This document shows, in pieces, positions 1 to 41,806 of a DNA stretch of 41,806 nucleotides. The notes beneath the pieces were generated by a model. That model was not told the origin of the DNA, made no database searches, and saw nothing but the letters and a program-made list of their open reading frames with translations. The stretch lies in contig JAFQUQ010000059.1 in the NCBI GenBank assembly GCA_017408395.1, positions 1 through 41,806 on the forward strand, given 5' to 3'. The DNA is from Oscillospiraceae bacterium (lineage in GTDB: Bacteria; Bacillota; Clostridia; Oscillospirales; Ruminococcaceae). Position 1 is the first letter of the stretch. The number at the start of each line of letters is the position of its first letter. The position numbers were made by a program, and so were the translations under genes.

Positions 1-118
1 TGAATTCACCCCTTGCGGAGCGCCTCTAAGGCAAGGAATTTCGCCCTCTGCGGAGGGCGACAAGGGCTCTGCCCCTTGACCCCGCAAGCCTTTGAAAAGG
101 CTTGACCTAAACTTTAAC
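1..118. repeat. Partial copy of the hairpin-array repeat (cut by the window edge)
   Basis: A run of short hairpins: GCCCTC/GAGGGC near 44-59, CAAGGGC/GCCCCTTG near 61-79, and CAAGCCTT/AAGGCTTG near 86-106, followed by GACCTAAACTTTAACGTC. The last hairpin and this tail recur at 19002-19040 and, as a slightly longer hairpin, at 28472-28505. The copy begins before the window, so its full length is unknown. The match between copies was seen by eye. Confidence 0.75.
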
Positions 119-151
119 GTCGAGCGGTTTTGTGCAACTTTATCGACAATC

Positions 152-190
152 TGCGCCGTATTCAGAGAAATCTGAGTACGGCTTTTTTAT
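152..190 (+). terminator. Intrinsic terminator of an upstream gene outside the window
   Basis: GCCGTATTCAG and CTGAGTACGGC form a stem around a short AGAAAT loop, followed by TTTTTTAT. It is preceded by TCGACAA-CTG, the same boundary sequence that precedes the terminators at 1357 and 19089. It probably ends a plus-strand gene left of the window. From 191 to 263 no feature was recognised. Confidence 0.75.
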
Positions 191-263
191 CCATGCTGTA
201 TGCTTCATTAAGTTCAGGGTGAGGGGATTATCGGTTTATCTGTATTTGTAAAGTCGTTTTTAC

Positions 264-292
264 TTGATTTAAAAGTAAAAATATGATAAAAT
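264..292 (+). promoter_or_regulatory. Sigma-A-type promoter of the metallo-hydrolase gene
   Basis: TTGATT at 264-269, a 17-base spacer and TAAAAT at 287-292, about 30 bases upstream of the start codon at 324. Confidence 0.65.
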
Positions 293-323
293 TCAAGCAT
301 AAATATTTAAACAGGAGAATAAA

Positions 324-1142
324 ATGAAAGTAATATGTCTGATTGAAAATACACAGGGCAGGGAAGATGTCCTTGCAGAACACGGCTTATGCCTTTACAT
401 TGAAACGGAAAAGCACCGTATTCTTGCGGATACGGGTGCAAGCGGAGGTTTTATTGAAAATGCCGCTAAGCTTGGAGTGAAGCCTGAAGATGTTGACACG
501 GTGGTTTTAAGCCACGGTCACTACGACCATTCGGGCGGTATCCTGCCGTTTGCGGAAATCAATCCGAGGGCACGGATTTTTATGCAGAAATCAGCGGCGA
601 AGGGGTATTACCATATTTACCCTGACTGTGAAAAATATATCGGAATTGACGAAAAAATACTGTCCCTGCCGCAGGTACGGCTTATGGACGGCGGCTTTTG
701 TATTGATGATGAGTTGGAGGTCTTTTCGGGAGTAAAGGGCAGGCGTCTGCACCCTCAGGGCAACAGGGTGCTTGCTTTTAAGACGGACAGCGGTTTTGTT
801 GAGGACGATTTCCGTCACGAACAGTATCTTGTCATAAACGAGAACGGTTATAAAGTGCTTGTTTCGGGCTGTGCACACAACGGCATACTGAACATTCTCG
901 ACAGGTACCGTGAACTTTACGGCTCCGACCCTGACGCTGTGATAAGCGGTTTTCATATGATGAAAAAGGACGGCTACACCGCTGAAGACGAGGCTGTCAT
1001 AAAAGAAACGGCAGAGGAACTGCTTAAAACCGACATAAAATTTTACACAGGACACTGCACAGGTGAATATCCCTGTCAGCTGCTTAAGGAATTGATGGGT
1101 GAACAGCTGACCGTTATTCACAGCGGCGACAGGATAATGTAA
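324..1142 (+). CDS. Metallo-beta-lactamase-fold hydrolase, DHPMP-synthase-like
   Basis: A cytoplasmic enzyme of 272 residues with the metallo-beta-lactamase fold. The metal-binding motif HGHYDHSGG is at residues 64-72, supplying His64, His66, Asp68 and His69. Later conserved blocks, SGCAHNGI and ISGFHM, fit the subgroup annotated as 7,8-dihydropterin-6-yl-methyl-4-(beta-D-ribofuranosyl)aminobenzene-5'-phosphate synthase, whose actual substrate in bacteria is mostly unknown. No signal peptide or membrane segment is seen. The start at 324 has AGGAGA about seven bases upstream and its own promoter at 264-292. It is a single-gene unit that converges on nrdR and ends in a hairpin at 1151-1173. The fold is secure; the exact reaction is a family-level guess. 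Confidence 0.88.
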   Translation: MKVICLIENTQGREDVLAEHGLCLYIETEKHRILADTGASGGFIENAAKLGVKPEDVDTVVLSHGHYDHSGGILPFAEINPRARIFMQKSAAKGYYHIYPDCEKYIGIDEKILSLPQVRLMDGGFCIDDELEVFSGVKGRRLHPQGNRVLAFKTDSGFVEDDFRHEQYLVINENGYKVLVSGCAHNGILNILDRYRELYGSDPDAVISGFHMMKKDGYTAEDEAVIKETAEELLKTDIKFYTGHCTGEYPCQLLKELMGEQLTVIHSGDRIM

Positions 1143-1150
1143 AAAATATG

Positions 1151-1173
1151 ACGGGTGGATATTATCCACCCGT
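1151..1173 (+). terminator. Terminator hairpin after the metallo-hydrolase gene
   Basis: A perfect stem ACGGGTGGA/TCCACCCGT around TATTA, eight bases after the stop codon. The usual T tract is missing; the foldback repeat starting at 1174 directly abuts the stem. Confidence 0.6.
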
Positions 1174-1352
1174 GAGCCTGTCGATAAACTCGACAGGCTA
1201 ATGAAAAATGAAAAAAGAATAATGAATAGTGAATGGGTAAGGTGTCCGCTTAGCGGACATTTTTAATAGTATTGCCGAAGGCAATTCCATAATTATTCAT
1301 TATTCATTATTCAATATTCGTTATTCATTATCGAAAAAACTTTTTCGACAAA
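1174..1352. repeat. Foldback (MITE-like) repeat, copy A
   Basis: An element of about 179 bases made of nested inverted repeats: GCCTGTCG/CGACAGGC at the left end, long AT-rich arms (GAATAATGAATAGTGAAT against ATTCATTATTCATTATTC), two central hairpins (TGTCCGC/GCGGACA and TTGCC/GGCAA), and TCGAAAAA/TTTTTCGA at the right end. A second copy lies at 41635-41806. The two differ mainly in loops and in the number of ATTCATT units. It fills the whole space between the terminators of two convergent genes. No ORF is visible. Confidence 0.85.
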
Positions 1353-1356
1353 CTGA

Positions 1357-1386
1357 ACGGGGCAATGCAAAACTGCATAGCCCCGT
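1357..1386 (-). terminator. Terminator hairpin of nrdR
   Basis: ACGGGGC and GCCCCGT flank a second paired segment (ATGCA/TGCAT), immediately after the nrdR stop codon on the minus strand. The T tract is weak in both directions. Confidence 0.6.
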
Positions 1387-1389
1387 ATT

Positions 1390-1845
1390 TTAGTTATTGG
1401 ATGGATTTTTAAGCTCGGATATGATGTGCATAAAGCTGTCAACGTCGGAAAAATCCTTGTATACCGACGCAAAACGCACATATGCGACCTGGTCAATATT
1501 TTTCAGCGCCTTGAGCACCATATCGCCGATTTCGGAGGTCGTAACCTGAGTTACCATATTGTTTGCATAATATCCCTCTATCTCGTCAACAATCCTGTTG
1601 ATGTCAACAAGGGAAACGGGACGCTTCTTTACGGCGATGGACATTCCCTGTATAAGCTTGTTGCGGTCGAAAAGCTCAATGGTGTTGTCCCTTTTCACAA
1701 CGAAAAGCACGGGCATTTCTATTGATTCATATGTAGTAAATCTTTTTCCGCAGCTTGTACATTCTCTGCGGCGGCGCTTCTTGCCGTCGGCAGGTCTGGA
1801 GTCAATTACTTTTGTATCGTCAAAATTACAGAACGGGCATCGCAT
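1390..1845 (-). CDS. nrdR: Transcriptional repressor NrdR
   Basis: A regulator of 152 residues that represses ribonucleotide reductase genes in response to adenine nucleotides. The N-terminal zinc ribbon is seen as CPFC at residues 3-6 and CTSC at 29-32, followed by a basic stretch (KKRRRR). An ATP-cone domain of about 90 residues follows (MPVLFVVKRDNTIELFDR onward). A longer reading frame begins at 1869, but the start at 1845 (MRCPFC) is the family-typical one and has GGAGG ten bases upstream. No reductase gene is present in the window. The mobile-element-like repeat at 1876-2055 lies only 30 bases upstream, so it borders or forms part of the promoter. Confidence 0.95.
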   Translation of the reverse strand: MRCPFCNFDDTKVIDSRPADGKKRRRRECTSCGKRFTTYESIEMPVLFVVKRDNTIELFDRNKLIQGMSIAVKKRPVSLVDINRIVDEIEGYYANNMVTQVTTSEIGDMVLKALKNIDQVAYVRFASVYKDFSDVDSFMHIISELKNPSNN

Positions 1846-1875
1846 AAACCCTGTACCTCCGTTTGTCAAGTATAA

Positions 1876-2055
1876 TTAAGGCAACATCGCACAAAGCCCG
1901 CCTGACGGCTTTGCACGAAATCTGCTTGCATATTTTCCGTCATCTTACACAGAAATTTCTTGACATACGACAGTATGCCTGTGAAATTTCTATGCAATCT
2001 GACAAAAAATCTGACGTCGCATCTTTCGCACAAGCTCTGCGCGGTATTGCCTTAA
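1876..2055. mobile_element. Terminal-inverted-repeat element (MITE-like), 180 bp
   Basis: The element starts TTAAGGCAA and ends TTGCCTTAA, and the imperfect inverted repeats continue for about 28 bases (left side with ATCGCACAAAGC, right side with GAGCTTGTGC on the opposite strand). The interior also folds back, with CATAC/GTATG nested inside CACAG/CTGTG. A 65-base derivative with the same ends lies at 33952-34016. There is no transposase inside, so it would be non-autonomous. No clear target-site duplication was identified. Confidence 0.8.
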
Positions 2056-2302
2056 TTTTATCACATAAAACCTCAAAAGTCAATACAGAGAGTATAATTT
2101 CATATAAAATTTATACTTTTTCTTGTGAAGAACGAAAAAATTCAAGGGGATGAATTGTATTATTTATAGTGTATTTCTGAATAAATATAGGTATGGGTGA
2201 TTTCGCCGTGTATATTTATGACAAATTATACTGCAAGTAAAGGCAATAAAGGGTATTTATGGTCTTTTTAATTGACAATTGCTACAAAAAAACGCTATTT
2301 TC

Positions 2303-2331
2303 TTGACTTATAGGGAAAAATAGTGTATATT
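2303..2331 (+). promoter_or_regulatory. Sigma-A-type promoter of the sortase operon
   Basis: TTGACT at 2303-2308, 17-base spacer, TATATT at 2326-2331. The first start codon is at 2409, leaving an untranslated leader of about 70 bases. Nothing recognisable was seen between the repeat (ends 2055) and this promoter; that stretch is AT-rich. Confidence 0.7.
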
Positions 2332-2408
2332 AGTATTATCAATAACTATACATAGGCGTACTATGCCCTTATCCGGATTTTATGTTAAAAGGTTAGGAAT
2401 TATTTGTT

Positions 2409-3365
2409 ATGGCACTTTCCCGTTCAGCTAAAAAAGCTTACAAAAAAGCCGTGAAGGAAAAGAAAAGACGCCGCAGAGGTCATTGGCTCATCATTCAGAA
2501 GGGGGACTCCCCTAAGGAGATAGGCAGCAAGCTTTTTACTCAGTTTGCCCTGCTGGTGCTGGTGGTATGTATCGTTATTCTGCTTAATGAGCTCAGGCTC
2601 TCTTTAAGCACAAAATTCCTCAACGGCTCGCTTCAGGACATCTACAACAGCTTTACTTCATCGGATAATAACGGCAGTCTGCTCAGCAGTGCAGAGCAGC
2701 TCCTTGAAATCAATCCCGATACGGTGGGCTGGGTACAGATAGACAATACAAATGTGGCTATGCCTGTCGTTCAGCGCAAGGGCAATGACGGCAACAGCTA
2801 CTATCTGAATACCGCCTTCGACGGCAGCAGAAACAAGGCTGGCACCGTATTTCTCGATATGCGTGCGGAGCTTACGGCGGACAAGCGCTCGGATAATCTT
2901 ATCCTTTACGGCCACAACCAGAAGGACAAGACTATGTTCGGCGACCTTGCCTATTACAAAAAGGACCTTGATTATTACAAGTCCCACCCTGTAATCAAGT
3001 TCAGTTCAAATTACAGGAACGATGTCTACAAGATATTTGCGTATTTTGTTACGCCTGTTCTCCCTGAACAGACAAGCGACGGCGTGATTTTTGATTACCA
3101 TAATTACATCGAGCTTGACGATGAGGACAGATACAGCGATTTTATTGAAAATATAATGGTGCGGTCGCAGATTATCACTTCTGTTGACGTTAAGCACGGT
3201 GACAAGTTTCTTACCTTGTCAACCTGTTCAAACGAGTTTGAGCCGTCACGTTTTGTCGTTGTGGCAAGGCGTGTCAGAAAGGGTGAGGACGAAAGCGTTG
3301 ATGTTTCAGGCGCTTACCTTAATCCGAATGCAAAAACTCCAGAATGGGATGTAATTTACTCCTGA
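2409..3365 (+). CDS. Class B sortase (first of four)
   Basis: A membrane-anchored transpeptidase of 318 residues that would cleave a sorting signal and attach surface proteins to peptidoglycan. The N-terminus is strongly basic (KKRRRRG near 18-24). One membrane segment lies at about 46-61, and the catalytic domain spans about 100-290. The likely catalytic residues are present: His169 in LYGHNQ, Cys273 in LSTCSNEF and Arg281 in EPSRFVV. Class B assignment rests on length and on these motif contexts. It is the first gene of an operon with three more sortases; the next gene begins 45 bases after its stop. AGGTTAGGA upstream of 2409 serves as a modest ribosome binding site. No substrate with a sorting signal was found in the window. 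Confidence 0.92.
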   Translation: MALSRSAKKAYKKAVKEKKRRRRGHWLIIQKGDSPKEIGSKLFTQFALLVLVVCIVILLNELRLSLSTKFLNGSLQDIYNSFTSSDNNGSLLSSAEQLLEINPDTVGWVQIDNTNVAMPVVQRKGNDGNSYYLNTAFDGSRNKAGTVFLDMRAELTADKRSDNLILYGHNQKDKTMFGDLAYYKKDLDYYKSHPVIKFSSNYRNDVYKIFAYFVTPVLPEQTSDGVIFDYHNYIELDDEDRYSDFIENIMVRSQIITSVDVKHGDKFLTLSTCSNEFEPSRFVVVARRVRKGEDESVDVSGAYLNPNAKTPEWDVIYS

Positions 3366-3409
3366 TCGGAGCTTACGTAAGATTAAATTTCCCCGATATG
3401 AGGTTCGAT

Positions 3410-4405
3410 ATGGCAAATAAAAGAAAAGGAAACGGCTTACTGCCGAATAAAAATGATACTGCTCCTCAGAAGGCAGGCAAAATTGTGTTTATTGTTTCTG
3501 TGATAGTTCTTATTATTGCAGGCGTGATTATCACGGGCTATTTTATAGACCAGGGCAGAAGCAAGCAGATAGACGACGAATTAAGCAGCAGACATACGGA
3601 AACGACAATGCCTTCCATTACTCAGATGACGGAAACAACAACTGCCGTTACAGAGGAAACTGTCATTACAACAACAGAGCCGCCTCCGCTTACGGTGCTT
3701 CCGAATATGGAAAGCTTTGTTAATGAAAACCCCGATTCCGCAGGCTGGATAACCGTCGGCGGTACAAAAATCGACAATATCGTTGTGCAGGCTGAGGATA
3801 ACGACTATTATCTCGACCGTAACTACTACGGCGAAAAATCACAGCCCGGCACGGTTTATGCCGATTTCCGCTGCAAGGTAAACACCTACAACGACAAGCA
3901 GAGCGACAACATTATCCTCTACGGGCACAATCAGGCTGACGGCTCAATGTTCGGTACTCTCAACAGATACAAGGTAAAGTCAGGCTACACGAGCAATTTC
4001 GATTTTTACCTCGAACACCCGACATTTACTTTCTCAAATCTTTACGAGGAGTATACATATAAGATCATCGCTGCCTTCATTATTGAGGTTGAACCGAGAC
4101 ATACACGTGACGGCGTGATTTTTGACTACCATAACTACGTAAACTTCAACCCTAAGAGTGATTACAATTACGACAACTTCATCACTAACGTTATGGAGCG
4201 TACTGCTATAAACACAGGCGTTGATGTGCAGGAGGGGGACAAGTTCCTTACCCTTTCCACCTGTTCAAACGAATTCGAGCCTTCACGCTTCGTTGTTATC
4301 GGCAGAAGAGTCCGTGACGGTGAGTCACCTGAGGTCGATACTTCAAAGGCTTCCATCAATGAGGACGCCAAGGAGCCTGACATCAACTTTATTTATAATC
4401 AGTAA
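3410..4405 (+). CDS. Class B sortase (second of four)
   Basis: 331 residues. The start at 3410 (MANKRKG) is preferred because GAGG lies about six bases upstream; the open frame reaches back to 3344, into the previous gene, without a good ribosome binding site. One membrane segment at about 25-45 is followed by a Thr/Glu-rich stalk (about 60-92) and the sortase domain (about 98-303). His173 (YGHNQADGSMFG), Cys285 (LSTCSNEF) and Arg293 are present, so it should be active. The stalk would hold the catalytic domain away from the membrane. The next sortase starts 16 bases downstream, so the pair is probably co-transcribed and co-translated. The substrate is unknown. Confidence 0.92.
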   Translation: MANKRKGNGLLPNKNDTAPQKAGKIVFIVSVIVLIIAGVIITGYFIDQGRSKQIDDELSSRHTETTMPSITQMTETTTAVTEETVITTTEPPPLTVLPNMESFVNENPDSAGWITVGGTKIDNIVVQAEDNDYYLDRNYYGEKSQPGTVYADFRCKVNTYNDKQSDNIILYGHNQADGSMFGTLNRYKVKSGYTSNFDFYLEHPTFTFSNLYEEYTYKIIAAFIIEVEPRHTRDGVIFDYHNYVNFNPKSDYNYDNFITNVMERTAINTGVDVQEGDKFLTLSTCSNEFEPSRFVVIGRRVRDGESPEVDTSKASINEDAKEPDINFIYNQ

Positions 4406-4420
4406 ACCGAGGAGTATTTA

Positions 4421-6436
4421 ATGTCTGATAAAAATAATTCCAACGGCAGGGAATATACGGTTGACGATATTCTTGCCGAATATGACAGCAAGGGAAACAC
4501 AGAGACTCAGGAAGAAGAGCCTGCTGCGGAAGACGCGGCGGAGCAGATTGATGAGGCTCCTGCTGAGCAGAGTGCTGTGACGTCGGAAGAAACCGTTCCG
4601 ATGTATGACCTTAATGACGGAAATGACGAGAGCTTCGACCCCGACTCAGAGGCGGAGAAATACAGAATAAAAACGGTGCCTGTTCTTGATGTGGCACCTG
4701 CTGAAAAGTTTACGGCAGACGTAAAGGCGGCTGACCCTTCCGAGCTGTTCAAGGAGCAGGTCAGTGACGCTGTTGACCTTTCAAGTGTTGCATTTGACGA
4801 CGGCGAGGAGCTTGAAATCTGGGCACCGTCGGTTGAAATTACGGCAGAGGGTGAGGACTCCGATGAGGCTTCGTTCAGCGAGGAGCTGGAGGAAACCGAG
4901 GCAACTTCCGAACAGCTTGCCGCACAGCAGGATTTCGACGGCGACTCCGATGTCATTACCGACGATGAAGAAAGCGACGTTGAAGAATTTGATGAAGCTA
5001 CCGATGAGGTGTCTTCTTCCGAGGAAGAGACTGACGAAACGGAAGATAACAATGATGAAGCGGAGGTGCCGCAGACTGTGAAGGACGACAAAACCACAGA
5101 AAAATCAACGGCGGAAACACCTCAGGACGATGAAAAGAAGCCTTTCTGGCAGGGAATTATCCCGTGGAAGGGTGACAGCGTTTTTGAAGTTATCCGCAAA
5201 ATCATATTCATTATTGCAATAGCTGTGTTTATCGGTGCGGGTATTATGCTCGCCGATACGCTCATAGATTCAAACAAGGCGGTAAAGGATACTGCCGAAA
5301 ACGAATCAATCATCGCTACGACAGTTGCTACGACAGTTGACAGCGACGGCAATACCGTTACGATCGCTCCTACCGAGGATGAGGTCATTGCGCATAACCT
5401 TGACGTTATGAAATATTACAAGGAAATAAGCGAAAATGTCATCGGCTATATTGAGCTGGAGGGCTGTGATATTTATCAGCCTGTCGTTCAGGGCGAGGAC
5501 AACGATTATTACCTTACAAGAACATATTACGATGAGGAAAACAAGGGCGGTGCTATTTTTGCCGACTACCGCTGTGTTTTTGAGGAAGGCTATTCCTCTC
5601 CCAATATCGTTCTCTACGGTCATAACCAGGAGGACGGCACAATGTTCGGCAACCTTAAGAATTACAAGCAGAATATTGAGTTCTACGCTGAAAATCCCGT
5701 TATTACCTTCAACACGGAGTACGGCGTGGGCACATACCTTATATACGGATTTTTCGTTACAAACGCTCTTGCCAAGCAGGACAGCAACGGCGAGGTTTTC
5801 CACTACCACGACTACATCGAGGCTATGAACAACGAGTACACATTCAGATGGTATCTTGATGAGGTCAAGGAAAGAAATCAGATAATCTCTCCTGTTGATG
5901 TAAAATTCGGTGACAGCCTGCTTTGCCTTTCTACTTGCTCAAATGAGTTCTCAAACTCACGTTTCGTAGTGTTTGCAAGAAAGCTCAGAGAGGGCGAGTC
6001 GGTTGAGGATTATGACTTTACCGAAACTTATTTCAACCCTGACGCAAGAGGTGTTGACTGGGAAGCTATCCTTTCGGGAGAAACTACAACAACCACCGTT
6101 CCCGAAGAGGAAATAACCGAGGAAACTACCGAGGAGACCGAGGAAGAAACAGAGGTTGCCGAAACAACTACCGAGGCTGAAACTGAAAAAACCAAGGAAA
6201 CCTCCAAAACAAAACGTGTTGACAGAACAAAGACTACCTATGTTCACGTAATTACAACAGGAATTGAAAGTGACGCAGAACAGGTTACGGATTCCGAGGG
6301 TGCCGTTGTTACGGACGAAAGCGGAACTCCTGTGACCGAAGCGCCTGTTACAGGCGGAAACGGGGTAATCGTTACGGAAGTCCCCGAAACTGCCGAGGCT
6401 GAAACAACCACCGAAACGGCAGGCGTTACAGAATAA
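4421..6436 (+). CDS. Class B sortase with long acidic N-terminal and Thr/Glu-rich C-terminal extensions
   Basis: 671 residues, more than twice the usual sortase length. Residues 1-256 form a very acidic, low-complexity region that should be cytoplasmic; it begins with a short motif (YTVDDILAEY at 12-21). A membrane segment lies at about 257-280 and the sortase domain at about 325-525, with His401 (YGHNQEDGTMFG), Cys506 (LSTCSNEF) and Arg514. After the domain comes a tail of about 120 residues rich in Thr and Glu, presumably outside the cell. The reading frame is intact, the start has GAGGAG upstream, and the third-position pattern matches its neighbours, so it is not an assembly of broken genes. 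The role of the extensions is unknown: partner docking inside the cell and wall spanning outside are possibilities. Confidence 0.9.
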   Translation: MSDKNNSNGREYTVDDILAEYDSKGNTETQEEEPAAEDAAEQIDEAPAEQSAVTSEETVPMYDLNDGNDESFDPDSEAEKYRIKTVPVLDVAPAEKFTADVKAADPSELFKEQVSDAVDLSSVAFDDGEELEIWAPSVEITAEGEDSDEASFSEELEETEATSEQLAAQQDFDGDSDVITDDEESDVEEFDEATDEVSSSEEETDETEDNNDEAEVPQTVKDDKTTEKSTAETPQDDEKKPFWQGIIPWKGDSVFEVIRKIIFIIAIAVFIGAGIMLADTLIDSNKAVKDTAENESIIATTVATTVDSDGNTVTIAPTEDEVIAHNLDVMKYYKEISENVIGYIELEGCDIYQPVVQGEDNDYYLTRTYYDEENKGGAIFADYRCVFEEGYSSPNIVLYGHNQEDGTMFGNLKNYKQNIEFYAENPVITFNTEYGVGTYLIYGFFVTNALAKQDSNGEVFHYHDYIEAMNNEYTFRWYLDEVKERNQIISPVDVKFGDSLLCLSTCSNEFSNSRFVVFARKLREGESVEDYDFTETYFNPDARGVDWEAILSGETTTTTVPEEEITEETTEETEEETEVAETTTEAETEKTKETSKTKRVDRTKTTYVHVITTGIESDAEQVTDSEGAVVTDESGTPVTEAPVTGGNGVIVTEVPETAEAETTTETAGVTE

Positions 6437-6459
6437 TTCATTCTAAAGGAGAAATATAA

Positions 6460-7509
6460 ATGGCAATTGCTGACGAAGTCAGAAAACCCCAGCATTTCAA
6501 AGAAACTGCCAAAAAGAAGAAGAAAAGCTTCAGGGAAGCATTTATTCCAAGTAAGAATGACTCCTCAAAGGAGCTTTTCAGCAAGGTGTTTTCTTTGTTT
6601 TCGCTGCTGGTGCTTGTGGTCTGCATCGGTATTCTGGGCGTGTACTTCTACCACCAGTTTGAGGCTAAGCAGAACAATGAGGACATAAGGGTCATTTACA
6701 ATAATGCTGTTCAGGACAGCGTCGTTACGACACAGCCTGCTCCTCAGCAGCCTGCAAATCCTGAGGAAGAAACTCAGGAAATTGTAAGACAGCCACTTGT
6801 TGTTTCATCAGCTGCGGAGGAAATGCTTGCTATCAACCCCAATTATGCAGGCTATCTTTACATCCCTGACGTTATGAGCGAGGCTGTTGTAAAATATACC
6901 GACAACGATTATTACCTCAACCATAACATTTACGACCAGAAGCGTTCCTGCGGTACGGTCTTTGCCGATTTCAGAAATACCGTCAATGATTACAGCGACC
7001 GTATGAGCGATAATATCATCCTTTACGGCCACAACCAGAAGGACGGCACAATGTTCGGCAATATGGACTATTACAAATGGGATTACAAATACTGGCTCAA
7101 AAACCCCTTCATCTACTTTGATAATCTTTACGAAAGCGGTACATATGTAATCATTTCCTCTTTCGTTATAAACACCGAGCCTGAGCACGACAACGGCAAT
7201 GTGTTTGATTATAACAATTTCATCAATTTCAAATCCGAAGGCCCGTATACTTACGAGAACTTCATCAAGGAAATTACCGACAGAAGTCACTTCATTACAG
7301 GTATTGACGTAAACGAGGAAGACAAGTTCCTTACACTTTCGACTTGTACCTATGAGTGGGAGCCTGCACGTCACGTTATCGTTGCAAGAAGGCTTCGTCC
7401 CGGCGAAACCACTGATAGCATAGATACAACCAACTTCTCTGTAAACTCAAATCCAAAGTGGCCCGCTATCTACTATAAATATAACGGCGGCTCTTATGTA
7501 GAACAATAA
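6460..7509 (+). CDS. Class B sortase (fourth of four)
   Basis: 349 residues with a basic N-terminus (KKKKK near 18-22), one membrane segment at about 45-66, a Pro/Gln/Glu-rich linker (about 90-112) and a sortase domain (about 120-312). His191 (YGHNQKDGTMFG), Cys296 (LSTCTYEW) and Arg304 are present. The block after the Cys (TYEWEPARHV) differs from the SNEF form shared by the other three, so its specificity may differ. AAAGGAG lies eight bases before the start. The N-terminal half of the protein, including LVLVVCI in the membrane segment, resembles the first sortase of the operon, suggesting duplication. Confidence 0.92.
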   Translation: MAIADEVRKPQHFKETAKKKKKSFREAFIPSKNDSSKELFSKVFSLFSLLVLVVCIGILGVYFYHQFEAKQNNEDIRVIYNNAVQDSVVTTQPAPQQPANPEEETQEIVRQPLVVSSAAEEMLAINPNYAGYLYIPDVMSEAVVKYTDNDYYLNHNIYDQKRSCGTVFADFRNTVNDYSDRMSDNIILYGHNQKDGTMFGNMDYYKWDYKYWLKNPFIYFDNLYESGTYVIISSFVINTEPEHDNGNVFDYNNFINFKSEGPYTYENFIKEITDRSHFITGIDVNEEDKFLTLSTCTYEWEPARHVIVARRLRPGETTDSIDTTNFSVNSNPKWPAIYYKYNGGSYVEQ

Positions 7510-7546
7510 AACGGATCGATACAGACAATGGAAAGGACTTTTCATA

Positions 7547-9052
7547 ATGAAAATGAGAAACACACTCAGCGGAATTACTGCATTGCTGCTGGTAGGCACA
7601 TTCTATTCATTTGCTTTCTGCATGGTAGAGGATATTGATGACAAGCCTATCTCAATGGATTTTTACTATTCCACTGAAACCGATTCAAACGGTGCTGCAC
7701 AGGGTGAGGCGACATCTGCTTTTATGCCGTCTGCCGAAGCTGTAACAGAACAGCCGCAGCAGGAAACATCCTTTGTAACGACAATTCCTGAACTTATCGA
7801 CAGAATTTTTGAGGAAAAGACAACACCTGCTTCATCAGAGGAAATTCAGGTCACAGAACAGCCTGAACCGGATGAAAAGGCGGAGGTTGCTACCGCTGCA
7901 AAGCCTGTTGTTTATGCTGATGAAGATCCTGAGGACGAGCTTCTTTCAAAGGAAACACAGGCTGTGACTAATGTTCCTGAGGATGAGGACATCGAAGAGG
8001 AAACGGAAACCGTTATTGAGATCGAGGACGCTGAAATTATGGAGGAAACTCCTGTTGACGCCGACTACGAAGAGGATGAGGACGTGTCCGAGGAGGAAAC
8101 TTCCTACGAAACAACTTCTTCCGTAATGGTTACGGTAACAGAGGAGATAACCACTCCTGCCGAGCCGCCTGTTGAAACAACGGCTGTTCCTGACCTTATC
8201 ATTACTCTCGATGATACGACCACTACAACTTCCGAAACTACCCCTGCGCCTTCGGATAATGTTTCCGATACAGCTCCTTCCTCCGCTGACAGCGTGTTTA
8301 CTGTAAAATACGGCGGTGCAAATCACACAGAGGACGCTTTCACACTTATCTGCCAGATCGTAAATAACGAGATCTCTCCTTATTTCAGCGACGAGGCTAT
8401 CAAGGCACAGGCTGTTGCCGCTTACTCATATGTAAAGTATCACAACGATAACGGTCTTATCCCGTCCGTTCTTGTCAAGCCTAATCCGTCACAGCGCATT
8501 GTTGATATGGTTTCTGCCGTATGGGGCAAGTGCTGCTATTATAACGGCAAGGTTGCACAGACGGTTTATATGGCTTCATCATCAGGCTATACGGCTTCTT
8601 CAAAGAATGTATGGGGCGGTCATTTCGATTACCTTGTAAGCGTTCCGTGTCCTTTCGACGCTGAAAGCGACCCGAACTACGGTACAGTTAAGAAGTTCTC
8701 CGAGGACAGTATCAGAAAGGCTCTTGAGTCCTACTTCGGTATTACTTTATCGGGAGATCCTAACAACTGGATAAAAATCGTTTCCTATATTGACGGAAAC
8801 TATATTTCTAAAATTGACATCGACGGTCAGGCTTCAACAACCGGCAGAAAGATGCGTGAATCCATTCTGGGTTACCAGATTAACAGCGCAAGCTTTGATG
8901 TTTCTTACGCTGACGGGGTGTTCACATTCACTACCTACGGCTGGGGTCACGGTGTAGGTATGAGCCAGAATGGTGCTAATATTCTTGCAAAAATGGGGTA
9001 CAGCTACGAAGAGATACTCAAATATTACTATACAGGAATTGATGTGCTATGA
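7547..9052 (+). CDS. Secreted SpoIID/LytB-domain protein with an acidic Thr/Glu-rich linker
   Basis: 501 residues. An N-terminal hydrophobic segment (about 6-25) looks like a signal peptide or anchor. Residues 40-250 are Thr/Glu/Asp/Pro-rich and probably unstructured. Residues 252-501 form a SpoIID-type domain; the family includes lytic transglycosylases acting on denuded glycan strands. The likely catalytic Glu is Glu275 in IVNNEISPYFSDEAIKAQAV, and the C-terminal GWGHGVGMSQNGA block is typical (usually SQYGA). AAAGGA lies upstream of the start. Its place after four sortases suggests peptidoglycan trimming linked to surface attachment rather than the classical spore-engulfment role, though this is inference. 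Its stop overlaps the next gene's start (ATGA). Confidence 0.88.
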   Translation: MKMRNTLSGITALLLVGTFYSFAFCMVEDIDDKPISMDFYYSTETDSNGAAQGEATSAFMPSAEAVTEQPQQETSFVTTIPELIDRIFEEKTTPASSEEIQVTEQPEPDEKAEVATAAKPVVYADEDPEDELLSKETQAVTNVPEDEDIEEETETVIEIEDAEIMEETPVDADYEEDEDVSEEETSYETTSSVMVTVTEEITTPAEPPVETTAVPDLIITLDDTTTTTSETTPAPSDNVSDTAPSSADSVFTVKYGGANHTEDAFTLICQIVNNEISPYFSDEAIKAQAVAAYSYVKYHNDNGLIPSVLVKPNPSQRIVDMVSAVWGKCCYYNGKVAQTVYMASSSGYTASSKNVWGGHFDYLVSVPCPFDAESDPNYGTVKKFSEDSIRKALESYFGITLSGDPNNWIKIVSYIDGNYISKIDIDGQASTTGRKMRESILGYQINSASFDVSYADGVFTFTTYGWGHGVGMSQNGANILAKMGYSYEEILKYYYTGIDVL

Positions 9053-10353
9053 TGACGATGTATGATATTATTACAAAGAAAAAGCATAACGTCGAGCTTA
9101 CGACGGAAGAGATCAATTGGTTTGTTGCCGGATACGTTTCCGGCAGCATTCCCGATTATCAGGCTTCTGCGTGGCTTATGGCGGTATGCTTTTCTTCTTT
9201 ATCTGACAGGGAAACTACCGATCTTACAATGGCTATGGCAAGGTCTGGGGATATGTTTGAGCTTGGTCTGGACGGCTTCTGCGCAGACAAGCACAGTACA
9301 GGCGGCGTAGGCGACAAAACCACGCTGATAGTTGCGCCGATAGTGGCTTCCTGCAGTGTTTATGTGCCTAAAATGTCGGGACGTGGTCTTGGACATACGG
9401 GCGGTACTATCGACAAACTGGAGTCCATTCCGGGATTCAGCACCTCGCTTGATTACGACAGGTTTATTTCTGTGGTAAAAAAGGCAGGGTTTGCGGTTGC
9501 AGGTCAGACGGGTACTCTTGTGCCTGCGGATAAAAAGCTGTACGCTCTGAGAAATGCTACGGCTACGGTTGACAGCATTCCTCTCATCTGCTCATCTATT
9601 ATGAGCAAGAAGCTTGCTACGGGTGCTGACGGTATCGTTCTTGATGTAAAGGTCGGGGACGGTGCGTTTATGAAAAATATGGAGGACGCTGAAAAGCTTG
9701 CGGAGGCTATGGTGCGTGTTGCACAGCTTGCAGGCAGAAAATGCTCCGCTGTGCTGACGGATATGAATATGCCTCTCGGTCTGACGGTTGGTAATTCGCT
9801 GGAGGTTATCGAGGCTATCGAAACCTTAAAGGGCAACGGTCCTGCTGACCTTGTGGAGGTCGTAATTGCACTTTCGGCTGAAATGCTCCGTCTGGCAGGA
9901 AAAGGCAGCGAGCAGGAATGCGCTGAAATGGCACGTGACGCTCTGAATTCAGGCAGGGCTCTTGCTAAACTTGCGGAGATGATTGAGCTGCAGGGCGGTG
10001 ATCCTCAGGTTATAAATGATTACAGCTTGTTTAAACAAGCTGAATTTAAACAGGAAGTATACGCAGAACAGGACGGTATAATCAGCGGTATATCCTGCGA
10101 AAAGACAGGTCTTATCTCACTTTCTCTGGGGGCAGGCAGAAAAACCAAGGAGTCGGACATTGATTTTTCGGCAGGTATCAGATTTGCACGCACAGTCGGG
10201 GATGAAGTGCGTAAAGGCGATTTACTTGCCACCGTTTATACCTCATCTGAATGTGACATAAACGCTGCTGCAAAGGAGCTTGCAGGGGTGTTCTCCTATG
10301 GCACGGAAAAAATTTCTGAAAAAAAAGTAAAAAAAATCATAAAAGGGTATTGA
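9049..10353 (+). CDS. pdp: Pyrimidine-nucleoside phosphorylase
   Basis: A cytoplasmic enzyme of 434 residues that splits uridine or thymidine with phosphate to give a free base and a pentose-1-phosphate, for nucleoside salvage. It is a member of nucleoside phosphorylase family II (thymidine/anthranilate phosphoribosyltransferase fold). The phosphate-binding motif KHSTGGVGDKTT is at residues 81-92, followed by MSGRGLGHTGGTIDKLE. Length is normal. Start is at 9049; starts at 9052 and 9058 are also possible (MTMYDII resembles the family N-terminus). The ATGA overlap with the preceding gene implies translational coupling with a cell-wall gene, which is an odd partner for a salvage enzyme. Its stop codon lies inside the -35 box of the next promoter. 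Confidence 0.95.
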   Translation: MMTMYDIITKKKHNVELTTEEINWFVAGYVSGSIPDYQASAWLMAVCFSSLSDRETTDLTMAMARSGDMFELGLDGFCADKHSTGGVGDKTTLIVAPIVASCSVYVPKMSGRGLGHTGGTIDKLESIPGFSTSLDYDRFISVVKKAGFAVAGQTGTLVPADKKLYALRNATATVDSIPLICSSIMSKKLATGADGIVLDVKVGDGAFMKNMEDAEKLAEAMVRVAQLAGRKCSAVLTDMNMPLGLTVGNSLEVIEAIETLKGNGPADLVEVVIALSAEMLRLAGKGSEQECAEMARDALNSGRALAKLAEMIELQGGDPQVINDYSLFKQAEFKQEVYAEQDGIISGISCEKTGLISLSLGAGRKTKESDIDFSAGIRFARTVGDEVRKGDLLATVYTSSECDINAAAKELAGVFSYGTEKISEKKVKKIIKGY

Positions 10354-10390
10354 CATTTAATATTATATGTCGTATAATATTAAATGTCAA
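10350..10390 (+). promoter_or_regulatory. Perfect consensus promoter embedded in a 17-bp inverted repeat
   Basis: TTGACA at 10350-10355, exactly 17 bases, then TATAAT at 10373-10378. The same stretch is a perfect inverted repeat: TTGACATTTAATATTAT at 10350-10366 and its reverse complement at 10374-10390, around seven bases. The left arm carries the -35 box and the right arm covers most of the -10 box and the start-proximal region. It drives the gene at 10500 and may contain an operator or act as a hairpin at the end of the upstream operon. Confidence 0.75.
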
Positions 10391-10410
10391 GCAAGATAGT
10401 ATACGCAACA

Positions 10411-10472
10411 GGCTTAACAACATATGCTTTATTACCGTTTATTGTCAAGCGGACGGTACGCATATTTAAGCC
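10411..10472 (+). promoter_or_regulatory. Structured 5' leader of the zinc-ribbon gene
   Basis: Three nested paired segments are visible: GGCTTAA (10411) with TTAAGCC (10466), ATATGC (10422) with GCATAT (10460), and TACCGT (10433) with ACGGTA (10453). Together they make a stem of 19 base pairs with one internal bulge and a 14-base loop, ending 27 bases before the start codon. No known riboswitch class was recognised. Confidence 0.55.
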
Positions 10473-10499
10473 GCAACTTTTATACAGGAGGACATTATT

Positions 10500-10982
10500 A
10501 TGAACGAAGTATTCGAAAAAATCACCAAAACATTCACAGACACAGGCAAGGTTGTTACAGAAAAGACAAAGCAGGTAAGCGAAACTGCAAAGCTCCACGC
10601 TAAGATCTCTTCTTCTGAAAACACAATCAGCACAAACTACACCACCCTCGGCAAGTACTACTACGAAACCTACAAGGCTAACCCTGATGAAGCTGTTGCT
10701 GCTGCATGCGGCGAAATTACAGCTGCTATGGAAGCTATCGAGGAAATGAAGGCACAGATCCTTTCTCTCAAGGGTATCGTAAAGTGCGACGCTTGCGGTG
10801 CTGAGTGTCCTATCGAAAACAACTTCTGCGGCAAGTGCGGTGCAGTTCTTGAAAAGCCTGAACCAATCGTTGAAGAAGCTGTTGAAGCAATCGAGGTTGA
10901 AGTTGTAGAAGCTGTTGAAGCTGAAGAAGCAATCGAGGAAGCAATTGCTGAAGAAATCGCAGAAGAAACTGTTGAAGAATAA
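10500..10982 (+). CDS. Zinc-ribbon protein with helical N-terminus and acidic tail
   Basis: 160 residues of unknown function. Residues 1-88 are predicted helical and Lys/Thr/Glu-rich; 95-115 carry a four-cysteine zinc ribbon (CDACGAEC then CGKCGA); 120-160 are an almost pure Glu/Ala/Val/Ile acidic tail. There is no signal peptide or membrane segment. AGGAGG sits nine bases before the ATG and the promoter is a perfect consensus, so high expression is likely. Codon choice is biased toward C-ending codons (AAC, TAC, CTC) compared with neighbours, also consistent with abundant expression. It is a single-gene unit ending at 11016-11044. Small zinc-ribbon proteins of this layout are common in Clostridia without assigned roles. 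Confidence 0.8.
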   Translation: MNEVFEKITKTFTDTGKVVTEKTKQVSETAKLHAKISSSENTISTNYTTLGKYYYETYKANPDEAVAAACGEITAAMEAIEEMKAQILSLKGIVKCDACGAECPIENNFCGKCGAVLEKPEPIVEEAVEAIEVEVVEAVEAEEAIEEAIAEEIAEETVEE

Positions 10983-11015
10983 TCAGCGTAATCCGTATTG
11001 CTGAATAAAACAACA

Positions 11016-11044
11016 ACGCTGTATGGCTTAAAGTCATACAGCGT
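11016..11044. terminator. Bidirectional terminator between the zinc-ribbon and lipoprotein genes
   Basis: ACGCTGTATG and CATACAGCGT pair around GCTTAAAGT. The following bases on the plus strand (GTATTATTAT) are AT-rich. Convergent genes flank it. Confidence 0.65.
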
Positions 11045-11050
11045 GTATTA

Positions 11051-12271
11051 TTATGAAAGAACTATGGGTATATCAACGGAAGCGTAGGCTCTGTCGGCGT
11101 CGGACGCGGTACGCTGGTAGGCAACGTAAAGCTCCTCGCCGTCTTTTTCAGCACGTCCCTCAAAAAGATAAAGCTTGTCGTCGGTGTGAATTTTTTCAGG
11201 TTCGTAAGCCTGGGCAAGGCTCTCCGCAGACTGGCTTAAAGGTATTCCCATTACGGAAGCGTTGTCGAGAGCGTTGCTGTCAAGGAGGAAGAGCCACTTT
11301 ATGACTCTTGCGGCAGAGGGGGCTTCATCCTTTGTCCTGACGGCACTTACCATTCCCACGGGTCTGCCGTTTATGTAGAGAAGGTAGGCGTCTTCAAGGT
11401 AATCATCAAAATAGATGTCGCCGATTTCATAATCCACAAGCATTCCCTCGCTGTTAAAATCGCTTATAACAGGTGAAAGAGGAGATTTGAACTTTCCTAT
11501 AACAACGGCGTCGTCGTCAAATGCACGGCTTGTATCGAATGGGCGAAGCTCGCCGCCGATTTCCTCAACAGGCTCATCGGGAATAAAATATTCAAAGGGT
11601 GAGTAATAGCATTTTGAGCCTGCATTTCTGATGTCGGAGCAGTTTAAATTAAAGAGCATAGCGTAGTTTGAAGCTTCAAGGAAAAGGGCTACGCTGTTGC
11701 TTTTGCTGAGATAAACGGTAATGCCGCTTCCGTCGCCGTTAGGTTCAAAGGTGCCCGATGATGAGCCGAATGCCCGTTCTATTGAGTCACGGTCGAAGCT
11801 GTAACGGACCTTGCCGAAGCTCCAGCTGGAGTATTCGCCGTCCGGCATAATGCAGATGATGACAGCGTGGTCAAAGTCGGTAAGCTTATTCTGCACGGCA
11901 ATAACGTCGGCACATTCCTCGCCGTTTATTGCAAGGGTCGCCATAAAGCCCGTGTAAGGCGGCTGATTGACGACCTCCGTCTGATTTATCACCGTAAATT
12001 CGGGCGGCAGGTCGCATATCATTACGGGCACAACAATTTTGCTGCCGTTTATTGTAATGTTTTCAAAGGCAGAGTCAAGTTTGCGTGAGTTTTCTTCGTT
12101 CAATGCAGAGGCATTGTTTAAGCCGTGGTCACCCAGAACTCCTGCAATAAGTCCCTCGCTCATACCGTAATCAAGCTCGTCATAAAGGGTGTAGGGGTCA
12201 ACTTCAAAGCAGGCTGTAAACAGGGTCAGGGATATTATCAGCATAACAGCCGACAGAATTATTCTTTTCAT
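11051..12271 (-). CDS. Lipoprotein of unknown function
   Basis: 406 residues. The N-terminus is a lipoprotein signal with lipobox LFTAC, so Cys21 should be lipidated and the protein held on the outer face of the membrane. The mature part has no motif I recognise; it is moderately acidic, with no further membrane segments and no obvious catalytic signature. AAGGAAAG lies upstream of the ATG. It follows the dipeptidase gene by 59 bases on the same strand, with a hairpin between them, so co-transcription is possible but partial. Confidence 0.8.
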   Translation of the reverse strand: MKRIILSAVMLIISLTLFTACFEVDPYTLYDELDYGMSEGLIAGVLGDHGLNNASALNEENSRKLDSAFENITINGSKIVVPVMICDLPPEFTVINQTEVVNQPPYTGFMATLAINGEECADVIAVQNKLTDFDHAVIICIMPDGEYSSWSFGKVRYSFDRDSIERAFGSSSGTFEPNGDGSGITVYLSKSNSVALFLEASNYAMLFNLNCSDIRNAGSKCYYSPFEYFIPDEPVEEIGGELRPFDTSRAFDDDAVVIGKFKSPLSPVISDFNSEGMLVDYEIGDIYFDDYLEDAYLLYINGRPVGMVSAVRTKDEAPSAARVIKWLFLLDSNALDNASVMGIPLSQSAESLAQAYEPEKIHTDDKLYLFEGRAEKDGEELYVAYQRTASDADRAYASVDIPIVLS

Positions 12272-12297
12272 AATTTCACTTTCCTTATGTAAATTTC

Positions 12298-12326
12298 AAG
12301 CGGCACCGTTTAAGACAGCGCCGCTT
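12298..12326 (-). terminator. Hairpin between the dipeptidase and lipoprotein genes
   Basis: AAGCGGC and GCCGCTT pair around about 15 bases. There is no T run after it, so it may be an attenuator or mRNA-stability element rather than a full terminator. Confidence 0.4.
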
Positions 12327-12330
12327 ATGT

Positions 12331-13767
12331 TTATTTAAGCTCAGCAAGTACCCTGAGCAGATAGTCCCAGCCTCTTTCTACGGAGGCAATGCTCATTCTC
12401 TCGTTGGGAGTGTGGACATTTTCAATGTCAGGACCGAAAGAAACCATATCTGCGTCGGCGATTTTTTCTGCAAAGATACCGCATTCAAGTCCTGCGTGGA
12501 TTGCGGCGATAACAGGCTTTTTGCCGTACATTTCCTCGTAGACACGTACCATTGCGTCACGGAGAGGGGAGTTTTCCCTGTATTCCCAGGCAGGATAATC
12601 GTTGACGATAGTGATTTTGCCGCCGAGGAAGTTTACAAATGAAGTAAGCTGTTCGGAAACGATGTTTAAACCGTCCGCTGCGTTGCTTCTTGAAAGATGC
12701 TCGGTTTTTACCGTGCCGCCGTCGGTTTCAAGCACGCCCAGATTTACGGAAGTCTGTACAAGTGTGGAAATATCGGGGCTCATTTCAATGATACCGTCAA
12801 GAACGTTGAAAAGTATAAACGCAAGCTTCTCTGCGGAAGCCTTGTCAAAGCATTTTTCAGGGAGTGCACAGGGAGCAATATCAATTTTAACGTCAGGCTC
12901 AATTCTGCGGCATTCCTGTAAAAGTGCCGTTTCAAAGTCCTTTACGGCAGAGGAGAGGGCTGTGCCGTTTTCAGAGTTTACGCACACAACTGCGGAAGCT
13001 GTTTTGGGGATAACGTTCATTTTGCCGCCGCCGTTTACTTCTGCAATACCGAGGTCAAAGGAGCCTGTAAGCTTTGTAAGGAGTCTGCCAAGGAGCTTTA
13101 TGCCGTTTATACGGTGTTTGTCGATGTCAACGCCTGAATGACCGCCCTTTAAGCCGTCGATGGAAATTTTATATGCGGCGGTGTAAGGTGTGTCGATAAG
13201 GTCAAGGTTAAATTCGGTGTTTGCTCTTGCGCCGCCTGCACAGCTGACGGTGAGGATACCCTCTTCCTCGGAGTCGATGTTGATGACCTTTTTACCCTTG
13301 AGCAGGTCAGCTTCAAGGTCCTTTGCGCCGTACATACCTGTTTCCTCGTCACGGGTCAGGAGCGCTTCGATTGGCGGATGGGGGATGTCGTCCAAGTCAA
13401 GGAGTGCAAAGATGTAGGCAAGCGCAATTCCGTCGTCGCCGCCGAGAGTTGTGCCGTCGGCTGTTATCCAGTCGTTTTCGATGATAAGGTCGATACCGTC
13501 CTTTGACATATCCTTTTTGCAGGCGGTAGTCTTTTCGCAGACCATATCAAAGTGTCCCTGAATAATGACAGGCTCGCTGTTTTCGTAGCCCTTTGTGCCG
13601 TCGGCGTAGATAATAACGTTTCTGCCTGCGTCCTTTACAGCTTTAAGGTTATGCTTGCGTGCAAAATCAAGGCAGTATTCCTCAATCATTTCAGTGTTTC
13701 CCGAACCGTGTGGGATTTTGCAGATTTCTTTAAAATAATCAAAAACCTTGTCTGCTTTTACAGTCAT
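12331..13767 (-). CDS. pepD: Aminoacyl-histidine dipeptidase (M20 peptidase, PepD type)
   Basis: A cytoplasmic di-zinc dipeptidase of 478 residues, family M20 (PepD/beta-alanyl-histidine dipeptidase). Metal and catalytic motifs are in the expected order: QGHFDMV with His72 and Asp74, LGGDDGIA with the bridging Asp110, TRDEETGMYGA with the catalytic Glu140 and adjacent Glu141, NIDSEEEG, and HAGLECG near the C-terminus. Length matches E. coli PepD (about 485). GAGGG upstream of the start and a promoter at 13803-13831 support the start at 13767. It probably recycles dipeptides as an amino-acid source; the lipoprotein gene follows on the same strand. Confidence 0.93.
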   Translation of the reverse strand: MTVKADKVFDYFKEICKIPHGSGNTEMIEEYCLDFARKHNLKAVKDAGRNVIIYADGTKGYENSEPVIIQGHFDMVCEKTTACKKDMSKDGIDLIIENDWITADGTTLGGDDGIALAYIFALLDLDDIPHPPIEALLTRDEETGMYGAKDLEADLLKGKKVINIDSEEEGILTVSCAGGARANTEFNLDLIDTPYTAAYKISIDGLKGGHSGVDIDKHRINGIKLLGRLLTKLTGSFDLGIAEVNGGGKMNVIPKTASAVVCVNSENGTALSSAVKDFETALLQECRRIEPDVKIDIAPCALPEKCFDKASAEKLAFILFNVLDGIIEMSPDISTLVQTSVNLGVLETDGGTVKTEHLSRSNAADGLNIVSEQLTSFVNFLGGKITIVNDYPAWEYRENSPLRDAMVRVYEEMYGKKPVIAAIHAGLECGIFAEKIADADMVSFGPDIENVHTPNERMSIASVERGWDYLLRVLAELK

Positions 13768-13802
13768 GATAAACCCTCTTTCAATTAAAATAAACTGATA
13801 TT

Positions 13803-13831
13803 ATTATGCCACATTTTTCGGATTAAATCAA
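13803..13831 (-). promoter_or_regulatory. Promoter of the dipeptidase gene
   Basis: Read on the minus strand: TTGATT, 17-base spacer, CATAAT (the -10 complement is at 13803-13808). It lies 36 bases upstream of the start. Confidence 0.6.
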
Positions 13832-13848
13832 TAGCAAAACGGCACATC

Positions 13849-13878
13849 TTGACTTTTATGTGTCTGCTGTGTTAAAAT
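13849..13878 (+). promoter_or_regulatory. Promoter of the HAD hydrolase gene
   Basis: TTGACT at 13849-13854, 18-base spacer, TAAAAT at 13873-13878. It is divergent from the dipeptidase promoter, with 17 bases between the two -35 boxes. Confidence 0.6.
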
Positions 13879-13911
13879 TGTAGCATATTATTCAAAGAGG
13901 AGCATTATTTA

Positions 13912-14619
13912 ATGGACATCAGAGCAGTTTTATTTGACATGGACGGCACACTTCTGCCTATGGATCAGGCGGTTTTTACAAAATCTTATTTTAAGGAGCT
14001 TGGAAAGGTGCTCTGTCCTTACGGCGTTGAGCCTGACAAGTTTACGGCGGCTGTCTGGGCAGGAACAAAGGATATGATAAAAAATGACGGCAGCAGATGC
14101 AATGCCGACGCTTTCTGGGAAAAATTCTGCAATCTTACAGGCTTTGCCGAGGATTTTGCACGTCCCATATGCGATAATTTCTATGTTACCGATTTTAAAA
14201 AGACAAAAGAATTCACATCATACAACCCATTGGCTGTTGAAGCGGTGAAGGCTGTAAAGGAAAAGGGTCTGAGAACTGCCCTTGCAACAAATCCGCTGTT
14301 CCCTATGTCGGCACAGCTTGTACGTCTTGAATGGACAGGTCTTAAGGGCGAAAATTTTGAATTTGTGACTTCCTATGAAACGGAGTCATACTGCAAGCCA
14401 AATCCCGAATATTACCGTGCCGTATGCAAAAAGCTGGGACTTGCCCCCGAAGAATGTCTGATGATAGGGAATGACGTTGAAGAAGATATGATAGCGGCAT
14501 CCTCGGCTGGAATGAAGTGCTGGCTGCTTACTGACTGCGTTGTTGAAAGCGAAAATCACGTCTGGGACGGTCCGAAGGGTAATTTTGCGGAAACGGTCGA
14601 AATGATTAAATCGCTGTAA
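13912..14619 (+). CDS. HAD-superfamily hydrolase
   Basis: A cytoplasmic protein of 235 residues, probably a small-molecule phosphatase. Motif I is FDMDGTL at 8-14 with nucleophile Asp9 and acid Asp11; motif II is ATNP near 125; motif III Lys is in CKPNPEYY; motif IV is IGNDVEEDM. A helical cap lies between motifs I and II. AGAGGAG precedes the start. It is monocistronic: own promoter, shared terminator with mscL. The substrate cannot be told from sequence. Confidence 0.88.
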   Translation: MDIRAVLFDMDGTLLPMDQAVFTKSYFKELGKVLCPYGVEPDKFTAAVWAGTKDMIKNDGSRCNADAFWEKFCNLTGFAEDFARPICDNFYVTDFKKTKEFTSYNPLAVEAVKAVKEKGLRTALATNPLFPMSAQLVRLEWTGLKGENFEFVTSYETESYCKPNPEYYRAVCKKLGLAPEECLMIGNDVEEDMIAASSAGMKCWLLTDCVVESENHVWDGPKGNFAETVEMIKSL

Positions 14620-14624
14620 AAATA

Positions 14625-14661
14625 AAAATCTGCTGTACACAATTAACGTACAGCAGATTTT
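14625..14661. terminator. Bidirectional terminator between the HAD gene and mscL
   Basis: AAAATCTGCTGTAC and GTACAGCAGATTTT pair perfectly around ACAATTAAC, with T runs on both exits. Confidence 0.85.
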
Positions 14662-14672
14662 GTTTTTATGTA

Positions 14673-15146
14673 TTACTTTCCGTTCTGTTCCTTGAGCAGG
14701 TCACGGATCTCTGTGAGAAGAACCTCTTCCTTGCTTGGTGCAGGAGGTGCCGCAGGCTTTTCTTCCTTCTTTTTCTTAAGCTTGTTGATACCCTTGATGA
14801 GAAGGAACACGCAGAATGCAACGATTACAAAGTTAAGAAGTACCTGAATGAAGTTGCCGTAGCAGATAGCAACCTCAGGGATAGCTTCAACTGCCGCAAT
14901 GCCTGCCGCTTCGTCAGCTTCAACAGCCGCTACGCCTTCCTGAAGAACGATTTTAAGGTCAGCAAAATTCATCTTGCCGACAACAAGTCCTATTCCGGGC
15001 ATTACAATGTCATTTACGAGAGAGTTTACGATTGGTGTAAACGCACCGCCCATGATAACACCGACTGCCATATCTATTACGTTGCCTCTTGCAATAAACT
15101 CCTTGAATTCGGCAACGATACCCTTCTTTTTCTTTTCATCTGCCAT
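14673..15146 (-). CDS. mscL: Large-conductance mechanosensitive channel MscL
   Basis: 157 residues; an inner-membrane pentameric channel that opens under membrane tension to release solutes during hypo-osmotic shock. The N-terminal amphipathic stretch ([17 protein letters not shown], about 16-32), TM1 with [18 protein letters not shown]2 (about 98-118) and the C-terminal [16 protein letters not shown] bundle all match the family. The extracellular loop (about 60-95) is longer than in E. coli MscL and holds an acidic Ala/Glu/Val stretch with two AAVEA repeats. It is a single gene, convergent with the HAD gene. Confidence 0.96.
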
Positions 15147-15333
15147 GATTTTAACACCCTTTCAGTTTATTTAATTGAATTTTATAATAATAATGTGTAT
15201 TGCATAAAATCGTATTGTTATTTTTTTATTAATATTGTCGGATTTTGCAGAAACGGTCTTCCTTTAAATGTATCTTTTGCGTAAAGAATGGCAGCGTTTA
15301 TTGATTGTTTATAAAGATGTAGCCAAAAATCAA

Positions 15334-15362
15334 TTGAAAGGTGAAAAAGGTTTTGGTATAAT
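15334..15362 (+). promoter_or_regulatory. Promoter of the PilZ-like gene
   Basis: TTGAAA at 15334-15339, 17-base spacer, TATAAT at 15357-15362, giving a leader of roughly 35 bases. Confidence 0.7.
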
Positions 15363-15402
15363 TGAATAAAGTTATAAAATGGGGCAGAAGGGGGGCAGCT
15401 TT

Positions 15403-16065
15403 ATGAGTATGGTAGATAAGGAAAAAATAAAGCAGATTTTTGTGTATGATAAAAATAATGAGCCCCTTGTTTTCTCTAAGGTGTTTTTGTTCCCCAAGGA
15501 GCTTTTCAAGAATAAAAATCAGTTTGCGGTAACGGTAAAGTGCAGCAGTCTGCCTTCAATTAAAAAGGGCGAATTTATCGTTGTTGTGTTTGAATATGTA
15601 AACGGTACCAGAATAAGATGCGAAACAAGAGTTGACAGCGCTACAAGAATCCAGCTCGATTTCCACGCAGGCGAGGGAAAAGAGCTTGAAGAACGCAGAA
15701 GCTCTTTCAAAATCACTGTAAATGACAAGGCGTATATTACTGCTGTGGAGCGTAATTACAATACGGTGCAGCTTGAAGAGGAAATAAAGGTAAAGATAGT
15801 CAATATCAACCTTGGCGGCGTGCTTATGAAGACGGATACGCCTTATGAGGCAGGGGATATTGTTGTGCTTCGGATGTTTGATGAAGAGTCTGTTGAGCTG
15901 AGGACGAAAATCCTCCGTAAGCAGCTTGACCCTGAAGGAAGGCTTCTTGGCTACGGCTGTCAGTTCCTGGATATTACACAGCAGGAAGAAGAACGTGTTG
16001 CACGCTACATTTTCGAGTGGCAGGTAACAGAAAGAGAACGCCGTATCAATGCACAGTACGCATAA
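15403..16065 (+). CDS. PilZ-domain-like protein
   Basis: 220 residues, soluble. The N-terminal half (about 1-95) resembles the YcgR-like beta domain that often precedes PilZ. The C-terminal half fits PilZ, a cyclic-di-GMP receptor fold, but the signature is degenerate: ERRSSFK in place of RxxxR and NINLGG in place of DxSxxG. The start at 15403 is chosen because a run of six G residues lies about eight bases upstream; the frame is open back to 15379 without a ribosome binding site. It is a monocistronic unit with its own promoter and terminator. Cyclic-di-GMP binding is uncertain. Confidence 0.7.
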   Translation: MSMVDKEKIKQIFVYDKNNEPLVFSKVFLFPKELFKNKNQFAVTVKCSSLPSIKKGEFIVVVFEYVNGTRIRCETRVDSATRIQLDFHAGEGKELEERRSSFKITVNDKAYITAVERNYNTVQLEEEIKVKIVNINLGGVLMKTDTPYEAGDIVVLRMFDEESVELRTKILRKQLDPEGRLLGYGCQFLDITQQEEERVARYIFEWQVTERERRINAQYA

Positions 16066-16073
16066 TGCTTTTA

Positions 16074-16107
16074 ACGGGTATCGGATATGTTCCGGTATCC
16101 GTTTTTA
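16074..16107 (+). terminator. Terminator of the PilZ-like gene
   Basis: ACGGGTATCGGA and TCCGGTATCCGT pair (one offset) around TATGT, followed by TTTTTAT. Confidence 0.8.
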
Positions 16108-16181
16108 TGTTGAATAAGCACTTTGCAGAGGGACGGTTATTATACATTATTAACATATTTTCGGGGTATAGAAAAAAGTTC

Positions 16182-16210
16182 TTGCAATTTGACGGGGAAC
16201 GTGCTATAAT
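16182..16210 (+). promoter_or_regulatory. Promoter of secG
   Basis: TTGCAA at 16182-16187, 17-base spacer, TATAAT at 16205-16210. Confidence 0.65.
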
Positions 16211-16289
16211 ATTTTATATATTTATGTGATAAAATAATTTTGCCCGTATGTCGATAAAACATTCGGTTAGTTTCGGAGGTATACTTAAA

Positions 16290-16538
16290 ATGAGCGTTCT
16301 TGAAATCATATTTGGCGTGCTTATGCTTATCGTAAGCCTTGTAATTATTGTAGTAACTATGATGCAGTCACCTAAGCAGCAGGATATGTCTGCTATTTCG
16401 GGTTCAGCAGGTAATGGCTTCAACAAGACAGGCGGTACAACAAAGGAAGAATCCCTTAATGCGCTTACAAGAATTCTTGCGGTTGTAATGTTTATACTTA
16501 CACTTGTTGCGAACATTATCAGCATTGTAAACACCTGA
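16290..16538 (+). CDS. secG: Preprotein translocase subunit SecG
   Basis: 82 residues; the small SecYEG subunit that aids SecA-driven export. Two membrane segments (about 5-25 and 58-79) flank a Gly/Ser/Thr-rich loop with SGSAGNGFNKTGG. The start at 16290 (MSVLEII) has CGGAGG nine bases upstream and gives a family-typical length; the frame opens earlier at 16248. It is followed by a terminator and then rnr, the secG-rnr order common in Firmicutes. Confidence 0.93.
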   Translation: MSVLEIIFGVLMLIVSLVIIVVTMMQSPKQQDMSAISGSAGNGFNKTGGTTKEESLNALTRILAVVMFILTLVANIISIVNT

Positions 16539-16548
16539 TATGAAAGTC

Positions 16549-16588
16549 TTGATCCTGTGTCTGTTACTTCAGGCACAGGATTTTTTTT
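16549..16588 (+). terminator. Terminator between secG and rnr
   Basis: ATCCTGTG and CACAGGAT, with inner TCTG/CAGG, close a stem followed by eight T residues. rnr begins 19 bases later with no promoter visible, so read-through probably feeds rnr. Confidence 0.8.
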
Positions 16589-16606
16589 AGATGAAAGGAA
16601 TTGATT

Positions 16607-18751
16607 ATGGCTGAAACTTTTGAAATTTACAAGACAAGAATAAAGGAAATACTTAAACAAAGCGGCAAAAAAAGCGTACAGTTCAAGGTGCTGTACAATA
16701 AATGCAAGGGCAGAAAAAACAATCTTCCCGAATTCAAGCGTGCGCTGTCATCGCTGGAAAAAGAGGGCGTGGTAATTGAAACAAAGGCAGGCTTCAAGCT
16801 TGCGGAAACGGCAGGCTATTTCAAGGCTGTTGTTGCAAGAGTAAACAAGACCTTCGGCTTTCTTACAAAGGACGACGGAAGTGAGGTTTTTGTGCCGGGC
16901 AAGCTTCTTATGGGGGCTATGCCAAACGATGTTGTTCTGGCTAAGATAATCTCCCGTGACGGTGAAAATCCCGACGGCGAGGTGGTTGAGATAATAGAGG
17001 AGAATTTCTCCGAATTTACGGGTATTCTTGAAAAGGAAGGAAACACCTATCTTGTGCGTCCCGACAGCTTATGCAAGGAGCCTATGCTTGTTGTTGCACG
17101 TGATGTTGACGCTAAAGTCGGCGATAAAGTTCTGGCGCAGATATGCAAAAGAGGCAAGCGTCACTCCGAGCACCGTGCAAAGGTTACGGGTGTGTTCGGT
17201 GACTCGGAATGTGCTGTAAGCAGTGCTGAAGCTATCCTTTATATGAACGGCATCGAAACGGAATTTCCTTATGCCGTGCTGGACGAGGCAAGATACGTTG
17301 AAAATCTCGGTATACCGGAGGGCGAGCCTGAACGCCGGCTTGACCTTCGTGACGAGGTGATATTTACCATAGACGGCGCTGACACAAAGGACATTGACGA
17401 CGCTATTTCCGTAAAAAGACTTGCTGACGGCTGGGAGCTGGGTGTTCATATTGCGGACGTTTCATTTTATGTAAAGCCCCATTCCGAGCTTGACAGAAAC
17501 GCTTTCAGAAGAGGTACTTCAATTTACTATGCAAACAAGGTCGTGCCTATGCTGCCCAAGGAGCTTTCCAACGGTATCTGCTCACTTAATCCTGACGAGG
17601 ACAGGCTTGCTTTTTCCTGCATAATGAAGCTTGACGATGAGGGTAAGCTTGAAAAATACAAGTTCAGCAAGAGCGTTATACGTTCAAGGGTAAAGGGTGT
17701 TTATTCGGAAGTAAACACCATACTTGAATGTATGGAAAACAAAACGGCTGTCTCCGATGAGCTTTCGGAAAAATACAGCGGTCTTACGGACACCATTGCA
17801 GATATGCAGGCACTTGCTTCAATTTTAACTTCAAACAAGCTCCGCAGGGGTGCTCCGCAGATCGAAACCTCCGAATGCAAGATAATTCTTGATGAAAATG
17901 AGGTGTGTATTGACGTTCAGCCCAGAGAAAGAGGCAAGAGCGAGCTTATTATAGAAGAATTTATGCTTATGGCAAACACATCTGCCGCAAAGCTTGCAAA
18001 GGAACGTCTTATTCCGTTTGTTTACCGTGTTCACGAGGACCCTGCCCCCGAAAAGGTTGAGGAGCTGATGGACGTTGCGGCACAGATGAACATAAAAGTA
18101 CCGCAGTTTACAACGATAAAGGCCAAGCACCTTGCGGAAATCCTTGAAAAGGCGAAGGGACAGCCTCTTGCGCCTGTTGTAAACAATCTGGTGCTCCGTT
18201 CGATGGCGAAGGCTAAATATTCCGATGAGCCTCTGGGTCACTTCGGTCTGGTGCTGGCGGATTACGCTCATTTTACGTCCCCTATCAGACGTTATCCCGA
18301 CCTTGCGATACACCGTATCCTTACGGACCTTTGCTACAATAAACAGCCTGAGGACTTTATGAAGAAGCGTTACAAGGCTTTTGCCCACGACTCCGCTGAG
18401 CAGTCTTCAAACTGCGAGCTTGTTGCAATGAGGGTTGAGCGTGACTGTGACGACTGCTACATTGCAGAGTATATGAAGGCTCATCTGGGCGAGGATTTCG
18501 AGGGTATCATTGTTTCAATGCAGGATTTCGGATTCTTTGTTGAGCTTCCGAATACGGTGCAGGGTCTTGTAAGAATGGAGTCACTTAAAGATGGTCCTTA
18601 CGATTACGACGGAAAGTTTACCGTTACAAAGGCAGGCAAGCCTGTTTACAAGGTAGGCGACAGGGTGCAGGTTGTCTGTGCAGGTGCAAACGTTTCAAGC
18701 GGACAGGTTGACTTTACGATTTATGACGGGGATGCACAGAAGAAAAAATAA
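16607..18751 (+). CDS. rnr: Ribonuclease R
   Basis: 714 residues; a processive 3'-5' exoribonuclease of the RNB family that degrades structured RNA. Domains in order: N-terminal winged helix (about 5-65), two cold-shock/OB domains (about 70-215), RNB catalytic domain (about 235-565) with the metal-binding Asp cluster in DGADTKDIDDAIS, and a C-terminal S1 domain (about 620-700). The tail is short and basic. AAAGGA lies eight bases before ATG 16607; an in-frame TTG at 16601 is less likely. Together with secG it forms a conserved pair; in many Firmicutes smpB follows, but here a repeat does. Confidence 0.95.
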   Translation: MAETFEIYKTRIKEILKQSGKKSVQFKVLYNKCKGRKNNLPEFKRALSSLEKEGVVIETKAGFKLAETAGYFKAVVARVNKTFGFLTKDDGSEVFVPGKLLMGAMPNDVVLAKIISRDGENPDGEVVEIIEENFSEFTGILEKEGNTYLVRPDSLCKEPMLVVARDVDAKVGDKVLAQICKRGKRHSEHRAKVTGVFGDSECAVSSAEAILYMNGIETEFPYAVLDEARYVENLGIPEGEPERRLDLRDEVIFTIDGADTKDIDDAISVKRLADGWELGVHIADVSFYVKPHSELDRNAFRRGTSIYYANKVVPMLPKELSNGICSLNPDEDRLAFSCIMKLDDEGKLEKYKFSKSVIRSRVKGVYSEVNTILECMENKTAVSDELSEKYSGLTDTIADMQALASILTSNKLRRGAPQIETSECKIILDENEVCIDVQPRERGKSELIIEEFMLMANTSAAKLAKERLIPFVYRVHEDPAPEKVEELMDVAAQMNIKVPQFTTIKAKHLAEILEKAKGQPLAPVVNNLVLRSMAKAKYSDEPLGHFGLVLADYAHFTSPIRRYPDLAIHRILTDLCYNKQPEDFMKKRYKAFAHDSAEQSSNCELVAMRVERDCDDCYIAEYMKAHLGEDFEGIIVSMQDFGFFVELPNTVQGLVRMESLKDGPYDYDGKFTVTKAGKPVYKVGDRVQVVCAGANVSSGQVDFTIYDGDAQKKK

Positions 18752-18767
18752 AATAATATATATCCGT

Positions 18768-19050
18768 CATTACACAAAGAAAACTTTATGTTTTCTTTGT
18801 GTAATGAGGTGTGGTTTGGTTTAAACGGATAGAATTTAAGCGCAATTCAGATTAACATATCAATAAAGATTGTTGAGAATTAATAATCTCTTTTTTCTTT
18901 ATTGTTCTGAATTGCGCTTTATTTTTGCTTTTTAGTTTTGTCTGGATTTGCTAAGGGCGCCGCCCTTAACCCGCAAGGTGACGCTGTCCCCTTGACCCCT
19001 GCAAGCCTTTGAAAAGGCTTGACCTAAACTTTAACGTCAAGCGATTTTGT
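18768..19050. repeat. Hairpin-array repeat, copy 1
   Basis: Five consecutive inverted repeats: H1 is a perfect 17-bp stem (CATTACACAAAGAAAAC, loop TTTAT, reverse complement; 18768-18806); H2 is GCGCAATTCAG/CTGAATTGCGC with inner CAATAAAG/CTTTATTG (18840-18917); H3 is AAGGGCG-centred (18952-18968); H4 is CAAGG...CCTTG (18973-18995); H5 is CAAGCCTTT/AAAGGCTTG (19002-19021). The tail GACCTAAACTTTAACGTC matches 107-124. The same order recurs at 28249-28505. H1 may also terminate rnr. Confidence 0.85.
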
Positions 19051-19088
19051 GCAACTTTTTCTCAATTGCAACTTTTTCGACAAGCTGA

Positions 19089-19120
19089 ACGGCTTCCGTA
19101 TTATAAAATGCGGAAGCCGT
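19089..19120 (-). terminator. Terminator of the toxin-antitoxin operon
   Basis: ACGGCTTCCG and CGGAAGCCGT pair with inner TATT/AATG around TATAA, two bases past the toxin stop codon. On the minus strand it is followed by TCAGCTTGTCG, the boundary sequence shared with the repeats. Confidence 0.75.
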
Positions 19121-19122
19121 TT

Positions 19123-19392
19123 TCAGCTGTAAATATCTTTTCTGTGACCGATTTCAAGGATAAGAATAATTATCTTATCCTCCTGAATATCGGCGATTAT
19201 GCGGTAGTCACCGATACGATACCGCCATTGACCGCTGCGGTTTGCCGTCAGTCCCTTTCCGTGAGCACGGGGGTCGGAGCAGTTCTGCAAATTCTTATCT
19301 ATCCACGCATAAATAAGCTTTCTGGTGCTTTTATCAAGCTTTGCAAGCTGTTTAACGGCTTTGGGAGTGTATTCTACTTTAAACTCAGTCAA
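19123..19392 (-). CDS. RelE/ParE-family toxin
   Basis: About 89 residues; predicted mRNA interferase or gyrase-type toxin of a type II module. The sequence FKVEYTPKAVKQLAKLDK, the central GQWRYRIGDYRII and the C-terminal GHRKDIY match the RelE/ParE family, and the Arg/Lys set points more to RelE-like RNA cleavage. No ATG start exists: TTG at 19392, overlapping the antitoxin stop, gives the family-typical N-terminus; TTG at 19398 or 19410 are alternatives. A weak start fits the need to keep toxin below antitoxin. The gene overlaps the antitoxin by a few bases, so the two are translationally coupled. Confidence 0.85.
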   Translation of the reverse strand: MTEFKVEYTPKAVKQLAKLDKSTRKLIYAWIDKNLQNCSDPRAHGKGLTANRSGQWRYRIGDYRIIADIQEDKIIILILEIGHRKDIYS

Positions 19393-19606
19393 GGTCAAGC
19401 AGCTTTGCAACCTCTTCGTGGGAGTAGGTTACGGGATTTTTCTTGTATTCCGCCATTGCTTCTTCGTATGCTTTAAGGTCAAATTCGTCCTCTATGCGTT
19501 CCATAACCGAGCGTCTTACAAGCTCTGACACCGACATACCGTTTATTGAAGCATAGGCCTTGATAAGCTCGGAGTCCTTATCGTTAAGTCTTAATGATAT
19601 GGTCAT
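19385..19606 (-). CDS. RelB-type ribbon-helix-helix antitoxin
   Basis: 73 residues. The N-terminal TISLRLNDKDSELIKAYAS and NGMSVSELVRRSV form a ribbon-helix-helix DNA-binding unit (about 1-45); the acidic C-terminal part (about 46-73) would wrap the toxin. GAGGAGGGG lies just upstream of the start, much stronger than anything before the toxin. A palindromic operator at 19622-19640 overlaps its promoter, which supports autoregulation. Confidence 0.88.
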   Translation of the reverse strand: MTISLRLNDKDSELIKAYASINGMSVSELVRRSVMERIEDEFDLKAYEEAMAEYKKNPVTYSHEEVAKLLDLD

Positions 19607-19621
19607 AATACCCCTCCTCTC

Positions 19622-19640
19622 TGTAATACATTGTATTACA
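19622..19640 (-). promoter_or_regulatory. Palindromic operator of the toxin-antitoxin operon
   Basis: TGTAATACATTGTATTACA is a perfect 9-bp inverted repeat around one base. It contains the -10 box (TACAAT on the minus strand, 19630-19635). Confidence 0.75.
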
Positions 19641-19658
19641 TTTTATCCGTTTTGTCAA
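19630..19658 (-). promoter_or_regulatory. Promoter of the toxin-antitoxin operon
   Basis: On the minus strand: TTGACA (19658-19653), 17-base spacer, TACAAT (19635-19630). Antitoxin binding to the palindrome would block the -10 box. Confidence 0.75.
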
Positions 19659-19704
19659 TAGCTTTTGTTATTTTTTCCGACAGAACAGCTTATATACGCA
19701 AAAT

Positions 19705-19736
19705 CGCCGTATCGGGAGAGCGTTCCTGATACGGCG
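19705..19736 (-). terminator. Terminator of htpG
   Basis: CGCCGTATC and GATACGGCG pair around a mid-stem AGG/CCC and a short loop, eight bases after the htpG stop, followed on the minus strand by ATTTTG. Confidence 0.7.
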
Positions 19737-19743
19737 GTGAATT

Positions 19744-21654
19744 TTATTTTTTGTCAACCATAAGGCTGCATACGAGATTTGAAAATTCAAGCGGATTTTC
19801 AATAGGCATACCCTCAATGAGAAGTGCCTGTGTGTAAAGCATACTGCTGTAATCGGCAAGCTTTGCCTTGTCGGTGTCGTAAAGTCCCTTGAGCACCTCA
19901 AAAATAGGATGGTCAGGGTTGATTTCAAGTACCTTTTCAGCCTTTACGCCCTGATTGTCAGGCATCTGGGCAAAGGTCTTCTCCATTTCAAGAGAAATCT
20001 GTCCTTCGCTTGTAAGGCATACAGGATGTGACTTAAGACGCTCGGAAAGCTTTGCGGATTTGATCTTGCCGTTGAGATTTTTTGCGATTTCTTCAAGCAT
20101 ATCCTTGCTTTCTTCGGAAAGCTTCCTGAAGGCTTCCTTTTCTTCCGCTGTTTCAAGGTCGAGGTCAGCGTCGGAAATGGACTTGAACTGCTTGTCGGCA
20201 TATTCCACCATAATCTTTGCGGCAAATTCATCTACGCTTTCTGTAAAGTAAAGAATTTCGTAGCCCTTATCCTTTACAACTTCTGTCTGAGGGAGGGTAT
20301 CTGCCTTGTCAACGGTTTCGGCTGTTGCGTAGTAAATGTACTTCTGGTCTTCCTTCATACGGGAAACATACTCGTCAAGGGTAACGTACTTCTTTTCGTT
20401 TGAGGAAACAAAAATGAGCAGGTCCTTAAGCAGATCCTTGTTTGCACCGTAGCCGTTGTAAACGCCGAATTTGATCTGCATACCGAATATCTTCCAGAAT
20501 TCTTCGTACTTTTCACGCTCGTTGGCAAGCATTTTCTTAAGCTCGTTCTTGATGGTCTTTTCGATGGATTTTGCTATGATTTTAAGCTGACGGTCGTGCT
20601 GGAGCATTTCACGGGAAATGTTGAGGGAGAGATCCTGTGAGTCAACGAGACCCTTTACAAAGCAGAAATGGTCAGGCACAAGGTCGGAGCACTTATCCAT
20701 AATAAGAACGCCGCTGGAATAAAGCTGGAGTCCCTTTTCATAGCTCTTGGTGTAGAAATCCATAGGAGCTGTTGAAGGGATGTAGATGAGTCCGTCGTAG
20801 GTTGCGGTACCCTCGGTTTTAACGTGGATATATTTAAGAGGGTCGTGGTAGTCGTAGAATTTTTCCTTGTAGAAATTGTTGTATTCTTCGGCTGTGATCT
20901 CGGATTTGCTCTTTCTCCAGAGAGGAGTCATACTGTTTAAAGTTTCCTCAACGATGTGTGTGTGGTACTCAGGAGGAACATCCTCTGTGCCTGTACCTTC
21001 AACAAGGTGGTCGTGAGCCATATCGAATCTGATAGGGTAGTGGATATAATCGGAGTACTTCTTTACAAGCATCTTGATTTTCCACTGCATAAGGAATTCT
21101 TCGTAGGATTCATCGTCGGTATCGTCCTTGAGGTAAAGACGGATCTCTGAGCCTGTGCCGTCCTTTTCACATTCTTCGATTGTGTAGCCGTCTACGCCCT
21201 GGGATTTCCAGAGGTAAGCCTGGTCGGAGCCGTAAGCCTTTGTACGCACTTCAACTTCCTTTGCAACCATAAATGCAGAGTAGAAGCCTACACCGAACTG
21301 ACCGATGATGTCAACATCCTCGGCGGTGTTGTTTTCGTCATTTTTAAAGCTGAAGGAGCCGCTGTTTGCGATTGTACCGAGGTTGTTTTCAAGCTCCTCC
21401 TTTGTCATACCGATACCGTTGTCACGGATTATGATTGCTCTGTTGTCAGTGTCCGTTTCAATTTTAATAAAGAAATCGGAACGGTTCATTCCTACCTTAT
21501 CATCGGTGAGGGACTTGAAATAAAGCTTGTCCATTGCGTCGCTGGCGTTGGAAATAAGCTCACGGAGGAAAATTTCCTTGTGAGTATAGATTGAGTTGAT
21601 CATCATATCAAGCAGACGCTTTGACTCGGCTTTAAACTGTTTTGTTTCTGCCAT
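19744..21654 (-). CDS. htpG: Molecular chaperone HtpG (Hsp90)
   Basis: 636 residues; an ATP-dependent cytosolic chaperone. N-terminal GHKL ATPase domain (about 1-225) with ELISNASDAMDKL, DNGIGMTKEEL, GQFGVGFYSAFMV and GTGSEIRLYL; then middle domain (about 235-500, with SREMLQHDRQLKII) and C-terminal dimerisation domain. Length is typical. The start at 21654 (MAETKQF) has AGGAAG 11 bases upstream; the GTG at 21666 would abut that site. A CIRCE element and sigma-A-type promoter lie upstream, so it is under HrcA heat-shock control here. Confidence 0.96.
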   Translation of the reverse strand: MAETKQFKAESKRLLDMMINSIYTHKEIFLRELISNASDAMDKLYFKSLTDDKVGMNRSDFFIKIETDTDNRAIIIRDNGIGMTKEELENNLGTIANSGSFSFKNDENNTAEDVDIIGQFGVGFYSAFMVAKEVEVRTKAYGSDQAYLWKSQGVDGYTIEECEKDGTGSEIRLYLKDDTDDESYEEFLMQWKIKMLVKKYSDYIHYPIRFDMAHDHLVEGTGTEDVPPEYHTHIVEETLNSMTPLWRKSKSEITAEEYNNFYKEKFYDYHDPLKYIHVKTEGTATYDGLIYIPSTAPMDFYTKSYEKGLQLYSSGVLIMDKCSDLVPDHFCFVKGLVDSQDLSLNISREMLQHDRQLKIIAKSIEKTIKNELKKMLANEREKYEEFWKIFGMQIKFGVYNGYGANKDLLKDLLIFVSSNEKKYVTLDEYVSRMKEDQKYIYYATAETVDKADTLPQTEVVKDKGYEILYFTESVDEFAAKIMVEYADKQFKSISDADLDLETAEEKEAFRKLSEESKDMLEEIAKNLNGKIKSAKLSERLKSHPVCLTSEGQISLEMEKTFAQMPDNQGVKAEKVLEINPDHPIFEVLKGLYDTDKAKLADYSSMLYTQALLIEGMPIENPLEFSNLVCSLMVDKK

Positions 21655-21707
21655 TTTGAAAGACACTTCCTTTTATTTAATAGTAATAACCCCGATTTTA
21701 AAAATAT

Positions 21708-21734
21708 TTAGCACTCTCACATTAAGAGTGCTAA
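21708..21734 (-). promoter_or_regulatory. CIRCE element (HrcA operator) of htpG
   Basis: TTAGCACTC, nine bases, GAGTGCTAA: an exact match to the CIRCE consensus, placed at the expected transcription start. Confidence 0.95.
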
Positions 21735-21738
21735 ATAT

Positions 21739-21767
21739 AGTATAAATCACTTTCCCCAATATTTCAA
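21739..21767 (-). promoter_or_regulatory. Promoter of htpG
   Basis: On the minus strand: TTGAAA, 17-base spacer, TATACT, immediately upstream of the CIRCE element. Confidence 0.75.
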
Positions 21768-21869
21768 GAGGGGAAAATTATTATTTACAATTTGTACACA
21801 TTTGCGGCGGCTTGTTTGTAAAAACCGTCGTTTAATAGTAACAAAATGGTTAATTCGTGGTTAAAGCCC

Positions 21870-21897
21870 TTGACTTTACGGGCGTTTGGGGTATAAT
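21870..21897 (+). promoter_or_regulatory. Promoter of trkAH
   Basis: TTGACT at 21870-21875, 16-base spacer, TATAAT at 21892-21897; about 30 bases before the trkA start. Confidence 0.75.
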
Positions 21898-21932
21898 ATT
21901 TTACATAATGCAGATAAAGGATATATAATATT

Positions 21933-23288
21933 ATGAATATAATCATTGTAGGCTGCGGCAAGGTCGGTCAGACTCTTGCACAGGAGCTTAACGAAAAGGA
22001 TAACAACATAACCGTCATTGACCTTGACCCCGTTATCGTCAATGAGGTAACAAGCCGTTTTGACGTTATGGGCGTTGCAGGCAACGGTGCGACTCACGCA
22101 AAACAGCAGGAGGCAGGCATTAAAAATGCGGACCTGCTTATTGCGGTGACAGGCTCGGATGAGCTTAATCTGCTGTGCTGTCTGATTGCGAAAAAGGCAG
22201 GTAACTGCCAGACTATCGCCCGTGTAAGAAATCCCGAATACAGCAGCGAAGCCCCTTATTTAAAGGAGGAGCTTGGTCTTGCTATGGTTATCAACCCAGA
22301 AGCGGCTGCGGCTGCGGAAATCGACCGTGTACTGCGTTTCCCGTCGGCTATAAAAATCGACACTTTCGCAAAGGGCAGGGTGGAGCTGCTTAAATTCAGA
22401 CTGCCTGAGGACAGCCCTCTGGTAAACTGTGCGGTAAAGGAAATCGTTACAAAATTCCATTGCGACGTTCTCGTCTGCACGGTTGAGCGTGACGATGAAG
22501 CTTACATAGCAAACGGTGACTTTGTGTTTGAGGAAAAGGATATTATCTCCATAATCGCCTCTCCGAGAAATGCAAACGAGTTCTTCCGTAAAATCAAATA
22601 TAAGATTAATTCCGTAAAAAATGCGATGATAGTCGGCGGCGGTGAAATTACACACTACCTCTGCGACAGACTTCAGCGGGCAGGTATTGACGTTACAATT
22701 ATCGAAAAGGACAGAAAACGCTGTGAGGAGCTTTGCACGCTCTGGCCAGAAGCGGTAGTTATAAACGGTGACGCTGTTGACCAGGAGATACTGCTTGAAG
22801 AGGGTCTGGAAAAAGCAGGTGCGTTTGTTGCGCTGACAAACCTCGACGAGGAAAATATCCTGCTCTCCCTTTTTGCAAAGACCGTGAACAAGGGCAAGCT
22901 TGTTACAAAAATAAACCGTATCGACTTTGACGATGTTATCAAGCATCTTGACCTTGATACCACGATTTACCCTAAAAATATCACCTCCGATATGATCGTT
23001 AGCCACGTAAGGGCAATGAAAAACACTATCGGAAGCAATGTTGAAACCCTTTACAGCATCATAAAGGGCAAGGTCGAGGCGGCAGAGTTTATTGTAAAAG
23101 AGGACTCGGCTGTTACTGCAAAGCCGCTGATGGAGCTTTCGCTTAAAAAGGACGTGCTGGTTGCGGCTATACTCAGGGACAGGAAGGTCCTTATTCCGAG
23201 AGGTCAGGACGTTATCCGTCAGGGCGACGCTGTTATCATAGTTTCAAAGCTTATGGAATTCCACGATATTACCGATATACTTAAATAA
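21933..23288 (+). CDS. trkA: Trk potassium uptake regulatory protein TrkA
   Basis: 451 residues; the cytoplasmic NAD(H)/ATP-binding gating subunit of the Trk potassium transporter. It has two TrkA-N/TrkA-C repeats: Rossmann motif VGCGKVGQTLA at 6-16 with acidic IDLDP, TrkA-C at about 140-220, a second Rossmann at about 230 (VGGGEITHYL) and a second TrkA-C at the end (RGQDVIRQGDAVIIVS). This is the full-length E. coli-like TrkA rather than the half-length KtrA form. trkH follows after 11 bases. Confidence 0.95.
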   Translation: MNIIIVGCGKVGQTLAQELNEKDNNITVIDLDPVIVNEVTSRFDVMGVAGNGATHAKQQEAGIKNADLLIAVTGSDELNLLCCLIAKKAGNCQTIARVRNPEYSSEAPYLKEELGLAMVINPEAAAAAEIDRVLRFPSAIKIDTFAKGRVELLKFRLPEDSPLVNCAVKEIVTKFHCDVLVCTVERDDEAYIANGDFVFEEKDIISIIASPRNANEFFRKIKYKINSVKNAMIVGGGEITHYLCDRLQRAGIDVTIIEKDRKRCEELCTLWPEAVVINGDAVDQEILLEEGLEKAGAFVALTNLDEENILLSLFAKTVNKGKLVTKINRIDFDDVIKHLDLDTTIYPKNITSDMIVSHVRAMKNTIGSNVETLYSIIKGKVEAAEFIVKEDSAVTAKPLMELSLKKDVLVAAILRDRKVLIPRGQDVIRQGDAVIIVSKLMEFHDITDILK

Positions 23289-23299
23289 CGAGGCATAAG

Positions 23300-24733
23300 A
23301 TGAACTACCGAATGATTAAATATATCCTTGGATGGATAATGATTTTTGCGGCGATTTTTATGGCTGTGCCGCTGATTACGGCTGTTGTTTACGGCGAAAA
23401 GGCAGGATGGTCGTTCCTTATTTCCGCAGCTGTAAGTGCGGCGCTGGGCGGTCTGCTTATAATTCGCAGGCCTGAAAACAAGGTGCTGTACGCAAGAGAG
23501 GGCTTTGTTATCGTATCCTTAAGCTGGATACTTCTCAGCTTGTGCGGTTCGCTGCCGTTTGTGATTTCGGGTGCGATACCCAACTACATAGACGCTTTGT
23601 TTGAAACGGTATCGGGCTTTACAACAACGGGTGCAAGCATTCTTACAGAGGTTGAGTCCCTGCCTAAGTGTATTCTTATGTGGCGAAGCTTTTCCCATTG
23701 GGTAGGCGGTATGGGCGTGCTGGTTTTCATTATGGCGTTCGTTCAGCTCAGCGGCGGACAGAATATGCACATTATGAAAGCGGAGAGCCCCGGGCCTTCC
23801 GTCAGCAAGCTTGTTCCGAGAGTAAAAACCACGGCGCTTATTCTTTATTCCATTTATTTTGTGCTTACGCTGATTGAATTTGTTCTGCTGCTTTTCGGCG
23901 GTTTAAGCGTGTTTGAAGCCGCAAACACGGCTTTTGCTACGGCAGGTACGGGCGGCTTCGGCATAAGAAACGACAGTATGGGCAGTTTTTCGCCTTATGT
24001 GCAGATAGTTGTAACGGTGTTTATGCTGCTGTTTTCGATAAATTTCAGCTCATATTACCTGATATTGCTCCGCAATTTCAAGGACGCTTTCAACTGCGAG
24101 GTAAGGTGGTTCCTTGTTATTGTTGCGGTTGTCATCACGCTTATCACCTGCAATATTGCAGATATGTTCAACACGGTGGGCGAGGCGCTCCGTCACTCTG
24201 CGTTTACGGTTGCTTCTTTGATTTCAACCACGGGCTTTTCTACGGTTGACTTTGACAAATGGCCTGAGCTGTCGAGAAATCTGCTGGTTATGGTAATGTT
24301 TGTGGGTGCCTGTGCAGGAAGTACAGGCGGCGGTATAAAGGTTTCGAGAATAATTATCCTGTTCAAGAGTATGGGCAAGGAGCTTGAAAATCTTATTCAC
24401 CCCAAGCAGGTCAAAAAGGTCACTATCGACAACCGTCTGGTTGAGCACGAGGTCGTAAGGTCTGTAAATGTCTATATGGTTGCCTATGTTATGCTGTATG
24501 TTTTCTCGGTAATAGCGCTTTCATTTGACAATCACGGTTTTACCACAAACTTTACGGCTGTTGCGGCTACGATAAACAATATCGGTCCGGGTCTTGAAAT
24601 GGTAGGTCCTACCTGCAATTTCTCTTTCTTCTCACCATTTTCAAAGATAGTGCTTATATTTGATATGCTGGCAGGCAGACTGGAGCTTTTCCCGATGCTG
24701 CTTCTGTTTACTCCTGCTACCTGGAAAAAATAA
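23300..24733 (+). CDS. trkH: Trk potassium uptake membrane protein TrkH
   Basis: 477 residues; the polytopic channel subunit partnered with TrkA. Four pore-loop motifs of the superfamily are visible: TTTGAS, TAGTGGFG, STTGFSTVD and NNIGPGLE; the membrane segments are spread over the whole length. CGAGG lies seven bases before the start. It is the second gene of the trkAH operon and ends in a strong terminator. Confidence 0.95.
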   Translation: MNYRMIKYILGWIMIFAAIFMAVPLITAVVYGEKAGWSFLISAAVSAALGGLLIIRRPENKVLYAREGFVIVSLSWILLSLCGSLPFVISGAIPNYIDALFETVSGFTTTGASILTEVESLPKCILMWRSFSHWVGGMGVLVFIMAFVQLSGGQNMHIMKAESPGPSVSKLVPRVKTTALILYSIYFVLTLIEFVLLLFGGLSVFEAANTAFATAGTGGFGIRNDSMGSFSPYVQIVVTVFMLLFSINFSSYYLILLRNFKDAFNCEVRWFLVIVAVVITLITCNIADMFNTVGEALRHSAFTVASLISTTGFSTVDFDKWPELSRNLLVMVMFVGACAGSTGGGIKVSRIIILFKSMGKELENLIHPKQVKKVTIDNRLVEHEVVRSVNVYMVAYVMLYVFSVIALSFDNHGFTTNFTAVAATINNIGPGLEMVGPTCNFSFFSPFSKIVLIFDMLAGRLELFPMLLLFTPATWKK

Positions 24734-24736
24734 ATA

Positions 24737-24778
24737 ACGGATGATGTTCGACTCGTTGTGAACATCATCCGTTTTTTT
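24737..24778 (+). terminator. Terminator of trkAH
   Basis: ACGGATGATGTTC and GAACATCATCCGT pair perfectly around a ten-base loop, followed by seven T residues. Its minus-strand reading also ends the small gene at 24781. Confidence 0.9.
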
Positions 24779-24780
24779 AC

Positions 24781-25005
24781 TTAAAGTCCGATCTTGCCTA
24801 AAATTCCGCCAAGCTTATCCTTAACGTCATCTACGGAAATCTTTGCCTTGATGCCGTCTACGATCTGGTTGACCATATCATCGGGGAGGTCTACACCTGT
24901 TACGGATTCTACTGCCTTTACAGGGTCCTTTTTGAAGTCTTCGGCAAAGTTTTCGTCTGCCTTGATCTTTTCAACGATTTCTTCGATTTTTGCTTTGATA
25001 TCCAT
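24781..25005 (-). CDS. Small helical protein of unknown function, Nif11/leader-like pattern
   Basis: 74 residues, Lys/Asp/Glu-rich, predicted all helical. The middle part, FKKDPVKAVESVTGVDLPDD, recalls the pattern of Nif11/nitrile-hydratase-type leader peptides (Phe...Pro...Gly-hydrophobic-Leu-Pro). It ends KLGGILGKIGL, a Gly-Gly followed by seven residues. GAGGT precedes the ATG, with a good promoter upstream (25039-25067). No modifying enzyme is nearby; the MacB-type transporter is divergent from it. It may equally be a small housekeeping helical protein. The gene is well supported; the function is not. Confidence 0.75.
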   Translation of the reverse strand: MDIKAKIEEIVEKIKADENFAEDFKKDPVKAVESVTGVDLPDDMVNQIVDGIKAKISVDDVKDKLGGILGKIGL

Positions 25006-25038
25006 TGTAAATACCTCGTTTCTGTAAAATATATATCC

Positions 25039-25067
25039 ATTATATCACAAGTTAAACAATATTTCAA
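25039..25067 (-). promoter_or_regulatory. Promoter of the small helical protein
   Basis: On the minus strand: TTGAAA, 17-base spacer, TATAAT. Confidence 0.7.
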
Positions 25068-25117
25068 GGAAGAAACTTACAGCAAGTGTGACAATTAGGT
25101 GAAATTTACAAATCTGA

Positions 25118-25146
25118 TTGACATTATTTTGTCATTGTGCTATACT
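25118..25146 (+). promoter_or_regulatory. Promoter of the MacB-type ABC transporter
   Basis: TTGACA at 25118-25123, 17-base spacer, TATACT at 25141-25146. Confidence 0.75.
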
Positions 25147-25172
25147 TTAAGGGTGTTATTTTCGATTGAAAC

Positions 25173-25197
25173 GGAGCATAATGCTCCTGTATTTTTT
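25173..25197 (+). terminator. Possible attenuator in the leader of the ABC transporter gene
   Basis: GGAGC and GCTCC close a short hairpin around ATAAT, followed by TGTATTTTTTT, between the promoter and the start codon at 25221. The stem is only five pairs, so strength is doubtful. Confidence 0.4.
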
Positions 25198-25220
25198 TGT
25201 GAAAGGAAGTCTTTATTTAA

Positions 25221-28169
25221 ATGCTTCAGGTCAAAAATATTGTCAAGAAGTACGGTATGGGCGACAATGTTGTTACTGCTCTCAACGGAGTGGATATTAC
25301 CTTCCGTGAAAATGAGTTTGTTTCCATCCTCGGACACTCAGGCTGCGGTAAGACAACCCTCCTCAACATTATCGGCGGTCTTGACCACTACACTTCAGGC
25401 GACCTCATTATCAACGGCGTTTCAACCAAGAACTACAAGGACAGGGACTGGGACGCATACAGAAACCACTCTATCGGTTTCATTTTCCAGAGCTACAACC
25501 TTATCCCTCATCAGACGGTGCTTGCAAATGTTGAGCTTGCACTGACAATTTCGGGCGTATCAAAGTCTGAACGCAGAAAAAGAGCTGTTGAGGCGCTTAA
25601 AAAGGTTGGACTTGAAAATCAGATACATAAAAAGCCTAATCAGATGTCGGGCGGTCAGATGCAGCGTGTTGCTATTGCTCGTGCGCTTATAAACAACCCT
25701 GATATTCTTCTGGCCGACGAACCTACGGGTGCTCTTGACAGCGAAACAAGCATCCAGGTTATGGAGCTGCTTAAGGAAATTGCCAAGGATAAGCTTGTTA
25801 TTATGGTTACTCATAACCCTGAGCTTGCCGAGGAATATTCCACACGTATCGTTAAAATTAAGGACGGTAAGCTTATTAGCGACTCCGACCCTTATATGCC
25901 TGAAACTGAGGACGCTCCTGCGGAAGCAAAGAAGACGCGTGTTTCAATGTCGTTTATGACGGCTGTGTCGCTTTCTTTAAACAACCTGCTTACCAAGAAG
26001 GGACGTACCATTTTAACTGCTTTTGCAGGCTCTATCGGTATTATCGGTATCGCACTCATCCTCTCCCTTTCAACGGGTATCAACGACTACATAAACGGTA
26101 TCCAGGAGGAAACGCTTTCGTCCTATCCTATCACCATCACCAAGGAAACCGCCGATACGGCGAGCCTTATGAACTCTATGATGGAAAGCCGAAAGGAAAC
26201 GATGGAACAGCGTGAGGGTCAGGAAAATATGGTTTATGCCAATACTCAGGTATACGAAATTTTCAACTCTCTCAGCTCATCCGCAAAGCAGACCAACAAT
26301 ATGACCGAAATCAAGGAGTTCTTTGACAACGATGCGGTCATTAAGGAAAATGCAAGCTCCGTTGCTTACTCCTACAACATTCAGATGCCTATATTTACAA
26401 AGGATACCGAGGGCAAGATCATTCAGTCTGATTTCTCTAAAATAATGCAGACTTCTGTCGGTCTTGACTCTTCCTCAACTTCTGCGGCAATGGGTGCTGC
26501 AATGCAGATGTCCTCTGTAAACGTATGGGAAGAGATGCTGGCAGGCGATGACGGCTCCGCTGTAAATGAAATGCTTAAAGAGCAGTACGACGTTATTTAC
26601 GGCAGCTGGCCTGAAAATTACGACGAGGTCGTAGTTATCCTTTCATCCGGTCACGAAATTCCCGACGTTGTTGCTTATACTCTCGGTCTTAAGGATCAGT
26701 CAATGCTTCCTGATGTTACACAGAAGGCTATGACAGGCAAGATCATTGACGATTACGGCAAGACAGAGTGGTCCTTTGATGAAATTATGGCTAAGGATTA
26801 CAAGCTTATCCTGCCCTGTGAATACTATCAGAAAAACGAAGGCGGCAAGGGCTATGTTAATCTTACGGAAACAGAAACAGGTCTGGAGTTTATTTTCACA
26901 GACGAGGAAATCGGTGTTCCCCTTAAGGTAACAGGCTTTATCCGTCCTAACGAAGAAGCTTCCTCCGTTATGCTTACAGGCTATATCGGCTACACAAGCA
27001 AGCTTACGGAATATGTTATCGAAAAGACAAACAACAGCGCTATCGTCAAGGAACAGCTTGAAAACGAGACTATTGATGTTCTGACAGGTCTTGAATTCAA
27101 GACGGATGATTACGTTGAGCCGTCCGACGCTGAAAAGGCAGCAGAAATCAAGGATTACCTTGCTGACCTTACAACATCCGAAAAATCCGATGTTTACAGA
27201 TTTATTATGTCTAAGCCTGACGACGCTGAGGCTGACGCTTACGTTGAACAGTATCTTTCCGCAATAACAAGGGAAGAGCTTGAAGCACAGCTTATTGAAG
27301 CCTATGCTCAGCAGATGGGCGTTGAAGCGTCAAACGTTGAGTCCTACATCAAGCAGATGGACGACGAAACTCTCTTCGGTTACGCAGGTGACGCTATGAA
27401 GGAGCAGTATGCCGCACAGTATGCCGCACAGGTTGAACAGCAGCTTACTGTAATGACAGCGGAACAGCTTGCTGCAGCTTTCGATATGACTCAGTTCACA
27501 GACGCTCAGTATGCAAAGATGTTTGATGAGTACACCCCTGTTGAGCTTTCCGAATCAAGCTGTGATGAGGTGCTGGACACTCTCGGTCACACCGATTTCG
27601 ACAAGCCTTCCGTTGTAAGAGTTTACGCAAAGACCTTTGCCGAAAAGGATATGATCTCCGAAAAGATCGCAGAATACAACGATGCGGCTGATGAGGACAG
27701 CGTTATCCACTATACCGACTATGTTGCTCTGCTTATGTCCTCCATTACGGACATTATCAGCGGTATTTCCTATCTGCTTATTGCATTCGTTGCAATTTCT
27801 CTTGTCGTATCTTCAATTATGATCGGTATTATCACTTACATCTCCGTTCTTGAAAGAACAAGAGAAATCGGTATTCTCCGTGCTATCGGTGCTTCAAAGG
27901 GCGATATTTCCACAGTTTTCAATGCTGAAACACTTCTCGTAGGTCTTACATCAGGTCTGATAGGTATAGGCGTATCCGCACTTGCTATCATTCCGATAAA
28001 CGCTATCGTTTACAGTCTGACCGGAATCGAGGGACTCAAGGCGATACTTCCTGTTCCTGCGGCTGTAATTCTCGTTATAATCAGTATGGTGCTTACACTC
28101 ATTGCAGGTGTTATCCCATCAAGAGTTGCCGCTAAGAAGGACCCTGTTGAGGCTCTCAGAACTGAATAA
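25221..28169 (+). CDS. MacB-type ABC transporter, ATPase fused to FtsX-like permease
   Basis: 982 residues. ATPase domain (1-230): Walker A GHSGCGKTT at 38-46, signature MSGGQMQR, Walker B ILLADEPTGALD, switch His in VTHNPE. Then permease: TM1 (about 257-285), a large extracellular domain of roughly 550 residues, and three C-terminal membrane segments with the FtsX motif ERTREIGILRAIGAS and the closing DPVEALRTE. Proteins of this type couple ATP hydrolysis to mechanical work or export rather than import. The extracellular part is long for the family and holds a Tyr/Ala/Gln-rich helical stretch (AAQYAAQVEQQ). It converges on the operon at 28507-35871, which encodes a MacA-like adaptor, so the two may work together. 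Confidence 0.92.
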   Translation: MLQVKNIVKKYGMGDNVVTALNGVDITFRENEFVSILGHSGCGKTTLLNIIGGLDHYTSGDLIINGVSTKNYKDRDWDAYRNHSIGFIFQSYNLIPHQTVLANVELALTISGVSKSERRKRAVEALKKVGLENQIHKKPNQMSGGQMQRVAIARALINNPDILLADEPTGALDSETSIQVMELLKEIAKDKLVIMVTHNPELAEEYSTRIVKIKDGKLISDSDPYMPETEDAPAEAKKTRVSMSFMTAVSLSLNNLLTKKGRTILTAFAGSIGIIGIALILSLSTGINDYINGIQEETLSSYPITITKETADTASLMNSMMESRKETMEQREGQENMVYANTQVYEIFNSLSSSAKQTNNMTEIKEFFDNDAVIKENASSVAYSYNIQMPIFTKDTEGKIIQSDFSKIMQTSVGLDSSSTSAAMGAAMQMSSVNVWEEMLAGDDGSAVNEMLKEQYDVIYGSWPENYDEVVVILSSGHEIPDVVAYTLGLKDQSMLPDVTQKAMTGKIIDDYGKTEWSFDEIMAKDYKLILPCEYYQKNEGGKGYVNLTETETGLEFIFTDEEIGVPLKVTGFIRPNEEASSVMLTGYIGYTSKLTEYVIEKTNNSAIVKEQLENETIDVLTGLEFKTDDYVEPSDAEKAAEIKDYLADLTTSEKSDVYRFIMSKPDDAEADAYVEQYLSAITREELEAQLIEAYAQQMGVEASNVESYIKQMDDETLFGYAGDAMKEQYAAQYAAQVEQQLTVMTAEQLAAAFDMTQFTDAQYAKMFDEYTPVELSESSCDEVLDTLGHTDFDKPSVVRVYAKTFAEKDMISEKIAEYNDAADEDSVIHYTDYVALLMSSITDIISGISYLLIAFVAISLVVSSIMIGIITYISVLERTREIGILRAIGASKGDISTVFNAETLLVGLTSGLIGIGVSALAIIPINAIVYSLTGIEGLKAILPVPAAVILVIISMVLTLIAGVIPSRVAAKKDPVEALRTE

Positions 28170-28176
28170 TAATCGG

Positions 28177-28217
28177 GCATTGCAGGATATAAATAAAGTA
28201 TCCTGCAATGCTTTTTT
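28177..28217 (+). terminator. Terminator of the MacB-type transporter gene
   Basis: GCATTGCAGGATA and TATCCTGCAATGC pair perfectly around a nine-base loop, followed by TTTTTT. Confidence 0.9.
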
Positions 28218-28248
28218 ATACTATAAATTTCAAATAGTATTTGAGCGT

Positions 28249-28505
28249 CAGTACATAAAGCAAACACAAGGTTTACTTTATGTACTGAGGCAAAATTTTG
28301 TTTAATACAAAAAATATAGCCGCAATTCAGATTAATAGGCTTTGAAGGATTACTAAAATCCGATGATTTTCTCATCTTTGCCTTATTGTTCTGAATTGCG
28401 GCTTAGTTTTGCTTGTAATTGCTAAGGGCGCTGCCCTTAACCCGCAAGGGACGCCGTCCCTTTGAACCCTGCAAGCCTTTTGAAAAAGGCTTGACCTAAA
28501 ACTTT
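28249..28505. repeat. Hairpin-array repeat, copy 2
   Basis: Same hairpin order as 18768-19050. H1 is CAGTACATAAAGCAAAC/GTTTACTTTATGTACTG (one mismatch); H2 is CCGCAATTCAG/CTGAATTGCGG with inner AATAGGC/GCCTTATT; H3 is AAGGGC/GCCCTT; H4 is AAGGGAC/GTCCCTT; H5 is CAAGCCTTTT/AAAAGGCTTG. Several stem positions differ from copy 1 in both arms, keeping pairing. The tail GACCTAAAACTTTA runs right up to the stop codon of the gene at 28507. Confidence 0.85.
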
Positions 28506-28506
28506 A

Positions 28507-30891
28507 CTATCTGTTTTCGCTGATGTAGATACTTGCTCTGTTCTGGATAATATCAGCTGTTTCATCAAGGGATTTCTGTCCTGAAAAATATGCGGCAGCT
28601 TCTTCGGTGATGATCTTCATAAGGTCGGTATCATACTGATAGGTTGTTGATGCGGATGTGATAAGATTCATAAGCTTTTCGTTGTCTGCGTCTGTGTTTA
28701 CGCCGATGTCAACGGAGGTTTCACCTATCCAGTAGGTGTTCTCGTATTCTACCTTGTTGCCGTTTTCATCTGTGTAGAAAGGCTTTTCCTTTGCCTGTTC
28801 CTTAAGAGCGTCGTATGCGGAAAGCTTGACAGGGAAGTTGCTTGCATTGTTCTGGTAATCGTCGGAGAGGAAGTATTTTAAGAATTCCCATGCACCGTCA
28901 GGGTTCTTTGCCTTGGCTGTGATTGCGTAAGAGCTGTTTGCGTTGATAACGCTGCCGTTTCCGCTGCTTACAGGGTAGCCGATAAAGGTTACTTCTTCGC
29001 CGAATTTACCCTTTTCAATTTCGATCATACTGTTGAATCTGTAAATATATTCGGCGCTTAAAAGCTGGGTGCCGTTTCTGTATGAAGCCTGTAAATCGTT
29101 CCAGTAGCTTTCGTCTTTGTAAAGCTCGTCGTAGTTGATTTCCTCGGGGTATTCGTTTGCCGCTTCAAGGAGTGCCTTGAAATCGGCTGTGTTGAAGTAA
29201 CATTCGCCTGTTTCCTTGTTTACATAAGAGCCCATACCGTAGGAGAGGAAGTTTGCAAGGAAGTTTTCCTTTGTCCATTCCTGGAAGATACCCTCAGGCT
29301 TGCCCTTTACAAATTCAAGATATTCTGCCATTGTCCAGGACTGTTTGCCGTCTAATAAGGATGTCTTGCCCACAAGGGTATTGATGGTGAAGTCAGGAAC
29401 AAGCTGATAAAGCTTGCCGTCGATGGAGTATGCGTCGAAAATGTTTGTGAGGTAGTCTGCACGGTTGATGGTTTCATCGCTGTCGATAAACTGATTAAGG
29501 TCAGCAAGGATACCCTTTGAAATGTAGCTGTCAACAGGCATTGAGTACTGGTCGATGATAAGAATATCGGGGATGTCGCCTGAGATAAGGTCGTTGGTAA
29601 GCTTTGTGTAGCCTGCTGTATAGTCGCCTGTGCCGTCGTCATAATCGGAGTAGGATCTGACTTCGATCTGGTATTTGTCGCTGGTCTGGTTGAATTCAAC
29701 GATCTGCTGCTTTGTCTTATAGTTTAAATAGTGTGTGTAAACGGAGATAAGCTGCTTGTCGGGAATTTCGGACGGGTCTACCTTTGTGAGGATGTTGAGG
29801 ATCATATCGCTGCCGCTCCAGGAGTAGCCGCCGCCTTCTTCCTCGTATTTGTAGGTCGTGCAGAGAACACGTCCGTCAGAGAGAATGGTTGCGTTGTTCA
29901 TAGTGGTCGTATCAAGACCGCATTTGAGCCAGTCGAGAACGATGGTGGTTTCACCTGTTTCAAGGTCAAGTCCGAGAAGTGCGTTATCGGTTGAAACGTA
30001 GAGGTCATATTCGGAGCTGCCGTTGAAGAAGGAGTAGTAGTTTGCATTTATTCTGTATTCTTCGGTGAAGCTCTTTGAAGCAAAGTCGATTACCTTTGCT
30101 GTATTTTTGTTCTTGTACTCGTCATCAATGATTTCGTAGGAGTTCATCATTGCAACTATTCTGCCGTCGCCTGTTTTATAGATACCGTTCATATATGAGC
30201 CTGAGGTATCTGTTGATTCGGCACCGCCAAGCTTGAAGGAGAACTTGCCTGTGCTGTCGCAGACATAGATTTCGTTATCGGTAACAAGATAAATGTTGCC
30301 GCTGTTGTCCATTTCCATATTGCCGACATAGAAATACTCTGCGTTGCTCTGCTCCTTGACGGAGGAAATATCGGTAGTGCTCAGCTCCTTGCCGTCCTTG
30401 TCAAGCTTCTTGATAAAATAGCTTTCTGTGCTTTCGTTTGTCTGCATATTATAGGTGTAATTCTGCATAAGCAGGGCAACGGTACCGTCATCGGCAACGC
30501 ACACCTTCTGGATGTTTGAATAGGTAGAGCCTGTTTCGGAATTGTCGCTGTTTGAAGAAATTACAACTCTGTCAAGGCTGTTGCCGTCCGAGTCGAGAAT
30601 TGCCATTACGGTATCAGAGGAGTATGAGTAGGTTTCTTCAACCATTCCGCCGTCTGTATTTCCGGTGGGTTCGGGGGTGGTGTTTACATTTCCGAAAATG
30701 TAGATACGGTCACCGCCGTAGGTCATTGTGTTTATGTATTCAAAGGTTTCGGTAAAAGGTATCTCGGTGGTTCTGTACACGTTTTCCTTTGAAGCCATAG
30801 GTACTTCCTGCTTGCCGCAGGACGCCAGGGAAAGCATTGCTGCAAGTGACACTGCTGCCGCTGTACAGCGTTTCAGGATGTTCTTTTTCAT
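28507..30891 (-). CDS. Lipoprotein: propeller-like N-terminal domain plus ABC solute-binding domain
   Basis: 794 residues, about twice the size of a normal family 1 solute-binding protein. Lipobox LASC gives lipidated Cys25. Residues of about 50-385 contain repeated strand-rich units with Asp/Gly turns (for example DDGTVALLM, DNSGNIYLV, GDGRIVAMM, SDGRVLCTT), resembling a beta-propeller. Residues of about 390-794 match an extracellular solute-binding protein: KQQIVEFNQTS, DIPDILIID, GKLYQLVPDF, GAWEFLKYFL. It is the last gene of the operon; its ATG overlaps the preceding stop (ATGA). It probably delivers a substrate to the two permeases at the head of the operon; the propeller may bind cell-wall or glycan material. 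Confidence 0.85.
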   Translation of the reverse strand: MKKNILKRCTAAAVSLAAMLSLASCGKQEVPMASKENVYRTTEIPFTETFEYINTMTYGGDRIYIFGNVNTTPEPTGNTDGGMVEETYSYSSDTVMAILDSDGNSLDRVVISSNSDNSETGSTYSNIQKVCVADDGTVALLMQNYTYNMQTNESTESYFIKKLDKDGKELSTTDISSVKEQSNAEYFYVGNMEMDNSGNIYLVTDNEIYVCDSTGKFSFKLGGAESTDTSGSYMNGIYKTGDGRIVAMMNSYEIIDDEYKNKNTAKVIDFASKSFTEEYRINANYYSFFNGSSEYDLYVSTDNALLGLDLETGETTIVLDWLKCGLDTTTMNNATILSDGRVLCTTYKYEEEGGGYSWSGSDMILNILTKVDPSEIPDKQLISVYTHYLNYKTKQQIVEFNQTSDKYQIEVRSYSDYDDGTGDYTAGYTKLTNDLISGDIPDILIIDQYSMPVDSYISKGILADLNQFIDSDETINRADYLTNIFDAYSIDGKLYQLVPDFTINTLVGKTSLLDGKQSWTMAEYLEFVKGKPEGIFQEWTKENFLANFLSYGMGSYVNKETGECYFNTADFKALLEAANEYPEEINYDELYKDESYWNDLQASYRNGTQLLSAEYIYRFNSMIEIEKGKFGEEVTFIGYPVSSGNGSVINANSSYAITAKAKNPDGAWEFLKYFLSDDYQNNASNFPVKLSAYDALKEQAKEKPFYTDENGNKVEYENTYWIGETSVDIGVNTDADNEKLMNLITSASTTYQYDTDLMKIITEEAAAYFSGQKSLDETADIIQNRASIYISENR

Positions 30892-31985
30892 AATGTTTTT
30901 TCCGCCTTTCCGCGTGATAAATTGAATTTTATTCTATGTAAAGCCGCTGATATTTTTTCAACGGCGGATTTCAGTAGCTTCTTCCGCATACGGATAAGCT
31001 TTCCTGTAAAATAAAGCAGGGTAAGCAGCGGTACAATAAGCATTATCGCCGCCGCAAGCAGTACGGACGCTGCACGCTCTTCCGTAATTCTTGCCGCATT
31101 TTCCCAGAAAGGATAAACGAGGGGACTGTCTATCACCGCACGCTTGCCGTTGTCAAGGGCAATTTCCGCAAGCTTTTTAAGGGAGTATCGCTCCGAGTTT
31201 GCAACAAGCTTTACGGTGTTGTCGTCTTCTCTCAGGCCTGCGGTTTCGCTGAGTATCTTTTCCGCAAGTCCCGTAACGGGATTTGGTATGCAGGCTTCAT
31301 AAGCTGTAATGTACGGTGCGGCGTCTCCCAGAAGATTGGAAAGACCCGTATAGGAAATGTACATCTTGGGTTTACTGCCGTAAACATACTCACTGGCGGA
31401 GTCCTCGTCGGGAAGAACAACACCTGCGATATAAAACCGCTTTTCGTTTATGACCACCGTCATTCCCACAATATCGTTCGAGCCGAAAAGCTGCCACGCC
31501 AATGTTTCGTCAAGAATGACCCTGTCCTGCATTAAATCGCTGTCGGAATAGTAGCTTCCGCTTAAAAGCTTAAGTGGGTGAAAGAGGAAATAATCTCCGC
31601 CTGTTGCAATGCAGTTTACTTCGGAAGAAACGGTATAGTCGCTTCTTGATGAGCTTACAGTCAGATGAGCAGGGGTGGAGAATGCGTCAAACCACGTTCT
31701 TGCGTTGGGGTTTAAGGCTTCAACGGAATTTTCCGTGAGCTTCTTGTCAATGTTTACACGCATTGTATAGACCGTGTTGAGGTCAATTGCGCTTCCTGCC
31801 GAGTAAAATACCGAAAGCTGGGAAAAACGCTGGTTTTCCGATTTGCTCCAACGTGAAGCCATATGCTGGGAGGGCAGGGAGCTTGTTATGGATGAAAGCA
31901 CTATTGTCAGCACCGCAAATGCGACAAGGCAGACGCCGTTGAGCACGGCAAGGAAGATATACCGCTGTTTCTTTAATGAATTCAT
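30888..31985 (-). CDS. Membrane protein with MacB periplasmic-core-like domain, no ATPase and no complete FtsX domain
   Basis: 365 residues. TM1 is at about 10-32, an extracellular domain at about 33-300 resembles the MacB_PCD fold (VNCIATGGDYF, RVILDETLAWQLFGSNDIVGMTV, FYIAGVV), and a second membrane segment lies at about 307-330, followed by a basic tail. A complete MacB/FtsX unit would have four membrane segments, so this is a reduced form. It lies between the adaptor and the solute-binding gene, 12 bases after the adaptor stop. It may form part of an envelope complex with the adaptor; the function is inferred from position only. Confidence 0.75.
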   Translation of the reverse strand: MNSLKKQRYIFLAVLNGVCLVAFAVLTIVLSSITSSLPSQHMASRWSKSENQRFSQLSVFYSAGSAIDLNTVYTMRVNIDKKLTENSVEALNPNARTWFDAFSTPAHLTVSSSRSDYTVSSEVNCIATGGDYFLFHPLKLLSGSYYSDSDLMQDRVILDETLAWQLFGSNDIVGMTVVINEKRFYIAGVVLPDEDSASEYVYGSKPKMYISYTGLSNLLGDAAPYITAYEACIPNPVTGLAEKILSETAGLREDDNTVKLVANSERYSLKKLAEIALDNGKRAVIDSPLVYPFWENAARITEERAASVLLAAAIMLIVPLLTLLYFTGKLIRMRKKLLKSAVEKISAALHRIKFNLSRGKAEKTL

Positions 31986-31997
31986 ACGGCGGCCTCC

Positions 31998-33932
31998 TTA
32001 TTCAGAGTCAACCAGTCTTACCTGTTCGCCTGCACTGATAGGCTTTGTTGATGTTGAGATGATGAAGTCGCTTTGCATAAGCTCACCCTGCACGGCGGAT
32101 TTGGTGTCGTCGGAGGCTATGACCTGCACGTCAACACGCTTTGCAATGTATCTGTTGCCTAAAGGACTGCTCTTTGAAACTACGGCAAGGACAAATTTGC
32201 CGTTGCTGTCCTCACGGATGGCACTGTTCGGCACGATAATGTCGTAGCGTCTGCCCTCGCCGCCCATTACAAGCTGGAGGGATGTGCCCGGAGTAACGTC
32301 GCCTGTTATGCTGAAAACAAGCTGTTTGTTGCGGGCAGGGTTGGACTGGTCAGGCTTTATTGCTGTAAGCACGGCCTTGGCGTTGCCGTACCAGTAGTAC
32401 TGGATCTCGGCTTCATCTCCTGCCTTGACCTTCTTCGCCTGGTCGTTGGTTACGGTGATTGAGGCAGAGTAGCCCTTTTCCGTCATCTGGATGGAAGCAA
32501 CGGTGCCGCCTGCTTCGGTAGTTTCACCTGCAACGTAGCCTACGGATTCGATGACGCCTGCGACCTGTGCGGTTATTTCGTTGCCCTCGGAGCTGCTTTC
32601 AAGCTTTTTCACCTCGGCTTCGCACTTTTCAACAAGCTTACGCTGTCTTTCAATGGAGTCTGCCTTGGCTTCAACGTCCATATAGGACTTGGAGTGATTG
32701 ATTTTAAGCACTTCAAGACTGCGTACCTTTTCGTCAATAGCGTCCTGTGCGGCTTCGGGGGTAATATCAAGCTTTTCCTTTGCCTCAGCTTCATTTTCCT
32801 TTGCTTCTTCAAGAGCCTCGCTGGCTTTATCGAGGGATTCGTTCACAGCTTTTTTCTTGGTTTTAAAATCGAGAACAAGCTGTTTTTTCATACTATCAAG
32901 GGAGTCTACGGCTGAATTATAGTTATTGATGATATTGTCGTGGCGTACCATTGTGTAGGTAAGCTTATGACGTGCGGAGTTGCTGCTTTCGTATTTTTTG
33001 AGCATATCCTGATATTCAGCGTGGAGGTTGTTTACCTGATACTGAAGGTCCTGTATCTCCTTGTAAAGAGCGTCTGCATCATCGTCCCTGCCTTCGGCAA
33101 GAGCAAAATAATATGCGGCTTTTTTGGAGTTTATTTCATCGTTGAGCTTTTTGATCTCGTTGTTTTTAAGCAGGAGGGCAAGCTCGTCAACGGAAATATC
33201 AGAGGAGCTTTTAAGTTCCTCAATATCCGCTTCGATGTCAGTTTTCTGCTTTTCGTATTTTTTGATCTTGTCCTGTGCGGCGGTTACCTTTTTGAGCAGG
33301 TCGGCTGTCAGAAGGGTGTAGTCGTCTGATGCTACGGCTGTAAGGATCTCGTCGTATTCTGCCGCTTCCTTGGTAAGGTCCTTTACCTTTTTCTCGGCAT
33401 TTTTAAGGGCGGTCTTTGCAGCTTCGTAAGCCTCGGTATAGCCGCCGAGGTTTGCAAGCTTATCCTTTGCGTCCTGTATATCGGCTTCAAGCTTCTGTAT
33501 TTCAAGCATACTGAGGCTGTAACCGTTGCCTGAATCAAGGAGCATTTTTTCGTATTCGATCTCGGCGTTGTAAAGATTGACCTGCTCAGTTTCAAGCTTG
33601 GTCTGTGCTTCTTCAAGCTGTTTGCTGTCGCCCTCTTCAAGCTTTAAAATGACCTGTCCCTTTTCGACGGTATCTCCCGTCTTGACCTCTACCGAAGCCA
33701 CGACTCTTGACTCGTTTATCTTTACCGTGTAGGACTGAGCCGCTTCTACGGTTGCAGTACCTCTTATCTGCTCGGAAAGAGTGCCGCTTCCCACATACTG
33801 CGCCGAAACCTCAGGCAGTGAGTAGTTCATTATTGTATTTGAAAAAAATGTAAGCAGGAGCATTGCGGCAAGAAAAATTATTGCGGCGTTCTTTACCCAC
33901 TCACGCTTTTTTGAACCGTTGTTTTCGTTCAT
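31998..33932 (-). CDS. MacA/HlyD-like efflux adaptor protein
   Basis: 644 residues. The N-terminal membrane anchor (about 14-34) is followed by a biotinyl-lipoyl-like half (VKTGDTVEKGQVILKLEEGD), an unusually long coiled-coil region (about 110-430, rich in Lys/Glu/Ala heptads), the second lipoyl half (ITAQVAGVIESVGYVAGE) and beta-barrel and membrane-proximal domains (KAGDEAEIQYYWYG; IIVPNSAIREDSNGKFVLAV). The start at 33932 (MNENNG) has AAGGAAGG seven bases upstream; the frame stays open to 33992 but that start would lie in the repeat. In Gram-positives such adaptors normally pair with MacB-type ABC transporters, and one lies nearby at 25221. Confidence 0.9.
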   Translation of the reverse strand: MNENNGSKKREWVKNAAIIFLAAMLLLTFFSNTIMNYSLPEVSAQYVGSGTLSEQIRGTATVEAAQSYTVKINESRVVASVEVKTGDTVEKGQVILKLEEGDSKQLEEAQTKLETEQVNLYNAEIEYEKMLLDSGNGYSLSMLEIQKLEADIQDAKDKLANLGGYTEAYEAAKTALKNAEKKVKDLTKEAAEYDEILTAVASDDYTLLTADLLKKVTAAQDKIKKYEKQKTDIEADIEELKSSSDISVDELALLLKNNEIKKLNDEINSKKAAYYFALAEGRDDDADALYKEIQDLQYQVNNLHAEYQDMLKKYESSNSARHKLTYTMVRHDNIINNYNSAVDSLDSMKKQLVLDFKTKKKAVNESLDKASEALEEAKENEAEAKEKLDITPEAAQDAIDEKVRSLEVLKINHSKSYMDVEAKADSIERQRKLVEKCEAEVKKLESSSEGNEITAQVAGVIESVGYVAGETTEAGGTVASIQMTEKGYSASITVTNDQAKKVKAGDEAEIQYYWYGNAKAVLTAIKPDQSNPARNKQLVFSITGDVTPGTSLQLVMGGEGRRYDIIVPNSAIREDSNGKFVLAVVSKSSPLGNRYIAKRVDVQVIASDDTKSAVQGELMQSDFIISTSTKPISAGEQVRLVDSE

Positions 33933-33951
33933 ATGTAAACCTTCCTTTCTT

Positions 33952-34016
33952 TTAAGGAAACACCGTACAAAGCCCGCCTTACGGCTTTGCACAAGCTCTG
34001 TGCGGTATTTCCTTAA
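33952..34016. mobile_element. Short terminal-inverted-repeat element (65-bp derivative)
   Basis: It begins TTAAGGAAACACCGTACAAA, ends GGTATTTCCTTAA, and shares CAAAGCCCGCCT-ACGGCTTTGCAC and the GCACAAGCTCTG end with the 180-bp element at 1876-2055, so it looks internally deleted. It folds into one long hairpin. It sits inside the operon, three bases from the permease stop and about 20 bases upstream of the adaptor start. Confidence 0.8.
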
Positions 34017-34018
34017 GC

Positions 34019-34945
34019 TTAACCCTTGATACCGCCCGAATAGGTTATGCCTTCAACAAGATAATCCTCGCCGTAAAGGAACATAAGCAGGGTTGGTATC
34101 ATATAAATCGTTGCTACCGCAAAGGCAAGTCCTATTTCGCCTGCGTTTATCTTTGAAAGAAATACCGACAGGGGATAAAGGCTCGTATCGCTCAGCAGGA
34201 TAAGGGGCTGTTCTACCATATTCCAGTAGTCGATAAAAACAAGTATCGCTACCGATGCGATTACGCTTTTGCACAATGGCAGGGCAATGTATCGGAATAT
34301 CTGCATTTCACCTGCACCGTCAAGCTTTGCCGCTTCAATAAGCACATCGGGGATACGGCGCATTATTTTAGACAGCAGAAATACCGAAAACGGCGTAAAC
34401 ACCGCAGGCAGGATTATTGCAAGACGTGTGTCAAGCAGACCCAGTGCGTCCGAAACAAGATAGTTCGGAACAAGCGTTACCTGATAAGGCATAAGCATTA
34501 CGACTATATACACAAAGAACAGCATTTCTTTAAGTCTGCCCTTCAGACGCGCAAAGCCGTATGCGGCAAACGCCGCCGTTGCAAGCTGAAATACCACTAT
34601 GGGCACTACAAGTATCACCGAATTCCAGAATTTCAGCAGGTAGTCGGGACTTTTGAAAAGCACGGTATAATACTGCGAAAAAGTAACCATATCGGGGATG
34701 AATTTAAGGTTTATCTTTTCGGAAATATAAGTTCTGCCGCCCGATTCGTTGGTGGAGAAAACAGCGCCGTAGTTTGCTGAGATTTCAGAGCTGCTCATAA
34801 ACGAGTTTGCAATTGTAAGGACGGTAGGCATAAGGAAAATTATTGCCGCCGCCGCTGCAAACAGGGTCATTGCCGCCGTAACAAGCTTCTTCCAGTTTTT
34901 TGCGGCGGAGCTTCTTTTTGAGGGAGTCTTTGTCTGTTCAATCAT
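34019..34945 (-). CDS. Sugar-type ABC transporter permease (MalG family)
   Basis: 308 residues, six predicted membrane segments, binding-protein-dependent carbohydrate importer family. The EAA loop that docks the ATPase is EAAKLDGAGEMQIFRYIALP (about 207-226). A long first extracellular segment (about 50-100) is present. The start overlaps the upstream permease stop by four bases, so the pair is translationally coupled. No ATPase gene of the MsmX/MalK type is in the window; such importers in Firmicutes often borrow a shared ATPase encoded elsewhere. Confidence 0.92.
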   Translation of the reverse strand: MIEQTKTPSKRSSAAKNWKKLVTAAMTLFAAAAAIIFLMPTVLTIANSFMSSSEISANYGAVFSTNESGGRTYISEKINLKFIPDMVTFSQYYTVLFKSPDYLLKFWNSVILVVPIVVFQLATAAFAAYGFARLKGRLKEMLFFVYIVVMLMPYQVTLVPNYLVSDALGLLDTRLAIILPAVFTPFSVFLLSKIMRRIPDVLIEAAKLDGAGEMQIFRYIALPLCKSVIASVAILVFIDYWNMVEQPLILLSDTSLYPLSVFLSKINAGEIGLAFAVATIYMIPTLLMFLYGEDYLVEGITYSGGIKG

Positions 34946-35871
34946 TGTTCAACGTCCTCCCCAAGTTTATTTTCCGCTATAAACAGTATGCCGATTATCA
35001 CAACTATCACCAGCGCCATTATTATTGCCGCCGCTGAAAGCTTCTGATAGTCAAGGCTGCGGAAGGTGTTGTTCATAAAATGCTGGAGCATATATACGGA
35101 GTCGTATGGATAGTCACCTGTGAGCAGGTAAACTTCTCTGAACACCTTGAACGAATTTATAAGGGAAAGTATTGCAACGAAAAGTATTGTCGGGGAAAGG
35201 TGACGGAGCTTGATGTGCACGAATTTGTACCATCTGCCTGCGCCCTCCAGAGTTGCGACTTCAAGCTGGTCCTTTGAGATATTGTTCAGGGCGGAAAGGA
35301 AAAGTATCATATTGTAGCCGAGGTTTTTCCACAGGAAAAGCACTACGATTACTATCATCGCCTTATCCGATTTAAGCCAGTCAACACGGTCGGCACCGAA
35401 TTTCATAAGTATTTCATTGAGGGTGCCGTTGTAATGGAAAATAACCTGCCATATAAGCACTACCGACGCTACGGGTACCATCATCGGGCACAGGAAGCTT
35501 GTACGGAACTGGCTTACAAACGGTATCCTGCTGTCAAGAAGCATTGCAAGTCCCATTCCCAGAACGACTGCAAGGGGCACAGCCATTGCGGAAAATTTAA
35601 GAGTATTTACAGCCGCTTTTTTAAAGGCGGTATTTTTAAGCACGGAAATAAAGTTGTCCAGAAAGACAAAGTCCTTATTGATGGGGTTATCCACCATTGA
35701 ATAGTATATGATAACTATAAACGGAACTATGAAAAAAATCATTACCCCGATAAAGCTTGGCGTAAGACAGGCAAGGGGGAAGATTTTGTCACGGAATTTC
35801 ATTTTGGGCTTTTTTTCTTTCGGAGGACATTCCTTTACGGCTTTTGGTGCGATTTTTTTTACAGCCGCCAT
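34942..35871 (-). CDS. Sugar-type ABC transporter permease (MalF family)
   Basis: 309 residues with about six membrane segments; partner of the MalG-like permease. The start at 35871 (MAAVKKIAPK) is chosen for AAGGAG eight bases upstream; the frame opens earlier at 35907. A Lys/Pro-rich cytoplasmic N-terminus (1-32) precedes TM1 (about 37-60). The EAA-type loop is seen as VATLEGAGRWYKFVHIKLRHLSP in two parts (VATLEGAG, then WYKFVHIKLRHLSP) near 205-227. It is the first gene of a five-gene minus-strand operon. Confidence 0.92.
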   Translation of the reverse strand: MAAVKKIAPKAVKECPPKEKKPKMKFRDKIFPLACLTPSFIGVMIFFIVPFIVIIYYSMVDNPINKDFVFLDNFISVLKNTAFKKAAVNTLKFSAMAVPLAVVLGMGLAMLLDSRIPFVSQFRTSFLCPMMVPVASVVLIWQVIFHYNGTLNEILMKFGADRVDWLKSDKAMIVIVVLFLWKNLGYNMILFLSALNNISKDQLEVATLEGAGRWYKFVHIKLRHLSPTILFVAILSLINSFKVFREVYLLTGDYPYDSVYMLQHFMNNTFRSLDYQKLSAAAIIMALVIVVIIGILFIAENKLGEDVEQ

Positions 35872-36001
35872 CTTGTCAGCTCCTTCTTTTAAGTTTAATC
35901 CAAGCATAATTATACCACCATAAAATACTTTTTTCTACAATAGTAGCAAATTGTAATCATTGTTACTGTTTTGAAATATTTTGCGACAAAAAATTCACTT
36001 C

Positions 36002-36029
36002 ACCATACCTGTGTTTTAAGCATATTATA
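36002..36029 (+). promoter_or_regulatory. Possible sigma-K-type sporulation promoter of dpaAB
   Basis: AC at 36002-36003, 17 bases, then CATATTATA at 36021-36029, fitting the AC...CATAnnnTA consensus of mother-cell sigma-K. The motif is short and could occur by chance; no sigma-A promoter is evident in the same place. Confidence 0.35.
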
Positions 36030-36093
36030 CAGAGAAATACAAATAAAAGGAAGACTTTACGGCAAATGGAAACTGTATTCAAAAATTTACGAA

Positions 36094-36129
36094 AGGAGGC
36101 TATGCTCCGACAGGGAGCATTATCAATAT
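36094..36129 (+). promoter_or_regulatory. Ribosome binding site of dpaA with an intervening hairpin
   Basis: AGGAGG at 36094-36099 lies 30 bases before the dpaA ATG, too far for normal use. Between them ATGCTCC (36102) pairs with GGAGCAT (36114). Folding it would leave about 11 unpaired bases between the site and the start codon. A weaker GGGAG inside the hairpin lies 12 bases before the ATG. Confidence 0.45.
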
Positions 36130-37011
36130 ATGTCCGAAAAATATCTTATTGCAGGCGGCGACCTGCGCTTTGCAAGGCTTGCGGAATATCTTGCGGAAAA
36201 GGGCGGCTGTGTTTACACAATAGGTTTTGAAAATGCAGTTCCTTTTTCAAAGAAGGTACATAATCTGAAAAGCCTTATGCCGCTTAATGAACGGGTGGAT
36301 TACCTTATACTTCCGCTTCCTGTTTCAAATGACGGTATCAATGTAAATATGCCCTACTCAAAGCATATTCTGCCGATTGAACAGCTATGTACCGCAGTCA
36401 GGGAAAACGGTATTGTTTTCGGCGGAAGGTTTACGGATAAAATAAAGGAGATGTTCAGCGAAAGAAAGCTCTGCACGGAGGATTATTCTCTCCGTGAGGA
36501 ATTTGCGGTGCTTAATGCGCAGGCTACGGCAGAGGGTGCAATTCAGGTGGCCATGGAGGAAACTGCCGCCGCTTTGTCGGGACAGAAAATTCTTATCATC
36601 GGTATGGGCAGGATCGCAAAGCTTCTCGTTCATACCCTCCGCGGCTTCAATACCGAAATAACCGTTGCGGCAAGAAAATACTCCGACCTTGCGTGGGCGG
36701 AGGTTTACGGCTGCAAACATATCCATATCAGTCAGCTTAAAGAAAATCTGCGTAAATATTCCATCATCTTCAACACCGCACCTGCTGTCATACTTGACGC
36801 TGACAGGCTTAAGGAGGTGGAAAAAAGCTGTCTTGTGATAGACCTTGCTTCAAAGCCCGGAGGGGTGGATTTCGATACTGCCGCCGAGCTTGGAATAAGG
36901 GCTGTGTGGCTGCTTTCGCTTCCCGGAAAGGTCGCTCCGCTTACGGCTGGAGTCACTATCGGAAAGACCATCTCAAACATTCTTGAGGAAAGGAGGAGGG
37001 CAGATGAGTGA
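36130..37011 (+). CDS. dpaA: Dipicolinate synthase subunit A
   Basis: 293 residues. With DpaB it oxidises dihydrodipicolinate-derived substrate to dipicolinic acid, the calcium chelator of the spore core, in the mother cell. The N-terminus MSEKYLIAGGDLRFARLAEYL and the NAD-binding motif ILIIGMGRIAKLLV (Rossmann) match SpoVFA. The open frame extends upstream to 35971, but MSEKYL at 36130 aligns with family starts. The stop overlaps dpaB by eight bases. The genes stand alone, without asd/dapG neighbours seen in Bacillus. Confidence 0.92.
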   Translation: MSEKYLIAGGDLRFARLAEYLAEKGGCVYTIGFENAVPFSKKVHNLKSLMPLNERVDYLILPLPVSNDGINVNMPYSKHILPIEQLCTAVRENGIVFGGRFTDKIKEMFSERKLCTEDYSLREEFAVLNAQATAEGAIQVAMEETAAALSGQKILIIGMGRIAKLLVHTLRGFNTEITVAARKYSDLAWAEVYGCKHIHISQLKENLRKYSIIFNTAPAVILDADRLKEVEKSCLVIDLASKPGGVDFDTAAELGIRAVWLLSLPGKVAPLTAGVTIGKTISNILEERRRADE

Positions 37012-37597
37012 TGATTTTAAAAGGCTGGAGGGGATTAAAATAGGGTATGCGCTGTGCGGCTCCTTCTGTACATTTTCAAAGTCCATCGAACAGCTTCAGC
37101 GTATAATCAGCCTTGGTGCTGACGTGACTCCTGTTATGTCGTTCAACGCCGCCTCGATGGACACACGCTTCGGCAAGGCTGAATATTTCAGAAATACCCT
37201 TGAAGATATTACGGGACGCAGGCTTATCTGCACCATTGAGGACGCCGAGCCTGTGGGACCGAAGAAAATGTTTGATGTGTTCGTGATATGTCCCTGCACG
37301 GGAAATACTCTTGCCAAGCTTGCCTGGGGGATTATAGATACCCCCGTCACAATGGCGGCGAAATCCCATATCCGCAATGACCGTCCTGTCGTGATTGCGC
37401 CGTCAACAAACGACGGGCTTGCAGGGTGTGCAAAGAATATCGGTATGCTTTTGAATTATAAAAGCTACTATTTTGTACCCTTCGGTCAGGATGACAGCGT
37501 AAAAAAGCCCCGTTCACTTGTGGCTGATTTCAACGAGCTGCCTGAAACCGTTCTTGCGGCTCTGGACGGGAAACAGTATCAGCCGATAATAATCTGA
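37004..37597 (+). CDS. dpaB: Dipicolinate synthase subunit B
   Basis: 197 residues, a flavoprotein-fold subunit. IGYALCGSFCTF near the N-terminus, VICPCTGNTLAKLA and APSTNDGLAG are typical of SpoVFB. The start at 37004 (MSDDFK) has AGGAGGAGG four bases upstream and overlaps the dpaA stop, so the two are coupled. It indicates that the organism has the capacity to make dipicolinate-containing spores. A terminator follows. Confidence 0.93.
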   Translation: MSDDFKRLEGIKIGYALCGSFCTFSKSIEQLQRIISLGADVTPVMSFNAASMDTRFGKAEYFRNTLEDITGRRLICTIEDAEPVGPKKMFDVFVICPCTGNTLAKLAWGIIDTPVTMAAKSHIRNDRPVVIAPSTNDGLAGCAKNIGMLLNYKSYYFVPFGQDDSVKKPRSLVADFNELPETVLAALDGKQYQPIII

Positions 37598-37605
37598 TAA
37601 ATTCT

Positions 37606-37635
37606 GGTGTGCCGATAATTCCGACACACCTTTTT
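37606..37635 (+). terminator. Terminator of dpaAB
   Basis: GGTGTG and CACACC pair, with inner CGG/CCG-like pairing around ATAATT, followed by TTTTT. From 37636 to 37791 no feature was recognised; the stretch is AT-rich. Confidence 0.75.
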
Positions 37636-37791
37636 ATTTAAGGCATATGTACAGGTATTGCAGACATTATATCATCTGCGTTTTTTTCTTACAAGCAATT
37701 CCGGTTGTCAATTTATTATGAAACCGGTGGTTGCTGAATATATAAATTCCCTTTGTTTTCTTAAAATTCTCAGCAAAAATCAAAATATCTC

Positions 37792-37820
37792 TTGATTTTT
37801 TCAAGTTTATATGTTATCAT
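37792..37820 (+). promoter_or_regulatory. Possible promoter of the histidine kinase gene
   Basis: TTGATT at 37792-37797, 17-base spacer, TATCAT at 37815-37820, about 107 bases before the start codon. The region is very AT-rich, which weakens the call. Confidence 0.45.
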
Positions 37821-37926
37821 TTTTTTATAATTAGTTCAAAATTTATTTTTAATTAAATGCAAATACAGTGAAATTCCTGATGCGTGTTTTTTATCTGCAC
37901 GGGTCGGTCGGACATGGGGGAGAATT

Positions 37927-40728
37927 ATGAAAACGTTACACCAGAAATTTACAGATTATTTCAACGAGGAGCTTGATGTACGTCACAGACTGCTTAATCT
38001 TATTCTAATTGTAGTTTTTTTCGGAGGGGTATTTTCCTTTGTATGCAGCTTTATCATAGGCGTCGGATTTATTTCGATTGCTATAACGGGTCTGCTGATA
38101 GTCAGCGTTCTGCTGTTTATATGGATCGCCAACGAAAAGAAGAGGCCTGAGATCGCCAGTCTGGGACTTGTCTCGTTTGCAAACTTTATTGCATTTCCGA
38201 TAATGTATTTCACATCAGGCGGTATTAATTCGGGTATGCCGCTGTGGTATCTGCTGGGTCTTATATTCTCGTGGCTTCTTCTGACGGGCAAGGCCTGTAC
38301 AATTATGAATCTGCTTGATATAGCTGCGGTAACGGGGTGCATACTGACGGAGCTGTATTTCCCTGAGCTTGTTACAATGCTTGAAAGCCGTGAAAAGGTA
38401 AGCTGGGACTACATTCAGTCAATTATCTGCGTAAGCTGTATTTTCGGCTGCATATTCAAGTACCAGACCCATATTTATGAAAAGAAAAGGAAACAGCTTG
38501 AAACTGCCAGCAGCGCCAAGAGCGACTTCCTTGCAAATATGTCCCACGAAATACGTACTCCTATGAATGCGATAATCGGTATGTGTGAGCTTATTCTCCG
38601 TGAACAGGACGTCAGCGAAAGCGTAAGAGACAACTGCTTCAACATCCAGAGCTCCAGCCGAAGCCTTCTTTCAATCATCAACGACATCCTTGACTTTTCT
38701 AAAATCGAATCGGGCAAGATGGAGATCATCGAATCAGAATTTAACATTGCTTCAATGCTGAACGACGTTATCAATATGACTATGACCCGTAAGGGTGATA
38801 AGAAAATCGAGATAATGGTACATGCCGACCCTGATATTCCAAGCGGTCTTATCGGTGACGAGGTACGTATACGTCAGATCATGATAAATTTAATGACCAA
38901 TGCCGTAAAATTCACCAGCGAGGGTGCGGTGACTCTGAATGTCAGCTTCAGCAGACAGGATTACGGTATCAATCTTAAAATTTCCGTTGAGGACTCAGGC
39001 ATAGGCATTACGGAAGAAAATCTGGAAAGGCTTTTTGAAAGCTTCCAGCAGGTGGATACAAAGAAAAACCGTACAATCGAGGGTACAGGTCTGGGACTTG
39101 CTATCTCAAAGCGTCTTGTTACAAAGATGGGCGGTTTTATAAACGTATCCAGCGTTTACGGCGAAGGCTCTGTTTTCAGCTTCGTAATTCCGCTTAAGGT
39201 AAGTGACAGCAAGCCGTTTATAAGCGTAAAAGAGCCTGAAAAGCTCAATGCGGCTGTGTATATTGATTTCAGCAAATTCAAGCTTGCTTCAATCGAGCGT
39301 CAGTATATGTCCCTTATGCACGAAATGAGCCATCAGCTTCACGTTAATATGCAGCACACCCCTGATTTCGGTGCGCTTCAGAAAATGATAGAAACCAACG
39401 TGATAACCAACTGCTTTATAGGCAAGGAGGAATATATTGCCCATAAGGACTACTTTATTGATATTGCTTCAAGGGTAAGCGTGACGATAGTTCAGGATAT
39501 GCTTAATTCGGTGCAGACTCCTCCCGAAATAAAATGCGTATTCAAGCCGTTCTACACAATGTCTGCGGCGTCGGCTCTCAACAATGAAAATATTGTCGTA
39601 AATCTCAGCGAGCGCCGCGGCTCAACTACAAGCTTCTCTGCTCCTAAGGCGAGGGTGCTTATTGTTGATGACAACATTATCAATCTTAAAGTAGCGGTGG
39701 GTCTTATGCGTCCGTATAATATGCAGCTTATGACCGTTGACAGCGGCAAGGCGGCAATTTCAATGCTGGACTCGGAGGATTTCGACATTGTGTTTATGGA
39801 CCATATGATGCCTGAGCTGGACGGCGTTGAAACGACAAAGCTCATCCGTGAAAAAGAGGGCGACTACTACAAGAAGCTGCCTATCATCGCACTTACTGCA
39901 AATGCTGTAAACGGCGTGCGTGAGATGTTTATCGAGTCGGGTCTGAACGATTTTATTGCAAAGCCCATAGAGCTTTCGGCTCTCGACAGGGTGCTTAAAA
40001 CATGGCTGCCGAATGAATATATCATGGCTCCCGTTTCAACCGATTATGGCAAGAATGACCGCAGGAAAAACAACAGAAAGAAAGCGCAGGACGACGGCGG
40101 TCTTATTTCAGTTTCAAAGGGTATGGGCTACACAGGCGGAATTGAGGACGCATACTACGAGATACTGGAAATGTATGTACGCAAGGGCGAGGAAAAGCGT
40201 GCACAGATAAATTCACTTGCGGAAACCGAGAACTGGAAAAATTACATAATCGAGGTACACGCCCTCAAGAGCACTTCTTTAAGCATAGGTGCGGTTGAAT
40301 TGTCCGAGCTTGCAAAGAAGCTTGAGCTTGCGGGAAAAGCAGGGGATTACGACACTATCGTAAAGGAAAACGGTGCTCTTTCCGAGCTTTACGGACGTGT
40401 TATCGCCGAAGGTGCAAAGCTTGTCAATGAGCGAAAGGCACTGACCGAGCCTGAGGACAACACGGCTGAAGAAGCTAAGGCTGAAAGTATTTCCGCTGAA
40501 AAGCTCAATGAATGTGTTTCGGCAATAGAGGAATTCTGCTCTGATTTCGACGGCGACGGCATTGTTGAAAAGGCAAAGGAATTTGCGGCATACGCTTTCA
40601 ATGGAAAGCCGCTTAAACAGTATTTTGATAAAATTGCCGAGTATGCGGCGGACTTTGAATATGACAGTTCACTTGAAGAGCTTAACAGGATGATAGAAGA
40701 ACTTGAACTGAGAAAGGAGCAGAGCTGA
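37927..40728 (+). CDS. Hybrid sensor histidine kinase with receiver and HPt domains
   Basis: 933 residues. Five to six N-terminal membrane segments (about 22-178) form the sensor, without a clear extracellular domain. His[15 protein letters not shown] with phosphorylated His207. HATPase: NLMTNAVKF (Asn325), DSGIG at 356-360, GTGLGL at 387. A divergent segment (about 440-560) resembles a receiver without its Asp. Receiver (about 575-695): DDN, phosphoacceptor Asp625 in [11 protein letters not shown], Lys679. HPt: [13 protein letters not shown] with His778. A helical tail (about 850-933) ends the protein. GGGGGAG precedes the start. No output regulator is adjacent, so the target must be elsewhere. 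degV follows by one base. Confidence 0.92.
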
Positions 40729-40729
40729 T

Positions 40730-41599
40730 ATGTCAGAGAAGGAAAAAATCTGTATCACCACCGACTGCGTCTGTGACCTTCCCGATGAAATGCTTAAGGA
40801 TAACAATATTGACCTTGTTTATTTTTACATTGAAACCGACACGGGCCGTTTCAGAGACAGAAGCGAGATAACTGCTCAGAATATTTTTGAATATCTGAAG
40901 AACGGCGGTAAAAAAAGCGTGACGGGTCCTCCTTCAACCGAGGAGTTTATTGAGTTTTTTACAAAGAAGCTTAAAAAGTGCGATGAAGTCATACATATTG
41001 CAACAGGCAGCAAGATAAGCACCGCTGTTGCAGGACTTAAGGACGCTGTTGAAAAGATGGGAAGCCTTGGCGAAAGGGTGCATATTTTCGACTCGGGACA
41101 CCTTTCAACGGGAATAGGTCATCTTGTTCTCAGGGCTGCTGAAATGGTAAGAAACGGTGAAAAGGACAGCGGGAAAATACTTGATGAGCTTGAAGGAATG
41201 AGGGACAGGGTCTCCACCACCTTTATGGCAGACAGTGCGGATTATCTGTACAGCAACGGCAAGGTGTCAAAAGCGGTACAGGTAATATGCAGTATTTTCA
41301 ACATCCATCCTGTGCTTGAAATGAAAAACGGCTATCTGGGACTCAAATCCATACAGATCGGCAATTACGAAAAGAGTGCTCTGCGGTATATCCGCAAGGA
41401 GCTTAAAGCACATAAAATCAAGACCGACAGGCTGTTTATCACTCACGCAGGCTGTACGGCAAACGACATAAAGCTTATCCGCAAGGAAGTAAACCGTGTT
41501 ATGAAATTTGATTCGGTGATTGTAACAAAAGCGTCTGCGACGGTTTCGGGGAACAGCGGTCCCCGTACCTTCGGTGTGCTGTTTGTAAAGGATGAATAA
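40730..41599 (+). CDS. DegV-family fatty-acid-binding protein
   Basis: 289 residues, cytoplasmic. The family binds a fatty acid and, as FakB, presents it to the kinase FakA for phosphorylation. The N-terminus ICITTDCVCDLPDEML, the SVTGPPSTEEF loop, HIATGSKISTAVAGL and the C-terminal THAGCTANDI match DegV. No fakA-like gene is in the window. The start lies one base after the kinase stop with AAAGGAG 11 bases upstream, so it is probably co-expressed with the hybrid kinase. A strong terminator follows. Confidence 0.92.
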   Translation: MSEKEKICITTDCVCDLPDEMLKDNNIDLVYFYIETDTGRFRDRSEITAQNIFEYLKNGGKKSVTGPPSTEEFIEFFTKKLKKCDEVIHIATGSKISTAVAGLKDAVEKMGSLGERVHIFDSGHLSTGIGHLVLRAAEMVRNGEKDSGKILDELEGMRDRVSTTFMADSADYLYSNGKVSKAVQVICSIFNIHPVLEMKNGYLGLKSIQIGNYEKSALRYIRKELKAHKIKTDRLFITHAGCTANDIKLIRKEVNRVMKFDSVIVTKASATVSGNSGPRTFGVLFVKDE

Positions 41600-41603
41600 T
41601 AAA

Positions 41604-41634
41604 AAACACAGCCCGATACGCTCGGGCTGTGTTT
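41604..41634 (+). terminator. Terminator of the kinase-degV operon
   Basis: AAACACAGCCCGA and TCGGGCTGTGTTT pair perfectly around TACGC. The foldback repeat begins at the next base, so the T tract is limited to three residues. Confidence 0.8.
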
Positions 41635-41806
41635 GAGCCTGTCGATAAATCCGACAGGCTAATGAAAAAATGAATAAAGAATAATGAATAGTGAATAGGT
41701 AAGGTGTCCGCTTTGCGGACATTTTTAATATTATTGCCGAAGGCAATTCCATAATTTTTCATTATTCATTATTCACTATTCATTGTCGAAAAAACTTTTT
41801 CGACAA
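41635..41806. repeat. Foldback (MITE-like) repeat, copy B
   Basis: It matches 1174-1352 nearly base for base: the GCCTGTCG/CGACAGGC left hairpin (loop ATAAATC here, ATAAACT there), AT-rich arms, TGTCCGC/GCGGACA and TTGCC/GGCAA central hairpins, and the TCGAAAAA/TTTTTCGA right end. It reaches the end of the window and may continue. Confidence 0.85.

Follow-up and report, generated by a model that had tools for sequence, protein, structure and literature searches.

A multi-hairpin repeat family downstream of stop codons in one genus of Ruminococcaceae, with strand-specific constraint on its long hairpins

Results

Two copies of a five-hairpin unit and their neighbours

The window analyzed here is the whole 41,806-nt stretch of contig JAFQUQ010000059.1 (assembly GCA_017408395.1, an Oscillospiraceae bacterium placed by GTDB in the Ruminococcaceae), and its source genome, which we call G000, comprises 1.85 Mb in 61 contigs and is 71% complete. 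As a first-pass annotation had observed, the window holds two copies of a unit in which five hairpins, H1-H5, follow one another in identical order (18767-19035 and 28248-28506). Copy 1, on the minus strand, contains H1 (18767-18807), an 18-bp perfect stem with a 5-nt loop that forms the centre-side hairpin of the unit and has a homologous hairpin in 38 of 39 units; H2 (18838-18919), whose arms AAGCGCAATTCAGA/TCTGAATTGCGCTT serve as genus markers and enclose a variable inner stem; the small, G+C-rich H3 (18951-18969) and the small, G+C-rich and imperfect H4 (18974-18994), with coordinates read from the sequence; and H5 (19002-19021), which continues to 19035 as the outer end AAAGTTTAGGTC. It faces a 95-aa RelE-like open reading frame (ORF; 19123-19410, minus strand), named from reading of the protein only. 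A RelB-like ORF, likewise recognized by reading only, overlaps the RelE-like one, the two together spanning 19123-19606 (minus strand), and an HSP90 gene lies upstream.

Copy 2, also on the minus strand, contains H1 (28248-28288, an 18-bp stem with one U·G pair on the minus strand), H2 (28318-28403, arms AGCCGCAATTCAGA/TCTGAATTGCGGCT), H3 (28423-28439) and H4 (28446-28462), both again with coordinates read from the sequence, and H5 (28472-28493) with its outer end (28472-28506 together). This end lies directly 3' of a minus-strand gene for a 794-aa protein with a solute-binding domain (28507-30891): the gene's TAG adjoins the element and is followed by TAAAGTTTTAGGTC without a gap. In both copies H2 is placed on the minus strand provisionally. 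The paired stem changes reported between the copies hold in the sequence for H1, H2, the inner H2 stem and H5, except that one H1 change in copy 2 has no Watson-Crick partner; it makes C·A on the plus strand, which is U·G on the minus strand. Relative to shuffled sequences, the minus strand folds with z scores of -8.9 (copy 1) and -9.3 (copy 2).

A third, partial copy had been proposed at positions 1-118. Of the unit, that stretch has H5 and the tail and nothing else, and it turned out to belong to a different element, the short palindromic repeat R1, of which it is one end. R1 measures roughly 260 bp, and its ends resemble TGTCGAAAAAGTTGCA/TGCAACTTTTTCGACA. It occurs at 11 contig ends, the window's own (1-170) included, and at one internal place (L075, contig C44, about 9750-9990), and is a probable cause of breaks in the assembly; at one more contig end, C4, only the tail is shared. 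Over 73 nt, the tails of R1 and copy 1 are 94.5-98.6% identical. On reading, R1 adjoins terminator-like hairpins. The window also carries an A+T-rich repeat near both contig ends (1173-1351 and 41634-41806; 94% identity over 119 nt), bounded by inverted sequences like GTCGAAAAAACTTTTTCGACAA, and repeated DNA among four consecutive sortase-domain genes (2409-7509).

A family of arrays in the source genome

BLAST within the same genome returned 67 matches to copy 1, with short and self-hairpin matches counted in. A profile search of fetched stretches of G000 recovered 39 units longer than 140 profile positions, a number well above chance and a lower bound, as the fetched stretches make up part of G000 only. 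These units form 16 inverted pairs and 7 singles, so that 32 of the 39 are paired. The pairs measure 0.54-0.85 kb, and their H5 ends point outward. Copies 1 and 2 are two of the seven singles, which is why the pairing is invisible within the window.

A unit is roughly 250-450 nt long and has about 5-7 hairpins. The two H2 hairpins of a typical pair are separated by additional long hairpins (A to D), whose loops are similar and whose stems vary; small hairpins of the H3, H4 and H5 types appear, on reading, to have been exchanged among copies as modules. Inverted GACATTAAAGTTTAGGTC-like sequences stand at both ends of pairs, with neither a target-site duplication nor a parent element established for them, and 3 of the 15 array centres that were compared have TTATACAATGTGTA in common.

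The outer end of the unit faces a stop codon

The first-pass annotation had placed both copies at gene ends, after rnr and after a MacB-type gene. The location at gene ends is confirmed, and the genes that matter are instead the minus-strand genes facing the H5 end. When we counted stop codons of facing ORFs of at least 85 aa, 30 of the 39 units had one on the facing strand between -60 and +12 nt of the H5 (outer) end, compared with 239 of 4,000 random positions in the fetched stretches and 1 of 39 inner unit ends. A wider search range gave 31 of 39, at distances of -94 to +7. Copy 1 falls outside the group of 30 because 94 nt separate it from its facing stop, that of the ORF at 19123-19410; this gap holds a hairpin (19088-19121) and one end of an R1 repeat. 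By our reading, both outer ends meet a facing stop in nine of the 16 pairs, and every one of the seven singles has a facing stop.

We made the same comparison in congeners at H2 sites with 450 nt on either side, where the orientation of H2 was set by base composition; this agreed with orientation by an H5-like motif 17 to 2 in G005 and 19 to 0 in G002. A facing stop preceded H2 by 60-330 nt at 36 of 39 sites in G005 and 10 of 11 in G002, compared with 12 and 3 on the other strand. The placement was weak in G004 (2 of 5, versus 1 on the other strand).

Wobble pairs assign the long hairpins to one strand

A constraint at the RNA level tolerates G·U pairs on the transcribed strand but not A·C pairs, whereas a DNA mechanism treats the two strands alike. 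The balance of G·U and A·C can therefore tell RNA from DNA constraint and, at the same time, give the strand. We called hairpins in G000 with an equal scoring penalty on G·T and A·C. Read in unit orientation, 54 outer hairpins contained 29 A·C and 3 G·T pairs (one of the 54 rows is a misassigned H3-region hairpin, which contributes one A·C and two other mismatches), and seven H1 hairpins contained 3 and 0. Since A·C in unit orientation is G·U on the strand of the facing gene, the excess points to RNA of that gene.

The pairing analysis centred on the long hairpin that adjoins H2, present in 38 of the 39 units; the one unit without it (C31_8726_L) was left out. In facing-gene orientation its 14 basal pairs give 532 cells, which we compared with 500 shuffles of the 3' arms. 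Standard pairs fill 99.6% of cells (shuffles: mean 68.6%, maximum 75.6%), a percentage that is flattered because the hairpins were found by complementarity. Both sides have changed in 160 cells (shuffle mean 46, maximum 75), and there are 29 distinct 5' arms. Stem changes without compensation, which the annotation had named as evidence against a functional RNA, are few: only 2 of the 532 cells are non-standard, in hairpins picked by complementarity. Two other measures lay within the range of the shuffles: 13 of the 14 pairs show a double change (shuffle mean 10.1, maximum 13), and further pair types number 36 (shuffle maximum 37).

The contrast between G·U and A·C is free of the bias that comes from finding hairpins by complementarity. 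On the facing-gene strand the hairpin adjoining H2 holds 30 G·U and no A·C pairs, with 2 other mismatches, compared with about 39 A·C in the shuffles. Wobble cells are not independent of one another, and counted by reading as combinations of position and pair they number only 8 versus 0.

Two congeners gave the same direction when rescored with a strand-symmetric penalty, after a loop-pattern check (of the G005 sites followed by 140 nt or more, only four were without the loop motif). G005 showed 45 G·U versus 3 A·C in 42 hairpins from 49 sites (25 versus 3 in the 13 basal pairs), many of its wobbles sharing, on reading, one recurring place near the loop; G002 showed 10 versus 0 in 11 hairpins from 25 sites (basal pairs, 2 versus 0). 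A stricter finder, run in facing-gene orientation, detected the hairpin at 26 of 49 G005 sites and 8 of 24 G002 sites, with 15 G·U versus 1 A·C and 3 versus 0, respectively. A second stricter finder, run in unit orientation, gave 25 A·C versus 1 G·T in G005 and 5 versus 1 in G002.

Folding energy is better on the facing strand in 51 of the 54 outer hairpins. On that strand the loops of the long hairpins read mostly as C-GNRA-G or C-GNA-G, loops that make stable turns in RNA. An RNA-level constraint on the long hairpins is thus well supported, and the earlier suggestion that covariation reflects a structure that is kept is backed by their strand-specific tolerance of G·U in three species.

H2 and the inner hairpins give other signals

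The remaining hairpins do not all lean the same way. In G005, H2 folds better on the other strand, opposite to the one favored by the outer hairpins, in 41 of 50 cases; G002 leans similarly (21 of 33, not significant), and no strand difference appears in G004 (3 of 5) or in G000 (8 of the 17 that were caught). Compensatory changes on one strand exceed the shuffled control for the hairpin adjoining H2, and they do not for H2. RNAalifold applied to H2 alone recovered only its arms in G005, G002 and G000, and a covariance model built from alignment A2 likewise captured the H2 arms only (9 pairs), which on our own reading is because MAFFT misaligned the second hairpin; that model was left out of searching. 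The outer arms of H2 are nearly invariant, and such small variation suggests recognition of the sequence, perhaps as DNA. H2 may be under another constraint than the long hairpins.

The G000 wobbles that run in the opposite direction all fall, on reading, in the innermost hairpin B (3 G·T versus 1 A·C in unit orientation). The seven H1-type hairpins, both window copies among them, are without a GNRA or GNA loop, and their folding energy divides 3 to 3 between the strands. Folding energy of whole half-arrays shows no strand difference (18 versus 21).

Spread within one genus, and turnover at homologous genes

Of 396 genomes of the family, four matched the exact H2-arm pattern (GCGCAATTCA S N40-70 S TGAATTGCGC), each of them in the window's own genus: G000 (16 matches), G002 (32), G004 (5) and G005 (70). 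The pattern was absent from the two other congeners, G001 and G003, and the reversed pattern, used as a control, had no match in the 396 genomes. A pattern with shorter arms had 38 matches in G000, and 146 other sampled genomes of the order had none. From a collection of named genomes the long pattern retrieved 96 stretches, 80 of them readable as loci, most from 'Oscillospiraceae bacterium SUG65' and two metagenome-assembled genomes (MAGs) labeled 'uncultured Ruminococcus', with one from a Ruminococcus MAG from goat rectum. One array used as a query found no match in phage and plasmid collections, and the H2-arm pattern was absent from viral contigs. Among the genomes searched, the array family is confined to one genus. 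Within it, loci read from G002 and G005 follow the G000 plan of stop, H5, H4/H3, H2, long hairpin and centre, in a largely different sequence.

Matches to the H2 pattern in unrelated bacteria came from Subtercola, a Microbacteriaceae genome, Tahibacter, Anaerolineae and Burkholderiales. Five places in two Subtercola genomes and one in Tahibacter carry the GCGCAATTCA/TGAATTGCGC arms at a total length of exactly 69 nt (L177, L204, L234 and L235 in Subtercola boreus; L219 in Tahibacter), and several of them resemble convergent gene ends when their context is judged by eye. As matches selected by the pattern itself, they may reflect chance or convergent use.

At single genes the arrays come and go. 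The facing gene of copy 2 has homologues in all five congeners searched, and none of them has an array after the homologous stop in the stretch inspected (301 nt in G001, 500-750 nt in the others), which indicates that a given gene can do without the module. In G002, G004 and G005 a terminator-like hairpin with a T-run follows soon after that stop. Gene order, as we read it, differs beyond the homologous stops, so no empty site is established for copy 2. For four of 31 facing genes, an array of the same plan and diverged sequence follows the stop of the homologue in G005 or G002, a count that is only suggestive of common sites; the search took homologues of at least 50% identity and array-bearing loci of these two genomes only, and two further homologues at or above that identity lacked an array directly after the stop. 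Absence at some genes and shared sites at others together imply that the family turns over.

A simple detector of intrinsic terminators (a G+C hairpin followed by a T-run) found none within 480 nt 3' of the facing stop at 30 array ends. Its yield at other gene ends, searched within 150 nt, was just 9 of 88; the detector may therefore be insensitive, and the result at the array ends does not discriminate. Comparison with Rfam, which the first-pass annotation had proposed, matched no known RNA family at the gathering score: the whole window gave 0 matches, and one array together with copy 1, searched at an E-value threshold, gave sub-threshold matches only.

Discussion

The position of the unit, the strand of its long hairpins and its structure together indicate that it probably belongs to the 3' end of the facing gene's mRNA. 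We lean, with modest confidence, towards a transcribed 3'-UTR RNA module of the REP/BIME kind that ends or protects that mRNA. A structured RNA with a role at the 3' end was among the readings offered at the outset, and it fits, with the correction that the strand in the window is the minus strand of the facing genes rather than that of rnr or the MacB-type gene. The transcript of the facing gene would pass through H5, H4, H3 and H2 before reaching one or two long hairpins, and the RNA would fold as a row of roughly 5-7 hairpins. Such a row, acting like a REP/BIME element, could fix where the transcript ends or is trimmed and could shield the upstream mRNA from 3' exonucleases. Where two modules lie tail to tail between convergent genes, each gene may have its own barrier, holding the two transcripts apart. 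Within a single genus, the family has both spread and turned over. If the modules do replace terminators, they would represent an unusual mode of ending convergent transcripts.

We regard it as unlikely, while deserving some weight, that the arrays are palindromic mobile repeats acting at the DNA level (a MITE or REP) with no RNA function, their units surviving after stops as places where insertion is harmless and their perfect arms arising from template switching at replication forks or from the needs of transposition. The high copy number, the inverted pairs, the arrays with related centres and the patchy presence at homologous genes would all suit such a repeat, as would the nearly invariant arms of H2 and its preference for the other strand in G005. 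However, a DNA-level repeat does not predict that the wobbles of long hairpins should be one-stranded in three species (30:0, 45:3 and 10:0), and harmless sites should include the inner side of units and either strand, whereas it is the H5 end that faces a stop (30 of 39 versus 1 of 39).

A strict bidirectional terminator, in which the hairpin row itself halts RNA polymerase for both convergent genes, strikes us as rather improbable. It would explain a location between convergent 3' ends, with stops faced at both ends of 9 of 16 pairs by reading, and an ordinary-looking terminator stands at the homologous gene in three congeners where G000 has an array. Yet a single hairpin would suffice for termination, making a row unneeded; the G+C hairpin with a T-run came after 0 of 30 facing stops by the simple detector (9 of 88 elsewhere); and the other neighbour of copy 2 keeps a terminator-like hairpin of its own (28177-28211).

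There is also a small chance that the unit is a SINE-like passenger, a genus-specific, modular 3'-UTR RNA reverse-transcribed into sites just after stops, whose folded RNA both enables its copying and replaces the end of the host transcript; if so, convergent genes would end up with paired, tail-to-tail RNA ends. Finally, five ordered hairpins over 260 nt resemble a non-coding RNA, and both TTATACAATGTGTA in 3 of 15 centres and the lean of H2 to the unit strand in G005 would fit a promoter in the array centre or before H1, but a free-standing small RNA is very improbable, as the strand signal of the outer hairpins runs inward from the gene and would require a start at the stop codon, and no Rfam family reached its gathering score in the window, with one array and copy 1 giving matches below threshold only.

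The transcribed 3'-UTR module that we favor has its closest known counterparts in the REP/BIME elements. REPs are described as palindromes of 20-40 bp tagged with GTAG/CGTC, and REP/BIME elements as intergenic sequences present in many copies, often as inverted pairs, that lie mostly 3' of genes, where the neighbouring genes converge or run in one direction; they are considered to be transcribed and to work as RNA (PMC3733652). The G000 units share the many intergenic palindromic copies, the frequent inverted pairs and the position downstream of coding genes (30 of 39 units versus 239 of 4,000 random positions). They differ in being modular and roughly ten times longer (about 250-450 nt, with pairs of 0.54-0.85 kb), in being limited to one genus among the genomes searched and in having no established unpaired GTAG/CGTC tag; on reading, their long hairpins are flanked by TGTC or CGTC in unit orientation, with the TC paired within the stem. 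A Y1 transposase (PF01797) was considered as a partner: none was found in G000, at 71% completeness, and presence in congeners does not track the arrays, with matches in G001, G003, G004 and G005 (weak in G003 and G005) and none in G002. The hairpin-dependent mobile element that the first-pass annotation had also suggested keeps some probability. Because the units are longer and modular, with the tag not established and a matching transposase not found here, we call them a variant of the REP/BIME kind rather than members of it.

ERIC, NEMIS and RUP, known from other bacteria, are stem-loop repeat families inserted at the 3' ends of genes. The arrays resemble them in being non-coding, mobile-looking, hairpin-forming and able to join the 3' end of an mRNA, and differ in being longer and modular and in their strand-specific RNA constraint in three species. 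The terminator-like hairpins of the congeners occupy the same place 3' of a homologous stop, but each is one G+C hairpin with a T-run, whereas an array is a row of hairpins in which that type was not found. Our search of the open literature retrieved no description of this array family, which is no proof that it is undescribed.

Whether REP/BIME elements are selfish DNA or functional RNA has long been debated, and the arrays bring to that debate the same architecture in several species with freely drifting stems. Together with natural presence and absence at the same gene between species, they make this old question testable within one genus.
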